From Flavobacteriales bacterium (lineage in GTDB: Bacteria; Bacteroidota; Bacteroidia; NS11-12g; UBA955): 64,000 nt of DNA. Positions 1 through 64,000 of the stretch are shown here, one piece after another; positions within the stretch are counted from its first letter, which is position 1; every line of letters begins with the position of its first letter. The stretch lies in assembly GCA_947447955.1 (NCBI GenBank), contig CANFLS010000001.1, positions 124,001-188,000 on the forward strand. The letters are read 5' to 3'. The notes below the pieces were generated by a model. The model was not told the origin of the DNA. It worked only from the letters and a program-made list of their open reading frames with translations, and did no database searches. A program made the translations under genes and the position numbers.

Positions 1-58
1 CTTGAATCCAAGTTTGGGCATCGGCCCTGTAGGTTTCACCGAGAAATAGAATTTTCAT
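1..58 (-). CDS. Start of a glycosyltransferase-like gene (partial)
   Basis: Only the first 19 codons lie in the window; the gene runs off the left edge. The peptide begins MKILFLGETYRADAQTWIQ, which resembles the N-terminal first beta strand of GT-B glycosyltransferases in Bacteroidota polysaccharide clusters. It lies upstream-left of asnB on the same strand, about 70 nt beyond its stop, which fits a polysaccharide operon. Family assignment from 19 residues is weak. Confidence 0.45.
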   Translation of the reverse strand, partial: MKILFLGETYRADAQTWIQ

Positions 59-129
59 ACACACAAAAATACAATAAATGTGGTTATCATCACATTCACT
101 TACAAAATATGCTTGACTCTTCGTGAAGT

Positions 130-1983
130 TTAATGTGTTGTTGAAAAATATTTTTCATACCAAAGGCTCAAAAAGAAAATTTGTCTAACAAAAGCGTAGT
201 TTTCTTTTTTGCCATTTTGGAAATCATTTTTTAATTGGGTAACATTTATTTGGCTCATACTTCCTATTTTGAAAAAATCCGATAAATGCATTTTATCGAA
301 ATGTTCCTTAAAATAAGGTTGATAGAGCATGATATAATCCCAAGGAATACTTAAACCGATTTTTCTATGGTTTGTGATATATTGAGGTAATTTTTTTCCA
401 ATGGAATTCATCAAAACTTGTTTCCCTTTTCCTTTTGTTGAGAAATATTCATCGGGAAGGCTAAATGCACCAGCTACAATTCGATAATCTTCAAAGGGTT
501 CTCTATTTTCAATTGACGCACCCATACTGACTCTGTCATTTCTGTCGTTCAACGTTGGAATATGCGTAAATTGCTCCAAATACATTAATTGACGGAGTGG
601 GCTATTAGGAAAATAGGTTTTAGCTTCTTTAAGTATTTCCAATCTGTAACTAGGCAAAAGGTTGAGACCACCAATATTATTTTCTTCCAAATCTTTGATA
701 TACATGATATTTGCATTCATCATGATTTGAGATGATTCATTTTTGGTATACACATATTTTTGCATTTTACGCCAACGATCATCTTTTATGTATTTTGTTG
801 GTACGTAGTTTAGCAGCTGCAACAATTTGTGCCGAAATTGATTGCCGTGCACTTTGTATCGGACATATCCTCCAAAAATTTCATCGGCTGCTTCACCACT
901 GAGCAAAACGGAAACATCTTTTTTGGCTTCTTTAGACAAGCCGAGTAAATGAGGCTCTTGCACATGCATGAACGGTTCATCTGAATTGTAGATGGCCTCT
1001 TCTGTAAGTGCTGCCAATTGATTGTCAGTAAATTCGAAACTATGAAAATCGAGGCCTAATTCTTTGGTATATCTAGCGGCAATTTTTGATTCGTCGTGTT
1101 TTGAATCAGAAAAAGCAATATTCCAGGTACTTATATTCTTATATCCCAATTGACTTTGGGCATAAATAACTGAGCTTGAGTCTAAACCACCGCTTAGCAT
1201 GGTTCCTACTTTGACATCAGATACCATTCGGTAGTTTACACTACTTAAAAATGTTTCTTCAAACCATTGGTAAGGTTTTTCTATTGAGGGATATTTTTTC
1301 GCTTCCTCCCCGAGATGGTACCAACGGGAAGTTTGGGTAATTTGTCCCTCCGAATTAACGGCCATAAAATAACCGGGCAGAATTCTTTTGATTCCTTTGA
1401 AAATTGTATTTTCACCACTTACATGTCGGTAAAATAACAATTCATCAATGTGGGATTCATCAACGGCTTTCTCCATACCGTAAGCAAAAAATGCTTTGGG
1501 TTCTGAGGCAAAAGCAAACTCGGTATTTGTTTGAGCATAGAATAGGGGTTTAATACCCATTCTATCTCTCACTAGGAGTGTGGTTTTATTTTGGTGGTCG
1601 TAAAAAGCAAACGCCCAAAAACCAATTAATTTATGCAGGCAGTTCACTCCTTCATTGATGAGGAGTTGCAGTAGAACTTCGGTATCGGTTTCTGTTTGAA
1701 AATTGAAACCTTCTTGAACAAGTGCTGCTTTTATTTCTTGGTAGTTAAAAATCTCACCGTTAAAAGTAAGGGTATAGCGTTTGCATGATGAATGAAATGG
1801 TTGATTTCCATTACTTGATAGATCAATAATACTTAACCTTCGGTGAGCAAATCCAATATGGTTATCAATGTAAATTCCGGCAGCATCAGGTCCTCTGTGA
1901 ACCATAGAATCCCTCATAGCAATGAGTTTCTCTTCGTTAATAGGAGCTTGGTTTCTATTAATTATACCGGCAATACCGCACAT
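130..1983 (-). CDS. asnB: Asparagine synthetase, glutamine-hydrolysing
   Basis: Transfers the amide nitrogen of glutamine to aspartate in an ATP-dependent reaction; homologues in polysaccharide clusters may amidate sugar acids. The protein of 617 residues starts MCGIAG, so Cys2 is available as the class II glutaminase nucleophile. The glutaminase domain covers about residues 1-200. The synthetase domain follows, with the ATP-pyrophosphatase loop SGGLDSS at about 264-270. Length is normal for AsnB. Its neighbours are a glycosyltransferase start and sugar-nucleotide epimerases, so a role in surface-glycan modification is possible, but housekeeping asparagine synthesis is equally compatible. The 110 nt before the start are AT-rich and I see no clear TAnnTTTG box there. 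Confidence 0.93.
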   Translation of the reverse strand: MCGIAGIINRNQAPINEEKLIAMRDSMVHRGPDAAGIYIDNHIGFAHRRLSIIDLSSNGNQPFHSSCKRYTLTFNGEIFNYQEIKAALVQEGFNFQTETDTEVLLQLLINEGVNCLHKLIGFWAFAFYDHQNKTTLLVRDRMGIKPLFYAQTNTEFAFASEPKAFFAYGMEKAVDESHIDELLFYRHVSGENTIFKGIKRILPGYFMAVNSEGQITQTSRWYHLGEEAKKYPSIEKPYQWFEETFLSSVNYRMVSDVKVGTMLSGGLDSSSVIYAQSQLGYKNISTWNIAFSDSKHDESKIAARYTKELGLDFHSFEFTDNQLAALTEEAIYNSDEPFMHVQEPHLLGLSKEAKKDVSVLLSGEAADEIFGGYVRYKVHGNQFRHKLLQLLNYVPTKYIKDDRWRKMQKYVYTKNESSQIMMNANIMYIKDLEENNIGGLNLLPSYRLEILKEAKTYFPNSPLRQLMYLEQFTHIPTLNDRNDRVSMGASIENREPFEDYRIVAGAFSLPDEYFSTKGKGKQVLMNSIGKKLPQYITNHRKIGLSIPWDYIMLYQPYFKEHFDKMHLSDFFKIGSMSQINVTQLKNDFQNGKKENYAFVRQIFFLSLWYEKYFSTTH

Positions 1984-2149
1984 ATTTTCTTTGTAAATTT
2001 ATTTTTTGTAAATTTTAAATTTCACAATGAATATTAAAATTTTGACAAAAGTATTACATTGTTATTGAATAATTTGTAGTATTATTTCGAAGTAGGAATA
2101 AATGGATTAATTTCTTAGTAAATGATATATTTTTCTTTGTAAACGGATT

Positions 2150-2468
2150 ATTGCTTCGCGAGCACTTCGTGCGATCGCTTCGCGAGTTGACATCCCTACG
2201 GGAGTTGACGCTGCTTCGCAGGTTGACGCTTCGCTGTTGACAGCACTACGTGCGTTTACGGCTTTGCCAGTTTACGCTTCGCTGTTTAATTTAGTTTAGA
2301 GGTTTAGATGGCTACGCCGTTTAGAAGCATTGCCATGCGTTTAGACCGCTGCGCGGTTAAGTTGGTAATTTGAATAAGAAACCTAAAATAACCCTTTCAA
2401 CCCAATAATCCCAATCTGTCTAATCTTTCTAACCCTCCCGAAAGCTTTCGGGATAATCTGTCTAATCT
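2150..2468 (+). repeat. Composite repeat A: mini-hairpin array, core, palindrome, 9-mers
   Basis: About 12 small palindromes occur at 2152-2358, such as GCACTTCGTGC, CCCTACGGG and CCGCTGCGCGG, spaced by GTTGAC, then GTTTAC, then GTTTAG. The core (ACCTAAAATAACCCTTTCAAC) is at 2381-2401. The 18-bp palindrome TCCCGAAAGCTTTCGGGA is at 2436-2453, inside GTCTAATC-type 9-mers. Positions 2283-2403 recur almost unchanged at 2836-2956. No protein is supported in this stretch. Confidence 0.9.
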
Positions 2469-2491
2469 GAATTCTTGCAAAGCAAGAATTC
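2469..2491. other. Perfect 10-bp hairpin before a small gene
   Basis: GAATTCTTGC and GCAAGAATTC flank an AAA loop, a perfect 10-bp stem. It abuts the last 9-mer of repeat A and lies 40 nt before the ATG at 2531. It lacks a T tract, so it is not an obvious terminator; it may be another unit of the repeat or a 5' regulatory hairpin. Confidence 0.5.
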
Positions 2492-2530
2492 CAATTGTAT
2501 TTTAACCAAGAATTAATTAAATTTGAATGT

Positions 2531-2767
2531 ATGAAAAAGGTTGATGATAATTTGAAGGAAAAAGAAGAAGATCCATTCATCACAATTCTTAAATCTTATA
2601 CGTTGGAATTAACTAAAAGTAAAGCTGCTTCAAAAAAATTCTTGGTTGACATTGGTGTAATGACTAAAAAAGGAAACCTAAAAAAGAATTATAGAGCATT
2701 AGCTAATATCCCTTCGGGAGTTGACATCCCTTCGGGAGTTGACTCTGCTTCGCAGGTTGACGCCTAA
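2531..2767 (+). CDS. Small hypothetical protein with repeat-encoded C-terminus
   Basis: A 78-residue protein starting MKKVDDNLKEKEEDP. A TTG 36 nt upstream would add 12 residues, but the ATG is preferred. The central part (about residues 20-57; ELTKSKAASKKFLVDIGVMTKKGNLKKNYR) resembles short, widespread Bacteroidota proteins of unknown function. From residue 60 the frame enters repeat B: the last 19 residues read IPSGVD, IPSGVD, SASQVD, A, each hexapeptide being one 18-nt repeat unit. The native C-terminus was probably near the ALANI segment and the stop is now provided by the array. Repeats A and B flank the gene in direct orientation. Function unknown. Confidence 0.6.
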   Translation: MKKVDDNLKEKEEDPFITILKSYTLELTKSKAASKKFLVDIGVMTKKGNLKKNYRALANIPSGVDIPSGVDSASQVDA

Positions 2768-3012
2768 CGGCTGTTGACATCGCTGCGCGAGTTTAAGGCT
2801 TCACCAGTTTACGCTACGCTGTTTACGCCTTCGGCTGTTTAATTTGGTTTAGAGGTTTAGATGGCTACGCCGTTTAGAAGCATTGCCATGCGTTTAGACC
2901 GCTGCGCGGTTAAGTTGGATATTTGAATAAGAAACCTAAAATAACCCTTTCAACCCATCTAAACCAATCCGTCTAATCCGTCTAATCTGTCTAACCCGTC
3001 TAATCCCTTTTT
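2707..3012 (+). repeat. Composite repeat B
   Basis: The array at 2707-2920 has about 11 palindromic units, beginning with two CCCTTCGGG units and ending with GCATTGCCATGC and CCGCTGCGCGG. The core is at 2934-2954, followed by 9-mers GTCTAATCC, GTCTAATCT and GTCTAACCC up to about 3006. There is no 18-bp palindrome in this copy. Positions 2836-2956 match 2283-2403 of repeat A at 118 of 121 positions by eye. Confidence 0.9.
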
Positions 3013-3069
3013 TTTAGTTTAAGGTTTATAGTTTATTTCCAAACCCTCAGAACTTCCTAAAACGTTTAG

Positions 3070-3077
3070 TATATTTG
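3070..3077 (+). promoter_or_regulatory. -7 box TATATTTG of the epimerase gene
   Basis: Matches the Bacteroidota -7 consensus TAnnTTTG. Only 4 nt (CCCT) separate it from the ATG at 3082, so the transcript should start at or within a few nt of the start codon. A GTTTAG hexamer directly precedes the box. Confidence 0.7.
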
Positions 3078-3081
3078 CCCT

Positions 3082-4029
3082 ATGAAAATTCTCGTTACAG
3101 GTGGGGCTGGTTTTATTGGGTCGAACCTTGTTAAAGCTTTGTTAGATAGAGATGATATTCATCTGGTTAGGGTGCTCGATAACTTTGCAACGGGGCATTT
3201 GAGTAACATCGAAGAATTTTTGGATAATCCGCGTTTTGAGTTGGTGGAAGGCGATATTCGCAATCCTGAAGATTGCCTGAAAGCCTGCAACGGCATCGAT
3301 GCGGTGAGTCACCAAGCTGCATTGGGATCGGTTCCGCGGAGCATTGCCGATCCAATTACATCGCACAATGTAAATGTAAATGGCTTTTTGAATATGCTTG
3401 AGGCGGTGCGTGAAAAAGGCATCCAACGCTTTGTATATGCCTCTAGTTCATCCGTTTATGGCGACTTGAATGAGTCCCCCAAAATAGAAAAGAGGGTGGG
3501 AAAAGTACTGAGTCCTTATGCTGCTACCAAAATGACGAATGAATTGTATGCCGAGGCGTATGCCAAAAACTACAATTTGAGCATTGCGGGGTTCAGATAT
3601 TTCAATGTTTTTGGTCCCAAGCAAGATCCGAACGGCCCGTACGCGGCTGTTATTCCGTTGTTTGTGAAGAGTGCGTTGAACAATGTCCCTCCAACCATTA
3701 ACGGCGATGGAAGCATTACCCGCGATTTCACTCCAGTTGCCAATGTTGTGAATATTAATATTTTGGCACTTTTGGGTTATCTTGAGGGAAGCAAACACTA
3801 CGTATTTAATGTGGCGTGTGGAAACACCACCGATTTGTTGAGCATTTGGAAAATGGTGAAGGAAATTGCGAAGAGCAATGTGAATGCGGTTCACGGCCCT
3901 GTTCGAAAAGGAGATATTTTATTTAGTTTGGCGGATGTGTCTTTTGCCAAAGAAATTTTGGGTTATAAGCCTGAAAGTGATTTGAAACGTGCCTTGACAG
4001 AGGCGGTTGAATACTACAAAGGGCTGTAA
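3082..4029 (+). CDS. wbpP: UDP-N-acetylhexosamine 4-epimerase, WbpP-like
   Basis: An extended short-chain dehydrogenase of 315 residues, predicted to interconvert UDP-GlcNAc(A) and UDP-GalNAc(A) in the cytoplasm for O-antigen or capsule synthesis. The Rossmann motif GGAGFIG is at 7-13. The SSSSVYGD stretch and the catalytic Y146xxxK150 (SPYAATK) are present, and segments such as HQAALGSVPRSI and RYFNVFGPKQDPNGPYAAVIP are characteristic of WbpP/TviC-type epimerases. It is slightly shorter than the usual 330-345 residues. The start is fixed by a TATATTTG box 4 nt upstream. It is followed by the dehydratase gene at 4217, so the pair may be one sugar-nucleotide unit. Substrate is inferred, not shown. 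Confidence 0.85.
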   Translation: MKILVTGGAGFIGSNLVKALLDRDDIHLVRVLDNFATGHLSNIEEFLDNPRFELVEGDIRNPEDCLKACNGIDAVSHQAALGSVPRSIADPITSHNVNVNGFLNMLEAVREKGIQRFVYASSSSVYGDLNESPKIEKRVGKVLSPYAATKMTNELYAEAYAKNYNLSIAGFRYFNVFGPKQDPNGPYAAVIPLFVKSALNNVPPTINGDGSITRDFTPVANVVNINILALLGYLEGSKHYVFNVACGNTTDLLSIWKMVKEIAKSNVNAVHGPVRKGDILFSLADVSFAKEILGYKPESDLKRALTEAVEYYKGL

Positions 4030-4187
4030 AAAGAGATTTGTGTGTTGATGGCGATGGTTTTTTGTCTGTTTAAATTGTCATTTTTTAGTGAACCACCCAT
4101 TTTTTTAGTGGATGATGGTGTATTTTGACAAGTTTGGCTCGAAATTTGCCAATTGTAGAAGAAATTCTATCATAAAATATAACAAAA

Positions 4188-4195
4188 TATTTTTG
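4188..4195 (+). promoter_or_regulatory. Candidate -7 box TATTTTTG of the dehydratase gene
   Basis: TATTTTTG fits TAnnTTTG and lies 21 nt before the ATG at 4217. It overlaps a TTGAGGGA octamer (4193-4200). The 187-nt gap after the epimerase gene holds no gene. Confidence 0.5.
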
Positions 4196-4216
4196 AGGGA
4201 TTAAATTTAGTAATTA

Positions 4217-6133
4217 ATGAATACATTGTTAGAAAATTGGGTGTTAAAACTGCTTGGTAAAAGGTATTTGCCAACGTGGTTGATTCTCATTTTAGATCTG
4301 GCAATTGTTGGTGCATCGTTTGTTTTTGCACTGTTGTTACTTACTGATTTTTCATTTTATAAAATTTATTCGAATTCTCGTTTGCAGGTTTGGGGTCTTT
4401 TGGAATTGACCTATGGTGTATCGTTTGTATTGTTTAAGTCGTACGAAGGTGCTTTCAGACATACAGGAGTTCGAGATTTGATGCGTCTGTTTTTGGCAAC
4501 GCTACTTGCATTGTTTCTTTCTTTTGCTGTTACCAGATTGGCTGGTGCTTCGGGCTATTTTGAAGTAAAGAACATTACATTGTCGTTTTTGATTTTGCAG
4601 GGATTTTCTTTCACTTTGGGTGTGTTGGGAATTCGATTGTTTGTGAAATTGATGTATAGCCGTTATGTATTGAATACCAACAACAAGAATGAAGTGGGTA
4701 TTTTGATTTATGGGGCTGGAACAACAGGTGTTACTGTGAGAAACGCGGTGAAGCAAGACCGTAATTCGGGATTGGTTGTGGTTGGTTTCATTGACGATAA
4801 CGATAAGTTCGTAGGAAAGCGCATTGACGGGGTGAAAGTTTATTCGTTTGATGAAGTTTTTAACCGCGAGTTTATATTAAAGAATAAAGTACGAGAGGTA
4901 ATTTGGTCGATACAATCTGAGGCGGGAACTTCCTTTCACAAGGTGGGAGATTCGTGTTTGGCAAATAATTTGTCCTTCCACAAGGTACCAAATATCAAAG
5001 ATTGGATAGGAGGCTCGTTGAGTCGCAAGCAATTGCGCAGGGTAAAGATCGAAGATTTGTTGAACCGCACATCTATATCGTTAGAAAATAAATTGTTGAA
5101 TGAGTTTATTTCGAATAAGTGTGTTTTGGTAACTGGTGCAGCGGGAAGCATAGGCAGTGAATTGTGTAGGCAGATTTTGTATTACAAACCGAAGCAGTTG
5201 GTTATTTTCGACAATGGTGAAACGGCTTTGAATGATTTTATATTGGAATTAAACAAGCATTCGAAATTCGCCAACAATGTTACTTGTATCATTGGTGATG
5301 TAACCCGTGAGAATAGGGTTTCTGAAATATTTGAAACTTACAAACCTGAATTGGTGTTTCATGCTGCTGCTTATAAGCATGTGCCGATGATGGAAGTGAA
5401 TGCCAAAGAGGCTGTTCGTGTGAATGTTGAGGGAACGAGAATCGTTGCCGAGGCTAGCGTGAAATATGGCACTAAGAAGTTTGTGATGATTTCAACAGAC
5501 AAGGCTGTGAATCCTACGAATGTGATGGGAGCTTCGAAGCGTGCTGCTGAGATTTTGGTTCAAAACATGAGTGGGAAATCTGAAACGGAGTTCATTACCA
5601 CGCGATTTGGAAATGTGTTGGGATCGAACGGATCGGTTATTCCATTGTTCCGCCGTCAGATTGAGAACCGCGAAAATGTGACTGTAACGCACAAAGACAT
5701 TACACGTTATTTCATGACGATTCCTGAGGCTTGTCAGTTGGTATTCCAGGCGGCAACCATGGGGAATGGTGGGGAGATTTTCGTGTTCGACATGGGAGAA
5801 CCCGTTAAGATTTATGACTTGGCAGTAAAGATGATCAAGCTGAGTGGATTGACACTTGATACTGATATTAAGATTGTTGAAACCGGATTGAGATCTGGTG
5901 AGAAGTTATATGAGGAATTGTTGAGCAATGCTGAAAACACGTTGCCAACGCATCACCCGAAGATATTGATTGCCAAGGTGCGCCAATACGAAGATGATCA
6001 GATTCTACCTATTTACAGCAATTTGAATTACGCTGCCTTTAATGGCGCCACTGACTGGGAAATCGTAAAATTGCTAAAGGATTTAATTCCCGAGTACAAG
6101 AGTCAGAATTCTATTTACGAGGGATTGGACTGA
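4217..6133 (+). CDS. Membrane-bound nucleotide-sugar 4,6-dehydratase, WbpM/CapD family
   Basis: A 638-residue polysaccharide-biosynthesis protein. About four hydrophobic helices occupy residues 15-145, followed by a CoA-binding-like Rossmann region (IYGAGTTG near 163-172) and the dehydratase domain. The second nucleotide-binding motif GAAGSIGSE is at 307-315. The STDKAV motif begins at 426, and M437 and K441 in MGASK give the Ser/Met/Lys arrangement of WbpM-type enzymes in which Met replaces the usual Tyr. The family makes UDP-4-keto-6-deoxy-GlcNAc, the first step to QuiNAc, FucNAc or bacillosamine. The stop codon abuts repeat C directly. Family certain; exact product inferred. Confidence 0.9.
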   Translation: MNTLLENWVLKLLGKRYLPTWLILILDLAIVGASFVFALLLLTDFSFYKIYSNSRLQVWGLLELTYGVSFVLFKSYEGAFRHTGVRDLMRLFLATLLALFLSFAVTRLAGASGYFEVKNITLSFLILQGFSFTLGVLGIRLFVKLMYSRYVLNTNNKNEVGILIYGAGTTGVTVRNAVKQDRNSGLVVVGFIDDNDKFVGKRIDGVKVYSFDEVFNREFILKNKVREVIWSIQSEAGTSFHKVGDSCLANNLSFHKVPNIKDWIGGSLSRKQLRRVKIEDLLNRTSISLENKLLNEFISNKCVLVTGAAGSIGSELCRQILYYKPKQLVIFDNGETALNDFILELNKHSKFANNVTCIIGDVTRENRVSEIFETYKPELVFHAAAYKHVPMMEVNAKEAVRVNVEGTRIVAEASVKYGTKKFVMISTDKAVNPTNVMGASKRAAEILVQNMSGKSETEFITTRFGNVLGSNGSVIPLFRRQIENRENVTVTHKDITRYFMTIPEACQLVFQAATMGNGGEIFVFDMGEPVKIYDLAVKMIKLSGLTLDTDIKIVETGLRSGEKLYEELLSNAENTLPTHHPKILIAKVRQYEDDQILPIYSNLNYAAFNGATDWEIVKLLKDLIPEYKSQNSIYEGLD

Positions 6134-6462
6134 CCGCTTCGCGGTGTTGACGGCCTAAAGGCCTGTTGACGCTACGCTGTTGACGGCTGCGCCTATTTAA
6201 TTTAGCAACCACCTAAAATAAACCATTTCAACTCCCGAAAGCTTTCGGGATAAACCCTTCTAAACCTTTTCCGTTTAGAAGCACTTCGTGCGTTTAGGGT
6301 TTAGAAGCATTGCCATGCGTTTAGACCGCTGCGCGGTTATGTTGGAAATCTGATTTAAAAGATTTGCTCAACGACCGGTAGGTTTTCTAAACGGCGAAGC
6401 CATCTAAACGCCGTAGGCTTCTAAACGAGCGAAGCTCTTCTAAACGCACGCAGTGCATCTAA
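6134..6462 (+). repeat. Composite repeat C (long form with hexamer inversion)
   Basis: Order of parts: palindromic units CCGCTTCGCGG, GGCCTAAAGGCC, GCTACGC and GGCTGCGCC with GTTGAC spacers; core 6211-6232; 18-bp palindrome 6233-6250; GTTTAG-spaced units; a linker with AACGACCGG; then CTAAAC-spaced units GGCGAAGCC, GCCGTAGGC, GAGCGAAGCTC and GCACGCAGTGC. The right half is therefore inverted relative to the left half. The copy at 13155-13590 has the same order on the other strand. No gene is supported here. Confidence 0.9.
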
Positions 6463-7091
6463 GATTGTTCATTTTTAAGTTGTTTTAAAACGGGAATCAT
6501 GATTTCTCTAATCCAAGCTGGAGCGAGTCTTATATCGTGTTCAAGCCGGGTATGTTTTTCTTTTTTTAATAGATTTTGAATATGTTGAATTTCGTTAAAT
6601 TTTACATTGTCTTTTCCAATAGTTTTTAGCGCTTGAATTACCAAGCCACTAATTTCACCAACTGCTGATACATTTTTGGGGGATGTTTTTTTAAAAGTGA
6701 TACGGCTATTTCCAATAATTAATTTGCGGGCTGACCCATCGGTAAGATATATAAAATTAGTGGGCACTTGTGTTGAAAGGCCTAATTGGTTTAGCGCATA
6801 CGAGCCAGTTGGTACAATTCTAGCTTTATCTCTTTTTGCAATTGCGAGTACAACCGTTTCGATATTAGGAGTTAATTCTCCAATGAGTTTGCTATTAGCG
6901 GGTCTATAATAAATACCTTTAGAAAGCCTTTGCAATTCACCGGTTTTTACCATTCGCTCTAATGCTTTATTTACTGTTTTGGCATTTGCAATTTTCACGA
7001 AATTTTCCACAAAAAATAGCGTGCCTCTCTTGGCTTTTTTTATTTTTATAAGGGTTTTATATTCAGTACTTAAGTACATATATTTGTTCAT
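6459..7091 (-). CDS. AbiEi-like antitoxin-family protein (DUF6088), orphan
   Basis: A 210-residue protein starting MNKYMYLSTEY. The N-terminal winged-helix part (about 15-65, ending LQRLSKGIYYRP) and the following PTGSYALNQLGLSTQVPTN segment are typical of DUF6088 proteins, which resemble the antitoxin of type IV AbiE systems. AbiEi antitoxins act as repressors paired with an AbiEii nucleotidyltransferase toxin normally encoded just downstream. Here the downstream side is repeat C and no nucleotidyltransferase is present, so it is an orphan. The TAG stop lies in the last CTAA of repeat C. A TATATTTG box sits 9 nt before the ATG. Function as an antitoxin is inferred. Confidence 0.75.
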   Translation of the reverse strand: MNKYMYLSTEYKTLIKIKKAKRGTLFFVENFVKIANAKTVNKALERMVKTGELQRLSKGIYYRPANSKLIGELTPNIETVVLAIAKRDKARIVPTGSYALNQLGLSTQVPTNFIYLTDGSARKLIIGNSRITFKKTSPKNVSAVGEISGLVIQALKTIGKDNVKFNEIQHIQNLLKKEKHTRLEHDIRLAPAWIREIMIPVLKQLKNEQS

Positions 7092-7100
7092 ATTATGTCG

Positions 7101-7108
7101 CAAATATA
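7101..7108 (-). promoter_or_regulatory. -7 box TATATTTG of the DUF6088 gene
   Basis: The consensus TAnnTTTG on the minus strand lies 9 nt before the ATG at 7091 and supports that start over the in-frame TTG at 7103. Confidence 0.65.
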
Positions 7109-7135
7109 ATAAAAAAATGCGACAATTTTTGGCTA

Positions 7136-7313
7136 TTCGCTTCGCGTTGCTCAGCGAGTTTACGCCTGTCGGCGGTTTACGGCTTCGCCTGTTTAAATTT
7201 GCAACTACTTAAAATAAGCCATTTCAACTCATCTAAACCCAATCCGTCTAATCCGTCTAACCCGTCTAATCAGTCTAATCTAAATAAAACCTGTCTAACC
7301 CGTCTAATCCAGA
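7136..7313 (+). repeat. Composite repeat D (short form)
   Basis: Three palindromic units (a CGCTTCGCG unit joined to a second TTGCTCAGCG arm, GCCTGTCGGC, GGCTTCGCC) spaced by GTTTAC are followed by the core at 7207-7228 and seven or so 9-mers GTCTAATCC, GTCTAACCC or GTCTAATCA up to 7309. No 18-bp palindrome. The last 9-mer overlaps the 3' end of hicB. Confidence 0.88.
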
Positions 7314-7711
7314 TAAAACTCCTTGAGCCCCATTAGCTCAGCGCCAATAGTATTTAGTCCATCCATGATTTTCATTTTCTGCTTTTTGGATGGCTTTTTC
7401 TTTCCAGTTGTGTATTGCGATAATAACGACGGATTCATGCCTATCCTGTTTGCAACATATCTGCTATTGATTACTTTGTAATACTCAAAAAATTGTTGCA
7501 AATCTATTGACAAGCATAAATTATCTGTTTCTATAAACTTGTCTTTATCTTCGAGTAGCAAATTAAAAGCTTCAACCAAATTACAGTTCAATTCTGAAAT
7601 ATTGCTTCCCGTTGAATAGAGAGACTCAGCTGGTTTATATTCCAGATAAGCGGAGTAACCGGTGTCGGTAATTTCAACATTTACATCGAATTTGCTTTTT
7701 AGTTTTTTCAT
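7304..7711 (-). CDS. hicB: HicB-type antitoxin with HTH domain
   Basis: A 135-residue protein. The N-terminal half (VNVEITDTGYSAYLEY, SNISELNCNLVEAFNLLLED) fits the HicB partial RNase-H fold. The C-terminal half has an XRE-type helix-turn-helix (RYVANRIGMNPSLLSQYTTGKKKPS, about 85-110), as in chromosomal HicB antitoxins that also repress their operon. Three nucleotides upstream lies the end of a broken hicA (7715-7809), so the antitoxin persists without an intact toxin. The final codons (FYLD and TAG) run into the first 9-mer of repeat D, so the extreme C-terminus may be altered by the repeat. Confidence 0.8.
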   Translation of the reverse strand: MKKLKSKFDVNVEITDTGYSAYLEYKPAESLYSTGSNISELNCNLVEAFNLLLEDKDKFIETDNLCLSIDLQQFFEYYKVINSRYVANRIGMNPSLLSQYTTGKKKPSKKQKMKIMDGLNTIGAELMGLKEFYLD

Positions 7712-7714
7712 AAG

Positions 7715-7809
7715 TTACCTTTTAATTTGGGCTTGCTTGAATAATGACTTTTCAGTTCCTTTTGCTAATTCCTTAGATCCGTGATCTTTTTAGCTTCCGA
7801 ATATTTCAT
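7715..7809 (-). pseudogene. hicA: hicA toxin remnant with internal deletion
   Basis: ATG at 7809 opens MKYSEAKKI, a typical HicA N-terminus. Another frame then reads HGSKELAKGTEKSLFKQAQ and IKR before TAA at 7715-7717, a typical HicA C-terminus. The two parts overlap at the junction, are out of frame, and lack the central region of roughly 30-35 codons including the double-stranded-RNA-binding core. Read from the ATG, translation stops after 14 codons. The 3-nt spacing to hicB is normal for a hicAB operon. A CAAAAGTA (TACTTTTG on minus) at 7811-7818 may be the -7 box but lies only 1 nt from the ATG. Confidence 0.75.
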
Positions 7810-7901
7810 ACAAAAGTAAATTATAATTAACTTTTTTCCAAAGAATAATTACAAAGTTCTGTAATAATTTTAAGTGATTCGTTTGATAAACGTTTATATA
7901 T

Positions 7902-8102
7902 GTTTAGAATGCTTCGCGTTGCTCAGCGGGTTTACGCCTTCGGCAGTTTACGCTATGCTGTTTACGGCTTCGCCTGTTTAATTTTATGTAGTTACCTGAA
8001 ATAAACCTTTTCAACTCCCGAAAGCTTTCGGGATAAACGCCCTAAACGCTTATAAACCTTTTAAATGCCGAAGGCTTTTAAACGAGCGAAGCTCTTCTAA
8101 AC
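7902..8102 (+). repeat. Composite repeat E
   Basis: An array of ATGCTTCGCG with a second arm, GCCTTCGGC, GCTATGC and GGCTTCGCC spaced by GTTTAC, then core 7994-8015, the 18-bp palindrome 8016-8033, then TAAAC-spaced units GCCGAAGGC and GAGCGAAGCTC. The gap between hicA and higB (7810-8235) is otherwise AT-rich and holds only the higB operator and promoter. Confidence 0.88.
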
Positions 8103-8190
8103 CTTTTATTCCTTTTTACCCATTTATAAACGTTTAAACAACGGATAAGCAAATAGTTATGAATTAATTTTGTGAAATAATGAAAATAAT

Positions 8191-8223
8191 AGTTCACTTT
8201 TTGCGAACTTTTATTTATATTTG
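8191..8223 (+). promoter_or_regulatory. higBA promoter with overlapping operator-like inverted repeat
   Basis: The -7 box TATATTTG is at 8216-8223, 12 nt before the higB ATG. AGTTCAC (8191-8197) and GCGAACT (8203-8209) form an inverted repeat with one mismatch and a 5-nt spacer, over the expected -33 region. This placement fits autorepression by the HigA antitoxin, which is usual for HigBA modules. Confidence 0.55.
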
Positions 8224-8235
8224 AATTGTGAAGAG

Positions 8236-8565
8236 ATGAAAGTGCATTTGATAAAGAAGAAAACCGTTTCTGATTTTGTAGAAAGTCATTCAAATGGGAA
8301 AAGTGATTTTGATAAGTGGTTGAAATTGGTTTTGATTGCTGATTTAAATGAACCTAGTGATATCCCCAAATTATTCGCTGGTGCGGATTTATTGGGTAAT
8401 GGTTTCAACAGGGTCATTTTTAATATTGGAGGGAATAAATTTAGATTAATCGCTTCTTATTATTTTGGCAGTAAGAATGTGCGATTTTATATCAAGTGGA
8501 TTGGAACACACAGTGAATACGATGAACTCTGCAAACAGAGTAAACAGTATTTTATAAGTATTTAA
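8236..8565 (+). CDS. higB: HigB-family mRNA interferase toxin
   Basis: A 109-residue protein starting MKVHLIKKKTVSDFV; the TTG at 8221 is rejected because it lies in the promoter box. The sequence matches the HigB_toxin family of RelE-like ribosome-dependent nucleases: WLKLVLIADLNEPSDIPK followed by GNGFNRVIFNIGGNKFRLIA, then VRFYIKWIGTHSEYDEL. The family cleaves translated mRNA and is neutralised by the HTH antitoxin encoded 27 nt downstream. The toxin-first gene order is typical of higBA. It appears intact. It lies between repeats E and F. Confidence 0.88.
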   Translation: MKVHLIKKKTVSDFVESHSNGKSDFDKWLKLVLIADLNEPSDIPKLFAGADLLGNGFNRVIFNIGGNKFRLIASYYFGSKNVRFYIKWIGTHSEYDELCKQSKQYFISI

Positions 8566-8592
8566 AAACATGGAATAATTAATAACTGAGAA

Positions 8593-8967
8593 ATGGAAAC
8601 AACATTAATATACAAAAGGATCAAAACTGAAGTTCAATACAACGATTATGTGAATCGAATGGAAGAATTGGATGGATTGCTATTAGAAAATCATACCACG
8701 GAATTGGAAGAGGAGATTGATTTGTTGCAACTCTTAGTAGAAGATTACGAAGAGAAATATATTACAACGAAAGGATCGAGTCCCTCAGAATTGTTAAAAC
8801 TTTTATTGAAAGAACATAAACTGACTGCCAATGATTTGGCAAAAGAATTTGAAATTAGCAAAAGCGTTATAAGTGAAGTTTTATCGAACAAAAGGGCAAT
8901 TAGTAAATCTTTCGCAGTAAAAATAGCGGGTAAATTTAAGGTTCGTTTAGAGCACTTCGTGCGTTGA
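8593..8967 (+). CDS. higA: HigA-type antitoxin with XRE HTH domain
   Basis: A 124-residue protein with an acidic N-terminal helical part (about 20-60, ELEEEIDLLQLLVEDYEEKY) that would cover the toxin. A C-terminal XRE helix-turn-helix follows at about 68-118 (LTANDLAKEFEISKSVISEVLSNKRAIS). It should bind HigB and repress the operon through the inverted repeat at 8191-8209. The last codons, coding for LEHFVR, and the TGA stop lie inside repeat F (unit GCACTTCGTGC and hexamer GTTGAC), where relatives usually end KFKV or similar plus a short tail. The coding region is otherwise intact. Confidence 0.87.
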   Translation: METTLIYKRIKTEVQYNDYVNRMEELDGLLLENHTTELEEEIDLLQLLVEDYEEKYITTKGSSPSELLKLLLKEHKLTANDLAKEFEISKSVISEVLSNKRAISKSFAVKIAGKFKVRLEHFVR

Positions 8968-9285
8968 CATCGCTTCGCGTTGCTCAGCGCGTTTACTGCT
9001 TCGCAGGTTGACATCGCTATCGCGAGTTGACGGCCTAAAGGCCTGTTGACATCGCTTCGCATTGCTCAGCGAGTTGACGCTCATTCTGAGCTGTTGACGG
9101 CAGCGCCTGTTTAATTATATGTAGTTACCTGAAATAAACCTTTTCAACTCCCGAAAGCTTTCGGGATAAACCCTATCTGTCTAATCAGTCTAACCTGTCT
9201 AACCCGTCTAATCCAGATAAAATCTGTCTAATCAGTCTAACCTTCCCGAAAGCTTTCGGGATAACCCGTCTAACCCCAAAATAAT
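8945..9285 (+). repeat. Composite repeat F
   Basis: A clean array at 8945-9110: palindromes GCACTTCGTGC, CGCTTCGCG with a second arm, TGCTTCGCA, TCGCTATCGCGA, GGCCTAAAGGCC, GCTCATTCTGAGC and GGCAGCGCC with GTTGAC or GTTTAC between them. The core follows at 9127-9148. Two 18-bp palindromes are at 9149-9166 and 9244-9261, with 9-mers between and after them. Both flanking genes converge on it: higA ends at its left edge and wecB ends inside its right part. Confidence 0.92.
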
Positions 9286-10344
9286 CCTCCCCGCGGTTTT
9301 ACCATCCCACATAGGTGGAATGGCGCCAGTTTTCCAATTGCCAGATTGAAGTTTATCTAGGGCTTTGGCCAAGTCTTCAGGTTTTGTACCTACCAATTCG
9401 TTGGTGCCAATGTCGCAGGTTTCTGGACGTTCGGTGCTGGTTCTCATGGTGATGCAAGGCACTCCCATGACAGTGGTTTCTTCCGTTATTCCCCCAGAAT
9501 CGGTTACCACACCTTTGGCATGTTTCACCAAATAATTGAATTCGAAGTACGACATCGGATCGGCCATGATTACATTGTTTGGTTTGATTCCAAACAGTTC
9601 CATGTTTTTGCGGGTTCGGGGATGAACCGGGAAAATGACTTTGCTTCCCGACAATGATTTTTCAATCACCTCAAAAATGCTGCGCATTTGTTCGGCGTGA
9701 TCTACATTTGAGGGACGGTGAAGCGTCATCACATAATATTGTTTTTCGCTCAAATTTTCGGTTTGCCAAAGTGAGGGCGCAACCAAATCTTTGTCGTGAT
9801 ACAATAAGGTATCAATCATGGTATTTCCTACGAATTTGATTTTATCGTCGGAAACGCCTGCATTTCTTAAATTGGTATTTGCAGTTTCAGAGGTTGTAAA
9901 AAAGATATCGGTGATACTGTCTGTAACCAAGCGATTGATTTCCTCGGGCATTTCAATGTCCCAACTTCTAATTCCTCCCTCAACATGGGCAACTTTGGTA
10001 TGTAGTTTTTTTGCAACGATGGCGCAGGCCATGGTGCTGGTAACATCGCCAACCACCAAAACATAATCGCAAGGATTTGCTATTAATTCCTTTTCAAAGG
10101 CAACCATAATGGCTGCGGTTTGTTCGGCTTGAGAACCACCACCACATTCGAGGTTCACGTGGGGTTCAGGAATATTTAATTGCTCAAAAAAATTACCCGA
10201 CATGGCTTTGTCGTAATGCTGACCGGTGTGCACCAAGCGAAAATCGATGTTTTTGCCAGAGTTTTTGGCATTTTCAATTTCCCTAATGATAGGGGCTATT
10301 TTCATAAAATTCGGCCTAGCACCTGCAATCAACGTAATTTTCAT
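9232..10344 (-). CDS. wecB: UDP-N-acetylglucosamine 2-epimerase (non-hydrolysing)
   Basis: Interconverts UDP-GlcNAc and UDP-ManNAc in the cytoplasm for surface polysaccharides or secondary cell-wall glycans. The 370-residue protein has the family N-terminus (GARPNFMKIAPI at 8-19), the GGIRSWDIEMPEEINR segment (about 123-138), HRPSN and HPRTRKNM, and DSGGITEE (about 281-288), which contacts the nucleotide. The 3' end lies inside repeat F: the last residues, GLDGLSRKLSGRLD, are the minus-strand reading of the 9-mers and the 18-bp palindrome. The native end was probably near AGRIIL. The promoter box is TATCTTTG 5 nt before the ATG. Confidence 0.92.
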   Translation of the reverse strand: MKITLIAGARPNFMKIAPIIREIENAKNSGKNIDFRLVHTGQHYDKAMSGNFFEQLNIPEPHVNLECGGGSQAEQTAAIMVAFEKELIANPCDYVLVVGDVTSTMACAIVAKKLHTKVAHVEGGIRSWDIEMPEEINRLVTDSITDIFFTTSETANTNLRNAGVSDDKIKFVGNTMIDTLLYHDKDLVAPSLWQTENLSEKQYYVMTLHRPSNVDHAEQMRSIFEVIEKSLSGSKVIFPVHPRTRKNMELFGIKPNNVIMADPMSYFEFNYLVKHAKGVVTDSGGITEETTVMGVPCITMRTSTERPETCDIGTNELVGTKPEDLAKALDKLQSGNWKTGAIPPMWDGKTAGRIILGLDGLSRKLSGRLD

Positions 10345-10349
10345 TGTTA

Positions 10350-10390
10350 CAAAGATACAAAATTTCAGGCACTTCGTGCCTTCAGTTGAC
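10350..10390 (-). promoter_or_regulatory. wecB promoter fused to a repeat unit
   Basis: The box TATCTTTG (10350-10357, minus strand) is 5 nt before the ATG. Upstream, on the minus strand, come the hexamer GTCAAC, TGA and the hairpin AGGCACGAAGTGCCT (10367-10381), then GAAATTT. The same sequence, with two 2-nt differences, stands before pheT at 13573-13621. Confidence 0.75.
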
Positions 10391-10632
10391 GCCTGTCGGC
10401 TGTTGACATCGCTTCGCTGCGCTCAGCGGGTTTACTGCTTCGCAGGTTTACGCTACGCAGTTTACGCTCATTCTGAGCTGTTTACGCTTCGCTGTTTAAT
10501 TATAGGTAACAACTTAAAAATAACCCTGTCAAACCATCTAAACTCAATCTGTCTAATCTGTCTAATCAGTCTAACCCGTCTAATCTAAATAAAATCTGTC
10601 TAATCTGTCTAACCCGTCTAATCTGTCTAATC
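10367..10632 (+). repeat. Composite repeat G
   Basis: Units AGGCACTTCGTGCCT, GCCTGTCGGC, CGCTTCGCTGCGCTCAGCG, TGCTTCGCA, GCTACGC, GCTCATTCTGAGC and GCTTCGC are spaced by GTTGAC then GTTTAC (10367-10497). The core variant is at 10512-10534. About nine 9-mers GTCTAATCT, GTCTAATCA or GTCTAACCC run to 10632, right up to the promoter of the S46 peptidase gene. It lacks the 18-bp palindrome. It fills the 310-nt gap between wecB and the peptidase. Confidence 0.88.
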
Positions 10633-10639
10633 TTTTTAT

Positions 10640-10647
10640 TACTTTTG
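10640..10647 (+). promoter_or_regulatory. -7 box TACTTTTG of the S46 peptidase gene
   Basis: Fits TAnnTTTG and lies 7 nt before the ATG at 10655, immediately after the last 9-mer of repeat G. The 9-mers would therefore occupy the -33 region. Confidence 0.65.
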
Positions 10648-10654
10648 CTTTTTT

Positions 10655-12862
10655 ATGAAACAAAGAATTTTAAGTTTATTGTTGGCTGCTTGCAGTGTGC
10701 TTGCGTTGCGCGCCGACGAAGGTATGTGGCCTTTGAATTTGCTTAGCAAAATTCAAGACAAAATGCAGGCCCGCGGTTTGAAACTTTCTGCTGAAGATAT
10801 TTATGCAATTAATAAATCTTCTGCCAAAGATGCTGTTGTTAGACTTATGTCTAAACAAGGGAGAATGTTCTGCTCTGGTGAAATTATTTCTAGCAAAGGT
10901 TTGTTCCTTACGAATCACCACTGTGGTTATGATGCAATTCAAGAAATTGCGACTCCTCAAGACAATATCCTAGCAAACGGATTTTGGGCAAAATCAATGC
11001 AAGAAGAGCGTCGTGCTGGTTTTAACATTGGTTTGCTTCGCAAAATTGAAGATGTAACTACCCAAGTATTTAACGGTGTTGCCATCAACGCTCCAGAAAC
11101 CGAAAGGGTTGCAAAAATTGCCGCTCAGGTGAATGTTGTAAGAGGCAATTTGTTAAAAGCCCTTGGCGATGAAGCTGCAAACTATATCATTGAAGTAACT
11201 CCTTTCTATAATGGAAATCAGTTCCTTGCAATGTACTACGAAGTTTTCCGCGACATTCGTTTGGTTGGTGCGCCACCAGAAAACGTAGGTAAATTTGGCG
11301 GTGAAACCGACAACTGGAGATGGCCTCGCCACACTTGCGACTTCTCTATGTTCCGCATTTACACAAACGCAAATAACAAGCCTGCCGATTATAACGCAGC
11401 AAACAAAGCGTTCGCCCCTTATCACCACTTCCCAATATCCCTCAAAGGAGTTAAAGAAGGTGATTTTGCAATGACCATGGGATATCCAGGTAGAACTACC
11501 CGTTATACTTATTCTGAGGGAATTCGTTACCTTTCAGGTAAAGAGCGCCCAATGCGTGTGCAGGTTCGTCGTGACATCATGGATGTGTACGAAACTTACA
11601 TGAAAGCCGATAAAAACGTACGTTTGATGTACAGTTCTAAATTGGCTGGATTGGGTAACTACTGGAATAAATTCAATGGCGAAGCGAAAGAATTATCAAA
11701 ACCTGAGTTCTACCAAAAGCGTAAAAGTGCTGAAATGGCATTCGAGCAATGGGTAAGAGCCAATAACAAACAAGACGTTTACGGCGACGTAACCAGTCTT
11801 TACGACGAAGCTTATGCCGGCTTGAACAAATACGGTTTGTACTCTGTGTACTTCCAAGATGGTGTTTCTAACAGCGTTCCAATGTCGAACGTGAGCCAAG
11901 TTTATGGCATTATCAAAACCCAAAAAGACATCGCTGCAATGGATGTAGTGAAGGATTCTGCGAAAATTCGCAAAATGAATGCAGCAGTTGTAAAAATGAT
12001 TGCGGGTTATAATGAGGGAATTTCTGAGGCCTACCATGAATTCAACGGAAACATTGAAAAACAAGTAATTGCAGTAGTATTGAAACATATTTTGATGGAC
12101 TTAGACCATGCGTCTTTGCCAGCATCTATGTTGAAAATGGACGAAAAGTTCAAACATAACTTCACCGAAATGGCAAATTCATTATGGAGCAGTTCAATTT
12201 TCTGCGATACAGTGAAATTGAAAAAAGCCATGGCGAATTTCAAAGCAAAAAATATTGAAAAAGATCCTTTGTATACCATTATTGCGGGTTATGTAAACAT
12301 GATGAATGTTGACTTAAAACCAGTTCTTGATGAAATTTCAAACAAATTGGCCCGTGCAAATCGTTTGTATATGGCAGCACAATTTGAAATGGAGAAAGAC
12401 AAAGTATTTGCACCAGATGCGAATGGTACAATGCGTTTGAGCTATGGAACTATTGAAAGTTACAAAGCCCGCGATGCTGTTGATTATAACTATTTCACCA
12501 CGTCACGCGGTGTGCTTGAGAAATACATTGCTGGTGATTTCGAATTTGATGCACCTGATGCATTGATCAATATCATCAAAAAGAAAGACTTCGGTCGTTA
12601 TGCAGATGCGGACGGCGAACTTCACACTTGTTTCTTGAGCAACAACGACATTACTGGTGGTAACTCAGGTAGTCCTGTAATCAACGGAAACGGTGAATTG
12701 ATTGGTACTGCTTTCGACGGTAACTGGGAAGCAATTGCGAGTGACTTTGGCTTTATGCCATCTGTTCAACGCACAATCAGTGTTGATATTCGTTACACAT
12801 TGTTTATCGTAGATAAATTGGGTGGCGCTAGCAATATTATTGCGGAGTTAGATCTTAAGTAA
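10655..12862 (+). CDS. S46 family dipeptidyl-peptidase, DPP7-like
   Basis: Removes dipeptides from peptide N-termini in the periplasm to feed peptide catabolism. A signal peptide (MKQRILSLLLAACSVLALRA) starts the 735-residue protein. The S46 triad is visible: His in TNHHCGY (88-89), Asp229 in the WRWPRHTCDF context, and Ser671 in GGNSGSPV. Residue 689, 18 after the Ser, is Gly (AFDGNWE). In DPP11 the equivalent position is Arg, giving acidic P1 specificity, so Gly points to the DPP7 type with hydrophobic P1. Length is normal for S46. It lies between repeats G and H1. Its likely terminator (13110-13136) is separated from it by repeat H1. Confidence 0.93.
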   Translation: MKQRILSLLLAACSVLALRADEGMWPLNLLSKIQDKMQARGLKLSAEDIYAINKSSAKDAVVRLMSKQGRMFCSGEIISSKGLFLTNHHCGYDAIQEIATPQDNILANGFWAKSMQEERRAGFNIGLLRKIEDVTTQVFNGVAINAPETERVAKIAAQVNVVRGNLLKALGDEAANYIIEVTPFYNGNQFLAMYYEVFRDIRLVGAPPENVGKFGGETDNWRWPRHTCDFSMFRIYTNANNKPADYNAANKAFAPYHHFPISLKGVKEGDFAMTMGYPGRTTRYTYSEGIRYLSGKERPMRVQVRRDIMDVYETYMKADKNVRLMYSSKLAGLGNYWNKFNGEAKELSKPEFYQKRKSAEMAFEQWVRANNKQDVYGDVTSLYDEAYAGLNKYGLYSVYFQDGVSNSVPMSNVSQVYGIIKTQKDIAAMDVVKDSAKIRKMNAAVVKMIAGYNEGISEAYHEFNGNIEKQVIAVVLKHILMDLDHASLPASMLKMDEKFKHNFTEMANSLWSSSIFCDTVKLKKAMANFKAKNIEKDPLYTIIAGYVNMMNVDLKPVLDEISNKLARANRLYMAAQFEMEKDKVFAPDANGTMRLSYGTIESYKARDAVDYNYFTTSRGVLEKYIAGDFEFDAPDALINIIKKKDFGRYADADGELHTCFLSNNDITGGNSGSPVINGNGELIGTAFDGNWEAIASDFGFMPSVQRTISVDIRYTLFIVDKLGGASNIIAELDLK

Positions 12863-13080
12863 AGATTAGGCAGGTTAGACAGATTAGACGGATTAGACGG
12901 ATAATTCGGGATTAGACGGATTATCCCAAAAGCTTTCGGGAGGGTTAGACAGATTAGACAGATTGGGTTTAGGCGGGTTTAAGGGTTATTTAAAATCCTT
13001 ACTAAAAACTAAACTCATGGCAATGCTTCTAAACCCTAAACCAAAAAAGGATTAGACAGATTAAAAATCTAAAGGTTTAA
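12863..13080 (-). repeat. Repeat cluster H1: inverted 9-mer arrays
   Basis: On the plus strand the 9-mers read GATTAGACG or GGTTAGACA, so the array is inverted relative to A-G. A variant of the 18-bp palindrome with one mismatch (TCCCAAAAGCTTTCGGGA) is at 12924-12941, and a GCATGGCAATGC unit with CTAAAC is near 13017. This occupies the space between the S46 peptidase stop and the terminator at 13110. Confidence 0.8.
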
Positions 13081-13109
13081 ACCACATAAGAATCTTAGTA
13101 ATACAAATG

Positions 13110-13136
13110 GGGCTGCACGAAAGTGTGGCCCTTTTT
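13110..13136 (+). terminator. Rho-independent terminator
   Basis: GGGCTGCAC and GTGTGGCCC pair (two G-U pairs) around a GAAA loop, followed by TTTTT. It lies 248 nt after the S46 peptidase stop with only repeat H1 between, so it most likely terminated that gene before the repeat arrived. Confidence 0.75.
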
Positions 13137-13154
13137 GTTGGGAATTCAAAGGTT

Positions 13155-13590
13155 TATAAGCACTTCGTGCGTTTAGGGAGTTTATAAAAGTTTAGAAGCC
13201 TCCGGCGTTTAGATGGCTGCGCCGTTTAGAAGACCTGCCGGTCGTTGAGCAAATGTTTTAATTAGATTTCTAACATAACCGCGAAGCGGTCTAAACGCAT
13301 GGCAATGCTTCTAAACCCTAAACGCACGAAGTGCTTCTAAACCAAAAAGGGATTAGACGGATTGGGTTTATCCCGAAAGCTTTCGGGAGTTGAAAGGTTT
13401 ATTTTAGGTGGTTGCTAAATTAAACAGCCGCAGGCGTCAACAGCGTAGCGTCAACTGCCGAAAGGCGTAAACCCGCGCAGCGGTAAACCCGCGCAGCGGT
13501 AAACAGCATAGCGTAAATTGCCGAAGGCATAAACTCGCTGAGCAACGCGAAGCGATGTCAACAGGCGCAGCCGTCAACTGAAGGCACGAA
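13155..13590 (-). repeat. Composite repeat H2 (long form, inverted)
   Basis: Read on the minus strand from 13590, it has the order of repeat C: GTTGAC/GTTTAC array (about 10 units), core 13389-13409, 18-bp palindrome 13371-13388, GTTTAG units, the linker with AACGACCGG, then CTAAAC units. Differences from C inside the palindromic units fall mostly in the loop base, for example CCGCTTCGCGG against CCGCTGCGCGG. The gap from 12863 to 13618 holds only H1, the terminator, H2 and the pheT promoter. Confidence 0.9.
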
Positions 13591-13613
13591 GTGCCTGAAA
13601 TTTCCTATCTTTG
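13573..13613 (+). promoter_or_regulatory. pheT promoter fused to a repeat unit
   Basis: GTCAAC, TGA, the hairpin AGGCACGAAGTGCCT (13582-13596), GAAATTT, then the box TATCTTTG (13606-13613) 5 nt before the ATG at 13619. The arrangement duplicates the wecB promoter, although pheT and wecB are unrelated. The hairpin lies where a -33 element would be expected. Confidence 0.75.
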
Positions 13614-13618
13614 TGGCA

Positions 13619-15937
13619 ATGAAAATTTCAATCAATTGGTTGCGAGATATTCTTCCTACAAATGTGGAGGCAAATGAAATTGCGGATCGTTTGTCGGTGA
13701 GTGGTTTAGAGGTTGAGCACATTGAAGAATGGCAGAGTTTGCCAGGCGGTTTGAAAGGCTTTGTAATTGGTGAAGTGCTTACTTGTGATCAACATCCAAA
13801 TGCAGATCGTTTGAGGCTAACCACGGTTAACATTGGACAAGCTGAACCTTTGCATATAGTTTGTGGTGCCCCGAATGTGGCGGCAGGACAAAAAGTGATT
13901 GTTGCAACCGTTGGAACAGAAATTAACATGAAGGGGAAAGAACCTTTCGTAATTGCCAAATCGAAAATTCGTGGTGAAGCCAGTGAAGGAATGATCTGTG
14001 CCGAAGACGAAATGGGAATGGGAACCAACCACGATGGCATTTTGGTGTTGCCAAATGATGTTGAAGTGGGTACTTCTGCTGCCGACTACTTCGGCGTTGA
14101 AGTGGATACCGTTATTGAAATAGGATTAACTGCGAACCGCGGTGACGCAGCGTCGCATTTGGGAGTTGCCCGCGATTTGGCGGGACTTTTGGGATTGTCT
14201 ATCCCTCAAAAGAATATCCCTCAGATAGAAAATTCTGCTGAAAAATTGTCGATTGAAATTGCAGATACAGCATTGTGCGAACGTTATTATGGCATTAAAA
14301 TTGAGGGGGTGAAAATTGCACCGTCTCCGCAGTGGTTGCAAAACCGTTTGCGTGCCATTGATATCGAGCCAAAAAACAATGTGGTTGATGCAACCAATTA
14401 TATTTTGCATTCAGTTGGTCAACCGGTTCATGCATTTGATGCAGATCAAATCAATGGCAAAGTAACTATAAGAAAAGCAGTTGCAGGCGAAAAAATTCTG
14501 TTGCTCGATGGCAACGAAAAGGAATTACATGCCGACGATATCATCATTGCCGACAGCGCTTTGCCTTTGGCAATTGCGGGTGTGATGGGTGGTAAAAATT
14601 CGGCCGTTTCTGAGAATACAACGAATTTGTTCTTAGAAATCGCGCATTTTCATCCTGGGTTGGTTAGAAAAACTGCAAAACGACATGTTATCAATACCGA
14701 CGCGTCTTTCAGATTTGAAAGGGGCATTGACAAAGCAAATGTTGATCTTTACGGTCGTGCTTTGGCAGATTTGATTGTGCAAATTGCTGGAGGAAAGATC
14801 ATTGCGCACGATGATGTTTATCCAGTTAAACATGAAGCACAAACCATTTCTTTGAACATTGGGGCGTTAAATGCGTTCAGTGGCATTGAAATCCCTCAAA
14901 GTGAAGTGGCTTCAATTTTGAAGCACTTGGGATTTGGTATCGTTGAAAATGGAAGTGAGATTTCCGTAACGGTTCCATCTTGGAGAAACGATGTTACCGA
15001 ATTGGTAGATATCTATGAAGAGGTGATGCGCATTTACGGGTTCGACAAAATTCCGATGAGCGGCAAAATGCAGGTTTCATTGGGGAGTTTTGAGGGAATG
15101 CGTAAGCGCAAGATTGAAAACAAGTTGCGTACTTATTTGGTGTCGCAAGGAGTTTTCGAAGCTTCTACAAACAGCTTAACCACTTCCTCTTGGTGGGATG
15201 GTGACGAAGATTTGGTTCAATTGAGCAATCCTTTGAGTTCAGACATGGGCGTGATGCGCAAGAGCATTGTTCCTGGTTTGTTGCAATCGGTGGCGTTTAA
15301 TAAAAACCGTCAGGCCGACAAAGTGGCCTTGTTTGAAATTGGCCGCACCTATGAAAAAACAGAGCAATCTTTCAAAGAAACGCCAGTTTTGACTATGGTT
15401 TTTTGGGGAAAGAACAGCGTTGAAAGTTGGGAATCGCCGCAAAGGGCAATGGACTTTTTTGATATCAAACGTTTGATTATGGGCGCTTTGAAAAGCATTG
15501 ATAGCGGCATGAATCCAGACGATATTGAAATTGGCGTTGTTAAGCCAAACTGGATCAAAAAGGCAGATTTATCGGGAACGGTTTTTTCGGTTGAGATACC
15601 TTTGAAAAAGCTTTTGAAGTCTGGCAAGAAAGCGTTGAAATATGTGGCTCCACCAAAATTCCCTTCAATGCGCAGGGATTTGAGTTTGGTGGTAGATACC
15701 AAAGTTACTTTTGGCGACTTGCAGAAAATCGTGAAGTCACAAAAGATAAATATATTAACTGAAACCCGTGTATTTTCTGTTTTTGAGGGAAAACCTTTAG
15801 ACGAAGGGAAGAAGGCCATTGCATTGTCGTTCCATTTGAATAAGTCTGATGCTTCGTTGACAGACAAAGATGCGGATGCGGTGATGCAGAAATTGATGAC
15901 TGCTTTTGAGCAGTCTGGTGCTGTAATTCGTAGATAA
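13619..15937 (+). CDS. pheT: Phenylalanyl-tRNA synthetase beta subunit
   Basis: Cytoplasmic alpha2-beta2 enzyme that charges tRNA-Phe. The 772-residue protein starts MKISINWLRD; the GTG at 13613 lies within the promoter box and is rejected. The EMAP/OB-type tRNA-binding domain covers about 38-150 (GFVIGEVLTCDQHPNADRL). The B3/B4 editing module follows in the next 200 residues (NNVVDATNYILHSVGQPVHAFDAD), then B5. The synthetase-like core includes RFERGIDKANVDLYG. The C-terminal anticodon-binding FDX-ACB domain is the last 95 residues (FPSMRRDLSLVVD). Length is normal. The stop overlaps the coaX start by 1 nt (TAATG). pheS is not in the window. Confidence 0.97.
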   Translation: MKISINWLRDILPTNVEANEIADRLSVSGLEVEHIEEWQSLPGGLKGFVIGEVLTCDQHPNADRLRLTTVNIGQAEPLHIVCGAPNVAAGQKVIVATVGTEINMKGKEPFVIAKSKIRGEASEGMICAEDEMGMGTNHDGILVLPNDVEVGTSAADYFGVEVDTVIEIGLTANRGDAASHLGVARDLAGLLGLSIPQKNIPQIENSAEKLSIEIADTALCERYYGIKIEGVKIAPSPQWLQNRLRAIDIEPKNNVVDATNYILHSVGQPVHAFDADQINGKVTIRKAVAGEKILLLDGNEKELHADDIIIADSALPLAIAGVMGGKNSAVSENTTNLFLEIAHFHPGLVRKTAKRHVINTDASFRFERGIDKANVDLYGRALADLIVQIAGGKIIAHDDVYPVKHEAQTISLNIGALNAFSGIEIPQSEVASILKHLGFGIVENGSEISVTVPSWRNDVTELVDIYEEVMRIYGFDKIPMSGKMQVSLGSFEGMRKRKIENKLRTYLVSQGVFEASTNSLTTSSWWDGDEDLVQLSNPLSSDMGVMRKSIVPGLLQSVAFNKNRQADKVALFEIGRTYEKTEQSFKETPVLTMVFWGKNSVESWESPQRAMDFFDIKRLIMGALKSIDSGMNPDDIEIGVVKPNWIKKADLSGTVFSVEIPLKKLLKSGKKALKYVAPPKFPSMRRDLSLVVDTKVTFGDLQKIVKSQKINILTETRVFSVFEGKPLDEGKKAIALSFHLNKSDASLTDKDADAVMQKLMTAFEQSGAVIRR

Positions 15938-16647
15938 TGATTGTGATGGGTTCTGTAATTACCTTCGATATTGGGAATACCAGAACCAAGTTTGCGGTTT
16001 TTAGTGCCGATGGGTCTTTGATAGATTTTGGTGCTGATTGCGAAATTGCTAATGTTTTGAATCAACATGATGGGGCTAAGGTAATTTACTCTACAGTGCT
16101 GAAAGAAGTGAATGATCATTTAACAGACAAAACGGCTTTTTCTGTTTCTCTTTGTAGGGACATTCAGATTTTGGTAAAAAATACAGAAACTTTAGGAAAA
16201 GATAGGTTGGCGGCGGTGATGGGTGCAAAGTTTCTTTTTGGAGATAAAAACTGCCTTGTTATTGATGCAGGAACTTGCATTACTTACGACTATCTTTTGG
16301 GGAATGGCGATTATTTGGGGGGTGCAATTTCAATGGGTATTGGCATGAGATACAGGGCGTTGAATGAGTTCACCAGCAAACTACCGTCCCTCAATAAAGA
16401 AGAAGGGGAAGGCGAAATTGACGATATTGGTGGGCATACTGCAGAGGCAATTCACAGTGGGGTTTGCATAGGATTTTTCGATGAAGTGAATGCCCGAATA
16501 GACAGATTCAAGGCAAAATATGATAATTCTATCGTTATTTTCACGGGTGGAGATGCCAACTTCTTGGCGAAACACATTAAATACGAGATATTTGTAGAAC
16601 CATTATTGGTACATTACGGTTTATATCATGCAATTCAAACAGCTTAA
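15937..16647 (+). CDS. coaX: Type III pantothenate kinase
   Basis: First step of coenzyme A synthesis: phosphorylation of pantothenate. The protein of 236 residues belongs to the ASKHA fold. FDIGNTRTKF (9-18) is the phosphate-binding motif, DAGTCITYDY is the second signature near 109, and FTGGDA near 201 is the adenosine motif. The start overlaps the pheT stop by 1 nt and the 3' end overlaps the following outer-membrane protein gene by 20 nt, so the genes are translationally coupled. An alternative start at the fourth codon (MGSV) is possible. Confidence 0.95.
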   Translation: MIVMGSVITFDIGNTRTKFAVFSADGSLIDFGADCEIANVLNQHDGAKVIYSTVLKEVNDHLTDKTAFSVSLCRDIQILVKNTETLGKDRLAAVMGAKFLFGDKNCLVIDAGTCITYDYLLGNGDYLGGAISMGIGMRYRALNEFTSKLPSLNKEEGEGEIDDIGGHTAEAIHSGVCIGFFDEVNARIDRFKAKYDNSIVIFTGGDANFLAKHIKYEIFVEPLLVHYGLYHAIQTA

Positions 16648-18007
16648 GGCTTTATTCAGTATCATATTTCTTGGAATATTAGGTGTTCAATTGAATGCCC
16701 AAGGCACAAGTGGTCAGAACTTTACGGGTTCTCCATTTAGTAGTTATGGGTTGGGAGAATGGACTGGTTCTAACTTTTTACAGGCCAATACTTCAATGAA
16801 TACCCACTCTGGGTATTATTCTTACAGTTTATGTAATCCTGCAACTTTGGGAAGCGTTCGTTTCACTACTTTGGATTTATCGGGGGGATATAAAGAGGGA
16901 TTGGTAACTTCTGGCAGCCAGCAACAGTCATTTACGGGTGGTGGTTTGAATTATGTGAGTTTGGCATTTCCTGTTTGGAAATATTTGAAGAAGAATGTGA
17001 TTGGGTATGACAGTGCCAAGAAAATGAAGAAGTTCAAATACGTTCCTTATGGTGCGGCATCTTCTTTGGTTTTGAAGCCTTTGACTACTGTGGGATACTC
17101 TTATTTTTTAGACAATGATAAAGGCGCTTTGCCAACGAGAACTTCTTACAGGGGAACTGGTGGTATTGATGTTTTCCAATGGAATTTGGGATTCAGATTG
17201 GCTAATAAGCTAAATATTGGATATGGTTTGGGCTATGTTTTTGGTTCGTTGAAAGAGAATTCTTTGTTTTCGATACCGGATAGTTTGTCTTTGGGAGTTG
17301 TTGAAGATGCCAAGGTAAATGTAATTCGGGGCGTGCAACAACAATTTGGTTTGTTGGCGAATTTCAAATTAGATAGTACTTACCATAAAATTGGTTTGTC
17401 GTACGAAATGTATACCGGTTTGAGTGGAACCCAAAGTCGTTTGATTAGAAATCTAGAGGTTTCTGGAGGATATACTTCGATCATGGATACCATTTATTCG
17501 AATGATGGTGTAAAGCAAGATTTCACAATGCCTACGGCGATTGGGGTTGGTTATAGTTTTCAATTTAGGAGGGCATTTTCTTTGAATTTCGACTTGAGAA
17601 AACAGGTTTGGGGAAATGTGAATACCTTCTTCGACAAAACAAAGCACAAAGACAGAATGGATTATGGCGTGTCGTTGGTGTTGAATCCGGTTGATGAAAA
17701 ATCGCCGAATGAGCGCAAAATGAAGATGCCAATTCGTTTGGGTTACGTTTATTCTACAACACAGAACATTTACAATTATTCGGGTGCTGAGCATCAGGTG
17801 ATTGAGCAACGAATGTCGGTAGGATTTGGCTTGCCGTTTGTGCAGCGTTACTACGATAATTCTGTAATTACCAATATGGTGAATGTAAACATTCAATATT
17901 TAACCCGTGGATTTAAGGCTTCGGGCATGCCAAGTGAGCAATATTTGGTGTTGGGATTGGGATTACAGCTTGGCGACATTTGGTTTGCGAAGCGTAAATA
18001 CGATTAA
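16628..18007 (+). CDS. Outer-membrane beta-barrel protein, unknown role
   Basis: A 459-residue protein with a signal peptide (MQFKQLKALFSIIFLGILG, cleavage after LNAQ). It has many alternating amphipathic strands, N-terminal GSPFSSYGLGEW and SLCNPATLGS motifs, and a C-terminal strand GLGLQLGDIWFAKRKYD. This resembles Bacteroidota outer-membrane proteins of the FadL/PorV-like size class, encoded between coaX and lptC. The position next to lptC suggests a link with envelope biogenesis. No function can be assigned from sequence. It overlaps coaX by 20 nt. Confidence 0.75.
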   Translation: MQFKQLKALFSIIFLGILGVQLNAQGTSGQNFTGSPFSSYGLGEWTGSNFLQANTSMNTHSGYYSYSLCNPATLGSVRFTTLDLSGGYKEGLVTSGSQQQSFTGGGLNYVSLAFPVWKYLKKNVIGYDSAKKMKKFKYVPYGAASSLVLKPLTTVGYSYFLDNDKGALPTRTSYRGTGGIDVFQWNLGFRLANKLNIGYGLGYVFGSLKENSLFSIPDSLSLGVVEDAKVNVIRGVQQQFGLLANFKLDSTYHKIGLSYEMYTGLSGTQSRLIRNLEVSGGYTSIMDTIYSNDGVKQDFTMPTAIGVGYSFQFRRAFSLNFDLRKQVWGNVNTFFDKTKHKDRMDYGVSLVLNPVDEKSPNERKMKMPIRLGYVYSTTQNIYNYSGAEHQVIEQRMSVGFGLPFVQRYYDNSVITNMVNVNIQYLTRGFKASGMPSEQYLVLGLGLQLGDIWFAKRKYD

Positions 18008-18010
18008 ACG

Positions 18011-18598
18011 ATGTTGGGTAGAATTCTATTTTTGTTTGCTTTTGTGGGACTTTTGGGTTGTACAGAACTGGACACAGCGGCTTATAGAAATAAGCGCAGA
18101 GATTCTATTGTAACTAAGGAGTTTGCTGAGAAAATTAGCATTGATTATACCGATTCTGGGAGAATTAGGGCCCGAGTATTTAGTCCGCTCTTGGTGGCAG
18201 TGAAACAAGTAAGAAAGCCTTACATGGAAATGCCGAAAGGTTTGAAAGTAGATTTTTACGAGGCTGATGGCGATATTCAAAGTTATTTAACTGCGGAATA
18301 CGGCATAAGTTATCCCGATGATAAAAAAGTGGTTGTTCGCAGGGATGTAGAGATTTTGAATGTGAAGGGTGAGCGATTGAATACAGAAGAATTAATGTGG
18401 GATCAAGCAACGGGTAGAATATACACCAATAAGTTTGTTGAGATTACCACGAAAGATCAAATAATTACAGGCCAAGGATTAGAGAGTAACCAATCTTTTA
18501 CAGATTGGGAAATTTTAGATGTAATTGGCACATTAAATGTACCCCATGATAAAATACCACATCCTCGCTCTGTTGTGCCTGGTCGCGGCAGGTATTAG
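18011..18598 (+). CDS. lptC: LPS export ABC transporter periplasmic component
   Basis: A 195-residue LptC-family protein anchoring the LPS bridge between the inner-membrane LptBFG complex and periplasmic LptA. The N-terminus MLGRILFLFAFVGLLGC ends in a lipobox (LLGC, Cys17), so in this lineage it is a predicted lipoprotein; E. coli LptC instead has a transmembrane helix. Strand-rich OstA-like repeats follow (GLKVDFYEADGDIQSYLTAEYG, LNTEELMWDQATGRIYTNKFVEI). It lies 3 nt after the barrel gene. The next gene begins inside its last 60 nt. Confidence 0.88.
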   Translation: MLGRILFLFAFVGLLGCTELDTAAYRNKRRDSIVTKEFAEKISIDYTDSGRIRARVFSPLLVAVKQVRKPYMEMPKGLKVDFYEADGDIQSYLTAEYGISYPDDKKVVVRRDVEILNVKGERLNTEELMWDQATGRIYTNKFVEITTKDQIITGQGLESNQSFTDWEILDVIGTLNVPHDKIPHPRSVVPGRGRY

Positions 18599-18752
18599 CC
18601 TGATTGAGCTTTTAGCTGTTTATTACACCACCAAAGGCGATTTTACGTCGGTTCAATTTTGGCTGATGGTTTTCGTATTTGCGTTTAGCCTCATGATGTA
18701 TTTCAGGATAAAGCGATTGCGCAAAGAAGCGATGTTAAAGCAGAAGAAATAG
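18537..18752 (+). CDS. Small two-helix membrane protein
   Basis: A 71-residue protein with two hydrophobic segments (about 5-29 and 41-58) and a basic tail (RIKRLRKEAMLKQKK). It starts inside lptC, overlapping it by 62 nt (53 nt if the Met at 18546 is used), in a different frame. It completes the run pheT-coaX-OMP-lptC. Not recognised; it may be an accessory to the LPS export machinery by context only. The overlap and strong hydrophobicity make it likely to be real. Confidence 0.6.
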   Translation: MYPMIKYHILALLCLVAAGISLIELLAVYYTTKGDFTSVQFWLMVFVFAFSLMMYFRIKRLRKEAMLKQKK

Positions 18753-18931
18753 TTATTATTTCTTTTATTTCGTAATGTTTTCTGTTGAATTTTTCGTGAA
18801 ACAGAAATTGCACGCAATAATTTTTACGATATACACATTTTTAAAATGTTGATATACAATAAATTGTAATTGTTTAATTTTTATTTCACACCTTTTCCAC
18901 ATTTTTATTAACATTTTTACAGACTAGTTGG

Positions 18932-18939
18932 TATATTTG
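18932..18939 (+). promoter_or_regulatory. -7 box TATATTTG of the TetR gene
   Basis: TAnnTTTG match 7 nt before the ATG at 18947. The 194-nt gap before it is very AT-rich with no other signal. Confidence 0.65.
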
Positions 18940-18946
18940 CTGTGTT

Positions 18947-19585
18947 ATGTCAAAAAATACTACACGCGAAAAAATATTACAACGTTGTTTTGAGGCGATG
19001 GAAGTTGTTGGGTTTGAAGCGTTGCGCGCTGATAAAGAAGTTTTGAATTTGAATATTTCAAAAGGTGCCTTGTATCATTACTTTCCTTCTAAATTAGACA
19101 TTGGTTATGCAATGGTTGATGAAATTATCAAACCTATGTATGAGAAGAAATGGTCAGATTTGAATGATCGTACCGAAGGCATAGCGAATAGTATTTATGA
19201 ATTAATTGAAACGGAGAAGCGCAATGCTACGGAGAAGAAGATTCTTCGCGGTGATGTGTTGTATAATTTGATGTTAGAAATGAGCGGAGTAGATGCTAAA
19301 TTCCGTCAGAAACTAGAGGAGGTATTGGAGTTGCAGGTTAAAATATTACAAAAAGCAATATTGGCTGGTAAAAACTGTAATGAAATCAAATCTGGTGTTG
19401 ATTCAAGATCGATGTCGTACTTGTTAATTGGTCAATTACATGGATGTTATGCAATTGCCAAAACCCGTGCATCTAAAGATGTATTTACATCGATGGTTAG
19501 TGGTTTGCAGAAGCAGTTAATAGACGTATTATACGTAAATGACCCTTCACGCAATGCGCAAAGGGCCACTGTCGCAAGTGCATAA
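18947..19585 (+). CDS. TetR/AcrR family transcriptional regulator
   Basis: A 212-residue protein with an N-terminal TetR helix-turn-helix at about 7-55 (REKILQRCFEAMEVVGFEALRADKEVLNLNISKGALYHYFPSKLDIGYAMVDE), where the YHYFPSK signature is clear. The C-terminal part is helical and would bind a ligand and dimerise. It converges with the HTH-protein gene at 19594 with 8 nt between. No efflux or transport target lies next to it, so its regulon is unknown. Confidence 0.88.
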   Translation: MSKNTTREKILQRCFEAMEVVGFEALRADKEVLNLNISKGALYHYFPSKLDIGYAMVDEIIKPMYEKKWSDLNDRTEGIANSIYELIETEKRNATEKKILRGDVLYNLMLEMSGVDAKFRQKLEEVLELQVKILQKAILAGKNCNEIKSGVDSRSMSYLLIGQLHGCYAIAKTRASKDVFTSMVSGLQKQLIDVLYVNDPSRNAQRATVASA

Positions 19586-19593
19586 TTAAGAGA

Positions 19594-20562
19594 TTAAAGA
19601 TCTAGCATTTTCTTTTTGGTTTTGTAATCTTGAACCAAAAATTTATTTCGGGCTCCTTGTCCTGTTTGACTTAATAGAGTTCCATTTTCTTTACAAGTTT
19701 GTAACCAATGTTCGGTTGAGCAAACCCATTTTGAGCATTCGCTAATAACAACGCCACTCATTTGTGAGCAAACAATGGCTACTTTGTCTTTCATTGTATG
19801 AAAAATCATGCTATTGTCGGAATTGATCATAGGGGTAAAGTAGAGTTTGTACTTAGCGCCTCTTAAATTGGGAACATAGGGATTGAGTTTCACGCCGGCT
19901 TCGGCTTGGTTGTGAATGAGTTCAACGAGCATGTCGTATTCGTGCAGTACTTTTTTATAAATGTCTTCGTTTTCGAACATCCCACATTCTTTATAATGTT
20001 GAATTTGGTATAGCGTTGAGTAAAGTGTTTCGTAGCTCCAAATTTCGTGTGATGCTACTTTCAGGTATTTTTCTGCCAATTTAATGTGGAAGCTTTCTTG
20101 TCCGTTGTTAAAAGTAAACGGTCCTGAGTGGAACTTAGGATTTTTAATAAATTCTTTGTTCCAGATGAAAGTTTTGAAAGCGCTGAGTGCTGGAAACCAC
20201 ATATAATAGAAGAATGGAATTTCTTTTGCTCCGTAAGTAATTTGAGAATGAGGCAAATGAATGCAGCGGTCAAGTTTCACTTCAAGTTCTTTATAGAAAT
20301 CTGTAGAAGTGTAAGTTTCAAAATTTAATGGTTTGTATTGTCCGCTTAACCAATTGAGATTTGTTTGAGCCAAAGTATTTAAATCTATATCGAACTCTTT
20401 CGCTAATTTCATGAGTTCGTCGGCTTTTAAACTTTGCGGGTTTTTAATTCTTCTGTATGCAGAATCTTCAGAGATGTTTAATAAGTCAGCCATCATTGCT
20501 GCTGTGCGTAAACCCATTTTTTTAGTTTTTTGGGTTAAAATTTCTGTAAAAGTGTCGATCAT
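19594..20562 (-). CDS. HTH-domain protein of unknown function
   Basis: A 322-residue protein. The N-terminus (about 1-62: TAAMMADLLNISEDSAYRRIKNPQSLKADELMKLAKEFDIDLNTL) looks like a divergent XRE/BetR-type helix-turn-helix. The remaining 260 residues have no motif I recognise; they include several Trp and Tyr residues and the phrase WVCSTEHWLQTCKENGTLL. Similar stand-alone regulators occur in Bacteroidota. It is divergent from the type IX cargo gene at 20864 and could regulate it, by position only. Confidence 0.6.
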   Translation of the reverse strand: MIDTFTEILTQKTKKMGLRTAAMMADLLNISEDSAYRRIKNPQSLKADELMKLAKEFDIDLNTLAQTNLNWLSGQYKPLNFETYTSTDFYKELEVKLDRCIHLPHSQITYGAKEIPFFYYMWFPALSAFKTFIWNKEFIKNPKFHSGPFTFNNGQESFHIKLAEKYLKVASHEIWSYETLYSTLYQIQHYKECGMFENEDIYKKVLHEYDMLVELIHNQAEAGVKLNPYVPNLRGAKYKLYFTPMINSDNSMIFHTMKDKVAIVCSQMSGVVISECSKWVCSTEHWLQTCKENGTLLSQTGQGARNKFLVQDYKTKKKMLDL

Positions 20563-20735
20563 AAGTTTTGAGATTTAAAGTGTTTCGATGACTTATACAA
20601 TTAAATATGAGTTTACACCCAATCGTTTTGCGAAAAATGCAAAAAATAAAATTAGGGGGGAAGTTTTTTGGGCAAAAATGCCAAGGATAAGCAGTTGGCA
20701 TGTCCCAACTTTGTTTTATCAAAATTGATACACTT

Positions 20736-20867
20736 ATGAAAATACTTATTTTACTTAAAAAGCAGCTTGTTATGGTAACGGGGTTTACTCAAAAAACAGC
20801 GATGATGTTTTTAAATCTTCTTGGGTTTACATTTAATTTAGTTTCACAGAAGGGAGGTGCATTATGA
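20736..20867 (+). CDS. Possible 43-residue leader ORF coupled to the downstream secreted protein
   Basis: ATG at 20736 opens a 43-residue frame (MKILILLKKQLVMVTGFTQK, then a hydrophobic segment MMFLNLLGFTFNLV) whose TGA overlaps the ATG of the next gene as ATGA. A purine-rich AGAAGGGAGGTG, a strong Shine-Dalgarno match rare in this window, lies inside its end, 5 nt before that ATG. This suggests a translated leader or coupling device. The protein itself is not recognised. The preceding 170 nt (20563-20735) are AT-rich and show no other feature. Confidence 0.4.
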   Translation: MKILILLKKQLVMVTGFTQKTAMMFLNLLGFTFNLVSQKGGAL

Positions 20868-23800
20868 AAAGGAATACTTTTTTCTTGATGGCTTTCGGGT
20901 TGATGTCGTTTGGCTTAAATGCGCAGAGTTTGCGCAGCGAGTGGGTTGAAAAATTCAGAAAGATTCAACCGCCAAATTCAAAAATTATTGAAAGTACGAT
21001 GCCCTTTTATAATTCCAGCAGAACAAATGGTGGAATGGATGCAGACACTTTGGATTTTTTAAATGGCAAGGATTTGGTTCGACAAATATTATGGTTGAAC
21101 ACGAATGATGAAAACGAATTGCATGAAATTGATAGTGTTCGTGGCGACATTGAAGAGTCTTATATAAAACAAAATATCATTCCAATTACCTTGGTTGATT
21201 ATAAGTATCAATCCATTCATGACTCGATTGAAAAAATCAATGGAATTACAATCAATGCCAAAGACAGTTTATATGAGTTTAAAACGGGTACTGGTTATCA
21301 TGGAAGTTTGTATGAAGATAAATATGCGTTTGGCGTTTCTTTTCCTTTGGAAAGAATCAGAACTGATTTCAATAGAATAGTGATTGACGAAAGATTGATG
21401 TTGTCGAATATTGCATTGAATCCTTCAGGGGTTTGGAAATTGAAAATCGGAAGTTTCCAGGCCGACATGCAGCTCAATGTGCCCATGGATATTCCATTTA
21501 TAAACGATACGCTTTTAAAAGTTGAAATTGGATATGTGGTTCCGGAAGCGGACGTAAGGGTAAGTTTAATTGAAAATCCTTGGCCCGTTTCAGGTGGAAA
21601 AACCAAAATTATGGGGAGGGCTGAAATGCCAAAAAACGAGAATAGTACTGCCGGTTCTAACGGAGGAAGTGGCAGCGGTAGCAGCAGTGGCTATGATATT
21701 CCTAATGATGGATTTGGTCACTACCCTGTGAGTGGGAATTTTGTGTATGTGCCAGCGCAAAGAATTTGGGTAGAAACGATTGATGGGTTTCCGGGCTTGC
21801 CTGATTTGAAGGCATTGGTGACGTTAGATTACGGATCAGACAATAATAAAATTCATACGTGTATCAAGAAACCTGTTGTTTTTATTGAGGGAATTGATTT
21901 TGGTTACAAGTCTTATGGATTTGGAGAAAGAGATTACAAATGTGGCACTATGGGTTATAGAGACATGGTTGCTGGAAAACAATGGAATGTTGAAACACAG
22001 AAACATGAAAGTTGTGAATCAATTTCCCAAGCACCAGAAATATTAAAGCGCTACAAAGCTGCTGGTTACGACATTCTTTATGTTGATTTTTATGACGGGG
22101 CAAACGACATGGATTTTAACTCAGAAACGGTGATTAAGGTGATACAAAGTATACAATCGCAGATGTGTGGTGAAAAGATTCATGTAGTTGGAGTGAGTAT
22201 GGGAAGCATTGTAGCAAAAATGGCGTTGAAGAAGATGGAGCGCAGAAAATTAAATAGTTGTGTTGCCAGTTATACCAGCTTTGATGGTCCTCACCAAGGG
22301 GCAAATATTCCTTTGGGATTGCAAAGGTTTGTAAGTTATATGAGTGATGTGAGCGATGATTCGAAGTATGTATTGGAAAAAATGTTGAGAAGACCGGCTG
22401 CTAGGCAATTGTTGGAACTTCATGAATCAGTAGATGCGGGTTGTGACAATGAGCGCAATAAATTGGTAAGGACAGATACATTAATCGGTGGTTATCCAAG
22501 TAACATGAAGTTGTTGGCCATTACCAATGGTTCTGGATTGGGAAGCAAGGGATATATTAAAAAATTGGATGGAAACTTTTTAAAACCAGCTGATGTATTG
22601 GTTGAAATTGAATTCAAAAGACCTAAATTTAAAGGCTGGAATTGTATATCATCAACGAATATAGCTACGCTTTATGCGGCGCATAAATCAGCGGGTTCAA
22701 GTTATTTTGTTGCAAAAATGTTTGGGTATTTCGGATCGAAATCTAATTTCCATAGTCACAAAAGCAACGTACAGCATGATCATATTAATGGAAGTTGGAA
22801 CAATGCCATTGGCAGGGTAAATGATTTTGGAAGACTGGGGAATTTGTTTTTGAAGGCCGTTCGATTTACAGACAAAACTACGTTTGTGAATACCGTAAGT
22901 GCATTGGATTTGAAATTTGCAAAACAAGCAAACAGCAAACAAGACATCCATGACATGCCATTGACGGTGAATTCAAAGTCATTATTGATGCCATTGGGTT
23001 CTGAATTTTCAACTCCGTTTGAGCGCATTTTTGTCCCTCAAAAAAACCAGGAGCATGCATATTTGGATAGTTCTGCTGGTGGAAATACCATGTGGTTATT
23101 GTCGGAATTGAATAAAATTTCAGATGCAAACCACATCACTGTGGTTGATAAAAATTACAATTATAGAGGTTCAAATGCGGTGAAAGTAAAATCGATGGAG
23201 GTGTTAAATGGGGCAGTATTCGAATTGAATGGCTTGGGTGCATTTCCAAAAATAGCGAGTGAAGATTCAATGTTGGAGCGCAGTTTGGAAGTTCATAATT
23301 ATTACTCATCTACATGTATGAATTCAACCTATAATGTTATCAATAATTCTACTTTTAGTATAGGTAATTACAAGAATTATACTGGATTTACAATCAATAG
23401 TGGTGGTATTTTCAAATTAAGTTCAGGAAGCAAATTGCGTGTCCGCGCTGGTAGCAAATTGGTTTTGAACGAAGGTGCGGAATTGAATATTGGTGAGAAT
23501 TGCAGTTTGGTATTGGATGACAAATCGCAGTTGCGCATTGAAAGTGGAGCTAAGATTTATTTAAAAAGAGGAAGTAAAATCTTTTTGAATGGAGAAAATG
23601 CGATGTTTCATGTTAAGGGCGATTTGGTTTTAGATTCTGGGGTAAAATTTGAACCAAAATCAATGACCAAAATGGGAATGATTAAGTTCACCAATGTTGG
23701 TTACGGATATGGTGATGCAACAATTAAAGCTTTGGGAAGAAACGTTTCGATGAAATTTATTGGTAGTGGCAAAAATGGAAATACCAATTTGCAGATTGAA

Positions 23801-25105
23801 GGTAAATTTACCTTTCCTTACCAGAAATCGTTAATTTCATATCCTTTGGATTTGTTGAATTTAGATTCAAGTCATATTTTATTTGATGGATCGGGTCAGT
23901 TGATTTGTGGAAACAATGTTTTGTTGAACAATAGCAAATTTGAATCGGTAAGTTGGGCAAATGGTTCTGGAAAAGGAGTGTGTTATTTGGGCGATGAAAT
24001 TGTTGTAAACAAATGCAATTTTAGCAGTTTGGATACTGGCTTAAGTATGTTTACTAAGCAAACATCTATGCATAATGAATTAAATAACAATGTATTTGAA
24101 GACTGTGCGGTTGGCTTGATTTCGAGAGGTCGCGGCATAGAAATAAACACTTCTCAATTTACGAATAATGAAATAGGGGCAGTATTTGAAAATTTAACTG
24201 AGGAGTTGATTATAAAGGACTGTGATATCAGCAACAACATCAAAGTGGGTTTGACTGTTAAAAATGCATATTTGAACTCTTCGTTTGCTTTTGTTACAGG
24301 TACAAGTTTTTATAAAAACTACGTTTCTGTTAAAATGGAAAATCAATCGTTATTGTCGAAGTGCAATGTGTTTTCATTGAATCAGATTGGCATTGATATT
24401 CGCAATGCGAAGTTATATTTGGGAAACAAGTTTTACAAATACAGCGATTATTTGGAAGCGTCTGTGGTAGCTGGGAATAATGCCTTTTTAAATCAAAAAG
24501 CTGCATCCATTTATTTGCAAGAGGCGATGCCATTTTTAGACGGAGGGAATAATTTTATGTACACCAAAACGCAGACAGAAAACAAGTTGCAAATTTACGG
24601 AACCATTGTGATGGACTATAACTTGCCTTATTGGGACAATACATATACCAAGTTTAACGTGAATGGCAATTATTGGATTAACAACAACAAAAAGTACAAT
24701 ATTGACTCTGTAGATGCAAACTGTGTAGATGTTTCATATATTTCTGGCGGAGCAAATATTCCTTTGAAATTATCTGGAAATGTAGTGAGCAGAAATCAGT
24801 TTTTGGATTGCGTTGACCCTACTAAAAATATTGATTTTGGTCATGGTTTAAAATCAAGTACTCACGGAAAAGATGATTTGATAGAAAAAATTAATTTGGA
24901 TTTGATTAAACCTATAGCAGATGGTTTTGAAATTGAGGGAGAAAATGTGGCTGTAAATGTGTTTAATGTAAGTGGTCAATTGGTTCTAAAATCTGTTACA
25001 AAGGAGGTTGGAACGAATTTCTTTAGATTATCGACCGGAATTTATTTTATACAGGCACAAAATACCGAAGGTATTTCTTCAAAGAAAATATTTGTAACAA
25101 ATTGA
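20864..25105 (+). CDS. Large type IX-secreted protein with lipase-like and beta-solenoid domains
   Basis: A 1413-residue protein. It has a signal peptide (1-21, ending LNAQ), an N-terminal region of unknown fold, a Gly/Ser linker (about 262-275), and an alpha/beta-hydrolase domain (about 330-640). That domain has the nucleophile elbow GVSMGS (Ser445) and a following FDGPHQG, as in PGAP1/DUF676-type lipases and esterases. A long region (about 780-1330) of short repeating strands (SGSKLRVRAGSKLVLNEGAELNIG and similar) looks like a right-handed beta-helix. The last 65 residues (VFNVSGQL, STGIYFIQA, KKIFVTN) are a type IX secretion sorting domain. It is likely a surface or secreted esterase; substrate unknown. 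Confidence 0.8.
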   Translation: MKRNTFFLMAFGLMSFGLNAQSLRSEWVEKFRKIQPPNSKIIESTMPFYNSSRTNGGMDADTLDFLNGKDLVRQILWLNTNDENELHEIDSVRGDIEESYIKQNIIPITLVDYKYQSIHDSIEKINGITINAKDSLYEFKTGTGYHGSLYEDKYAFGVSFPLERIRTDFNRIVIDERLMLSNIALNPSGVWKLKIGSFQADMQLNVPMDIPFINDTLLKVEIGYVVPEADVRVSLIENPWPVSGGKTKIMGRAEMPKNENSTAGSNGGSGSGSSSGYDIPNDGFGHYPVSGNFVYVPAQRIWVETIDGFPGLPDLKALVTLDYGSDNNKIHTCIKKPVVFIEGIDFGYKSYGFGERDYKCGTMGYRDMVAGKQWNVETQKHESCESISQAPEILKRYKAAGYDILYVDFYDGANDMDFNSETVIKVIQSIQSQMCGEKIHVVGVSMGSIVAKMALKKMERRKLNSCVASYTSFDGPHQGANIPLGLQRFVSYMSDVSDDSKYVLEKMLRRPAARQLLELHESVDAGCDNERNKLVRTDTLIGGYPSNMKLLAITNGSGLGSKGYIKKLDGNFLKPADVLVEIEFKRPKFKGWNCISSTNIATLYAAHKSAGSSYFVAKMFGYFGSKSNFHSHKSNVQHDHINGSWNNAIGRVNDFGRLGNLFLKAVRFTDKTTFVNTVSALDLKFAKQANSKQDIHDMPLTVNSKSLLMPLGSEFSTPFERIFVPQKNQEHAYLDSSAGGNTMWLLSELNKISDANHITVVDKNYNYRGSNAVKVKSMEVLNGAVFELNGLGAFPKIASEDSMLERSLEVHNYYSSTCMNSTYNVINNSTFSIGNYKNYTGFTINSGGIFKLSSGSKLRVRAGSKLVLNEGAELNIGENCSLVLDDKSQLRIESGAKIYLKRGSKIFLNGENAMFHVKGDLVLDSGVKFEPKSMTKMGMIKFTNVGYGYGDATIKALGRNVSMKFIGSGKNGNTNLQIEGKFTFPYQKSLISYPLDLLNLDSSHILFDGSGQLICGNNVLLNNSKFESVSWANGSGKGVCYLGDEIVVNKCNFSSLDTGLSMFTKQTSMHNELNNNVFEDCAVGLISRGRGIEINTSQFTNNEIGAVFENLTEELIIKDCDISNNIKVGLTVKNAYLNSSFAFVTGTSFYKNYVSVKMENQSLLSKCNVFSLNQIGIDIRNAKLYLGNKFYKYSDYLEASVVAGNNAFLNQKAASIYLQEAMPFLDGGNNFMYTKTQTENKLQIYGTIVMDYNLPYWDNTYTKFNVNGNYWINNNKKYNIDSVDANCVDVSYISGGANIPLKLSGNVVSRNQFLDCVDPTKNIDFGHGLKSSTHGKDDLIEKINLDLIKPIADGFEIEGENVAVNVFNVSGQLVLKSVTKEVGTNFFRLSTGIYFIQAQNTEGISSKKIFVTN

Positions 25106-25208
25106 TATATAAATAATTGATTGATATGCGAAACTCAAAGTTTCTTGTTGTTGAATAGGTGGGGGTAAACATTTATATACATTTACTAATGAATCAACTA
25201 GATAGCGT

Positions 25209-25216
25209 TAATTTTG
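25209..25216 (+). promoter_or_regulatory. -7 box TAATTTTG of the beta-CASP nuclease operon
   Basis: TAnnTTTG match 4 nt before the ATG at 25221; it would drive the nuclease-lpxK-gldH-comM operon. Confidence 0.65.
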
Positions 25217-25220
25217 TAAA

Positions 25221-26633
25221 ATGAGATTGACATTTTGGGGTGCCGCTAGGCAAGTTACTGGAAGCATGCATTTGCTTGAGTTATCTAGCGGCACACGTAT
25301 ATTGATAGATTGCGGATTGGATTACGAAAACAGAAAGGAGTTTGAAAATAAGAATGCAAATTTCCCTTTTCAAGCTTCAGAAATTGATTTATTGATTGTT
25401 ACACATGCACATATTGACCACACTGGTAATGTTCCTAATTTAATTAAGCAGGGATTTGCTGGTCAAATACTTTGCACTGGGGCAACTTTAGAATTGAGTG
25501 ATTTTTTATTGCACGATAGTTTAAACATTCAGAGAATGGAAATTCATAAGAAACGGAAAATGGGTTCTCGCAAAAAGGGCGGTATCAAGTTTGGCAATGT
25601 TCCACAACCATTGTATGCGAAGAAGCATATCATGGATATGTTGTCGATGGCCCGTTTGCTTGAAATTGGTGAAAACTATTCCTACAGCGATGACGTTTCA
25701 ATTAGTTTTCATACGTCGGGACATATTTTAGGAGCTGTGAGTGTGAGGTTGGCAATTCAGGAAGATGGCAAAACCAAAACCATAGGTTTCACGGGTGATT
25801 TGGGTAATTACAGATCTAAGTTGGTGCCAGATCCGATTCCTATGAAAGGTTTGGATTATTTGATTTCAGAAAGTACTTATGGTGGCCGCCGTCATATTAC
25901 AGATAGTCGTTTGGCTGAAGAGTTTATTTTAGAAGAAGTTTTGGATGCCTGTGTAAAAAGAGGTGGTAAAGTTGTTATTCCTGCGTTTAGTGTAGGTAGA
26001 ACGCAAGCCATTATTTTCACTTTACATCAGTTATACAGAGAAGGAAAACTTCCCAATATTAAAATATTTACAGATAGTCCTTTGGCAATTAAAAGCACCA
26101 AGGTTTACCAATACAATTTGCAGTATTTGAACGATGAGGCGAAGCAATTCCAAGCGAAGCATGGTAGTTTGTTTGATTTTCCTTTGTTGCATGTAATTGA
26201 AGATGAGCGTCAAAGTGAAATTTTGAGTGTGATTCCTGAACCTTGTGTCATTATTTCTGCAGCTGGAATGGTTGAAGGTGGAAGAATTCAAATGCACGTA
26301 AGAAACAATGTGGGTCATGATGAAAACACCATTTTGATAGCAGGTTTCTGTGCTGAGGGAACTTTGGGCGATAGGCTTTTGAAGGGACAAGATTTCGTAG
26401 AAATTGAACACAGAAAACGTCCAGTTAGGGCAGTGATCAAAAGAACGGATGTATTTAGTGCGCATCCAGATCATCCGCAGTTGTTGGATTATTTTGAGCG
26501 TTCAAATGATGGTAATTTAAAGAAATTGTTCTTGGTACACGGCGATCCAACTCAGATGGATATTTTGGCAAACGATATCAAAGGGGTTGAAGTGGTTACA
26601 CCAATGCGGGGACAACAGTTTGAGTTGAATTGA
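25221..26633 (+). CDS. MBL-fold beta-CASP RNA metallo-hydrolase
   Basis: A 470-residue protein with the metallo-beta-lactamase zinc motif HAHIDHTGN (about 71-79). A beta-CASP insertion is present (ESTYGGRRH, RGGKVVIPAFSVGRTQAI, SPLAIKSTKVY, CVIISAAGMVEGGR). A C-terminal RMMBL segment follows (RTDVFSAHPDHPQLLDYF). Homologues are CPSF73-like endo- or exoribonucleases that process RNA in the cytoplasm. Start MRLTFWG follows a -7 box by 4 nt. The stop overlaps the lpxK start (TTGA). Exact RNA target unknown. Confidence 0.9.
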   Translation: MRLTFWGAARQVTGSMHLLELSSGTRILIDCGLDYENRKEFENKNANFPFQASEIDLLIVTHAHIDHTGNVPNLIKQGFAGQILCTGATLELSDFLLHDSLNIQRMEIHKKRKMGSRKKGGIKFGNVPQPLYAKKHIMDMLSMARLLEIGENYSYSDDVSISFHTSGHILGAVSVRLAIQEDGKTKTIGFTGDLGNYRSKLVPDPIPMKGLDYLISESTYGGRRHITDSRLAEEFILEEVLDACVKRGGKVVIPAFSVGRTQAIIFTLHQLYREGKLPNIKIFTDSPLAIKSTKVYQYNLQYLNDEAKQFQAKHGSLFDFPLLHVIEDERQSEILSVIPEPCVIISAAGMVEGGRIQMHVRNNVGHDENTILIAGFCAEGTLGDRLLKGQDFVEIEHRKRPVRAVIKRTDVFSAHPDHPQLLDYFERSNDGNLKKLFLVHGDPTQMDILANDIKGVEVVTPMRGQQFELN

Positions 26634-27661
26634 GAATTTCAGTAAACATATTGCTTTGGCCGTTGTCTGTTTTATATGGATCAATTGCTTTATTAAGGCG
26701 TTTGTTTTACGAAGTTTTTGGATTGCGTAAGGAAGGTAAATTGCCGAGTTTGGTGATAGGAAACCTTACGGTTGGAGGAACGGGAAAAACGCCCATGGTC
26801 ATGTTTGTTGCCAATTTATTGAGAGATACATTTTCTATGGCGGTTTTGAGCAGGGGTTATGGGAGAAATACCAAAGGGTATTTGGAAATAAATCAGTTCT
26901 CAGAGGTTACTGAAGTGGGTGATGAGCCATTTGAAATATTTGAAAATTTGGAATCTGTGCCAGTGGTAGTTTGTGAAAACAGATTGCAGGGAATCGAAAA
27001 CATATCAAATAATTTCAAAGAGGTTAATTTGGTTTTGTTGGATGATGGATTTCAGCATTTGCCGCTAAAAGCCAAAGCATATTTATTACTATGTAATTAC
27101 AATGATCCTTTTTATTCGGATTGGGTAATGCCAGCGGGCCGTTTGAGGGAATTTGCTTTTTCGGCGAAAAATACCGATATTATAGTGGTGAGTAAATGTC
27201 CTTCAGAATTAAAAGAAGCTGAAGCGAATGCCATAAAAGCCAGATTGGAAAAGTACAGTGCGAATGTATTTTTTGCGTCGTATCAAATGAGCACACCAGT
27301 TCATATATATGATGATACTTTTAATTTGGCGCAAGGTGAAAAGGCGATTTTGGTAACGGGTGTTGCAAATGGCAAGGCGGTTAAAAAGCAATTAAAAGGG
27401 TATGCGGTTGAGAAGCATTTTGATTATGCGGATCACAAAGCTTTTGATGCAAGTAACATCAAAGAATGGATTGGTGAATGTATGCTTTTAAATGTTCATA
27501 ATATTGTTGTTACCAGAAAGGATGCTGTCAAAATTCATCAAATAATAAAACTGAATGGCATTGATAAATTGGGTATTTCATTTTATGAAATTCACACGGA
27601 AGTAGTTATTTTATTTAATCAAGAAAAACAATTTAAAAATAGTTTAATTAATTTAATATGA
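26630..27661 (+). CDS. lpxK: Tetraacyldisaccharide 4'-kinase
   Basis: Phosphorylates the 4' position of the lipid A precursor at the inner membrane. A 343-residue protein with an N-terminal membrane-associating helix (LLWPLSVLYGSIALLRRLFY). The Walker-A-like GNLTVGGTGKTP is at about 44-55. The LLDDGFQHLPL motif and the PAGRLREF segment are family-typical. The start appears to be TTG at 26630, overlapping the upstream TGA as TTGA; no upstream or nearby in-frame ATG exists before the P-loop. It overlaps gldH by 4 nt. Confidence 0.92.
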   Translation: MRISVNILLWPLSVLYGSIALLRRLFYEVFGLRKEGKLPSLVIGNLTVGGTGKTPMVMFVANLLRDTFSMAVLSRGYGRNTKGYLEINQFSEVTEVGDEPFEIFENLESVPVVVCENRLQGIENISNNFKEVNLVLLDDGFQHLPLKAKAYLLLCNYNDPFYSDWVMPAGRLREFAFSAKNTDIIVVSKCPSELKEAEANAIKARLEKYSANVFFASYQMSTPVHIYDDTFNLAQGEKAILVTGVANGKAVKKQLKGYAVEKHFDYADHKAFDASNIKEWIGECMLLNVHNIVVTRKDAVKIHQIIKLNGIDKLGISFYEIHTEVVILFNQEKQFKNSLINLI

Positions 27662-28149
27662 AACACATAAGAATTTTTATTTTTGGAATTATCATAGCGC
27701 TGTCAACAAGTTTGTTGCCTAGTTGTAGTCCTTCAAAAAATATTGCATTTGAAGAGTTCACTTCTGTTGATCCTGGAGGATGGGATTGGAAGGAGAAGAA
27801 GAAGTTTGTATTCAAAATTGACGATGATCAACATTATTACGGATTGAATTGTGAGTTGCGAATTTCTGCAAATTATGCATACAGTAATATTTGGTTGATT
27901 TATACAATCAAGGGTCCTAAGAAGTTTATGCACAAAGAGCAATTCCAAATGGTTTTGTCTGACAATTTGGGTAAATGGAATGGACAAGGGGTATCGAATT
28001 TAATCAGTTTTCAGGTTCCATTTATGGGACAACAGAAACTTGAAAAAGGGGTTTACACCATTGAATTTAATCAAAACATGCGCGATGAAAAACTGAAAGA
28101 CGTTAATAATATTGGTCTTCAGGTGATTCGGGGGCAGTTGATATTGTAA
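27658..28149 (+). CDS. gldH: Gliding motility lipoprotein GldH
   Basis: A 163-residue predicted lipoprotein: signal sequence MKHIRIFIFGIIIALSTSLLPSC with the lipobox Cys at 23. GldH-type features include WDWKEKKKFVFKIDD, a strand-rich centre (LRISANYAYSNIWLIYTI), GKWNGQGVSNL and the C-terminal FNQNMRDEKLKDVNNIGLQVI. In Flavobacterium GldH is needed for gliding. In species that do not glide it is still common and its role there is unclear. It overlaps lpxK as ATGA. Confidence 0.85.
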   Translation: MKHIRIFIFGIIIALSTSLLPSCSPSKNIAFEEFTSVDPGGWDWKEKKKFVFKIDDDQHYYGLNCELRISANYAYSNIWLIYTIKGPKKFMHKEQFQMVLSDNLGKWNGQGVSNLISFQVPFMGQQKLEKGVYTIEFNQNMRDEKLKDVNNIGLQVIRGQLIL

Positions 28150-28168
28150 AAATTAAGTAGCGAAGAGA

Positions 28169-29716
28169 ATGGTAGTGAAGGGATATGCATCGGCGTTGCA
28201 TGGGGTGAATGCTACAAAAGTAATTGTTGAGGCCAATGCCACAACAACGCCCGATTTTGCAACTTTTATCATTGGATTGCCCGATGTGGCAGTTCGTGAA
28301 AGTTTATTTCGCTGCGATGCAGCGATTAAGAACTCTGGTTTTGAGCCATTGCGGCAAAAAATCGTAATCAATTTGGCACCTGCCGATATCCGAAAGGAGG
28401 GAAGTGCGTATGATTTGCCAATTGCGGTAACCATGTTGGCGGCAAGTTTCCAATTAACTGACGATAACCTTGGTGATTATATCATTATGGGGGAATTGGG
28501 TTTGGATGGGAATATTTTGCCTATCAAGGGAGCTTTGCCTATTGCAATTCAAGCTTTTAAAGACAAGTTCAAGGGTTTTATTTTACCCAAGGAAAATGCG
28601 AAGGAAGCAGCAATTGTAAAAGATTTGGAGGTTTATGGAGTTGAAAATTTACGAGAGGTAGTTGAGTTTTTGGCTGGCGAGCGAACATTAGAAAGGGTTG
28701 TTGTTGATCCTCGTGGCGATTTTGAATCTGCAATGAATGGGTATGATGTTGACTTTTTGGATGTTCAAGGTCAAGACAACATCAAAAGGGCAATGGAAAT
28801 TGCTGCGGCTGGAGGACATAATTTGATTTTATTTGGACCTCCCGGTGCGGGTAAAACCATGTTGGCAAAACGATTGCCATCGATCATGCCGCCTATGAAT
28901 TTGCATGAGGCATTGGAAACCACCAAAATACATTCTGTAGCTGGTAAACTAGGAACAAATGCGTCGTTGATGGCTGTGAGACCTTTTCGGTCGCCGCACC
29001 ATACAATTTCTGATGTTGCTTTGGTTGGCGGGGGCAATAACCCTCAGCCTGGAGAAATTTCACTGGCTCACCATGGTGTATTGTTTTTAGATGAGTTGCC
29101 AGAGTTTAAGCGTTCGGTATTGGAGGTCATGCGTCAACCCTTGGAGGAGAGGAAGGTTACGATATCGCGTTCGCGATGGTCGGTTGACTATCCTGCTTCT
29201 TTTATGTTGGTTGCAAGTATGAATCCTTGTCCATGTGGATACCACAATCATCCCTCAAAAGCGTGTACTTGTGCTCCGGGAGCGGTGAATCGATATTTAA
29301 GTAAAATCAGTGGTCCATTGTTAGATAGGATTGACATTCATATTGAGGTATCGCCGGTTTCGTATGATGAGTTGGCTTTTAGAAAGAAAGATGGTGAAAC
29401 GAGTGCTGATATTCGTGCAAGAGTGATTGAGGCAAGGAAAATCCAAGAAGCGAGATACAAAGATGAGGCTGGAATTTTTAACAATGCGATGTTACCAAGC
29501 AATAGGGTTCATGAATATTGTGAAATACCAGCTGCAGGACAAATTTTGTTAAAGGCGGCCATGCAGAAGTTGAATTTGAGTGCGCGGGCTTACGATAAAA
29601 TTTTGAAATTGAGCAGAACCATTGCCGATTTGGCTGGAGCTGAAAAGATAGAAATAGCGCACTTAGCCGAAGCCATCCATTTCAGAAGTTTGGATAGGGA
29701 AGGGATGTTTGGGTAA
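28169..29716 (+). CDS. comM: YifB/ComM-family Mg chelatase-like AAA ATPase
   Basis: A 515-residue protein. The N-terminal ChlI-like/Lon-like fold (about 1-190; VEANATTTPDFATFIIGLPDVAVRES) is followed by an AAA+ domain with Walker A GPPGAGKT at 223-230 and LFLDELPEF as Walker B. The segment NPCPCGYHNHPSKACTC has zinc-ribbon-like Cys residues, and a C-terminal Mg-chelatase domain ends the protein. ComM is a hexameric helicase promoting branch migration during natural transformation. It is the last gene of the operon and ends 9 nt before the convergent enoyl-CoA hydratase. Confidence 0.93.
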   Translation: MVVKGYASALHGVNATKVIVEANATTTPDFATFIIGLPDVAVRESLFRCDAAIKNSGFEPLRQKIVINLAPADIRKEGSAYDLPIAVTMLAASFQLTDDNLGDYIIMGELGLDGNILPIKGALPIAIQAFKDKFKGFILPKENAKEAAIVKDLEVYGVENLREVVEFLAGERTLERVVVDPRGDFESAMNGYDVDFLDVQGQDNIKRAMEIAAAGGHNLILFGPPGAGKTMLAKRLPSIMPPMNLHEALETTKIHSVAGKLGTNASLMAVRPFRSPHHTISDVALVGGGNNPQPGEISLAHHGVLFLDELPEFKRSVLEVMRQPLEERKVTISRSRWSVDYPASFMLVASMNPCPCGYHNHPSKACTCAPGAVNRYLSKISGPLLDRIDIHIEVSPVSYDELAFRKKDGETSADIRARVIEARKIQEARYKDEAGIFNNAMLPSNRVHEYCEIPAAGQILLKAAMQKLNLSARAYDKILKLSRTIADLAGAEKIEIAHLAEAIHFRSLDREGMFG

Positions 29717-29725
29717 TCTTAAAGA

Positions 29726-30508
29726 TTACTTCCCTTTGAACTCAGCTTTGCGCTTCTCGTTGAAAGCGGTTACGCCTTCTTTGTAGTCTTCTGAGCGGCC
29801 TGCAATCTCTTGGCAATAAGCCTCATATTGAAGCATGGTGTCAAGATCGGAATGGGCAGCTTTGTTCAGCATGGCTTTGATCATTCCAATTGACAGGGTA
29901 GGTGCTTGGGCGTAGTAATCAGCAATTTGTTGTACCGTCGCATCCAATTCTTCTTCAGAAGCAACACGGTTAATCAATCCCCACTCTAAAGCTTGCTGAG
30001 CGCTTACTTTGGGAGCCATTGTAGCCATTTCAAATGCTCTTGCAGGACTTATTGCTTTTGGAAGGAAGTAACTGCTTCCAGAGTCTGGAACCAAGCCTAC
30101 GTTTACGAAAACTTCAATGAGGGACGCTTTTTCAGATGCAATGATAAAATCACATGCAAGGGCCAAAGAGGCGCCAGCACCTGCTGCTACGCCATTCATT
30201 CTACAAATGATTGGCTTTGGCAATTCGCGCATGGCTTTGATAATTGGATTATAACGTTTGTATAAACTGTCGGAAAGTGAGCGATTTTTAGAACCCGCAA
30301 TGGCTTTTAAATCTTGGCCACTACAAAATGCTTTTCCTGCACCGGTAAGCACCACAACGCGAACTTCGTTGTCTTTCTTAATCTCTTTAAACACCGCTTG
30401 CATGTCATAGCTTTGTTCATCGTTAAATGCATTAAAAACATCAGGACGGTTCAAGGTAACATAGGCAATGTTGCCTTTTTTCTCGTATAAAACGCAAGTT
30501 AATTCCAT
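29726..30508 (-). CDS. Enoyl-CoA hydratase/isomerase family, PaaG-like
   Basis: A 260-residue crotonase-fold enzyme. The start MELTCVLYEKKGNIAYVTLNRP at 30508 is preferred over an upstream in-frame extension that lies within the previous gene. Crotonase motifs: GAGKAFCSGQDLKAI (oxyanion hole, about 62-76), NGVAAGAGASLALACDF (about 104-120), and EVFVNVGLVPDSGSSYFLP (about 130-148), where Asp replaces the hydratase Glu, as in PaaG-type isomerases of phenylacetate degradation. No other paa genes are nearby. It overlaps the upstream membrane-protein gene by 10 nt. Confidence 0.87.
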   Translation of the reverse strand: MELTCVLYEKKGNIAYVTLNRPDVFNAFNDEQSYDMQAVFKEIKKDNEVRVVVLTGAGKAFCSGQDLKAIAGSKNRSLSDSLYKRYNPIIKAMRELPKPIICRMNGVAAGAGASLALACDFIIASEKASLIEVFVNVGLVPDSGSSYFLPKAISPARAFEMATMAPKVSAQQALEWGLINRVASEEELDATVQQIADYYAQAPTLSIGMIKAMLNKAAHSDLDTMLQYEAYCQEIAGRSEDYKEGVTAFNEKRKAEFKGK

Positions 30509-31233
30509 ATTGTGTACAATAAAATTGAGTTTACAAATGTAATAGAAATTCCAACGATGCTCCCAATGATTAATTCTTGGTAGGTATGTGCTTTTAATAT
30601 TTTTCTTGCAATGAATACCAAGGCTGTTAATATTACCAAAGTGGTTAAAATAAGGTTGATATTTTGAGGGACTAACATCGCTGATGGCCAATGATAAAAG
30701 TTTTCACCCACCAAACAATCTCCTTGAACGAAGTTTTTGATTCTATTAAATTCCCCAAAAGCAAATGTGGTAAATGCGGTTATTGAAAGCATGTGAATGG
30801 AGATTTTAAAATTGAGAAATACAAAAATTGTTTGTACAATTAGAGATAAAATCACCAACTGTTCCCATTCAAATAAGGGATGTAGGTTTAATACTTTATT
30901 GTATGTAATGAGATTTTCTTTTGTATTCAACAATTCATGTGAGTAAAACATCATGAGCATGGCAGACAGCAATGCAAAAGGTACTGCAATTTTGCGCTCT
31001 TTTACACTTGACAAATGAATGGATTCAAACCGTTTTTTGTATACCATAAAAACCACAAACAACATGGGAATAATGATATACAATAACAAGCTTGCCGTGA
31101 GTAATTTTGACTGGGTAAGTTTCTGAATTTCTAAAACATTAGAAATATCGATGCGCGACATAAAATAGACACCCAAAATGGCCCAAAGGCCAGGAAAGGT
31201 GATGTAAGTAATAATTTTAGCTATGATTTTCAT
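30499..31233 (-). CDS. PAP2-like integral membrane protein
   Basis: A 244-residue protein with about six hydrophobic helices. The pieces KISIHMLSITAF and ARKILKAHTYQELIIGSIVG resemble the second and third phosphatase motifs of PAP2 proteins (SxH and R...H...G), but the first motif (KxxxxxxRP) is not clear, so activity is uncertain. It lies 2 nt after the M1 peptidase gene and overlaps the enoyl-CoA hydratase start, so the three form one minus-strand operon. Confidence 0.6.
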   Translation of the reverse strand: MKIIAKIITYITFPGLWAILGVYFMSRIDISNVLEIQKLTQSKLLTASLLLYIIIPMLFVVFMVYKKRFESIHLSSVKERKIAVPFALLSAMLMMFYSHELLNTKENLITYNKVLNLHPLFEWEQLVILSLIVQTIFVFLNFKISIHMLSITAFTTFAFGEFNRIKNFVQGDCLVGENFYHWPSAMLVPQNINLILTTLVILTALVFIARKILKAHTYQELIIGSIVGISITFVNSILLYTIWN

Positions 31234-31235
31234 GG

Positions 31236-34200
31236 TTAAAAGGCGCGTTCAATTCCGAAACGAATTCTGAATTGTAGGTTATTTTCGTTATTATTGGTGA
31301 TGTTTTTAAAGAAGGGAATGTCGATTCTCAATCTGAGCGGATTTACTTCAGAAAGGATACTTTTTTGATAGGTAGATTTCTTGAACACTACTTTTTTATT
31401 GGCTTTCAAATTTACCATTGCGCCAATTCCCGCATCAGCAATAATGGGGCTTGTTAATTGCTTTTGATTAACTGGTTGTGAAATAATACCTGCATCACCA
31501 AAGAGATAGGTTTGAATATTGATCCATTGCAATTTTGGAGCGCCCGAAAAGAATCGTGTAAAATCAATTTCTACGTTTGCAGAAATTCCAGAGTTCCCTC
31601 GGTAAAATGCAATAGAAGTATCGTTTTGTTTTAAAGCAATGGGTGAATTGATATACCCCCTAAGATTAAGTCCCCCGCCATATTGAAGAAACTGTGCTTG
31701 GTTGAGACGGATGAATCCAAAGTCGCGCATCAATTTGTTGTCCATCATTTCTTCTGAATTGGCTGCTGCGGCATACAATGCAGATTCGGCAGTTGGGCTT
31801 TGTCCACCGCCATATTGGCCAAAAACGCGTGTTTTTAGCAATAATTTGCCCAAAGGTTGGTTGTGTTTCCAGGTACCTTGCACGAAACCAAATTGGGTTT
31901 GACTCCAAGGACTTGGCAAACGGGTGTTTACATTGAAGCTTCCATATCGACCCCAACCTGCATAGGTTTTTGTCCAAAATAAATTCAAACTGATGTTATC
32001 TTGATTGCTCCAAAATGATTGTCCCAAAACATAATTGTTGTAGTTGGTATGGAAAATAGAGCTGGGATTAGATTCATCAAATGTTTCACGGAAGTAGTTT
32101 TTCATGTATTTCCCATAAATGCCAAAGGTGTGATTTTCTACTTTCATTTTCCATCCTAATTTATTTATAAATAAATTGTTGTAGTATTTACTTTCAACAA
32201 AATAGGTACCATTTTTGGCTACAGTATGGGCGTAATTAAAATTGTAACTGAGGGGTTGTGTTCCACGATTCACAAGGACATCCGCTGAAAGTGGTTGTTT
32301 GTTGAGGGAGTAAAAGGTTTCTAAATCATACACATGTTTTCGTCCTTGGTATTGTCCAGAGAGTTTTAACCCGGCCATCCAACCGTTGAAAGGATTGAAT
32401 GTTACACTTGGTCTCCAAAGGGTTTTGTATCCCCCAAAATAAGAATCATCTGAACCATTTATGAAATCAAAATCGATGGAATTTCTGTGTTTCCAAACAT
32501 TGTCTGATCTGTCAATATCTGCCAAACGGTAACTTCCATCAAGAAAAATTTGTTCTAAGGAATAGTTTGGAGGCGTATTTATTTGAAAAGTATATTCTGG
32601 TTTAATTCTATCCCAGCCCAACCAAGGAGCCAAGTTTTGTCGTTCCGGATTTTGATAGAATGTAACTGGAATGGTATTTTTAATGATTGTTGGCTTTCCT
32701 GTTAATTTAGAAACAAACACAAGATCAAGATTGACCGGCATTGCCATCAAGCCTTTTCTTTCAATTGTAATTTGATAAGTTAACGCGGATATTTTTTTCA
32801 CCTTTTTGATACCGTAATCGCAGGCATCGGTAGTTTCGAACCATTGGTCAAAGAACTTATTTAAATCGGCTTGAGCGCTTTGAATAACTGAGTTTCTAAA
32901 ATCTTCAATGTAGGGATGACAGAATTTCCATTGCGAAACATAGTTTTTCATGGCCGCGGAAAACACCGAATCCCCCAAAAAATACTGAAGATTATACAAC
33001 ATGGTGGCAGTTTTTAAATATACATGTTTGTATCCACCGCCGTGGCCGGTTGCTCCATTGAATTCATTGCTATGGGTATTGAGTTTGCTATCGTTGGCAT
33101 CTATTGCATCTTCAATATAGCCGGCATAGGCCCTGCCATATTCCGGGAAGTTTTCGTTGGTTAACTTTTTGAGTCCCCAAGCTGTTAAAAATTGGGTAAA
33201 GCCTTCGTCGAGCGCAGCTCTATACGTTTCGTTACTACCTACCATTCCATAGAACCAATTGTGCCCAATTTCATGAATGAGTAAACTTTGGTGACCAGGG
33301 TAAGTACCACCATCCATTGTAATCATGGGGTATTCCATGCCATCACCGGCATCGGCGGCTACAATTTTGGGATAGTTATATTGTCCGAAATCTTTACTAA
33401 AAAGTTCAATGATTTTTTTCACAAAGCCCGATGTTTGTTGCCAACCGGCGGCATTGTTTTCTTGGGCAATGGCAACACAGTTTACACCGTTGAATTTGGT
33501 TTCACTGATTCTATAAGTTGGGTCGGCGGTCCAAGCAAAGTCGTGCACATTCGTGGCGTGAAACCACCATTGCTTCCTTTTGTTTGATGGCTGAATTATT
33601 ACAGAGGGTTGTTCTCCAATTGGTTTTTTGGCAAAATTGGCAATGTCTAATTTTTTTCGGATGGAATCAGGCAAAACTGTCTTACGATTTTTGAGTTCAC
33701 CTGTGGCTTCCACAATGTAGTTTTCTGGTAAATCTAGTTGTACGTCGAATACACCAAAATCGCCATAGAATTCTTTTTCAAGGTGTTGGTCGGTTGCCCA
33801 AGTGAATTTCCTGTCGTACACACAAATTTTCGGAAACCACTGACAGCCATTGAAATGTTTGTAACCATGGTGGTCAAATACTTTCATTCTTCTTCTGATA
33901 GAACCCCTGTCGAAGTAGGTAATAAAATCGATGTTGAAATCAATTTTTTCACCAGGAAGTAGGGGTTTGGGCAATTTTATTTTGAGTATGGTATTGTAAA
34001 TTTCGAAGTCAATAGGTTCATTATTGATCATGAATGAGGTGATTTCAATACCTTTATTTTCGCTTTCATATTTGCCGTTTACAACTTTCGTTTTATTGAG
34101 TTTGTATAACTCGTTCGTGAGGCTTTTTTTGATAAACGCATTTTGGTAGAGATTGAAATAAGCTTCGGTGATGGCATTGGGACTGTTGTTGTAATAGGTA

Positions 34201-34505
34201 ATTCTTTCGCCACCTTTGATATATTCAAATGTGTCGTTTAAGTAGGCATGAATTTTATAGTAAACATCCTGCTGCCAATATCCCTCATAAGGCTTTTTAT
34301 TTTTCCAATAGTTTGGATCTTGAGAATTATGGAGGTCATCAAAATCGGGGGTGTGCCAAATATTCCAATCGTATACGTTTTTTGGTCGACTGTTATCGGG
34401 TTCATCTAGTGCCATAGGGCGCTGATCAATTTCGACTTGAGAATACGCAGAATTGCAAAAAATAAATGTAAAAAAAATTGCAGAAAACGTGAGTTTTTTG
34501 AACAT
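31236..34505 (-). CDS. M1-family metallopeptidase with C-terminal barrel-like region
   Basis: A 1089-residue protein. The start MFKKLTFSAIFFTFIFCNSAYSQ gives a signal peptide; an in-frame extension to 34556 would bury it. The M1 gluzincin site is complete: H411EIGH415 and Glu434, after the MDGGTYPGHQSLLIHE stretch that stands where GAMEN normally is. Residues from about 690 on are rich in alternating aromatic strands (WMAGLKLSGQYQGRKHVY, NHTFGIYGKYMKNYF) and end NLQFRIRFGIERAF, as outer-membrane barrels do. This suggests a surface-anchored aminopeptidase. The Bacteroidota M1 branch commonly has long C-terminal parts; the barrel interpretation is mine. Confidence 0.85.
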   Translation of the reverse strand: MFKKLTFSAIFFTFIFCNSAYSQVEIDQRPMALDEPDNSRPKNVYDWNIWHTPDFDDLHNSQDPNYWKNKKPYEGYWQQDVYYKIHAYLNDTFEYIKGGERITYYNNSPNAITEAYFNLYQNAFIKKSLTNELYKLNKTKVVNGKYESENKGIEITSFMINNEPIDFEIYNTILKIKLPKPLLPGEKIDFNIDFITYFDRGSIRRRMKVFDHHGYKHFNGCQWFPKICVYDRKFTWATDQHLEKEFYGDFGVFDVQLDLPENYIVEATGELKNRKTVLPDSIRKKLDIANFAKKPIGEQPSVIIQPSNKRKQWWFHATNVHDFAWTADPTYRISETKFNGVNCVAIAQENNAAGWQQTSGFVKKIIELFSKDFGQYNYPKIVAADAGDGMEYPMITMDGGTYPGHQSLLIHEIGHNWFYGMVGSNETYRAALDEGFTQFLTAWGLKKLTNENFPEYGRAYAGYIEDAIDANDSKLNTHSNEFNGATGHGGGYKHVYLKTATMLYNLQYFLGDSVFSAAMKNYVSQWKFCHPYIEDFRNSVIQSAQADLNKFFDQWFETTDACDYGIKKVKKISALTYQITIERKGLMAMPVNLDLVFVSKLTGKPTIIKNTIPVTFYQNPERQNLAPWLGWDRIKPEYTFQINTPPNYSLEQIFLDGSYRLADIDRSDNVWKHRNSIDFDFINGSDDSYFGGYKTLWRPSVTFNPFNGWMAGLKLSGQYQGRKHVYDLETFYSLNKQPLSADVLVNRGTQPLSYNFNYAHTVAKNGTYFVESKYYNNLFINKLGWKMKVENHTFGIYGKYMKNYFRETFDESNPSSIFHTNYNNYVLGQSFWSNQDNISLNLFWTKTYAGWGRYGSFNVNTRLPSPWSQTQFGFVQGTWKHNQPLGKLLLKTRVFGQYGGGQSPTAESALYAAAANSEEMMDNKLMRDFGFIRLNQAQFLQYGGGLNLRGYINSPIALKQNDTSIAFYRGNSGISANVEIDFTRFFSGAPKLQWINIQTYLFGDAGIISQPVNQKQLTSPIIADAGIGAMVNLKANKKVVFKKSTYQKSILSEVNPLRLRIDIPFFKNITNNNENNLQFRIRFGIERAF

Positions 34506-34577
34506 GAGTGCAAGATAATCAAATTGCCGAAGACTATTCACTTGTGAAGTCGCCATAAAATGTGCAATTTTGCTCTA

Positions 34578-35279
34578 ATGAATCAACCATGGCAATATCG
34601 CAGTGCAAACTATGATGAAAATAACATTGGATTTTACATCAATCATCATGATGAAATTCATAGAATTACTGTGGGAGAATCGGGCGAATTAACTTCTCAT
34701 GAAATTGGCAAGAATTTGGTAATTCGCGCAACAGATAGAGAAGTTGATTTTAAGGGTAGTATTTCATTTTATCCTAAGGAATTCATTCACACAAAGATTC
34801 CAGGATTGACATTAAATACAAAGGTATCCGTTTCTGATTCTATTTATTTGGTTTACCATTCTGAGAACCACAATATGCATTTGAGTCAAGCAATGTTTAC
34901 CAAGGCAAAACAAATGTCGGAATTGCATAAAAACCTGGTTTATTTTTGGTTTTACGAGGGAAAGTTGGTTGTATTGGCCTTTAAAGACAAGCAATTTTAC
35001 ATGGGTAATTTATACGATGCAACGAACATTGCTGAGGTTATTTATTTTGTAACTGCCATCATGCAGGAAGCCAAATTTGAGACGATGCCTTATTTTTTGG
35101 CGGCAGATATTTCGGAGATGAAGGCCGATCAAATGGGAACGGAGTTTGAAAAGTTTGGCATTGATTTACAGCTTGTAAATAGCAAAATGCCTTATGTATC
35201 TGTAAAACAAATTCCCGACACACATATTGCAACAAATTTATTGATCATTTCTTCATGCGCGTTACCGGAGGAATTTTAA
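34578..35279 (+). CDS. DUF3822 family protein
   Basis: A 233-residue protein starting MNQPWQYRSANYDENN; six upstream codons to 34560 are rejected because an ATTTTG box-like sequence (34565-34572) lies in them. The family is restricted to Bacteroidota and usually sits before rsmD, as here (25-nt overlap). The fold is predicted to resemble an actin/ASKHA-like type IV pilus PilM protein; I cannot confirm that by sight. Function unknown. The gene is divergent from the M1 peptidase operon with about 70 nt between starts. Confidence 0.75.
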   Translation: MNQPWQYRSANYDENNIGFYINHHDEIHRITVGESGELTSHEIGKNLVIRATDREVDFKGSISFYPKEFIHTKIPGLTLNTKVSVSDSIYLVYHSENHNMHLSQAMFTKAKQMSELHKNLVYFWFYEGKLVVLAFKDKQFYMGNLYDATNIAEVIYFVTAIMQEAKFETMPYFLAADISEMKADQMGTEFEKFGIDLQLVNSKMPYVSVKQIPDTHIATNLLIISSCALPEEF

Positions 35280-35782
35280 AGGGCTGGGTAATTCCATCCA
35301 AATTTGCTTCTCACGTAAGGCCATCTACCGACAGAATGCGGGAGAGTTTGTTTAACTCTTTGGTTCATCAATTTGGTATTGAGGGAAAATTGGTATTGGA
35401 TTTATTCTCGGGGTCAGGAATTATTGCGGCAGAGTTTTTAAGTAGGGAAGCTTTGGCTGTTACATCAATTGATTTAGATGGTAAAAACATTTTGCAGCAA
35501 AAGGCAATGCAAAAAGAGAGAGATCTCAATCATTGGGAAATTGTGAAGCAGAATATTTACAAATTTGAGCCCAGGCAAAGGCAGTTGTACGATATCATTT
35601 TTGCAGATCCGCCATACGACATACCGAATATTCAGCAATTTCCGAAAATGTTTTCTGAATGGTTGGCTGACGATGGTATCATTATTTTAGAGCACAGGCC
35701 TCAGTTACAATTTCACGAAGCGCATATTATAAAAAAAGAATACGGTAGCACAACTTGTACTATATTCGCTAAACAAAAATAA
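35255..35782 (+). CDS. rsmD: 16S rRNA (guanine(966)-N2)-methyltransferase
   Basis: Methylates G966 of 16S rRNA during 30S assembly. A 175-residue protein of normal length: N-terminal RVTGGILKGWVI and RPSTDRMRESLFNSL, the SAM-binding LVLDLFSGSGIIAAEFLSR (about 46-64), and the catalytic ADPPYD motif at about 116-121. It overlaps DUF3822 by 25 nt and is followed after 1 nt by coaD. Confidence 0.95.
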   Translation: MRVTGGILKGWVIPSKFASHVRPSTDRMRESLFNSLVHQFGIEGKLVLDLFSGSGIIAAEFLSREALAVTSIDLDGKNILQQKAMQKERDLNHWEIVKQNIYKFEPRQRQLYDIIFADPPYDIPNIQQFPKMFSEWLADDGIIILEHRPQLQFHEAHIIKKEYGSTTCTIFAKQK

Positions 35783-35783
35783 A

Positions 35784-36254
35784 ATGACAAACGAGAAAAT
35801 TGCAGTATTTCCAGGCACATTTGATCCAATAACAAAGGGTCATGTTGATATTGTTGACCGCGGGTCCTTGATTTTTGATAAAATTATTATTGCCGTTGGG
35901 GTTAATACCAAAAAGACAACTTTATACACCTTAGAGAAGAGAATTGCGTGGATTAAGGAAACCTTTGCGCACAACTCAAAAGTAGAAGTTGATTTTTACG
36001 AAGGGTTAACGGTAGATTATTGCAAGAAAGCAGGAGCTAATTTTTTATTGAGAGGACTTCGTAATGGGAGCGATTTTGATTATGAATCGCACATTGCACA
36101 GTTAAATAAAGCATTAAATGAAGACATTGAAACCGTCTTTATTTTGAGTTCGCCGGAGCTAAGTTATATCAGCAGTACATTGGTAAGAGATTTAATCATA
36201 CACAATGGAAACTACAGGCCATTTTTGCCTGAGGCAGTTCAGGTAAATCTTTAA
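35784..36254 (+). CDS. coaD: Phosphopantetheine adenylyltransferase
   Basis: Makes dephospho-CoA from 4'-phosphopantetheine and ATP. A 156-residue protein with the nucleotidyltransferase signature GTFDPITKGHVD (about 11-22), RGLRNGSDFDYE (about 89-100) and the C-terminal SSTLVRDLI. The rsmD-coaD pair is common. It converges with the NUDIX gene, with the two stops overlapping by 4 nt. Confidence 0.96.
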   Translation: MTNEKIAVFPGTFDPITKGHVDIVDRGSLIFDKIIIAVGVNTKKTTLYTLEKRIAWIKETFAHNSKVEVDFYEGLTVDYCKKAGANFLLRGLRNGSDFDYESHIAQLNKALNEDIETVFILSSPELSYISSTLVRDLIIHNGNYRPFLPEAVQVNL

Positions 36255-36889
36255 GAAGGATCTATTTGTGCCAGTGCTTTGTTCACGATGTCGCGCACAC
36301 TGTTATAAGATTGGAAGTCTGTTGATCTGAACCATTCTAGAGTTTCGAATTTCACTTCAGAAATACCTTCTTCAATTTGCGGCTTAAGATTATTTTTACC
36401 ATTGCTATTCATGATATACCAATGGGTAACTTTCATCAAAACAACATCATCTTCAAAATACGCGTGATACGTTTCACCAATTTTTTCGCTAATATTGATC
36501 ATATTGATACCAGTTTCTTCCATTACTTCTCTTAAGGCTGCAGCGCGTTGATCTTCGTGCTTCTCAATTTTTCCTTTTGGAAGATCCCATAATCCATTCC
36601 TTTTGATGGTGAGTAATTGGTTTTCTTTATTAAAAACCAAACCACCAGCGGCTTGAATAACGGTGTAGTTATCTGAAAACTCTTTGAACGTTTCAGCGGG
36701 TTCAGATGAAATTAATCCGAATGTCATTACCTTGCCGCTAGACGCGCTAGAGGTAAGAATTTTAAAACTAGTTAGCAATTCATCGTCACCAATAAAGTAC
36801 AAATTAGGAATGCCCCTCAATGCGCTTGGAGAATCTGTGATGATAATTGCACCTTCATTAAAATAAATTTTGTAGGTTTGTGGCTCCAT
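36251..36889 (-). CDS. NUDIX hydrolase
   Basis: A 212-residue protein. A complete NUDIX box, GKIEKHEDQRAAALREVMEETGI (Gx5Ex7REUxEExGU), is at about residues 116-138, in a domain beginning IQAAGGLVFNKENQLLTIKR. The N-terminal 70 residues (YKIYFNEGAIIITDSPSALRGIP) form a separate strand-rich part found in Bacteroidota relatives. The nucleotide substrate cannot be told. Its start codon overlaps that of pyrE in the palindrome CATG; a TAATTTTG box on the minus strand (36904-36911) lies inside pyrE, 14 nt upstream. Confidence 0.9.
   Translation of the reverse strand: MEPQTYKIYFNEGAIIITDSPSALRGIPNLYFIGDDELLTSFKILTSSASSGKVMTFGLISSEPAETFKEFSDNYTVIQAAGGLVFNKENQLLTIKRNGLWDLPKGKIEKHEDQRAAALREVMEETGINMINISEKIGETYHAYFEDDVVLMKVTHWYIMNSNGKNNLKPQIEEGISEVKFETLEWFRSTDFQSYNSVRDIVNKALAQIDPS
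36873..36880 (+). promoter_or_regulatory. pyrE -7 box TAGGTTTG inside the NUDIX gene
   Basis: TAnnTTTG match 7 nt before the pyrE ATG, lying within the first codons of the divergent NUDIX gene. The two genes thus share promoter and coding DNA. Confidence 0.55.
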
Positions 36890-37526
36890 GTCTCAACAAA
36901 GTGCAAAATTAGCAAAATTTCTTCTTGAAATAAAGGCAATTAAATTATCGCCTAAAGAACCATTTACTTGGACGTCTGGAATCAAGAGTCCAATCTATTG
37001 CGACAACCGTATGGTTTTGTCATTTCCGGAGGTAAGAAGTTTCGTTGCAGACGATCTTGCGGAGTTGATAAAGACAGAGTTTACGGGGGTTGACAGCGTT
37101 GCGGGAATTGCAACTGCAGGAATTGCCCACGGTGCTTTGTGTGCTGACAGGATGGGAATTTCATATTGTTATGTTCGACCAGAGCCTAAAAAACACGGAT
37201 TAAAAAATCAGGTTGAGGGACATTTGGCGGTCGGAGACAAGGTAGTTTTGGTGGAAGATTTGATTTCTACGGGCAAAAGTTCGATGCAAGCGGTTGATGG
37301 AGTTAGGCTTGCTGGAGCAGAAGTTATTGGACTGGTTGCGTTGTTTACCTATGGTTTTTCGAATGCTTCTGAGCGATTTGCAAACGAAGGAATTCCGGTG
37401 TTTACCCTAACAAATTTCGATACTTTATGTGAAGTGGCTGCTGCTGAGGGCTATATTGGTGAGGAAGACATTGCCAGCATTAAAGCATTTGCACAAAACC
37501 CATCAGAATGGGGTGCTAATTTGTAA
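36888..37526 (+). CDS. pyrE: Orotate phosphoribosyltransferase
   Basis: Joins orotate and PRPP to give OMP in pyrimidine synthesis. A 212-residue protein with FTWTSGIKSPIYCDNR near the N-terminus, the flexible-loop RPEPKKHGLKNQVEG, and the PRPP-binding motif VVLVEDLISTGKSS at about 117-130. Length is typical. The start codon overlaps the NUDIX start in CATG, so the 5' UTR can only lie in the neighbour's coding sequence; the TAGGTTTG box predicts essentially no leader. Confidence 0.95.
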   Translation: MSQQSAKLAKFLLEIKAIKLSPKEPFTWTSGIKSPIYCDNRMVLSFPEVRSFVADDLAELIKTEFTGVDSVAGIATAGIAHGALCADRMGISYCYVRPEPKKHGLKNQVEGHLAVGDKVVLVEDLISTGKSSMQAVDGVRLAGAEVIGLVALFTYGFSNASERFANEGIPVFTLTNFDTLCEVAAAEGYIGEEDIASIKAFAQNPSEWGANL

Positions 37527-37536
37527 TTTTTTTTAG

Positions 37537-37544
37537 TACCTTTG
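37537..37544 (+). promoter_or_regulatory. -7 box TACCTTTG of the coiled-coil/zapA unit
   Basis: TAnnTTTG match 7 nt before the ATG at 37552, in the 25-nt gap after pyrE. Confidence 0.65.
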
Positions 37545-37551
37545 TAGTAAT

Positions 37552-37908
37552 ATGAATGCTACAGTTGATGCGCGCTTAAATACCTTATTTGTTAAGGTTG
37601 AACGTGTATTGTTGGAAAATTCATCCCTCAAAAATGAAAAAATAATTCTAGAAAATGAGATTTTAGAGTTAAAAAGTCATGTATTGAGTTTAAAAAATGA
37701 ACAACTCGACCTACAAAATGAAAATTCTACGCTGAGAAGCACAATAGATATTCAAAGAAATACGTTAAATGAGTTAAAGGAACAGAATAAAATTATTAAA
37801 CTTGCAAAAGAAATGTCGCCCGATAGTTCAGACAATCATGAATTAAAAATCAAGATTAATGAATTAGTAAGAGACATTGACCGGTGCATTGATTTGTTAA
37901 ACGAATAA
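37552..37908 (+). CDS. Small coiled-coil protein before zapA
   Basis: A 118-residue protein that is almost one continuous coiled coil (about 8-85: LLENSSLKNEKIILENEILELKSHVLSLKNEQLDLQNENSTL, with leucine heptads), then a short C-terminal helix. A coiled-coil gene directly before zapA is common in Bacteroidota, and by size and position a ZapB-like partner in Z-ring assembly is plausible, but this is inference. Ten nucleotides separate it from zapA. Confidence 0.65.
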   Translation: MNATVDARLNTLFVKVERVLLENSSLKNEKIILENEILELKSHVLSLKNEQLDLQNENSTLRSTIDIQRNTLNELKEQNKIIKLAKEMSPDSSDNHELKIKINELVRDIDRCIDLLNE

Positions 37909-37918
37909 AATATAGATA

Positions 37919-38212
37919 ATGGATAACAACGAAACCGTTCTTCTTTCAGTGAATATAGACACTAGGCCTATGCGTTTGCGTGTGGCTATCAAAGATGAAC
38001 AACAGGTTTTGTTGGCAGCAGAAACGCTCAACAAACGCATAGAAGCTTTTCGTAAGTTTAGTGCGAATGAGCCAATAGATAGACTTTCATGGGCTGCTTT
38101 AGATTTGGCAGGTGATGTGGTTCGCATGCAAAAAGGCGAAAATCAACCAAAAAGTCAGGAAGAAATTCCTCCAGTTTTACTCAAACTTGAATCTTTGTTG
38201 CAGAATTATTAA
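37919..38212 (+). CDS. zapA: Cell division protein ZapA
   Basis: A 97-residue ZapA-family protein that would cross-link FtsZ filaments. The N-terminal strand part (VLLSVNIDTRPMRLRV) and the long helix (EQQVLLAAETLNKRIEAFRKF, then RLSWAALDLAGDVVRMQK) fit the family. It lies between a coiled-coil gene and rny. There is no separate promoter box in the 10-nt gap, so it should be transcribed from 37537. Confidence 0.83.
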   Translation: MDNNETVLLSVNIDTRPMRLRVAIKDEQQVLLAAETLNKRIEAFRKFSANEPIDRLSWAALDLAGDVVRMQKGENQPKSQEEIPPVLLKLESLLQNY

Positions 38213-38258
38213 TTCGTTTTTCTACTCCAATGCTCCAATATAAAAAAGGAGACAAAAA

Positions 38259-39800
38259 ATGGACGTAATTGTATTTATCCTCGCTGGACTAATCGGTGGA
38301 TTAGGGCTTGGATACATTGTTTTTATCGCAGCGCGAAAAGGACAATTAGAAAAAGAGAAATCTAAAGTATTAGAAGAAGCTCGCAATCAAGGTGAGACAC
38401 TTAAAAAGGATCGTATTTTTGAAGCCAAAGAGAAGTACATGCAGCTTCGCTCTGAATACGATCAAGAAACTAACAAACGCAATCAAGAAATTCAACAAGC
38501 TGAAAACAGAATTCGTCAAAAAGAGCAATCTTTAGACGATAAACTGAAAAACTTCAAATCTCGTGAAGATGAAGTTGCTTCAAAAAGTCAGCGTTTAGAT
38601 TCTCAAATGGAGTCTTACAAATCAAAAGAGAAAGAAGTTCAAAGTTTGCGCGACCAACAGCTTGCACAATTAGAAAAAGTTGCAGGTTTGTCTGCTGATG
38701 CTGCCAAAGAGCAAATGTTTGAAAACATCAAAGCAAAAACCTACAATGAAGGAATGATATTGGCGAAAAACATTGTTGATGAAGCGAAATTGGGTGCAAC
38801 GCGTGAAGCAAAACGTATTGTTTTGCAAACCATTCAACGTACCGCTGCTGAATTGGCAATTGACAATACAGTAACTGCTTTCCCTCTTGAATCTGACGAT
38901 GTTAAAGGTAGAATCATTGGTAGAGAAGGTAGAAACATCAAAGCATTTGAAGCAGCAACTGGTGTTGAAATTTTGATTGACGATACCCCAGAAACAATCG
39001 TATTGAGTTGTTATGACCCAATTCGTCGTGAAATTGCACGTGTTTCTTTGGAGCGTTTGATTAAAGATGGTAGAATTCACCCTGCTCGTATTGAAGAGGT
39101 TGTTGAAAAAACCAAAAAACAAATTGAAGAAGAAGTAGTTGAATGGGGAGAAAGAACTGTAGTTGATTTAGGAATTACAGGTTTACACCCAGAATTGATT
39201 CGTTATGTAGGTCGTATGAGATTTAGAAGTTCTTATGGCCAAAACTTATTGAAGCATAGCCGTGAAGTTGCTCGTTTGTGTGCAACTATGGCTGCCGAAA
39301 TGGGATTGAATGTTAAATTGGCAAAACGTGCAGGTTTGTTGCATGACATTGGAAAATGTCCTGATAACGACGAAGAAACTCCTCACGCATTATTAGGTTT
39401 GAAATTGTGCGAAAAATATGGCGAACATCCAGAAGTTTGTAACGCAGTTGGTGCCCATCACGATGAAATTGAAATGACAAGTTTATTAAGCCCTGTTGTT
39501 CAAGCTTGTGATGCCATTAGCGGTTCTCGCCCTGGTGCACGTCGTGGAGATGAGCAATATGTTGAACGTATCAAAGAAATGGAAAATATGGCGTTAAGCT
39601 ACCCAGGTGTCGAAAAAGCCTATGCTATTCAAGCCGGTCGTGAACTTCGTATTATCATGGGTGCTGAAAAAACCACCGATGACCAAGCAGATACATTGGC
39701 ATTTGAATTGTCAACCCGCATCATGACAGAAATGCGTTACCCTGGTCAAGTAAAAATTACTGTGATTAGAGAAAAACGCGCTGTTGGTGTAGCAAAATAA
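38259..39800 (+). CDS. rny: Ribonuclease Y
   Basis: Membrane-anchored endoribonuclease starting mRNA decay. A 513-residue protein: N-terminal transmembrane helix (about 3-24), long charged coiled coil (about 30-160), KH domain (about 205-270, [29 protein letters not shown]), then the HD domain with the catalytic H362-D363 (GLLHDIGK). Length is normal. It is followed by a strong terminator. It is set apart from zapA by 46 nt. Confidence 0.96.
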
Positions 39801-39833
39801 TGAATATATAGGCACCGTCCTAAAAGTAATACC

Positions 39834-39870
39834 AAATGCAAAAACCAGAGTTTCTCTGGTTTTTGCATTT
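39834..39870 (+). terminator. Strong hairpin terminator after rny
   Basis: A perfect 17-bp inverted repeat (AAATGCAAAAACCAGAG and its complement) around a TTT loop. The run of Ts is part of the stem, so termination could work in both directions. rsmI starts 14 nt later. Confidence 0.8.
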
Positions 39871-39884
39871 AAAAGAAAAACAAT

Positions 39885-40592
39885 ATGTCTGGAAAACTCT
39901 ATTTAGTTCCTACTCCAATTGGTAACCTCGGCGATATGACATATCGCGCTGTTGCGGTGCTGAAAACCGTTGACAAAATTCTAGCTGAAGATACGCGAAC
40001 CACTAAGGTTTTGTTAAATCATTATGAAATTTCAACAACATTAGAGAGTTTTCATCAACACAATGAACATCAAAAGCTCAATTATTTAATTGGCGAATTA
40101 AAGCAGGGAAAAATGCTTGCTCAGGTTTCTGACGCTGGAACTCCTGGTATTTCTGACCCCGGGTTTTTGCTTACTAGAATGGCTTTGCAAGAAGGTATTT
40201 CGGTTGAAGTTTTGCCTGGTGCTACCGCCTTTGTCCCCGCATTATTAAAGAGTGGATTTCCGCTTCATAGTTTTTGTTTTGAGGGATTTTTACCCCACAA
40301 AAAAGGGCGTCAAACCAAAATGAAACAATGGGCAGCAGATGATCATACCATCGTGTTTTATGAAAGTCCCCACAAAATATTAAAGACGTTAAAACAACTT
40401 GCGGAGTTTTGTTCACCGCATAGAAAGGTGAGTGTTTCTAGAGAAATCACCAAGAAATTTGAAGAAACTATTACCGGAACATTACCCTTTGTAATTGAGC
40501 ACTTTACAACGCATAATCCCAAAGGAGAATTTGTTGTAGTTTTGGAGGGCAGTGCATACGAAACTGAAGAAGTAGAAGAAGATTCGGAATAA
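39885..40592 (+). CDS. rsmI: 16S rRNA (cytidine(1402)-2'-O)-methyltransferase
   Basis: A SAM-dependent tetrapyrrole-methylase-fold enzyme that modifies C1402 of 16S rRNA. The 235-residue protein has LYLVPTPIGNLGDMTYRAVAVL (3-24), AEDTRTTKVLL, VSDAGTPGISDPG (about 86-98), PGATAFVPALLKSGFP and FEGFLPHKKGRQ, all typical. It is slightly shorter than E. coli RsmI and has an acidic tail (YETEEVEEDSE). lnt follows 19 nt downstream. Confidence 0.94.
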   Translation: MSGKLYLVPTPIGNLGDMTYRAVAVLKTVDKILAEDTRTTKVLLNHYEISTTLESFHQHNEHQKLNYLIGELKQGKMLAQVSDAGTPGISDPGFLLTRMALQEGISVEVLPGATAFVPALLKSGFPLHSFCFEGFLPHKKGRQTKMKQWAADDHTIVFYESPHKILKTLKQLAEFCSPHRKVSVSREITKKFEETITGTLPFVIEHFTTHNPKGEFVVVLEGSAYETEEVEEDSE

Positions 40593-40611
40593 CTGCGAAA
40601 ACTTTATTTAA

Positions 40612-42303
40612 ATGATGTTGCAGAAATTGCAAAAAATAGCTTTCAAAAAACTTCCAACATGGTTTTGGATTTGCCTTCCATCTTTGTTATTTTACTTGGC
40701 TTGGGAACCTAATGGCATTACGCCATTTTTGTTTGTAGCTTTTATGCCATTCATTGTTTTGGCTAATAGTTTTGCTGCTGAAAAACGTTATAAATATTAC
40801 GGTTCTGTTTTTCTTGCGCTGTTAGGTTGGAACATCACAACCACATGGTGGGTTTATTATGCTTCAGATGTAGGTGCAATTTTCATGTTGCTGCTGAATG
40901 CACTTTTTATGTGTGTTCCTTTTATTTTTTATAGAATTGCGCTAAAGAGAAATTTTGGCAAATGGGCGTTTGTGGTTTTTGCAATTGCCTGGATATTGTA
41001 TGAGTATGGACATCACCGGTGGGATTTAAGTTGGCCTTGGTTGTGTTTGGGTAATGGATTTTCGGGCTGGACGGGTTTTGTTCAGTGGTATGAATGGACA
41101 GGTACGCTTGGCGGAACAGCCTTGGTGCTATGGATGAACTATTTGTTTTTTGAGGGATATTCTAGCCTTGAAAACAATCAAAATACAGTTTTTAATGGAA
41201 GTGGATTTTCTGGAAAGTATCGAAAATTCTATTGGATACTTATTGTTTTTGGTGCATTGTATGGATTGTCGTTTTGTTTAAAATCCATTGTCAATATTAC
41301 CGAAGGAAAGAAAATTAATGTAGTTGCACTACAACCGAGTTACGACCCTTGGAATGAGAAGTTTAACCGTCCCTCATTACAAATGGAAGAAGAGATGATT
41401 AAATTGTCTGCTTCATACATAGATTCGAGCACCGATTGGTTGTTGTGGCCTGAAACATCGTTGGTTGACAATATCAATTTGAATTTACCTGAACGCGATG
41501 GCCAAGTGGAGATGCTCAATGGTCTTTACAGAAGATTAAGGTGGGGGAGTGAATTGGGAATTGTTTTCGGTTCAGATAAGAGCAAGTACCGATGGAATTC
41601 CAAACTTCAAATATTAACTGGTGCGAGTACAATCCGATATTTTAATTCAGTTGAAAAGCCAACTTCTGTGGCGCGTAAGTCGCAATATGATAAAAATTTA
41701 TGGTACGAAGTATTTAACGACGCAATGTATTTAGATAGTTCATTACTTCCAAAGTTTTATCATAAATCTAAGTTAGTACCGGGTACGGAGCAAATGCCTT
41801 TTCTTCACTATTTGCCATTTCTAGAGGAATTGGCACTGGGTTTAGATGAAAATAGTGCTACAGGAAGCTTAGGGAAGAATGATAGTGCTGAGGTTTTTGG
41901 TAGGGGGGAAGTAAAAGTAGCTCCTGTAATTTGCTATGAGAGCATTTATGGTGATTATGTTCGTGAATACATAAACAAAGGCGCTGGATGGATTGGAATT
42001 GTAACAAATGATGCTTGGTGGAGAGAAACCGCAGGATATCAACAGCATTTCTCATTTGCCAAATTAAGGGCCATTGAAATGCGCAAATGGATTGCACGCA
42101 GTGCCAATACTGGAACAAGTGCTTTCATTGATCCTTTAGGGAACAGCTATCAAAATACGGAATGGTTTGATAAAGTATGTATCAAACAAAGTATCTATTC
42201 AAATCAACGCAAAACCATTTATGCCGCCATTGGAGATATCGGCGTGATGGCAATTTTGTTTTTAGGAATGATTTTGGGTACTTACTTCAAAAGAAGCAAT
42301 TAA
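40612..42303 (+). CDS. lnt: Apolipoprotein N-acyltransferase
   Basis: Adds the third acyl chain to lipoproteins at the inner membrane. A 563-residue protein with about six or seven N-terminal transmembrane helices (about 15-235) and a carbon-nitrogen hydrolase domain. The expected catalytic residues are present: Glu281 in LLWPETSL, Lys385 in YHKSKLVPG and Cys441 in VICYESIYGD. One more hydrophobic helix ends the protein. Its stop codon overlaps the convergent galE stop. Confidence 0.93.
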   Translation: MMLQKLQKIAFKKLPTWFWICLPSLLFYLAWEPNGITPFLFVAFMPFIVLANSFAAEKRYKYYGSVFLALLGWNITTTWWVYYASDVGAIFMLLLNALFMCVPFIFYRIALKRNFGKWAFVVFAIAWILYEYGHHRWDLSWPWLCLGNGFSGWTGFVQWYEWTGTLGGTALVLWMNYLFFEGYSSLENNQNTVFNGSGFSGKYRKFYWILIVFGALYGLSFCLKSIVNITEGKKINVVALQPSYDPWNEKFNRPSLQMEEEMIKLSASYIDSSTDWLLWPETSLVDNINLNLPERDGQVEMLNGLYRRLRWGSELGIVFGSDKSKYRWNSKLQILTGASTIRYFNSVEKPTSVARKSQYDKNLWYEVFNDAMYLDSSLLPKFYHKSKLVPGTEQMPFLHYLPFLEELALGLDENSATGSLGKNDSAEVFGRGEVKVAPVICYESIYGDYVREYINKGAGWIGIVTNDAWWRETAGYQQHFSFAKLRAIEMRKWIARSANTGTSAFIDPLGNSYQNTEWFDKVCIKQSIYSNQRKTIYAAIGDIGVMAILFLGMILGTYFKRSN

Positions 42304-43313
42304 TTATTTTGCAGTTTTAATTGCCAATTCCATGAATCGCGCATCATTTCATCGAGGCCTCTTTTGGCTGTCCAACCCAAAACTTCGTTTACCTTGGTTG
42401 TATCTGCCCAAACTTTTACCACATCGCCCGCTCTTCTAGGTCCAATTTTATGAGGGACATTGATGTTATTTTCTTTTTCGAAGGATTGAATGACTTCTAA
42501 CACTGAAAATCCATTTCCTGTTCCAATATTAAATACCTCAAAGTTTTCTTCTTGTTTGTTATGAACCAAACGTTCAACGGCTTTTACGTGGGCTTCAGCC
42601 AAATCCATTACATGGATATAATCGCGTATGCAAGTACCATCAGGGGTATCGTAATCGTTGCCAAAAACAGTTAATGCATTTCTTAAACCGGCTACAGTTT
42701 GGGTTAGGAAGGGAATCAGGTTATTTGGAATTCCAAGAGGCAATTCACCTAAAGCGGCAGTTGGATGAGCCCCAATTGGATTAAAATAGCGCAGACATTG
42801 GGTTTTGCACCAGGCTGCATTGTCCTTCAAAATAATTTCACCCATTTGCTTTGTTGCACCATAAGGTGATTGAGCAGGTTTTGTTGGGGTCGTTTCTAAA
42901 ACTGGAACTTGATCTGGTTCGCCATAAACAGTGCAGCTGCTTGAAAATACCAGGTTAGAAATGCCTTGCTCTTTCATTACTTCAAGCACAGAGATTAAAC
43001 CAACCACATTGTTTTCATAATACATGAGAGGTTTTTCAACGCTTTCACCTACGGCCTTAAATGCGGCAAAATGAATAATCGCTTCTGGTTTATGATCAAT
43101 GATTAGTTGTGAAAGTACTTCTTTATCATTTACATTGGCATTTACAAAGGTTGGTTCAAATCCGATTAATGATTTGATGCCATCCATGGCACTCATTTGA
43201 GAGTTGCTTAGGTTGTCAATAATGATTGGTTCAAATCCTGCTTCATGTAAACAAACAACGGTATGCGAACCAATAAAACCTAGGCCGCCAGTAACTAATA
43301 TCTTTTTTTTCAT
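42300..43313 (-). CDS. galE: UDP-glucose 4-epimerase
   Basis: Interconverts UDP-glucose and UDP-galactose. A 337-residue extended SDR with [12 protein letters not shown] (8-19), [24 protein letters not shown], the catalytic YxxxK in [11 protein letters not shown] (about 149-159), and [16 protein letters not shown], typical of GalE. Its start overlaps the end of the upstream acetyltransferase gene by 4 nt (ATGA). Together they look like a small sugar-nucleotide operon. Confidence 0.95.
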
Positions 43314-43891
43314 TCTGAATCTATAGAGACTAAATCATTCACTAATTTATATTTTTCTTGGGTTGCAGGGCAAATGGCAATTCCTTCGTTATTGAAGATT
43401 AATTTTTCGCCGTATTTGCTCATCCAACCAATTTGTTTGGCAGGAACACCCACCATCATGGCAAAATTTGGGACATCTTTGGTTACTACCGTTCCAGCGC
43501 CAATAAAGGAATACTCTCCCAATGTTGTGCCACAAACTATGGTTGCGTTGGCACCAATTGAACAGCCTTTTTTAACCAAGGTATTTTTGAATTCGGATTT
43601 TCGTTCAACGAAAGCGCGGGGATTCATCACATTTGTGAAAACCATACTTGGACCCAAGAAGCAATCTTCTTCAATTGTTACATTGGCATAAACACTTACG
43701 TTGTTTTGGATTTTTACACCATTGCCAATGATTACGTTCTTGTCGATATAGACATTTTGACCAATGTTGCAATTTTGACCAATGTGGGCTGAACCCATAA
43801 TATGGGTAAAGTGCCAAATTTTGGAATTGTTTCCAATTTGTGCCCCTTGATCAATGATTGCAGTATCGTGAACAAAATAGTCGATTGACAT
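43310..43891 (-). CDS. Left-handed beta-helix N-acetyltransferase, WbpD/WlbB-like
   Basis: A 193-residue hexapeptide-repeat enzyme. The sequence runs [63 protein letters not shown], then [33 protein letters not shown] and [14 protein letters not shown]. These match the UDP-2-acetamido-3-amino-2,3-dideoxy-glucuronate N-acetyltransferases that make diacetamido sugars for O-antigen. Partner genes for that pathway (WbpA, WbpB, WbpE types) are not in this window, so the substrate is inferred from similarity. Confidence 0.82.
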
Positions 43892-43987
43892 ATTGCGAAG
43901 GTAATAAAATATAGAATATGATGAATTTTGAATTGAGTAAACTCAAGAATAAATTTTTAAATGGATAAACCTGAATTGGTATAAAAC

Positions 43988-44017
43988 AAAAAAGGCTGCC
44001 CTTGGGCAGCCTTTTTT
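43988..44017. terminator. Terminator between ompA-like gene and acetyltransferase gene
   Basis: AAAAAAGGCTGCCC and GGGCAGCCTTTTTT form a perfect 14-bp stem with a TT loop. The A and T tracts on both sides make it bidirectional; it lies 15 nt after the ompA-like stop on the minus strand. Confidence 0.9.
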
Positions 44018-44032
44018 AGAATATGTTTTTAA

Positions 44033-45601
44033 TTAATATGTTAAAATAAAGTCAACGCGACGGTTAGCTTCTTTGCCTTTTGGAGTTGCATTATCTGCAA
44101 TTGGCATTTCAGATCCGTAACCGATTGATTTCAATTTGCTATCGCTGATACCTTTAGAAACGAAGTAAGCTTTCACTGCTTCAGCGCGGTTTAGGCTTAA
44201 CGTTTTATTTGCAGCTGCATCACCAACGTTGTCAGTGTGACCTTGAATTTCAATATTCGCTCCAGGGTACTCGTTCAATATTTTCACGATTTCATCTAAA
44301 CTTTTATTAGAAGATGCAATGATAACGGCTTTGTTTGTTTCGAACAAAATACCTTTTGCATAACCTTTAATTTTAGCTTTAACTTCATCTTTAATTTCTG
44401 GGCAACCGTTGTTTGATACTGGACCAGCAACGTTAGGACATTTGTCATTTTTGTCAGCAGTACCATCACCGTCGGTGTCAGGGCAACCTTTAAGTTCTTT
44501 AGAACCTTTATCATTAGGACAAGCATCAACGTTATCAGCAATACCGTCACCATCAGTGTCAGGGCAACCATTAAATTCAGGAGTACCTTTTACATTAGGG
44601 CAAACGTCTAATTTGTTTTCAATACCGTCACCATCAGAATCAGGGCAACCGTTAAGTTCTCTAGTACCTTTTTCTTCAGCACATTTATCGTCAGCATCTA
44701 AGATACCATCACCATCTGTATCAGCAGGACAACCTAAGCTATCTACATATTTGCGGTATTTCGCTTCGGTACCTTTACAACGGTCATATTTGTCTGGAAC
44801 ACCATCTTCGTCAGTATCTTTCATGCGTTTTGGCCCACGACCAGAACCGCCCATACCTTCGGTAAGAGAGAAAGCAACACCAATGTTGTTATAACCCCAA
44901 GCATCATTGCTTCTGTAAAGTTTGTTTACAAGAGGCTTATCTGGATTAGGATCAGCATCATTAGAACCATCCCAACGATCGTTGAAAGTGTATGTTAAGA
45001 TGTAAGACCAGTTTAAAGCAATTCTTTCAGTTAAGATAAATTTAAAACCTAAACCACCTTGAACTTGAGCTCCAATATCTTGGATTGTATTTTCAATTGG
45101 ATGAACTCCACCCCATTGGTCAATACGCGTAGCAGCTACATAAGGATCTGGACCCCATTTGATTGTAGAATGCACATAGTAAGCACCAACAGCACCATAT
45201 AAGTATGGAGCAAATTTAGAATCTTCAGATAGAAGAACACCATTATTTAATTTGTAACGAATACCAAAAGATAAATCAGCGGTATTTGCTTTAAAGCTTT
45301 TCCAAATAATGTCTTTTTCTTTTACAAAGCTGTCGAAGCTTCTGCAAAATCCTACATCACCTGCAGAAATATTAGCCACACCATCAAATGAAGGACTGAT
45401 ACCATAGGTAAAAGTTGCTCCACCACCTTGGTAAATGGGTTTGGTTTTGAAAAATAGGCTAGAACCCATGTCTCCAAGGTATTCTCTGTAACCTCCATTA
45501 ACCTCAACACCCATTGAACCTTGGCCTTGAGCGGATAGGTTTCCTACAAATAAAGAGATAATTGCAGGTAAAAAAATTGATTTTAAGTAGTTTTTATGCA
45601 T
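44033..45601 (-). CDS. OmpA-family protein with TSP type-3 repeats
   Basis: A 522-residue outer-membrane protein. The start MHKNYLKSIFLPAIISLFVGNLSAQG gives a clean signal peptide; an upstream in-frame Met at 45637 would lie on the promoter box. An N-terminal eight-strand-type barrel region (about 25-250) is followed by about five calcium-binding thrombospondin type-3 repeats (DTDGDGIxDxxDxCP, about 265-400). An OmpA peptidoglycan-binding domain (IEIQGHTDNVGD, NRAEAVKAYFVSKG, about 415-520) ends the protein. It is probably an abundant envelope tether. Confidence 0.93.
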   Translation of the reverse strand: MHKNYLKSIFLPAIISLFVGNLSAQGQGSMGVEVNGGYREYLGDMGSSLFFKTKPIYQGGGATFTYGISPSFDGVANISAGDVGFCRSFDSFVKEKDIIWKSFKANTADLSFGIRYKLNNGVLLSEDSKFAPYLYGAVGAYYVHSTIKWGPDPYVAATRIDQWGGVHPIENTIQDIGAQVQGGLGFKFILTERIALNWSYILTYTFNDRWDGSNDADPNPDKPLVNKLYRSNDAWGYNNIGVAFSLTEGMGGSGRGPKRMKDTDEDGVPDKYDRCKGTEAKYRKYVDSLGCPADTDGDGILDADDKCAEEKGTRELNGCPDSDGDGIENKLDVCPNVKGTPEFNGCPDTDGDGIADNVDACPNDKGSKELKGCPDTDGDGTADKNDKCPNVAGPVSNNGCPEIKDEVKAKIKGYAKGILFETNKAVIIASSNKSLDEIVKILNEYPGANIEIQGHTDNVGDAAANKTLSLNRAEAVKAYFVSKGISDSKLKSIGYGSEMPIADNATPKGKEANRRVDFILTY

Positions 45602-45634
45602 ATTCTTGTCTACGTTAATAAGTTTAGTAGTTGA

Positions 45635-45642
45635 CAAATATA
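45635..45642 (-). promoter_or_regulatory. -7 box TATATTTG of the ompA-like gene
   Basis: Minus-strand TAnnTTTG match 33 nt before the ATG at 45601; unlike most boxes here it leaves a leader of about 30 nt. Confidence 0.65.
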
Positions 45643-45775
45643 AGAAACTCTTAATTAAAAAAAAGTTTTTTGATAAATTTTACACATATACTTCACATTT
45701 TTTTTTCAACAGAGGCAAAAAATGAGAATATTATATCATTTTAACTAAAATGAATTGGTTGATTTTTATTTTGTT

Positions 45776-46225
45776 TTAATTATAGACTTGTAAAATATTA
45801 CCGTCTTTTTGAATTTTGTATTGAGCCAATCTTCCGGCCGCGGGACCTTTGGTAGGAAAACCTGGAAAATTGTATTGACTTTCGCAGCATTTATTAAAAG
45901 TATTGCCAATGTATTCACCACATTTCAATTGGATATTCAAGCTGTCTAACCAAATTTTGGAACACGCCTTTGATGGTTCGTAGGCACAAGTTCTTTCAAA
46001 AGCATACCATTGATCGTCGTAATCGTGAATTACAATTACGCCTTTTATTCCCCCATCAAAATATTCAAACTCTCCAGGGTTGTTCAAATGCATGTAAGAG
46101 CTTAAATTAAGGTCAATGTAAATATTTACCGGCCCGGTTTGTATGTTTTGTGTAACGGATCTAGAATCGGTACAAGAATAAAGTCCCCCAAAAAGAAATA
46201 AGGATATAATGATAAACTTATTCAT
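45776..46225 (-). CDS. Rieske-like lipoprotein with altered ligand pattern
   Basis: A 149-residue predicted lipoprotein; the start MNKFIIISLFLFGGLYSC at 46225 places the lipobox Cys at residue 18. The C-terminal part (FERTCAYEPSKACSKI, then CCESQYNFPGFPTKGPAAGRLAQYKI) has the layout of Rieske-fold proteins (CxH...C..H, then GPA..PL..Y). The cluster histidines, however, are not present at the expected places: CAY and CCES stand there. A 2Fe-2S cluster is therefore doubtful. It overlaps the preceding dehydrogenase gene by 8 nt. Confidence 0.6.
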   Translation of the reverse strand: MNKFIIISLFLFGGLYSCTDSRSVTQNIQTGPVNIYIDLNLSSYMHLNNPGEFEYFDGGIKGVIVIHDYDDQWYAFERTCAYEPSKACSKIWLDSLNIQLKCGEYIGNTFNKCCESQYNFPGFPTKGPAAGRLAQYKIQKDGNILQVYN

Positions 46226-47060
46226 AACTATAAAATCCTTTTCCCGATTTTTTGCCGTGATGTCCGGCATCTACTTTCTGTTTTTGGATTCTATTTGGTC
46301 TGAATTTTGGATCGTAATTGAATTGTTCAAACATTGAATTGGTAACAGAGTAGTTGGTATCAACGCCAATTAAGTCCATCAATCTAAATGGCCCCATTTT
46401 GAAACCTGTAGCTTCCATCAAGTTGTCAATTTCTGGAATACTAGCAACTCCTTCTTCGGCAATTTTCAATGCTTCAACATAAAAATGACGGGCTACACGG
46501 TTCACAATAAAACCGGGTGCATCTTGGGCGTAAACAGTGGTTTTACCCAATGAAACTGACCACTCAAAGGCTTTTTCTGCTACTGCTGTGCTCGTTGCCG
46601 CTCCTTTAATTATCTCAACCAATTTCATGATGTGAGCTGGATTAAAGAAATGTACTCCAACCAATCTTTCAGGATGGTTTAATCCACTTGCAATTTGGGT
46701 AATTGGAATAGAAGACGTGTTGGTTGCAAAAATGGAATCTGAAGTATTTATAGTTTCTAGATGCTGAAACAGTTCTCTTTTAATTTGTAAATTTTCTAAA
46801 ATTGCCTCAATAATAAAATCTGCAACCAATTCGTTTTTATTTTCGGTAATTGATAATAATTGAATTGCCTGTTCTTTTTTTTCGAGGGAAATTTTGCCTT
46901 TTTCTACTGAAATATTTAATTGTTTATGAATGTAGTCAATGGCTTTATCTAAGGCTTCTTTTTTCAAATCATAGATTACAGTTGGATAGCCAGAAAGGAT
47001 GCTGCACATTGCAATTCCTGAACCCATTACTCCAGAACCAATAACAATTACGTTTTTCAT
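46218..47060 (-). CDS. 3-hydroxyacyl-CoA (3-hydroxybutyryl-CoA) dehydrogenase
   Basis: A 280-residue NAD-dependent enzyme of fatty-acid or butyrate metabolism. The Rossmann motif VIGSGVMGSGIAM is at 5-17, FATNTSSIPITQIAS at about 113-127, the catalytic HFFNPAHIMKLVEI at about 138-151, and the C-terminal domain has DAPGFIVNRVARHFYVEAL and FRLMDLIGVD. Length matches single-domain Hbd/PaaH proteins. A TAACTTTG box 5 nt before the ATG gives it its own promoter. Confidence 0.93.
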   Translation of the reverse strand: MKNVIVIGSGVMGSGIAMCSILSGYPTVIYDLKKEALDKAIDYIHKQLNISVEKGKISLEKKEQAIQLLSITENKNELVADFIIEAILENLQIKRELFQHLETINTSDSIFATNTSSIPITQIASGLNHPERLVGVHFFNPAHIMKLVEIIKGAATSTAVAEKAFEWSVSLGKTTVYAQDAPGFIVNRVARHFYVEALKIAEEGVASIPEIDNLMEATGFKMGPFRLMDLIGVDTNYSVTNSMFEQFNYDPKFRPNRIQKQKVDAGHHGKKSGKGFYSYE

Positions 47061-47065
47061 TGTTA

Positions 47066-47073
47066 CAAAGTTA
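47066..47073 (-). promoter_or_regulatory. -7 box TAACTTTG of the dehydrogenase gene
   Basis: Minus-strand TAnnTTTG match 5 nt before the ATG at 47060, overlapping the stop codon of the upstream EnvC-like gene. The TAACAATGAAAA context equals that of wecB. Confidence 0.6.
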
Positions 47074-48363
47074 GCGAGACTTTAGCCAATTTTGAGGATT
47101 TTGTTTTTCTTGACCTTGCCAAATTTGGAATTGAAGGATGCATTTATCTTCGTCATCGGTCATTACCCGGCCTATTTTTTCACCAACAGATATAATTTGT
47201 CCTCGTTGAACAAAGACATCGCTTAAGCGAGAATAAACGGTAAAGTATTCGCCATGGTTAACCAAAATGGCTTCACCTTGTCCTGGAATAGATAGAATGG
47301 CAGAAACGGTTCCTTTGAATACTGCTTTTACCGTTGTGTTTTTAGGGGTGGTAATATCAACCCCGTTATTTACTTCTTCAATATCTTGAAATTCTGGATG
47401 TCTGTGTCTACCGAATCCCTGTGAAATAAATCCTCTTTCAACCGGCCATGGCAAACCACCTCTGTTATTTTCGAACATAACACTGAGTGCCTTCGATTCT
47501 GGCGTTAGTGCATTTTCTGAACTTGATGAATTGTATTTAGCTTTTTTATTTCCAGTTCGGTCTGGAGCTGATTTAGCTACTTCTCTTTTTTGGCGGCGGC
47601 GTTCTGCTTCAATTTCTTTGGCAATTGCTCTAGAAATTTCTCTGTTCAATTTAGAAACCTGACGTTCGTTTTCTTTAATTTTCTCTCTCAGTTCTTTTTC
47701 CTTTGAAGACAATTCAACCACTAATTTTTGTTTGGTAGTTTTGTCGGTTTCTAATTCCTTTTTCTCTGTTTCCTTATTTGATAACAGTACTACCTTTTGT
47801 TTGCGGGTATGGCTTAATTCGGCGAGAGCATCGGATACAATTTGTGCTTGAACTTGAATATTGGCCACTAAATTTCTTCGGTAATCGGAGAGTTTACGTA
47901 AGTATTTCCATCTGCGTAAAGCTTGTTTTACGTTGTTGGATGTGAAAATAAAAAACAACTCTTTGCCTGATTTTCGAGTTTTATAGGCTTTGCGAATTGT
48001 CTTGTTTAATTTGGTTTTTTCTCTTTCGTAATCAAATTTCAACGTTTCCAATCTCTGCGATTGTGAAAAAATATCTCCATCTGTTGCAATAATTTCGACC
48101 TGAATGTTTTCAATCAATTCAGTTCGTTGCTCAATAATTTTATTGATTGTGGTAAGTTGGTGAAGCGTATTTCGCTTTTCTTTCTGGGTGGAAAGTAGAA
48201 TTTTTTTATTCTCGGCAATTTCTAATTCAACTTTACGTCGCTTTTGCTCAAGCTGTTGGCGATTTGTTTGGGCCATTGACTTTGGCCAACAAATACCAAT
48301 TACAAATGCAGTGGCAATGAAAAACTGACTAATTTTTTTGAATCGAAACGCGCTCATAATCAT
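47071..48363 (-). CDS. EnvC-like murein hydrolase activator (degenerate LytM)
   Basis: A 430-residue protein: N-terminal export signal (about 5-33, ending CWPKSMAQT), a long coiled coil (about 35-260) with basic-acidic heptads, and a C-terminal M23/LytM domain (about 310-430). The zinc ligands are replaced: VNNGVDI has Asn in place of the first His, and LQFQIW has Gln where active enzymes have HxH. This is the EnvC/NlpD pattern of non-catalytic activators of cell-wall amidases at division. The start is uncertain: Met at 48363 or 48357. It overlaps the DUF4292 gene by about 30 nt. Confidence 0.83.
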   Translation of the reverse strand: MIMSAFRFKKISQFFIATAFVIGICWPKSMAQTNRQQLEQKRRKVELEIAENKKILLSTQKEKRNTLHQLTTINKIIEQRTELIENIQVEIIATDGDIFSQSQRLETLKFDYEREKTKLNKTIRKAYKTRKSGKELFFIFTSNNVKQALRRWKYLRKLSDYRRNLVANIQVQAQIVSDALAELSHTRKQKVVLLSNKETEKKELETDKTTKQKLVVELSSKEKELREKIKENERQVSKLNREISRAIAKEIEAERRRQKREVAKSAPDRTGNKKAKYNSSSSENALTPESKALSVMFENNRGGLPWPVERGFISQGFGRHRHPEFQDIEEVNNGVDITTPKNTTVKAVFKGTVSAILSIPGQGEAILVNHGEYFTVYSRLSDVFVQRGQIISVGEKIGRVMTDDEDKCILQFQIWQGQEKQNPQNWLKSR

Positions 48364-49042
48364 TCGGTACCGAGAATGGGTACGAAGGTATAGAATCAAA
48401 TCGTGCAGTTTTTAACGATAATTTGAGTCGTAGACTATTGAGGTCACTTTTCATATCTTGAATTTCCCACTCCATTTGGTTGGGTAGTTTCACTTCTTTA
48501 TCAGTTAGTCTATCTAAATAGGAAATTTTTAATCTCTTCATTTTGCCTTTGTCTGAAAATCTGGAAGATGAAACCAAGTTGTTTTTTGTGGTTAATCCAA
48601 AAGACAAATAGGGTGGAGTAGCGCCAATGTATTCATTTGGCTTGGTGCTATCGTATTGAATGAGTGAGGTTGTTGGAGCATTTCCAACAATTAAAGCTTG
48701 AATTGCAGATAAGTCTGCAGGTAATTCTTGCATGCTACTTAAATCTGAAAGCGACAAAGGGTAATATTTTTGATTATATACATCTAAAACATGGGCACTG
48801 TCTTTTGTAATAATTCCTTTTAAGATTTGAATTCCCATGATTGCAGAAACGCTGAACCAAACAATGCTATCTTTTTGCATGCGGAAAGTTACATTACCTG
48901 ATAAATCTCCTTGCGGTGATTGAATATCGCAATCGTATTTCGCTGTGCAGTATTTCCAGTTTACATTCTGAATATTCATTTGTGCATTAGATTGGTTGCT
49001 GAACAATAGAACAAAGGCGATAATGAGCAATATTTTTTTCAT
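48329..49042 (-). CDS. DUF4292 family protein
   Basis: A 237-residue protein with a signal peptide (MKKILLIIAFVLLFSNQSNA) and a LolA/LolB-like strand pattern (WKYCTAKYDCDIQSPQGDLSGNVTFRMQKDSIVWFSVSAIMGIQILKGIITKDS). DUF4292 proteins are found in Bacteroidota next to TPR and EnvC-type genes, exactly as here; a role in outer-membrane lipoprotein or envelope assembly is inferred from fold resemblance. It lacks a lipobox Cys. Confidence 0.8.
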   Translation of the reverse strand: MKKILLIIAFVLLFSNQSNAQMNIQNVNWKYCTAKYDCDIQSPQGDLSGNVTFRMQKDSIVWFSVSAIMGIQILKGIITKDSAHVLDVYNQKYYPLSLSDLSSMQELPADLSAIQALIVGNAPTTSLIQYDSTKPNEYIGATPPYLSFGLTTKNNLVSSSRFSDKGKMKRLKISYLDRLTDKEVKLPNQMEWEIQDMKSDLNSLRLKLSLKTARFDSIPSYPFSVPNDYERVSIQKN

Positions 49043-49079
49043 AGGGATTATTTTTAAGTAAAGAAATGTATAGTTAGAA

Positions 49080-50687
49080 TCAGATTTCGATTATTTGTCC
49101 CAAAATTTGTGCCAAATTCAATATTTCTTTCGTTTTTAAATCATTTGATTGTGAACGGAAATAACTTAGAAATGGACTTAGATATGGCGGGTTGATATTT
49201 TGGATTTCTATTAGATCTAATTGTGGAATTGGTTTTGATGGTGTGTTTAAATTGATATTTCCCAAAAACATAAGGCATGTAAATTCATTTTTCCAAGAAT
49301 TGCCCAGGTTTCTGGTTCGCAACAAATTTGAAGTAGCAGTTAAAAGTTCTCCATTTTTATTTTCAAATAGAAGCGAATAACTGCTTACCAATTCGTTTAT
49401 TGGTGCAAATGGGAATGCCTCAATCAACTTGGGAATTACAATCGATAGTTTTTCTTTGTTTTGACTTGCAAACAAAGAATAGAGGTAAGGCATCACTTCA
49501 TTTTCATTGCTTAATTTCAATTCACCTGTTAGTTCATAATATTTAATGGCCCAATGATAATTTGAACTGCAGTAAAATTTACGTCCTAAAGTTTCATTCA
49601 ACTTTCTTTTAATTTCATAATTTGGAAAACCAAGATTGATAGCCCATAGGTAAATGGAGTCAATCAATTTTGAATTTTGTTCGCATTCTAAGAAAATTCC
49701 GATGGCTGAATTTTGGAGCTCAGACCAAGGTTCTTTGAAAGCACGTAAAAAGTATAATTTCGAGTTGAGAATTTGTAAGATTTGATATTTGTTTTCGGTA
49801 TAAAGTTTTAAATAAACTTCGGTTTTCTTGCCATTAAACTGGTTTTCTTGCTTTGGGTTAGGGCCCATTAAGGTAATTGCTTTGAGTTGAATGATTTCGT
49901 TTTTATAGAAAACATTTGCAGTATCAAATTGGTATTTGCTACTTATTAATTTTTGCGCTTTCTCAATTTGTTTAGAACTTAAATAAATTGTTTTAAGTTC
50001 TTTATAATATTCTGCTTGATCGGGATATTTGGCATTAAGTTTTTCATAAATGAATATTATAGAATCAGTTTTTCTTAAATCCTGATATGCCCAAATATAT
50101 GCTTTTGCTATTTCGGGTCTGAACAAAAATTGTTTTTCCCAAAGTCTACAGATTTTTAAAAGATCAAAACTATTGTGGCTATATTTAAAAAACTCACTTG
50201 CTTCTTTGTAGCGCGACCAAAATTTGGGATTAATTTCAATTGCCTTGAAATAGTATTTGCCAGCCTCGTTGTATTTGAAAAGGACGGTTAAAAGCTGGGC
50301 TTTTAAAATAATGTAAGTATCTTCTGAGGGATTTAATTTCAGCGCTTGATCAATAAAGAATAGAGCTTCATTATTTTTTCCAATTTTTTGATGGATGGAA
50401 GCAAGTCGGTAATTTGCTGCTTCTGCCGAAATAGGATTTTCTGTGAGTTTTTTAAACTCAGCGGCAGCGTTTACCCAATCGGATGCTTGAAATAAAACTT
50501 CAGCTTTGCGATAAGCCGAATTTGTAGATTGGACTGTATCTATTTGGGCGAAACCAATTGTCCCCCAAAATAAAAAAAACGATAAAAAAAGGCAGTGAAT
50601 TAACCCTGAGAACTGTAATCGCCAATGCTGTACTCCAGACTGTCGCCATTGAGTACAACGTGATTGCCTATCATGGAGTTTTCGCAT
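49080..50687 (-). CDS. TPR-repeat protein, probably exported
   Basis: A protein of up to 535 residues. A hydrophobic export segment (LIHCLFLSFFLFWGTIGFAQ) ends at about residue 48, followed by tetratricopeptide repeats (YRKAEVLFQASDWVNAAAEFKKL, ANYRLASIHQKIGKNNEALFFIDQALKLNP, YNEAGKYYFKAIEINPK). The rest is helical and diverged. The ATG at 50687 gives an unusually long basic N-region and an 88-nt overlap with the nucleotidyltransferase gene; no nearer ATG, GTG or TTG was seen, so the start is uncertain. The neighbours DUF4292 and EnvC point to envelope biogenesis. Confidence 0.75.
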   Translation of the reverse strand: MRKLHDRQSRCTQWRQSGVQHWRLQFSGLIHCLFLSFFLFWGTIGFAQIDTVQSTNSAYRKAEVLFQASDWVNAAAEFKKLTENPISAEAANYRLASIHQKIGKNNEALFFIDQALKLNPSEDTYIILKAQLLTVLFKYNEAGKYYFKAIEINPKFWSRYKEASEFFKYSHNSFDLLKICRLWEKQFLFRPEIAKAYIWAYQDLRKTDSIIFIYEKLNAKYPDQAEYYKELKTIYLSSKQIEKAQKLISSKYQFDTANVFYKNEIIQLKAITLMGPNPKQENQFNGKKTEVYLKLYTENKYQILQILNSKLYFLRAFKEPWSELQNSAIGIFLECEQNSKLIDSIYLWAINLGFPNYEIKRKLNETLGRKFYCSSNYHWAIKYYELTGELKLSNENEVMPYLYSLFASQNKEKLSIVIPKLIEAFPFAPINELVSSYSLLFENKNGELLTATSNLLRTRNLGNSWKNEFTCLMFLGNINLNTPSKPIPQLDLIEIQNINPPYLSPFLSYFRSQSNDLKTKEILNLAQILGQIIEI

Positions 50688-51601
50688 TTGAAGTTTTTTA
50701 ATGAACTATTATCTTGGATAATGGTATTGCTAATAACGCAATTTTCTAATGAAGTATTGTTGCCAATACTTACAAAAGGACCAATTTGACAATTTATCAG
50801 TTGAACGTTTTCACCAATAAAGCAAGGTTCAATGATTGAAACGCTGTTATCGAATTGATTCATGTCGATCTTCATTTGCGAAGATTTGTTCACCAAAACA
50901 CGTTGGTTGGTATAAACGGTAGCGGCGTAATTTCCGCAATCTAACCATTCATCAACTTTTCCAGGAACGAATTGCATTCCTTTGTTTTTCATGTTTTCCA
51001 TGGCATTTGTTAATTGATATTCGCCTTTTTCTTTGATGTCGTTATCAATTAAATATTGCAATTCATTTTCAAGTGTTTCGCCACTTTTGAAGTAGTAAAT
51101 ACCAATAATTGCAAGATCAGAAACAAATTCTTTTGGTTTTTCAATGAAATCGGTAATGATGTTGTTCTCGTTGTATTTCACAACACCAAATGAGCTTGGA
51201 TTGTCTACTTGATGAACCCAAATAACACCATCTTTGGTTTTATCTAGGTTGAATTCTGTTCTAAACAAAGTATCGGCGAAGGCAACAATTACTTCACCTT
51301 TTAGGCATTCGCGGGCGCACAAAATTGCATGGCCTGTGCCTTCGGCTTTGTCTTGGTAGAAGATTCTTCCTTTTGCACCAACGCTTTCGGCAATTCTGAT
51401 AAGTTCAGCTTCTGTTTCATCGCCAAAACGGCCAATTACAAAGCCTATTTCGTCAATGGTTTCACCACAAACAGCAGCAATGTCTTCGATTAACCAATTC
51501 ACAATGGATTTACCAGCAACAGGTACTAAAGGTTTCGGTGTTGTAAGTGTATGTGGGCGCATTCTTTTGCCCATACCAGCCATTGGAATAATTAGTTTCA
51601 T
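50600..51601 (-). CDS. Sugar-phosphate nucleotidyltransferase
   Basis: A 333-residue enzyme that activates a sugar-1-phosphate with an NTP. The N-terminal domain has the signature PMAGMGKRMRPHTLTTPKPLVPVAGK (about 6-31) and VIVAFADTLF as the metal-binding Asp motif. The C-terminal part (about 245-330, VSIIEPCFIGENVQLINCQIGPFVSIG) is a left-handed beta-helix. This layout is shared by GlmU-like and RmlA-long enzymes; the substrate cannot be decided. Neighbours are a TPR gene and dut. Confidence 0.88.
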   Translation of the reverse strand: MKLIIPMAGMGKRMRPHTLTTPKPLVPVAGKSIVNWLIEDIAAVCGETIDEIGFVIGRFGDETEAELIRIAESVGAKGRIFYQDKAEGTGHAILCARECLKGEVIVAFADTLFRTEFNLDKTKDGVIWVHQVDNPSSFGVVKYNENNIITDFIEKPKEFVSDLAIIGIYYFKSGETLENELQYLIDNDIKEKGEYQLTNAMENMKNKGMQFVPGKVDEWLDCGNYAATVYTNQRVLVNKSSQMKIDMNQFDNSVSIIEPCFIGENVQLINCQIGPFVSIGNNTSLENCVISNTIIQDNSSLKNFKCENSMIGNHVVLNGDSLEYSIGDYSSQG

Positions 51602-51689
51602 CTTAATCAGTAATCAAAATTTGGTGCAAATATCGTTAAAATCTACGAATTTATGGTTATAGGGTTCATTTATGGTTTATGGAATGGCA

Positions 51690-52127
51690 TTATTTGCCAC
51701 TGCTACCATATCCGCCTTCGCCTCTTTCGGTATCGTTTAATTGGGTAGTTTCCTCCCATTGAATGCTTGAATATTCTGCTATTACCATTTGGGCAATCCT
51801 TTCTCCATCGTTGATTTCGAATGCTTCTTGGCCGTGATTAATTAACAATACTTTAATTTCACCTCTATAATCAGCATCTATTGTTCCAGGCGAATTCAAT
51901 ACAGTTACCCCGTGTTTGAATGCCAAGCCACTTCTTGGTCGTATTTGTGCTTCATATCCTTCAGGCAACTCTAAAAATAAACCCGTTGATATAATTTCTC
52001 TGTGGCCCGGTTGAATTACAATTGGATTTTCAAGATTTGCATGTAAATCCATTCCTGCACTCAATGCAGTTTGGTATTTTGGCAAAGGGTGTTTAGACAG
52101 GTTTTTAATTTTGATTGTTGTTTTCAT
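51690..52127 (-). CDS. dut: dUTP diphosphatase
   Basis: Hydrolyses dUTP to dUMP, keeping uracil out of DNA. A 145-residue trimeric-type dUTPase with all five motifs: [47 protein letters not shown] and the C-terminal [11 protein letters not shown] that closes on the substrate. It overlaps the flippase gene by 23 nt, so the two are coupled. Confidence 0.97.
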
Positions 52128-53601
52128 TATGGATAGGACTTACGTAAATGAATTTTTCGTAGAAATAAATGCCGCCAATTAATATGGCAATTGAAAGAAT
52201 TTTTGCACAAATGGATAGCATTGTATTTTCAATACTGAGTATAAAATATCCCGAACCAATTGCAATGAATATGCTACCTAATATAGGAAGCAATGGGTAT
52301 GGAATAGGAAAGTACTTTTGGCATAGTATATATCCAAAAACAACCATAGTTGCATATGCAATTAATGTTGTATAAGCTGATCCTAAAAATCCAATCTTTG
52401 GAATGAGTATATAGTTTAAGGCCAAAGTAATAAAGGCACCGGCAAATGCGGGCAAGGCCCCAATTTTGGTTTTGCCAGAAACTTTGTACCAAACAGACAA
52501 AGTATAATAAATCCCCAAGCACAAATTAGCAGCCAATAAAATGGGCACTATTTTCATTCCTGAAGGATGGTTAAAGTAGGCTTTGTTTCTTATTAGAAGG
52601 GGTGCTATGTAAGGCAAAATTACAATGGTAAATAAGTAGATGATGGATACTGCGTATACAAACCACTTCATTACATAGGCATAAGTTTGTTTTGAATCTA
52701 ATGATTTTGCTTGTTGAAAAAAGAATGGCTCTACTGCAAATCGGAAGGCCTGCACAAACAGCGTTAAAATGAGGCTCAATTTATAGAATGCACTGTAAAT
52801 GCTTACTTCGTAATCACCGGTGTTTTCAGGTAGTAATTGTTTGAGCAATACCCTATCGAAAGTTTCATTGATCATTCCTGCCAATCCAATAAATATTAAG
52901 GGATAGGCATATTTTAGCATTTGCTTAAGCAAGGTTAGGTCAATTCCATAGATTAGGTTTCTCCATGATTTGTACATCATTGGAAAGGTGAGCAATGAGG
53001 CAATTAGGTTTGAAATGAAAATATTTGAAACCATATTTTCAGGCTGAGCCCAAGAGTCGGCCCAAGTATAACCGTGTTTTGAAAGGTAAGGACAACCAAT
53101 TAAAAAGAAAATATTTGCAAGCACGTTGATGCCAATATTCGATAAGCGGATGGTTGCAAATTGCCAAGGTTTTTGTTGGTTTCTGAGCCATGCATAGCCC
53201 AAGGCTGTTATTGCATCTGTTGCCAATATAAGTGTAAACCAAATTGCATATTCAGGATGTTCTGGATAGCCCGCGGCATTCATAATTGAATCAGCGAAGA
53301 ATCGTGAAAGGATAACCCAAATAAATCCAGTGATAATTAAGGTATGCGTAGCGGTAGAAAAAACCCGTTCAGGTTTTTCTGTTTTTTGAGCAAAATTGAA
53401 GAATGCTGTTTCTAATCCCAAGGCAAAAACAACTGAAAACAAACTTGCATAACCAAACATAACACTAACAACCCCATAATCTGAAACATTACTCAGATAA
53501 GCGGTGTAAAGTGGAACCAATAAGTAGTTGATGAATCGCCCAACCATGGTGCTCAATCCATAAATGGCCGTTTGCGATGCTAGTTTTTTAACAATTGACA
53601 T
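52105..53601 (-). CDS. Oligosaccharide flippase / polysaccharide biosynthesis membrane protein
   Basis: A 498-residue protein with about 12-14 predicted transmembrane helices. The N-terminus [29 protein letters not shown] is typical of Wzx/MurJ-superfamily flippases, which move lipid-linked saccharides across the inner membrane. Its partner glycan is unknown, and it is not next to a polysaccharide cluster except for the nucleotidyltransferase two genes downstream. A minus-strand TACATTTG box (53610-53617) lies 8 nt before the ATG. Confidence 0.85.
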
Positions 53602-53609
53602 GAATGAAA

Positions 53610-53617
53610 CAAATGTA
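53610..53617 (-). promoter_or_regulatory. -7 box TACATTTG of the flippase-dut unit
   Basis: TAnnTTTG match on the minus strand, 8 nt before the flippase ATG, directly after the WbqC-family stop codon. Confidence 0.55.
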
Positions 53618-53618
53618 A

Positions 53619-54197
53619 TTAAAATTCTGCTTGGAAATAATCTTTGCAGAGCGGCCCGAGGTTGAATAGCAGGTCGAGAATAGAAACTTTGGGTCGGAAA
53701 CCATATCGGTCGTCAAAAACCTGAGAAAATGGTGGAGTTGATATTTCCATTTTATCTGAGTTGAAAATCAATGCTGAATTATCGGTTACAATAGGCGAAA
53801 AATTAATATTTTCTAGTCCAATAAGTTTAGTCACTAAAACCAATAATGATTGGTTGAGTGTTGAAAGTTCTATTATTTGTTGGTCAAAAATGTCGAAGAT
53901 TCGATAATCGTAGTATTCAAAAAATGGCGATTTGCCATAAGCGGTTTGTAGGGCATTTTTATGTTCGCGGATCCATTTTTGCGAGTAATCGATTTGAACT
54001 TGCGAAAAATCATCGGATTTGGTACTTGCTATAATTGGAACAATTAGTGTTTGAAGTTGATTGGGGCCGGCAATAATATATTTATTGGTGTATTTATTGT
54101 TTGGTGCAGAGAAATGCTGCAACAAGTAATTATTTTGTTGTTGCTTAGCCACAATAAACCATTGGATGCTTGGAAAAATCTCTGGAATTAAATTCAT
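53619..54197 (-). CDS. WbqC family protein
   Basis: A 192-residue protein of the WbqC family: FPSIQWFIVAKQQQ, NKYIIAGPNQLQTLIVPII, IDYSQKWIREHKNALQTAYGKSPFFEYY and DRYGFRPKVSILDLLFNLGP. Family members occur in O-antigen clusters, but their activity is not established; they have been compared to glycine-conjugating or acyl-transfer enzymes. The start overlaps the folK stop by 1 nt. It ends 1 nt before the flippase promoter box. Confidence 0.82.
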   Translation of the reverse strand: MNLIPEIFPSIQWFIVAKQQQNNYLLQHFSAPNNKYTNKYIIAGPNQLQTLIVPIIASTKSDDFSQVQIDYSQKWIREHKNALQTAYGKSPFFEYYDYRIFDIFDQQIIELSTLNQSLLVLVTKLIGLENINFSPIVTDNSALIFNSDKMEISTPPFSQVFDDRYGFRPKVSILDLLFNLGPLCKDYFQAEF

Positions 54198-54694
54198 CAG
54201 AATTGAAGCTTTTTAATGGGCAATGTATCTTTAGTTCCAGAAACTAACTGTTTCATTGTTTTTTTTATTGAGGGATGAATTAGGTTTGGTGCCAATTCTG
54301 CAAGTGGTGCAAGAACAAAATTTCTATTGTGCATTTGCGGATGCGGAATAAAAAGGTCGTTGTCCCTCAAAATAATATTGTCGAATAATAAGATATCTAT
54401 GTCGATAGTTCGTGGTCCCCATTTTTCATGTCTTATCCTACCCAATTGTTTTTCAACTTGAAGGATTTTTTGCATGAGCATTTTGGGAGGGAAGGGGGTA
54501 AAAATTTCAATGCATTGGTTGATGAAATCTGGTTGATCTGTCTTGCCCCACGCTGAAGTTTTATAAAATGAAGAAGTGTTTTTGACCAGGCCAATTTGTT
54601 GGCTCAAAAGGATGTTGGCAAGGTTCAAATTTGCAATTGAATTTCCTTGGTTACTTCCAGTGGAAAGAAACACCCTATGAAAAAGTTTCGACAC
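54197..54694 (-). CDS. folK: 6-hydroxymethyl-7,8-dihydropterin pyrophosphokinase
   Basis: Transfers pyrophosphate from ATP to hydroxymethyl-dihydropterin in folate synthesis. A 165-residue protein with FLSTGSNQGN near the N-terminus, the pterin site around SAWGKTDQPDFINQCIEI, and the family signature GRIRHEKWGPRTIDIDILLFD (about 92-112). Length is typical. It is divergent from the M16 peptidase gene with 55 nt between the starts. Confidence 0.95.
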   Translation of the reverse strand: MSKLFHRVFLSTGSNQGNSIANLNLANILLSQQIGLVKNTSSFYKTSAWGKTDQPDFINQCIEIFTPFPPKMLMQKILQVEKQLGRIRHEKWGPRTIDIDILLFDNIILRDNDLFIPHPQMHNRNFVLAPLAELAPNLIHPSIKKTMKQLVSGTKDTLPIKKLQF

Positions 54695-54735
54695 AGCCGC
54701 GAAGATAAATCGCTTGGACGAAGAAAATAGAATTG

Positions 54736-54743
54736 TATTTTTG
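54736..54743 (+). promoter_or_regulatory. -7 box TATTTTTG of the M16 peptidase gene
   Basis: TAnnTTTG match 6 nt before the ATG at 54750. Confidence 0.65.
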
Positions 54744-54749
54744 TAAAAT

Positions 54750-57704
54750 ATGAAAAAATATATTTTCGTAGGACTTTGTCTTTTTGCCAGTGTATTAGGT
54801 GCACAACAAAAAATTAATAGTTACGCCGATTATCCATCAGAAAACTGGGTGTTGCGCAAGTTTCAAAACGATCCATTGAATGTGAGGTATTATACCTTTA
54901 AAAATGGATTGACGCTAATTACGTCTACCAATAAGAAATCTCCGAGAATCAACACCATGGTTGCGGTTAAAACGGGATCTAAAAACGATCCTTCAACCAA
55001 TACTGGGTTGGCTCACTACTTAGAACATATGTTGTTTAAAGGTACTGATAAATATGGTAGTTATGATTGGAGCAAAGAGAAACCATTATTAGATCAAATT
55101 GATGCGTTGTATGAGCAATACAACTCAACCAAAGACGAGGTTCTTCGTACGGCAATTTATCATAAAATTGACAGCACAAGTCAGCTAGCGGCAAAATTTG
55201 CCATTGCAAATGAATTTGATAAAATGTGTCAAGCCATGGGTGCTGAAGGAACAAATGCCTTTACTTCTAACGACATGACCGTTTATGTGAATGATGTTCC
55301 TAGTAACATGATGGACAAATGGTTAACATTGGAATCTGAAAGGTATAGAAATCCAATTTTGCGTTTGTTTCACACAGAACTCGAAGCGGTATACGAAGAA
55401 AAAAATATTGGTATGGACCGCGACGGTGATAAAGTTTGGGAAGCTATTTATGCTGAACTTTTCAAGAAACACAATTACGGTTTGCAAACTACAATTGGTA
55501 CGATTGAACATTTGAAAAACCCTTCGTTAAAGGCTATTCGTAATTATTACAATACCTACTATGTGCCAAATAATATGGCAATTATAATGGCAGGTGATTT
55601 CAATCCTGACGAAGCGGCGAAAATGGTGGCAGAGAAGTTTTCTTATATGAAGAAAACAGAAGTGCCAGTTTATAAGTTTGAAGAAGAAACTCCTAGAAAT
55701 ACAGAAAGAACAATTGAATTGGTGGGACCAGATGCGGACAACTTAACTATCGGGTTTAGGATTCCTGGTGCTAAAAGCAAAGAAGCTACAATTATTAAAT
55801 TGATAGATTTGTTGTTAAACAATTCATCAGCCGGATTAATTGATTTGAATTTGGTAAAAAAACAACTTGTTTTGGCGGCAAATAGTGGCACCGATATAAT
55901 GAAAGACTATGCTATGTTTATTTTAACGGGTAAGCCAAAAGAAGGTCAAAAATTGGAAGAAGTAAAGGATTTGTTGCTTGCGCAATTGGAGAAAATTAGA
56001 AAAGGTGAGTTCGACGAAAAAATGTTGAAATCCATTTTATTGAATGAAGAAATCAGCAAAATTGAGTCCTTCAAGGAGAATGAATCTAGAACAAGTTTCT
56101 TGATGAGCACTTTCGTGAATGATTTGGATTACAGAGCGGCTGCGAGTGAATTGGCATTGATGGCTGAAATTTCGAAAGCTGAAATTGTTGCTTTTGCAAA
56201 TGAATATTTGGGCAACGACAGGGTAGTAGTATATAAACGAAAAGGGGAAGCTCAGAAGGCAATTAAAATTGTAAAACCTGAAATTCATCCTGTTGAATTA
56301 AACAGAGACAAGCAGAGCAAATTTGTGAAGGACTGGTTGGAAATGCCTTCAGTACAAATTGCACCAGCTTTTTTTGATGCAAAAAGTATCACAGTTTCTA
56401 AATCGGGAATCGCACCGGTTTATTATGTAAAAAATGCAGATAACCGTTTATTTAATTTAACGTTGAAATTCAACCAAGGTAGTTGGCATGACAAACGCAC
56501 TTCGTTATTGTTTTCGTATTTGAAATTTTTAGGGACAAAAGAAATGAGTTCTGAAGATTTTAGCAAGAAAATGTACGATTTGGGTTGCAAATACAGTGTT
56601 TCAAATGATGAGGAACATGCTTACATTAATTTGAATGGACCAGATGAGAATTTTAATGAAGCGTTAAAAATGGTTCAGAATGTTTTGCGCAACCCAATGC
56701 CAAATGAGAAAGCTTTACAAAGTTTGATTGGCGACATATTAAAAAGCCGTGAGAACAATAAATTCAATGCAAGAATCATCCAACGTCAATTGTCGCAGTA
56801 TGTAATGTATGGACCAAACAATCCGAGTACTTGGATTATTAAAAACGGTGATTTAAAGAATATGAAATCTGGTGAACTTTTGAAATTGTTAAAAGATGTT
56901 TTAATGGGTAGTTATGAAATTAGCTATTATGGTCCGAGAGAATTGGTAGGCAAATTGAAAGACGAAAAAATTGAGAATTCAGTTTTGAGTAATTTGAGTG
57001 CAAGTGGTTTCATGCCTAAAGGATTCAAACAAAACAAAAAGGATATACCTGTATTTACTGAGCGTAAAATGACAGAAAAAGAGGTTTATTTCACCCATTA
57101 CCCTCAAGTTCAGGCAACCATCAATTGGTGGACGAACGCTGGTGATTACACTTTTGCACTACATCCAACTGTTGTGTCATTTAACCAATATTTTGGTGGG
57201 GATATGAGCAGTGTGGTGTTTCAAAACATTAGAGAAGCAAAGGCATTGGCCTATAGTACTTACGCTATATTTAATGAACCAAAAAAGCCAACCAAACCTT
57301 ATATGATGTCGGCATTTATTGGAACACAGGCTGATAAGTTTCACGATGCAATTGCATCAATGAATGAACTTTTAACTCAGATGCCTGCCGACGAGGAAGT
57401 TTTTGGATTGGCCAAACAAAGCATTGTCAACAGAATTGAAACCGAAAGGGTAATGCCTGAGAATTATGTAGGAATGATGTGGGCGATGCAAGAAAAAGGA
57501 TTAACGGAAGATCCTAACAAATCTGTTTATCAAGAGATAGGGAATATTAAAATCTCAGATATTTCGAATTTCCACAAGAATCATATTTCTAACAAGATAT
57601 ATCATTTGGCGGTTGTTGCGAGTCGTGAAAAAATTAGCAAAGAAGATATGGGCCGATATGGCAAGGTTAAGGAATTAACTTTAGAGGAATTATTTGGATA
57701 TTGA
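54750..57704 (+). CDS. M16 family (insulinase-like) metallopeptidase
   Basis: A 984-residue exported zinc peptidase with a signal peptide (MKKYIFVGLCLFASVLGAQQ). The inverted zinc motif HYLEH is at 89-93 within GLAHYLEHMLFKGT, and the distal acidic motif ELEAVYEE is at 211-217, giving an active N-terminal half. The second half (about 500-984) is the usual inactive M16 copy. Two-repeat M16 peptidases of about this size in Bacteroidota degrade peptides in the periplasm. It is a single gene ended by a terminator at 57735. Confidence 0.93.
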   Translation: MKKYIFVGLCLFASVLGAQQKINSYADYPSENWVLRKFQNDPLNVRYYTFKNGLTLITSTNKKSPRINTMVAVKTGSKNDPSTNTGLAHYLEHMLFKGTDKYGSYDWSKEKPLLDQIDALYEQYNSTKDEVLRTAIYHKIDSTSQLAAKFAIANEFDKMCQAMGAEGTNAFTSNDMTVYVNDVPSNMMDKWLTLESERYRNPILRLFHTELEAVYEEKNIGMDRDGDKVWEAIYAELFKKHNYGLQTTIGTIEHLKNPSLKAIRNYYNTYYVPNNMAIIMAGDFNPDEAAKMVAEKFSYMKKTEVPVYKFEEETPRNTERTIELVGPDADNLTIGFRIPGAKSKEATIIKLIDLLLNNSSAGLIDLNLVKKQLVLAANSGTDIMKDYAMFILTGKPKEGQKLEEVKDLLLAQLEKIRKGEFDEKMLKSILLNEEISKIESFKENESRTSFLMSTFVNDLDYRAAASELALMAEISKAEIVAFANEYLGNDRVVVYKRKGEAQKAIKIVKPEIHPVELNRDKQSKFVKDWLEMPSVQIAPAFFDAKSITVSKSGIAPVYYVKNADNRLFNLTLKFNQGSWHDKRTSLLFSYLKFLGTKEMSSEDFSKKMYDLGCKYSVSNDEEHAYINLNGPDENFNEALKMVQNVLRNPMPNEKALQSLIGDILKSRENNKFNARIIQRQLSQYVMYGPNNPSTWIIKNGDLKNMKSGELLKLLKDVLMGSYEISYYGPRELVGKLKDEKIENSVLSNLSASGFMPKGFKQNKKDIPVFTERKMTEKEVYFTHYPQVQATINWWTNAGDYTFALHPTVVSFNQYFGGDMSSVVFQNIREAKALAYSTYAIFNEPKKPTKPYMMSAFIGTQADKFHDAIASMNELLTQMPADEEVFGLAKQSIVNRIETERVMPENYVGMMWAMQEKGLTEDPNKSVYQEIGNIKISDISNFHKNHISNKIYHLAVVASREKISKEDMGRYGKVKELTLEELFGY

Positions 57705-57734
57705 TAGTTTTAATATACAAGATTAGATAAAATG

Positions 57735-57758
57735 AAAAAGGGGCGAAAGCCCCTTTTT
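57735..57758. terminator. Bidirectional terminator
   Basis: AAAAAGGGGC and GCCCCTTTTT pair around a GAAA loop, between the convergent M16 peptidase and CpsB-like genes. Confidence 0.9.
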
Positions 57759-57787
57759 CTATATACTTGTAATAAAAGAATAACGAA

Positions 57788-58480
57788 TTACGCTTGTAAC
57801 TCGTTATTTCTCAAATGATAATTTTCAAATAGTTCTGCCAATGAATCTTTGGTGAAGGAACTATTTAAAGCCTCAAGGTGGCGAAGATGATGAATGTCTG
57901 TACATGCAAAATCAAACAACCCTGCTTTGAGCATTTTGTGCGCAATTCTCTGAACTTCTTTACCGTAGTAAGGGGTCAAAGATAATAAATTCAATTGAAG
58001 TTCAAATCCAAGTTCTTTTAAATGGTTGTAATAATACTCCCATTTATTGTGGTAGTAAATATATCGTTCTGGGTGAGCAAGAATTGGTTCATATCCTTGA
58101 ATTTGCATGTCAAAACTAATGTTTTCAACATGGTCGGGACGTTGGATATATGAAAATTCAACCAGAATTTTGTCGTTATGAAGTTTTAATAAAGGTTCTT
58201 TGTTTCGTAATTTCTGATGAAACATATCGTCCATCATATACTCTGAAGCATATGAATGGGGAATATTCATATTATTATTTTGCATAGCAATATTCAGGAT
58301 ATCAAAACCAGCCGCAATGGTATCGGGAGTATTTGGATGTACATCTGAAATTGTATGTGGAGTAAAAATGAAATTTGTAAATCCTAAATCTTGCAAACCT
58401 TTGATTAGGGCAATAGATGTTTCAATGTCTGTTGAGCCATCGTCAATACCTGGAATAATATGGTTGTGAAAATCTAACAT
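57788..58480 (-). CDS. CpsB/CapC-type tyrosine-protein phosphatase (PHP domain)
   Basis: A 230-residue PHP-fold metallophosphatase. The signature HNHIIPGIDDGS (5-16) supplies the first metal ligands; FIFTPHTISDVHPN, ILVEFSY, PILAHPERY and DFACTDIHHL supply the rest. Relatives dephosphorylate BY-kinases and control capsule or exopolysaccharide length. No BY-kinase gene lies in the window, so its partner is elsewhere. The start is preceded by a 68-nt leader from a TACCTTTG box within an inverted repeat. Confidence 0.9.
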   Translation of the reverse strand: MLDFHNHIIPGIDDGSTDIETSIALIKGLQDLGFTNFIFTPHTISDVHPNTPDTIAAGFDILNIAMQNNNMNIPHSYASEYMMDDMFHQKLRNKEPLLKLHNDKILVEFSYIQRPDHVENISFDMQIQGYEPILAHPERYIYYHNKWEYYYNHLKELGFELQLNLLSLTPYYGKEVQRIAHKMLKAGLFDFACTDIHHLRHLEALNSSFTKDSLAELFENYHLRNNELQA

Positions 58481-58545
58481 ATCCGTTCTTTAAGGCGTTT
58501 CATAATACAAAATTCACCAATATTTTCTTTCAATAATATTTTTCT

Positions 58546-58571
58546 TTACAAAGGTACAAAAACCTTTGTAA
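58546..58571 (-). promoter_or_regulatory. CpsB-like gene promoter inside an inverted repeat
   Basis: TTACAAAGG (58546-58554) and CCTTTGTAA (58563-58571) form a perfect 9-bp inverted repeat with an 8-nt spacer. The minus-strand -7 box TACCTTTG (58549-58556) lies in its right arm as read on that strand, so a dimeric regulator bound here would cover the promoter. Confidence 0.5.
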
Positions 58572-58857
58572 ACGAAATTAAAAAAGTAGTAATATTACTA
58601 AAATATTAATAGCCTATTTAGGGGATATTTTAAATTGATAGATAAGAAATTCAAGTAGGCAAGACGTTTTGATATTCTTATATTGTTTATCTTTTTATGC
58701 AATAAAATTATATTTTGTTTAACAAATGATTATTTCTACAGTATAAATATTGCATTGAATTAAAATGTATTCGAAATATAATGTCATAATTATAAAATTT
58801 TCTTTATAATTTAAAAATAATTTAATAAGATTGTATCATAAACCAAATTAATAGCAT
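58572..58857 (+). other. AT-rich gap upstream of susC
   Basis: Nearly 290 nt of very AT-rich sequence with no ORF, repeat unit or hairpin I can support. It must hold the susCD promoter, but no exact TAnnTTTG box stands near the ATG; TAATTTA-like stretches are frequent and not informative. Confidence 0.5.
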
Positions 58858-61800
58858 ATGAAATTAAAATTACTTAACTATGTCTTGTTACCCATGGGAT
58901 TTATTTTCTCAAATGGTATACAAGCGCAAAATGACACGGGTCCGGGCGATACCGCTGTTATTGAAGAAGTGAGTGTAACTGCAACAGGGATGAAGCAGAG
59001 CACTAGAAAAATGGGGTATACTACTTCACAAGTTCAAGGCAAAAGGCTTGCAACTTCAGGTGAAGGTGGCGTAATTCAGGCATTAAGCGGAAAAGCTTCA
59101 AACGTTCAAATCACCAAAAATAGTGGTGATCCTGGAGCTGGGGCTTACATTCAAATTCGTGGTCAGAACACAATCACTGGAAACACACAACCTTTGATCA
59201 TTGTTGATGGTGTTCCAGTAAGCAACTCTAGTTTAGGTGGAGGTATTGATGGGGTTGTTCAACAATCTCGTTTGAATGACATTAACCCACAAGATATCGA
59301 AAACGTTGAGGTACTTAAAGGTGCGGCAGCAGCTGCAATTTGGGGTACCAGGGCGGCCAACGGTGTAATTTTGATTACTACCAAAAAAGGTAAAAAAGGT
59401 GTTCATGTGGAATTTAGTAGTTCTTTGTCTTTAGACTATGTAAACAGAGAGTATGAAAAACAAGGCATTTATGGACAAGGTTCAGGTGGTAAGTTTGTAG
59501 CGAATTCTGGGGGAAGTTGGGGTGATAAGATTGCCTCGCGTTCTGGTGCTGATTCATTTAACATGGCTGGTGCTAAATTTGTTGCTGATGATGGATCTAT
59601 ATATCGTCCAATTTTGAAAAAGGGAGATAACAAAGTTTACAATGATGTAAATAGAGATCAGGTTTTTAGAACGGGTGTAACTTGGAATAACAATATTTCA
59701 ATTTCTTCTGCAACTGATAAAAGTTCAATTTTCTTCAGTGCATCTGATTGGAACCAACAAGGAGTTTTGAACGGTATGTCTGATTACCGCAGAACAACTG
59801 GTCGTTTGAACTTTGTAAATCAAGCAAACGATAAATTGACAATTAGTTTGAATGGATTTGTATCGAAAATTTTCTCAAATAGAATTCAGCAAGGTTCTAA
59901 CCTAGATGGTTTGTATTTGGGTTACTTAAGAACCTCTCCTGATTTTGATAATACTGATTATTCTGGAACTTATTATTCAGCTGCAGGAATACCAACTTTT
60001 AACGCTCATAGGGGTTATAGAAAATATTTGGGAAATTCTCCTCCTACATATAACAATCCAGGGTGGACATTAAACAAACAGTCAAACACAAGTGATGTAA
60101 CAAGATTTACGGTTACTCCAGAAATTGGATATAAGTATGCGAGCAATTCTAAAATGACCGTTCGCGTGGGTTATGACATGTCAAATGATCGCAGACTTAC
60201 TTATTTCCCTGTGAATTCTGCTTCTAGCAATGCGAATGGTTCATTCACAGATGAATTTATTCAAGAATCTGAATTGAGTTTCCATGCGATTAATCAATCT
60301 GATTTCAAAATAAATTCTGATTTGAAAATTAATACCACAGTAGGTTACTTGTATACTAACTATAACTTATATGATATTGGTGGTACTGCTTCTCAGTTCA
60401 TATTAACAAACCAAGATAGATATGCATTTATCAACTCTACCAGTGCAAACAAAAATCCATTTAACTCTGTAACAAAAACTTTGAATAACAGGGTTTATGG
60501 AATTGCAGATATAGAATACAAAGATAAAATCTTTATTCAAGCTACTTTGGCATCTGAGGCATCATCTACCTACAACAATAGATTTTTCTCTCCTAGTGCA
60601 AGCGTTGGATATGAATTTACCAAAGACATGGCTAAAAACGACATGCTTTCTTATGGTAAGTTGAGAGTTTCTGGTGGTATTGTTGGGGTTGCACCTCCGC
60701 CATATATTTGGGGAACAAACTATGTGAATGCTTCTTCTGCTTCAGGATGGGGTGATTACATGGATGCTTCTCAATTTGGTGGTTCAATCTACAGATCAAG
60801 TACCAAAGGAAATCCAAATATCAAACCTGAACGCAAAACTGAAATTGAAATGGGTGCTGACTTGAAATTCTTGAAAAATAAAGTTTCATTAGGATTTACC
60901 TATTATCAAAATAAAACAGAAGGTGCAATTTTGGCTGTTGCTGTGCCTGCTTCTAGTGGTTATTCTAACCAATGGAAAAATGCAGCTACTATTACCAATA
61001 CTGGATTGGAATTTGATTTAAATGTCAATTTAATGACAAGCAAAGATTTCACATGGAATTTATATGGTAACATGGGAATGAACAGAAACATTGTTGAAAG
61101 CTTAAGTGGTGCAACTTCTGTTTTCTTAGATGGATTTACTGGAACTTCTTCAAGAGCTGTAGTTGGTCAGGCTATGGGTTCTTTCTGGGGTGGTAAATTT
61201 ATGCGCAATGAATCTGGAAAATATGTTTTAGATGCAAACGGATTCCCACAACAAGCGGTTTCTGAAGGAATTATTGGTAATCCAAATCCTAAATACAGAG
61301 GTAGCATTGGCATGAATGCAACTTATAAAGGCTTAACCATGAATGTTTTGGTAGAAACTTCACAAGGAAATCAAATGTGGGCAGGTACTTATGCAGTGTT
61401 AAACAACTTTGGAATTACTCCAGAAACAGCGAATGAAGTAACGGTTTCTGCTGCTGATGCTGCAAAGATTGTTAACGTAAACGGAAAAACAATTGACCAG
61501 ATGGTTGCTGCTAATGCAGATGGTTCTTTTACCGTGAGAGGTAATCTTGAAGACTTCAATAACAATGGCAATAAAGTATTGTTAGATCAATCTTGGTACA
61601 CCGGTTTAGGTGGTGGATTTGGTTCTGTGTCTGAGCATTTTATCAAAGATGCTTCATGGGTAAGAATTCGTGAGGTTAGTTTGAACTATGTAGTTCCAAC
61701 CAACATTTGCAAAATGATGCATGTACCAGGTTTAACATTGGGTTTCTCTGCTAGAAATTTGGCATTATGGACTAAATTCCCTGGTATTGACCCTGAAACA

Positions 61801-61893
61801 AATTTGAGTGGTGTTTCGAATGGCCGCGGTTTAGATTATTTCACAAACCCAGGTACCCGTTCTTACATGTTCAGTCTTAAAGTTAATTTATAA
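58858..61893 (+). CDS. SusC/RagA family TonB-dependent outer-membrane transporter
   Basis: A 1011-residue protein: signal peptide (MKLKLLNYVLLPMGFIFSNGIQAQ), a short TonB-box-like EEVSVTATG, a plug domain (about 45-180, with IIVDGVPVSN and DIENVEVLKGAAAAAIWGTRAANGVILITTKKGK), then a large barrel ending in YMFSLKVNL. The CarboxypepD-regulatory-like domain that usually precedes the SusC plug is absent. It forms a nutrient-uptake pair with the SusD gene 12 nt downstream. No glycoside hydrolase or sensor gene is adjacent, so the substrate is unknown. Confidence 0.95.
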   Translation: MKLKLLNYVLLPMGFIFSNGIQAQNDTGPGDTAVIEEVSVTATGMKQSTRKMGYTTSQVQGKRLATSGEGGVIQALSGKASNVQITKNSGDPGAGAYIQIRGQNTITGNTQPLIIVDGVPVSNSSLGGGIDGVVQQSRLNDINPQDIENVEVLKGAAAAAIWGTRAANGVILITTKKGKKGVHVEFSSSLSLDYVNREYEKQGIYGQGSGGKFVANSGGSWGDKIASRSGADSFNMAGAKFVADDGSIYRPILKKGDNKVYNDVNRDQVFRTGVTWNNNISISSATDKSSIFFSASDWNQQGVLNGMSDYRRTTGRLNFVNQANDKLTISLNGFVSKIFSNRIQQGSNLDGLYLGYLRTSPDFDNTDYSGTYYSAAGIPTFNAHRGYRKYLGNSPPTYNNPGWTLNKQSNTSDVTRFTVTPEIGYKYASNSKMTVRVGYDMSNDRRLTYFPVNSASSNANGSFTDEFIQESELSFHAINQSDFKINSDLKINTTVGYLYTNYNLYDIGGTASQFILTNQDRYAFINSTSANKNPFNSVTKTLNNRVYGIADIEYKDKIFIQATLASEASSTYNNRFFSPSASVGYEFTKDMAKNDMLSYGKLRVSGGIVGVAPPPYIWGTNYVNASSASGWGDYMDASQFGGSIYRSSTKGNPNIKPERKTEIEMGADLKFLKNKVSLGFTYYQNKTEGAILAVAVPASSGYSNQWKNAATITNTGLEFDLNVNLMTSKDFTWNLYGNMGMNRNIVESLSGATSVFLDGFTGTSSRAVVGQAMGSFWGGKFMRNESGKYVLDANGFPQQAVSEGIIGNPNPKYRGSIGMNATYKGLTMNVLVETSQGNQMWAGTYAVLNNFGITPETANEVTVSAADAAKIVNVNGKTIDQMVAANADGSFTVRGNLEDFNNNGNKVLLDQSWYTGLGGGFGSVSEHFIKDASWVRIREVSLNYVVPTNICKMMHVPGLTLGFSARNLALWTKFPGIDPETNLSGVSNGRGLDYFTNPGTRSYMFSLKVNL

Positions 61894-61905
61894 TAATATT
61901 TAATC

Positions 61906-63258
61906 ATGAAAAAGAATTTATTTTTACCTTTCGCAATAACTATGTTGGCATTTACTGCTACATCTTGCGAAAAAGATATCAATGCCATCAATAAAAACAA
62001 TCCGAATCAGTTTACAGATTCTGATCCAGTGTTGATGATGACAGGTGCCGAAATGGCAAATGTATTAATTAGTGAGGGAGAAGCAGCGCGTTTGTCTGGT
62101 CTTTTTGCTGGACATTTTATTGGTGCAGACCGTCAATTTATTTCATACTCTCAATATAAAATGACCGCAGGTGATTTCAATACACCTTGGGGTAATTTAT
62201 ATACTGAAGGAGTTGCCCAATGCCGTTTGATTCGCACAAAAGCTTTGAAAGCGAACAATATGGAATTGTTTGGTGTTGCCAATATTACTGAAGCAAACTT
62301 GCTTTTGGCAGCTTCAGGATTATGGGGTGATGTTCCAGATGTTGAAGCGTGTGATGACAATATCGATAATCCAAAATATGATAAAATGTCGGATGTAACC
62401 AAACATTGTATTGCAATGTTGGATTCTGCCATTCCTCATGTAACTGGTTCAAATGCATATTCAGTGGCTTATGCTGGAACTTTTGATTGGGCTGAGGTTG
62501 CAAATACAATGAAAGCTCGTGCCTATTTGCGTTTGAAAGATTATGCAAAAGCAAAGGCTGCTGCTTCTGCTGGTGTTTCTAAAGGAAACGACATGTTTGC
62601 AAATCACTCAACTGAAACTCCAGGTGCTTGGAATTTGTATTATGACTTCTTAGATTGGAACCGTGGTGGTTACATTGGTTGCGATGGTTCTCATATCGCT
62701 TCATTGTTAGATACTGCTTCAGCTAAATGTCGCAACAATGCAAAAACGGATGAAATGGGTCGTTTTAACTACTATTTCACTATGGATTATTACACACATA
62801 TCGATCCAAATATGGTGGATGGAATTTTCAAAACAACATCAAATTTCACATTGGCTAGTTATGTTGAGAATGAGTTAATTTTGGCAGAATGTGAACAACG
62901 TCTTGGAGACAACACTGCTGCATTGAGTCATTTGAATAACGCCCGTGCGGAATTGGATGCTACTTTTACAGGGTTCCAACCTTATGTAATTGCTGATTTT
63001 GGTCCAAGTGCGTTGATTTCAGGTGCAACTGCAAGTGATGCTTTGTTAAAAGAAATTTTGACAGAAAAATACGTGAGCTTATTTGGTCAACTTGAGCCTT
63101 TCTGTGATGTAAGAAGAACTAATAATTTAATTGGTATTGTTCCAACTTTTGGAACAGAACTTCCAAAGAGATTCTTATATCCTCAAGATGAAATCAATAC
63201 CAACAGTAAAACTCCAGCTGGTGCAACTTTGTTTACACCTTTAGAGTTATTTCAGTAA
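61906..63258 (+). CDS. SusD/RagB family nutrient-binding outer-membrane lipoprotein
   Basis: A 450-residue lipoprotein (MKKNLFLPFAITMLAFTATSC, Cys21) with SusD-like helical TPR framework: RLSGLFAGHFIGADRQF, TEANLLLAASGLWGDVP, ANTMKARAYLRLKDYAKAKAAAS, NELILAECEQRLGDNTAALSHLNNARAEL and LFGQLEPFCDVRRTNNLIG. It caps the SusC barrel and captures the ligand at the cell surface. It is closer to the SusD-like group of RagB-type proteins found with peptide or glycan importers. A strong terminator follows. Confidence 0.92.
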   Translation: MKKNLFLPFAITMLAFTATSCEKDINAINKNNPNQFTDSDPVLMMTGAEMANVLISEGEAARLSGLFAGHFIGADRQFISYSQYKMTAGDFNTPWGNLYTEGVAQCRLIRTKALKANNMELFGVANITEANLLLAASGLWGDVPDVEACDDNIDNPKYDKMSDVTKHCIAMLDSAIPHVTGSNAYSVAYAGTFDWAEVANTMKARAYLRLKDYAKAKAAASAGVSKGNDMFANHSTETPGAWNLYYDFLDWNRGGYIGCDGSHIASLLDTASAKCRNNAKTDEMGRFNYYFTMDYYTHIDPNMVDGIFKTTSNFTLASYVENELILAECEQRLGDNTAALSHLNNARAELDATFTGFQPYVIADFGPSALISGATASDALLKEILTEKYVSLFGQLEPFCDVRRTNNLIGIVPTFGTELPKRFLYPQDEINTNSKTPAGATLFTPLELFQ

Positions 63259-63278
63259 TTGATGTTTGAACAGTATTT

Positions 63279-63306
63279 AAAAAAAGGGGCTTTTGCCCCT
63301 TTTTTT
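63279..63306 (+). terminator. Terminator of susCD
   Basis: AAAAAAAGGGGC and GCCCCTTTTTTT pair around TTTT, 20 nt after the SusD stop. The first mini-hairpin unit of repeat I starts at its very end. Confidence 0.9.
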
Positions 63307-63605
63307 GTTGACGCTACGCTGTTGACGCTACGCTGTTTATGGCTATCGCTTGTTTAGAATTGTAAAACCAACTTTTATAAACTTTTATAAACCCCAGACA
63401 ATCTGTCTAATCTGTCTAACCGGTCTAATCCGTCTAACCTTTTTTTGTTGACGCTACGCTGTTTATGGCTATCGCCTGTTTAGAGTTGTAAAACCAACTT
63501 TTATAAACGCTCATAAACCGTTAAAAACCTTAGAATTCCAACAATCCCAATCTGTCTAATCCTCCCGAAAGCTTTCGGGATAACCGGTCTAATCCGTCTA
63601 ACCCT
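63307..63605 (+). repeat. Composite repeat I, internally duplicated
   Basis: Two successive copies of the block TTTTTTTGTTGAC, GCTACGC unit(s), GTTTATGGCTATCGC, TTGTAAAACCAACTTTTATAAAC start near 63300 and 63433. Each is followed by 9-mers GTCTAATCT, GTCTAACCG or GTCTAATCC. The 18-bp palindrome is at 63563-63580. The usual core is replaced by the TTGTAAAACCAACTTTTATAAAC-type sequence. It fills the gap between the susD terminator and asnS; the nearest other copy is 50 kb away. Confidence 0.85.
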
Positions 63606-63609
63606 ATAA

Positions 63610-64000
63610 TTATGGTTTAAGACGTCCGTACATTCTTGGGAAAGGAATGCTTTCTCTTACGTGTTTCAATTTACACACCCAAGTAACCATTCTTTCTAAT
63701 CCCAATCCAAAACCTGAATGAGGTACTGATCCAAATCTACGCAAATCTAAATACCATTCGAATTCAGACATTGGCAAATCGTGTTCTTTGATTTTTTCGA
63801 TAAGACTTTCTACGTTTGTTTCACGTTCTCCACCACCAACAATTTCACCATATCCCTCAGGAGCCAAAACATCTACACCACGGGCAAAACGAGAATCGTT
63901 AGGGTTGCGTTTTAAATAGAAGGCTTTCACTTCATGAGGCCAATCGTAAACCATTACAGGACGGTCAAACAAACGGGTTAACACTGTTTCATCGCTGCCA
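63610..64000 (-). CDS. asnS: Asparaginyl-tRNA synthetase, C-terminal part (partial)
   Basis: The gene runs off the right edge; 130 residues are visible. The frame reads GSDETVLTRLFDRPVMVYDWPHEVKAFYLKRN, then DVLAPEGYGEIVGGGERE (class II motif 2 region) and the motif 3 stretch GFGLGLERMVTWVCKLKHVRESIPFPRMYGRLKP at the C-terminus, typical of AsnRS. The enzyme charges tRNA-Asn. The TAA stop is 5 nt from the last 9-mer of repeat I, which does not enter the coding region. Confidence 0.95.
   Translation of the reverse strand, partial: GSDETVLTRLFDRPVMVYDWPHEVKAFYLKRNPNDSRFARGVDVLAPEGYGEIVGGGERETNVESLIEKIKEHDLPMSEFEWYLDLRRFGSVPHSGFGLGLERMVTWVCKLKHVRESIPFPRMYGRLKP

Follow-up and report, generated by a model that had tools for sequence, protein, structure and literature searches.

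The two long direct repeats in the 64,000-nucleotide stretch of Flavobacteriales DNA analyzed here (the window) are best interpreted as two copies of a 3'-end array that is largely restricted to a single genus, with the remnant of a recently transferred toxin-antitoxin-like operon lying between them; we assign this reading a probability of roughly 0.7. Judging by sequence comparisons, the 78-residue ORF between the repeats is not an intact stand-alone gene, and codons 1 to 57 represent the antitoxin-like half of a widespread two-gene operon.

The identity of 118 out of 121 positions originally noted for the repeats at 2283-2403 and 2836-2956, both read on the forward strand, proved exact, with the mismatches located at 2293, 2366 and 2367. 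The ungapped match reaches 141 of 152 positions (2281-2432 versus 2834-2985; 11 differences), with a repeat-to-repeat spacing of 553 bp and a longest identical run of 72 bp, whereas the longest exact direct repeats within 1 kb in ten 64-kb windows randomized by single-base shuffling were only 12-16 bp. Weaker homology of the two copies is found 5' of the 121-bp match (2174-2229 with 2708-2763, and 2233-2288 with 2770-2825), and both copies constitute the later portions of longer intergenic arrays. A search of the source genome (G000; 2.81 Mb in 70 contigs, 94% complete) with the 152-bp segment listed 33 matches, with 40 of 71 candidates scored; among the matches listed, the full query is covered by 2281-2432 and 2834-2985 only, the next best spanning 55-59 bp, and the long identity is hence local and lies atop a dispersed family.

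The left array (2139..2432, +) contains GTTGAC, GTTTAC and GTTTAGA spacers with short palindromes, followed by ACCTAAAATAACCCTTTCAACCC, and holds the first repeat copy within its final 152 bp. It is followed by a short stretch (2433..2491, +) comprising a CCCGAAAGCTTTCGGG palindrome, a GTCTAATC unit and a GAATTCTTGCAAAGCAAGAATTC palindrome. The right array (2708..2985, +) provides the stop codon of the 78-residue ORF, holds the second copy, and is closed by 9-base tandem units of CGTCTAATC (2966..3006, +) 5' of an epimerase gene (3082-4029). Reading of the sequences points to a polar order in which GTTGAC-spaced palindromes are succeeded by GTTTAC-spaced ones, GTTTAATTT, GTTTAGA-spaced palindromes, ACCTAAAATAACCCTTTCAACCC and finally the CGTCTAATC units. 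The spacers (for example at 2204-2345) include all three stop codons, namely TGA in GTTGAC, TAG in GTTTAGA, and TAA in GTTTAAT and GTCTAAT. An array cluster is also present at the far end of the window (63307-63610), and a motif-cluster scan detected no arrays between about 13.6 kb and 63.3 kb.

The secondary structure potential of the arrays was assessed on a sample of 265,731 bases, consisting of the window and 16 array-bearing stretches of the same genome, which contains 179 segments enclosed between two spacers. A stem of at least 3 bp is present in 122 of these segments (shuffled mean 17.2, maximum 30) and one of at least 4 bp in 34 (shuffled mean 1.4, maximum 6; 200 shuffles each), these counts not being independent because the array copies are of common descent. 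The inter-spacer stems are mostly 2-5 bp long, and 124 of the 170 hairpins with a stem of at least 2 bp have a TNC loop, which reads GNA on the other strand; GNA triloops are unusually stable in DNA. Longer palindromes are present inside the arrays as well: the sample contains CCCGAAAGCTTTCGGG 13 times in exact form, and GAATTCTTGCAAAGCAAGAATTC a single time. Whole-array folding was no better than that of shuffled sequence for the one array evaluated in each mode (z of -0.42 for DNA and -0.97 for RNA), and a strong fold of the entire array as RNA or DNA is thus unsupported. Searches of the window against Rfam at the gathering score, and of the right array against plasmids and phages, returned no match.

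The ORF itself (2531..2767, +; 78 residues counted from ATG, or 90 if translation begins at an upstream TTG) is composed of the 57 antitoxin-like codons, 2 more codons, 19 array-encoded residues (IPSGVDIPSGVDSASQVDA) and the stop. It does lie between the repeats, as had been claimed, but its last 19 codons and stop (2708-2767) are inside the right array. Its short leader and first 57 codons make up a 210-bp segment (2492..2701, +) that is 99.5% identical to the sister species G004; this segment begins at the edge of a GAATTC palindrome and ends, as does the G004 homology, at the point where the start codon of a partner gene lies in G004. The adjoining epimerase gene is 80.3% identical between the two species, and the disparity suggests that the unit moved recently. 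As far as sequence identity can tell, the segment is thus either a recent transfer of the 210-bp unit or a chimeric assembly. An assembly artefact, with the 210-bp fragment and the second array belonging elsewhere, would fit the repeat-bounded state of the fragment on both sides, its near-identity to that of another metagenome bin and the high frequency of arrays, since short-read assemblers tend to make misjoins at repeats of this length. Nevertheless, we regard it as very unlikely, given that the two copies differ at 11 positions, that the left array and its left flank align with the corresponding place in G004 (locus L013, 3220-3541, at 75.5%), and that G004 independently has the same gene between arrays by the same epimerase gene. 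The right part of the 2433-2491 stretch also resembles sequence adjoining the epimerase gene in G004 (2454-2492 versus L013 4847-4885, 97%).

In G004 an intact gene pair is situated between the arrays, and the homologue of the ORF (L013 3827-4021) overlaps a 200-aa partner gene (3997-4599) by 25 nt. A scan of named genomes with the partner versions of G004 and of a further congener, G009, recovered 151 relatives, of which 80 were kept; these are found in many Bacteroidota and Lachnospiraceae, and also in Thiomargarita, Leptospiraceae and others. In 78 of the 80 loci, all of which had been found via the partner, an ORF of at least 40 aa ends near the partner start (limits of about -80 to +60 nt), the two exceptions being L098, with just 93 bases upstream, and L107. 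A hidden Markov model derived from 13 of these upstream ORFs (the odd-numbered loci among L029-L062, with L029, L045, L053 and L055 left out by hand, and a motif rule selecting one ORF at loci with more than one) recognizes 62 of the 67 loci held out, missing L055, L102, L103 and the two loci devoid of an upstream ORF. Searched against 72 sequences, the same model also matches the window ORF (E=1.6e-19). No family was named by Pfam or NCBIfam for the window ORF, or by Pfam, PADLOC, PHROGs or NCBIfam for its G004 homologue. The window thus preserves the small upstream protein with its conserved core and lacks the second gene of the operon; the latter was not found anywhere in the 94% complete assembly of the source genome, and is present in two of 97 genomes, namely G004 and G009.

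The partner shows a match to the Pfam PARP family below the cut-off (E=0.0077), weak matches to two PD-T4-9_A models of PADLOC (E=1.6e-6 and 6.8e-6), and a match to phrog_14664 in PHROGs (E=2e-25). Its AlphaFold2 model (pLDDT 92; 41 rows) is nearest to a tied group of solved folds that includes the NatT, MbcT, ParT and PARP ADP-ribosyltransferases, at modest Z values of 6.9-8.2; VIA-align rows less than 1 apart in Z were treated as ties, and hence no single nearest fold is claimed. Foldseek gave no match to the model at E<=0.001, the best being 1.1e-3. The second gene is accordingly predicted, on the basis of these profile and model comparisons, to encode an ADP-ribosyltransferase, and we infer that it may be toxic and that the pair may constitute a toxin-antitoxin system.

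Many relatives of the ORF stop directly after the shared core, implying that the window copy retains this core. This, together with the intactness of the core and the location of arrays at gene 3' ends, as described for REPs (PMC3733652), would agree with a functional stand-alone small gene that is fixed in the species, the arrays being only transcription terminators or mRNA stabilizers. Such an interpretation appears improbable in light of the conserved pairing of upstream ORF and partner in the loci found through the latter, the presence of the gene in just three of the 14 genomes of the genus, and its repeat-derived tail; the intact frame is itself weak evidence for it, as the transfer was recent.

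The comparison within the genus covered 14 genomes, including that of the window, of which several are fragmented assemblies and G004 is 74% complete. Variable presence of the unit, as originally suggested, is borne out between species: three genomes including the source genome have the gene, with G004 possessing the intact pair at the epimerase gene, G007 having neither gene, and G009 encoding the pair on another contig (L015 8923-9752) between arrays at 8730-8779 and 9807-9984. The epimerase gene was found in four genomes; in G009 it comes after a sugar transferase gene, and in G007, the closest species found (epimerase 94% identical at the protein level), the corresponding gap is occupied by about 8 kb of other genes and shows neither a spacer cluster nor a matching gene. 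The asparagine-synthase genes upstream in G000 and G004 show no DNA match to each other, so that only the downstream gene and the array flank establish the correspondence of the site. The right array of G004 is inverted and differs in content. Recombination between the repeats had been proposed to remove the gene cleanly and leave one element. A 553-bp loss including the ORF is plausible from the 72-bp exact identity, but the lone array that it would leave does not appear at this place in any of the four genomes with the epimerase gene, and removal would not be that of a clean unit, the ORF being a truncated operon with a repeat-made 3' end.

In G004 a second antitoxin-like C-terminal fragment (L014 on C334, 1-162, cut by the contig end) is located 5' of a capD homologue, so closely that no partner gene would fit in between, and is possibly another orphan. 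An array-rich region of the source genome (L109, G000:C1:58000-77999) contains a DUF433 gene, a RES/Xre pair and a nucleotidyltransferase-like gene; up to DUF433, the sizes and succession of its ORFs are similar to those on contig 55 of G009 (L015), where the ADP-ribosyltransferase-type pair comes next.

The 68 arrays of the sample comprise 9,466 bases, of which 346 overlap retained ORFs of at least 80 aa. The stop codons of 19 genes and the start codon of only one, among 217 genes, lie in an array or no more than 3 nt away from one. This 19:1 ratio (binomial p 4e-5) comes from 17 stretches picked as array-bearing and is an estimate of bias, not a genome-wide rate; ORFs were called from ATG at 80 aa or more, and those with at least 40% array sequence were dropped and are hence absent from the 346-base overlap. 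In 15 of the 19 array-ending cases, by a reading of the list, the gene runs into the CGTCTAATC side of the array. Among gaps of at least 60 nt, arrays are held by 15 of 20 convergent, 21 of 56 tandem and 11 of 31 divergent ones. The arrays can also overwrite gene ends: the wecB-like gene (9232-10344, -) terminates inside a further array (9179..9274, +), and though its product is 92% identical to the G007 counterpart, about its last 15 residues, LGLDGLSRKLSGRLD, are array sequence that replaces the different end, VEEFKGL, seen in G007. The last codons and stop of a HigA-like antitoxin gene (window 8593-8967; RLEHFVR*) are likewise read from a hairpin array. In a scan of 20 array-neighboring proteins chosen by eye from the 16 stretches, array-flanked genes were found to include those for ribosomal protein L19, the S6-S18-L9 group, SUI1, methionine sulfoxide reductase, dehydroquinase and enoyl-CoA hydratase. 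Since the arrays adjoin ribosomal and metabolic genes, we rejected the idea that they specifically delimit toxin-antitoxin units. By analogy with what has been proposed for REPs (PMC3733652), they may serve as 3'-end or terminator elements.

A 3.1-kb island in the window (6134-9237) contains a DUF6088/AbiEi-like gene, an HTH-like gene by a HicA remnant, and a HigBA pair, all interspersed with arrays. It is missing from G007, where capD and wecB adjoin (16608 to 16745). The DUF6088 gene is present in three and the HigB homologue in two of the 14 genomes of the genus, and the closest DUF6088 copy of G009 (83%) is situated between a peptidase gene and pheT. The HicA-type toxin remnant spans 23 codons (7718-7786, -) that match positions 38-58 of PF07927 below the cut-off (E=2.1e-4); it sits 5' of an intact gene for a 135-aa product (7304-7711, -) that weakly matches HTH, about 115 bp from an array at 7902-7982. 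This remnant and the kept HTH-like neighbor are possibly a second case of toxin loss.

The presence of arrays around a DUF6088 gene that occupies different sites in G000 and G009, and around the intact pair in G004 as well as in G009, the direct repeats on both sides of the ORF and the recent transfer of the 210-bp core could all be reconciled with repeats that form the ends of a discrete transposon-, REPIN- or integron-like cassette moving with the gene as a unit. We consider a mobile cassette quite unlikely: the repeat family also surrounds housekeeping genes, the G004 right array has the inverted orientation and other content noted above, no common junction emerged among the few cases compared, and a Y1 transposase of the RAYT type (PF01797) was not found in the 94% complete source genome and occurs in one of 14 genomes of the genus. 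The original prediction as a whole is partly supported, and the evidence favors two copies of a dispersed 3'-end array around an operon remnant.

To count arrays across genomes we used an exact 18-letter module, GTTKACGCTNCGCNGTTK, in place of the pattern GTTTACG N4-14 GTTTA, which was dropped because its reversed control was as frequent in the source genome (55 versus 58). The exact module occurs in 51 copies in this genome, with none of the reversed control. It is present in 7 of 70 genomes of the family, 6 of which are among the 14 of the genus (51, 30, 22, 9, 6 and 2 copies); one of the 56 family genomes outside the genus has a single match, and the reversed control gave one match, in G004. 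In a phylum-wide sample of 395 genomes the module is restricted to the source genome and a single match in one of the other 394, the reversed control having single matches in 6 of 395. The two matches outside the genus are single and at the level of the reversed control, and by this count the arrays appear to be nearly confined to part of one genus. In contig 33 of G009 a 228-bp stretch contains at least 14 module matches, with intervals of mostly 14 bases, which suggests array growth by slippage. The motif-cluster rule, which calls arrays from at least four spacers, found no cluster in the G007 loci L025 and L026; nevertheless, 17948-18113 of L025 can be aligned to one of the window arrays at 85%, indicating that this rule misses sparser arrays.

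The closest known parallels are the REP elements, which PMC3733652 describes as GTAG- and CGTC-tagged palindromes with stems of 5-13 bp and 8-9 bp, respectively (its Table 1), located mostly downstream of coding regions. As portrayed there, they resemble the arrays in being short palindromes that are intergenic, present in many copies, clustered, mostly 3' of genes and uneven between related species; the 19 stops against one start in our array-chosen sample conform to this location. The arrays differ in being long and polar and in having fixed spacers of 6-7 bases along with a 9-base tandem unit; most hairpins between their spacers have 2-5 bp stems, and CCCGAAAGCTTTCGGG and GAATTCTTGCAAAGCAAGAATTC are longer. 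By eye, their spacers are GTAAAC, GTCAAC and TCTAAAC on the other strand; CGTC occurs in CGTCAAC and in CGTCTAATC yet does not appear to mark every palindrome as a constant tag. The RAYT transposase associated with GTAG-type REPs was likewise not found in the source genome, as described above. Another comparable class is the TAACTGA heptamer, which PMC4679880 reports from Beggiatoaceae, Cyanobacteria and five Bacteroidetes as short intergenic direct repeats grouped into sets; several of the Bacteroidetes have long arrays. It has another sequence, whereas the present arrays have palindromes between units, and its sets lie, in that account, mostly just 5' of the start codon in the study's main genome as opposed to the 3' ends of genes.

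Of the toxin-antitoxin systems, CmdTAC (PD-T4-9), as presented in PMC9519451, shares with the pair an ADP-ribosyltransferase-like toxin in a small operon, in keeping with the weak PD-T4-9_A matches of the partner. Unlike it, the small gene here comes first and the partner second, the small gene matches no library family, and the window is without the toxin. ParST, MbcTA and NatRT have ADP-ribosyltransferase-fold toxins that are among the nearest solved structures; the small upstream protein without a Pfam family and the modest fold similarity set the pair apart from them. A thin search of the open-licence literature found no earlier description of the arrays or of the small-protein and ADP-ribosyltransferase pair.

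The hairpin arrays, present in many gaps of the genome, would offer homology for recombination, which could be the simplest route to gain, loss and rearrangement of array-flanked genes. At the present locus the leader and conserved core of the antitoxin-like gene would have survived, whereas everything from the start codon of the ADP-ribosyltransferase-like partner onward was lost, probably through recombination in or near the arrays, with an array now supplying the end of the ORF. The two array copies may have arisen by local duplication or conversion, and the residual gene might be deletable or might still be active as an antitoxin. A bolder proposal, which we advance tentatively and hold to be rather doubtful, is that the arrays are a genus-specific 3'-end class that overwrites gene ends and repeatedly trims toxin-antitoxin operons such that the toxin is lost and the antitoxin kept, as seen at the ADP-ribosyltransferase pair and possibly at a HicAB-like pair. 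If true, the arrays would represent a disarming mechanism by which addiction modules are turned into lasting anti-addiction genes. If the main reading is right, the locus would reveal a repeat family that scarcely occurs outside part of one freshwater genus and can replace the 3' ends of genes, together with a two-gene, toxin-antitoxin-like mobile unit caught soon after toxin loss; it would also bring to light a widespread pairing of a small protein with an ADP-ribosyltransferase that is directly testable.

Follow-up and report, generated by a model that had tools for sequence, protein, structure and literature searches.

In the genomes of a genus of uncultured flavobacteria, non-coding elements lying between ordinary genes each consist of two arrays of short tagged units, turned toward one another on either side of a core sequence, and this inward polarity is a genus-wide rule. 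We recovered them in a 64,000-nt stretch of DNA (hereafter the window; contig C1, positions 124001–188000) of a 2.8-Mb Flavobacteriales draft genome (G000; 70 contigs, 94% complete). As the first-pass annotation of the window had noted, the hexamer tag flips its orientation inside the long-form repeat, copy C (6260–6462). Direct reading of the sequence places GTTTAG at 6273, 6292, 6299, and 6319 in the left half and CTAAAC at 6387, 6404, 6421, and 6440 in the right half. The left arm (6273–6337, + strand) contains the hairpins GCACTTCGTGC (6281–6291; TTC loop), GCATTGCCATGC (6307–6318), and ACCGCTGCGCGGT (6325–6337; TGC loop), the second of which, with its 4-nt loop, is the one exception to the TNC loops of this half, and the right arm (6387–6462, − strand) contains GGCGAAGCC, GCCGTAGGC, GAGCGAAGCTC, and GCACGCAGTGC, every one with a GNA loop. 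The linker, or core, at which the switch occurs measures 35 nt (6338–6372) and can be aligned with the cores of other long forms; the length of about 60 nt previously assigned to it needs correction, as it counts in a degraded hairpin unit, GACCGGTAGGTTTT (6373–6386, − strand), whose intact form GACCTGCCGGTC is seen in other copies. On the outer side, a CTAAAC hexamer read from the sequence at 6260–6265 (− strand) faces the left arm and forms the outer edge of the preceding module.

The second long form, H2 (13155–13350), is copy C on the other strand (88% identity over 197 nt) and displays the same switch, again in agreement with the annotation. Its left arm of GTTTAG units (13155–13243, + strand) ends in GACCTGCCGGTC (13232–13243) and is followed by a switch comprised of GTTGAG and a 28-nt core (13244–13277, + strand) and a right arm of ACCGCGAAGCGGT and CTAAAC units (13278–13350, − strand). 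A run of four GTTTAG followed by four CTAAAC hexamers is encountered twice in the window and in none of 30 first-order Markov simulations of it. Long-form switches of the type GTTTAG-CAAATG.TTTCTAATTTCGAT...-CTAAAC occur in at least seven places of G000 (C1:60237, C1:79314, C1:130384, C1:137232, C10:74651, C12:37773, and C12:42766), and the linker is also present, diverged to a varying degree, in the related genomes G007, G009, and G004. Since other copies and other species preserve the switch, what the annotation had proposed from these two copies, namely directional units inverted about a linker, stands.

The rule extends well beyond the long form. In 438 kb of G000, arrays are present in 44 of the 192 gaps that measure 40 bp or more, and read from left to right 30 of these start with GTT and end with AAC, 11 point rightward (>) at both ends, three point leftward (<) at both, and none is reversed (27, 12, 4, and 0, respectively, in an earlier pass), with genes called by a simple ORF rule and gaps sampled mainly from array-rich regions. 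Pooled over six genomes, among which orthologous gaps are not independent and several relatives are incomplete drafts, 89 array-bearing intergenic regions include 58 inward ones (> at the start, < at the end), 30 whose two ends point the same way (19 rightward, 11 leftward), and a single reversed one. The inward polarity is present for all four orientations of the flanking genes, and hence is independent of transcriptional direction; a role solely as terminators was likewise rejected, since arrays are also found between divergent gene starts. Moreover, the polarity holds even though the two arms of one gap often differ in their class of unit.

These classes include units with a hairpin, tagged by GTTTAG or by GTTGAC/GTTTAC, and hairpin-free ones, namely 9-mers (RTTAGACRG) and 10-mers (GTTTATRARN). 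Among the triloops on the GTT strand in the 438 kb of G000, 87 are TNC and none is GNA, the latter falling on the other strand; G009 has two GNA exceptions on the GTT strand. Any of the four bases can occupy the N of the loop and, counting every type of loop, C-G closes 107 of 133 hairpins. The stems themselves are highly variable (GAGC/GCTC, GCAC/GTGC, GGC/GCC, GCC/GGC, ACC/GGT, TGC/GCA, CGC/GCG, TCCC/GGGA, TCGC/GCGA, and others), with Watson-Crick pairing of 74–98% by class among distinct units; in four of the five length classes, all but that with 2-bp stems, no shuffle pairs as well. Of the 48 cells without a Watson-Crick pair, about 12% are G-U, as against 17% expected from random mismatches. 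d(GNA) loops with G-C stems form exceptionally stable DNA mini-hairpins (PMC4686876), and in G000 the C(GNA)G loop with a G-C stem is confined to one fixed strand. Given the C-G-closed GNA loops on the CTAAAC/GTCAAC strand, the compensating stems, and the lack of G-U enrichment, these observations, small in number, point to a hairpin shape kept at the level of DNA rather than RNA structure; the CTAAAC strand would fold in vivo.

Copy C shares its gap (6134–6458), which is filled with arrays from the WbpM-like gene (4217–6133, +) to the DUF6088 gene (6459–7103, −), with GTTGAC hairpin units (6146–6195, +), a second core sequence of the GTTTAATTTAGCAACCACCTAAAATAAACCATTTCAAC type (6196–6232, +; also at 13389–13425, −, with a related one at 7191–7228), and the perfect palindrome TCCCGAAAGCTTTCGGGA (6233–6250). 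This 18-nt palindrome has seven copies in the window (at 2436, 6233, 8016, 9149, 9244, 13371, and 63563), each within or beside an array, and variants of it (TCCCGATAGCTATCGGGA) occur elsewhere in G000. Other array-filled gaps of the window are found at 2174–3030, with an internal direct duplication (2281–2432 and 2834–2985, 93% identical) that is itself a composite array with both copies inside the one gap; 7111–7303 (pattern >><<<<<<); 7865–8170, the array-filled part of the gap between the gene at 7304–7711 (−) and a HigB-like gene (8221, +); 8968–9231 (pattern >>>>>>>><<<<); 10345–10654, which has a GTTGAC/GTTTAC left arm and a 9-mer right arm; 12863–13612, between an S46 peptidase gene and pheT; and 63277–63610. 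The counterpart of the pheT gap in G007 is also array-filled, with 347 bp of different content, and arrays are found upstream of pheT in G009 too, but there the adjoining gene differs. Toxin-antitoxin-like genes lie between the arrays from 6459 to 8967, viz., those for the DUF6088/AbiEi-like protein (6459–7103, −) and for a HigB-like toxin and its HTH partner (8221–8565 and 8593–8967, +). Along the contig, the arrays form hot regions several kb long, separated by long array-free stretches (C1 57–87 kb, 126–138 kb, and 187 kb in G000). Other types of arms have cores of their own: in G000, neighboring gaps of C1:66–73 kb combine 9-mer arms with a core of 62 nt, and GTTTATRARN arms flank a core of 38 nt in one gap of G009 and several neighboring gaps of G007. 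Cores are common to neighboring slots.

Comparison of orthologous gaps, anchored on pheT, rpoN, and purQ in stretches from six relatives, separates the conservation of place from that of content. The presence of arrays agrees between G000 and G007 in all 25 gaps compared (11 with arrays in both, 14 in neither, none discordant), for which the chance is 1 in 4.5 million. Array-free gaps are mostly alike in length (389/388, 83/83, and 187/191) and array gaps vary widely. The relative G002 has no arrays in the regions examined, its matching gaps measuring −4 to 20 bp, and the ancestral gaps were probably nearly empty; prfA and rpoN, which are divergent in G000, G007, and G009, are co-directional in G002 with a 20-bp gap (G000 C1:60089 versus G002 C2). 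In nine of 11 shared slots the content is closer to another slot of the same genome than to the ortholog, with one of the two exceptions (pth-mcm) confounded by a small conserved gene within the gap. A small conserved ORF starting with MKNYQEFIVIDPNIRFGKPILKNTRISVGDV is situated within the array-filled gap from pth to the B12-binding protein gene (stretch L034, about 4470–4700), and its region is about 92% identical in DNA in G007. In the adjacent ech-purQ and purQ-aroQ gaps, both arms and the core are of the 9-mer type in G000 but of the GTTTATRARN type in G007; in G009, the closest relative, one of these two gaps is 94% identical to that of G000 over 209 bp and the other has the class of G007. 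Additionally, the rpoN-rbfA gap of G009 has about 136 bp extra between near-direct repeats, resembling the outcome of slippage. Judged from these patterns of similarity, the turnover is concerted, local, and in fixed places, and we infer gene conversion between gaps. Since no target-site duplication or clean filled-empty pair was found, the near-empty orthologous gaps of G002 being too diverged for exact junctions, we likewise only infer that the arrays were inserted as elements.

The family has a narrow host range. Within the genus, the genomes bearing arrays are G000, G004, G006, G007, G009, and G013. A long-form query recovers matches in five of 37 relatives, all five in the same genus, and one GTTGAC-type unit pattern is absent from all the others of the 295 class genomes sampled. 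Scanning 84,980 genomes with GACCTGCCGGTCGTTKAG retrieves 66 stretches, mostly in unrelated organisms; of the four Bacteroidota matches inspected, one, in a Flavobacteriales MAG, carries arrays and the other three look like chance. No description of these repeats was found in the open-access literature. No Rfam family matches positions 1–15000 of the window above its gathering score, and a known RNA family was rejected for that region; a plasmid or phage origin was also rejected, with no match.

We propose, with a probability of roughly 0.55, that the arrays are genus-specific and descend from inverted elements of the MITE/REP type, that slippage and exchange between gaps have rewritten them, and that their hairpin shape is kept at the DNA level. 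The founders would have been MITE/REP-like inserts with inverted ends, whose arms were then lengthened and shortened by slippage of units and overwritten through homologous exchange or local copying between gaps. Such exchange would join arms solely in register and on one strand, permitting hybrid arms; if units are exchanged in this way, the inward polarity would be kept and the flip would be a frozen property. Our best guess is that the arrays are mostly selfish or neutral, while as an alternative reading of the conserved slots selection could keep them in place.

Movement of REP-like elements by an enzyme that recognizes single-stranded DNA hairpins, reading the tag and the GNA hairpin, is rather unlikely as the explanation. 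RAYTs are thought to read GTAG and the REP hairpin in this manner, and the arrays correspondingly combine on one strand a tag and a hairpin of variable stem and fixed loop; REP/BIME likewise show hybrid arrays, preserved palindromes, and accumulation in limited regions (PMC2817692). However, a search whose controls were positive found no Y1 transposase (PF01797, IS200/IS605-like) in G000 or in six further genomes from the genus, of which four are at least 95% complete, and neither the 9-mers nor the 10-mers contain a hairpin themselves. Mobilization by a RAYT was rejected, as the Y1 domain was not found in the genus. A more speculative variant, which we consider doubtful, is that an undescribed single-stranded DNA machinery of non-HUH type uses the tagged GNA mini-hairpins as its substrates and both writes and rewrites intergenic gaps, always at the same sites and with the same inward polarity; if true, this would be a way of editing repeats distinct from mobilization by RAYT, by integrase, or as a classical MITE.

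The first-pass annotation had further suggested that each copy could fold into one large cruciform, and a wider form of this idea is that selection in each gap acts on a single large cruciform or a single long RNA hairpin, serving, for instance, as a bidirectional terminator, insulator, or nuclease signal. Folding with DNA parameters indeed predicts long-range pairing between the halves of both copies (−50.0 kcal/mol, z = −7.0, for copy C and −51.5 kcal/mol, z = −7.9, for H2), levels that none of 200 shuffles reaches, and strong folds of this kind are also predicted for some other long forms. Restricting pairs to 20 nt leaves about −24 kcal/mol for copy C and −18 kcal/mol for H2, and reversing the right half of copy C reduces its fold to −31 kcal/mol, indicating that the inverted polarity does create long-range pairing. 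Further, the dominant class is common to both arms in 21 of 46 two-armed regions, as against 12.3 in shuffles (p=0.004). However, the fold is little affected by the order of the units: six of 24 right-hand unit orders of copy C equal or surpass the native one in folding, and in other copies 15–100% of random orders match or beat the native one. Across the 46 regions an arm is no more complementary to its own partner than to foreign arms (permutation p=0.16), in many gaps the arms differ in class, and between divergent starts no terminator is needed. The tests of unit order and arm complementarity lead us to reject a single conserved cruciform, and selection for such a structure in each gap is unlikely. 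Thus, on the predicted folds, a long cruciform is possible for copy C but does not look like the conserved feature; the polarity is the rule, and the cruciform looks like its by-product.

It is very unlikely that the arrays are regulatory, i.e., sets of binding sites for a nucleoid or regulatory protein: the slots are conserved and array ends lie close to conserved TAnnTTTG-like boxes, which we take to be promoter boxes, but whole unit classes are swapped between species at the same gene. Least credible of all are integron-like sites, in which the gaps would be attC-like folded recombination sites between mobile cassettes; attC sites are recognized by their fold and not their sequence, GTTAGAC fits the GTTRRRY core of integron sites, and toxin-antitoxin-type genes lie between arrays at 6.4–9.0 kb, but this reading is largely refuted by gene content, the genes between arrays being mostly housekeeping ones in conserved order (rpoN, rbfA, purQ, aroQ, and pheT) rather than cassettes, and by the lack of IntI, with no integron integrase above the cut-off in G000 and tyrosine recombinases alone below it. 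The arrays also have many small hairpins in place of the one long hairpin of attC.

The proposed descent from inverted elements places the arrays next to several known systems. They share with REP/BIME and RAYT (the GTAG families) an intergenic location, a fixed tag beside a hairpin with compensating stems, mosaic clusters, restriction to a genus, and rapid turnover (PMC2817692, PMC3733652). In contrast to those, no Y1 enzyme was found in the genus, the hairpins have stems of 2–5 bp and C(GNA)G triloops, the arms are polarized inward across the whole gap where REP/BIME alternate, and hairpin-free 9-mer and 10-mer units follow the same polarity. They are thus intergenic palindromic units with compensating stems, but the tag at the hairpin foot is GTTTAG, GTTGAC, or GTTTAC rather than GTAG or a variant thereof; with neither this tag nor a RAYT found, the family is not filed as REP. 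The CGTC-tagged repeats are comparable tagged palindromes with no known dedicated transposase and with Bacteroidetes among their hosts; they differ in their stems of 8–9 bp, loops of 4–5 nt, rare clustering, and other tag (PMC3733652). BrickBuilt, a MITE of Porphyromonas gingivalis (Bacteroidetes), is also intergenic with tandem short repeats and small inverted ends, but has a 23-nt unit in tandem from leader to tail (PMC4596501), whereas here both arms are arrays, which come in several classes, include hairpin units, and point inward. BOX, RUP, SPRITE, and ERIC are intergenic as well, and the first three cluster and insert into one another (PMC10969869); going by their descriptions, they are set apart by unit grammar and polarity. 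Short, non-coding, and dispersed in gaps with inverted ends, the arrays resemble MITEs, although where the arms differ in class these inverted ends consist of the unit polarity only. Taken together, the comparison suggests that the arrays belong among the bacterial repeats of the REP/MITE kind as a member not yet described, for which no mobilizing enzyme is visible. The place and polarity of this intergenic DNA are conserved across species and hairpin shape is kept, while its sequence is replaced in concert in each genome and no RAYT is found. The spread and maintenance of REP-like repeats without their usual enzyme thereby become open to testing, as does a possible natural role for the exceptionally stable d(GNA) hairpins.
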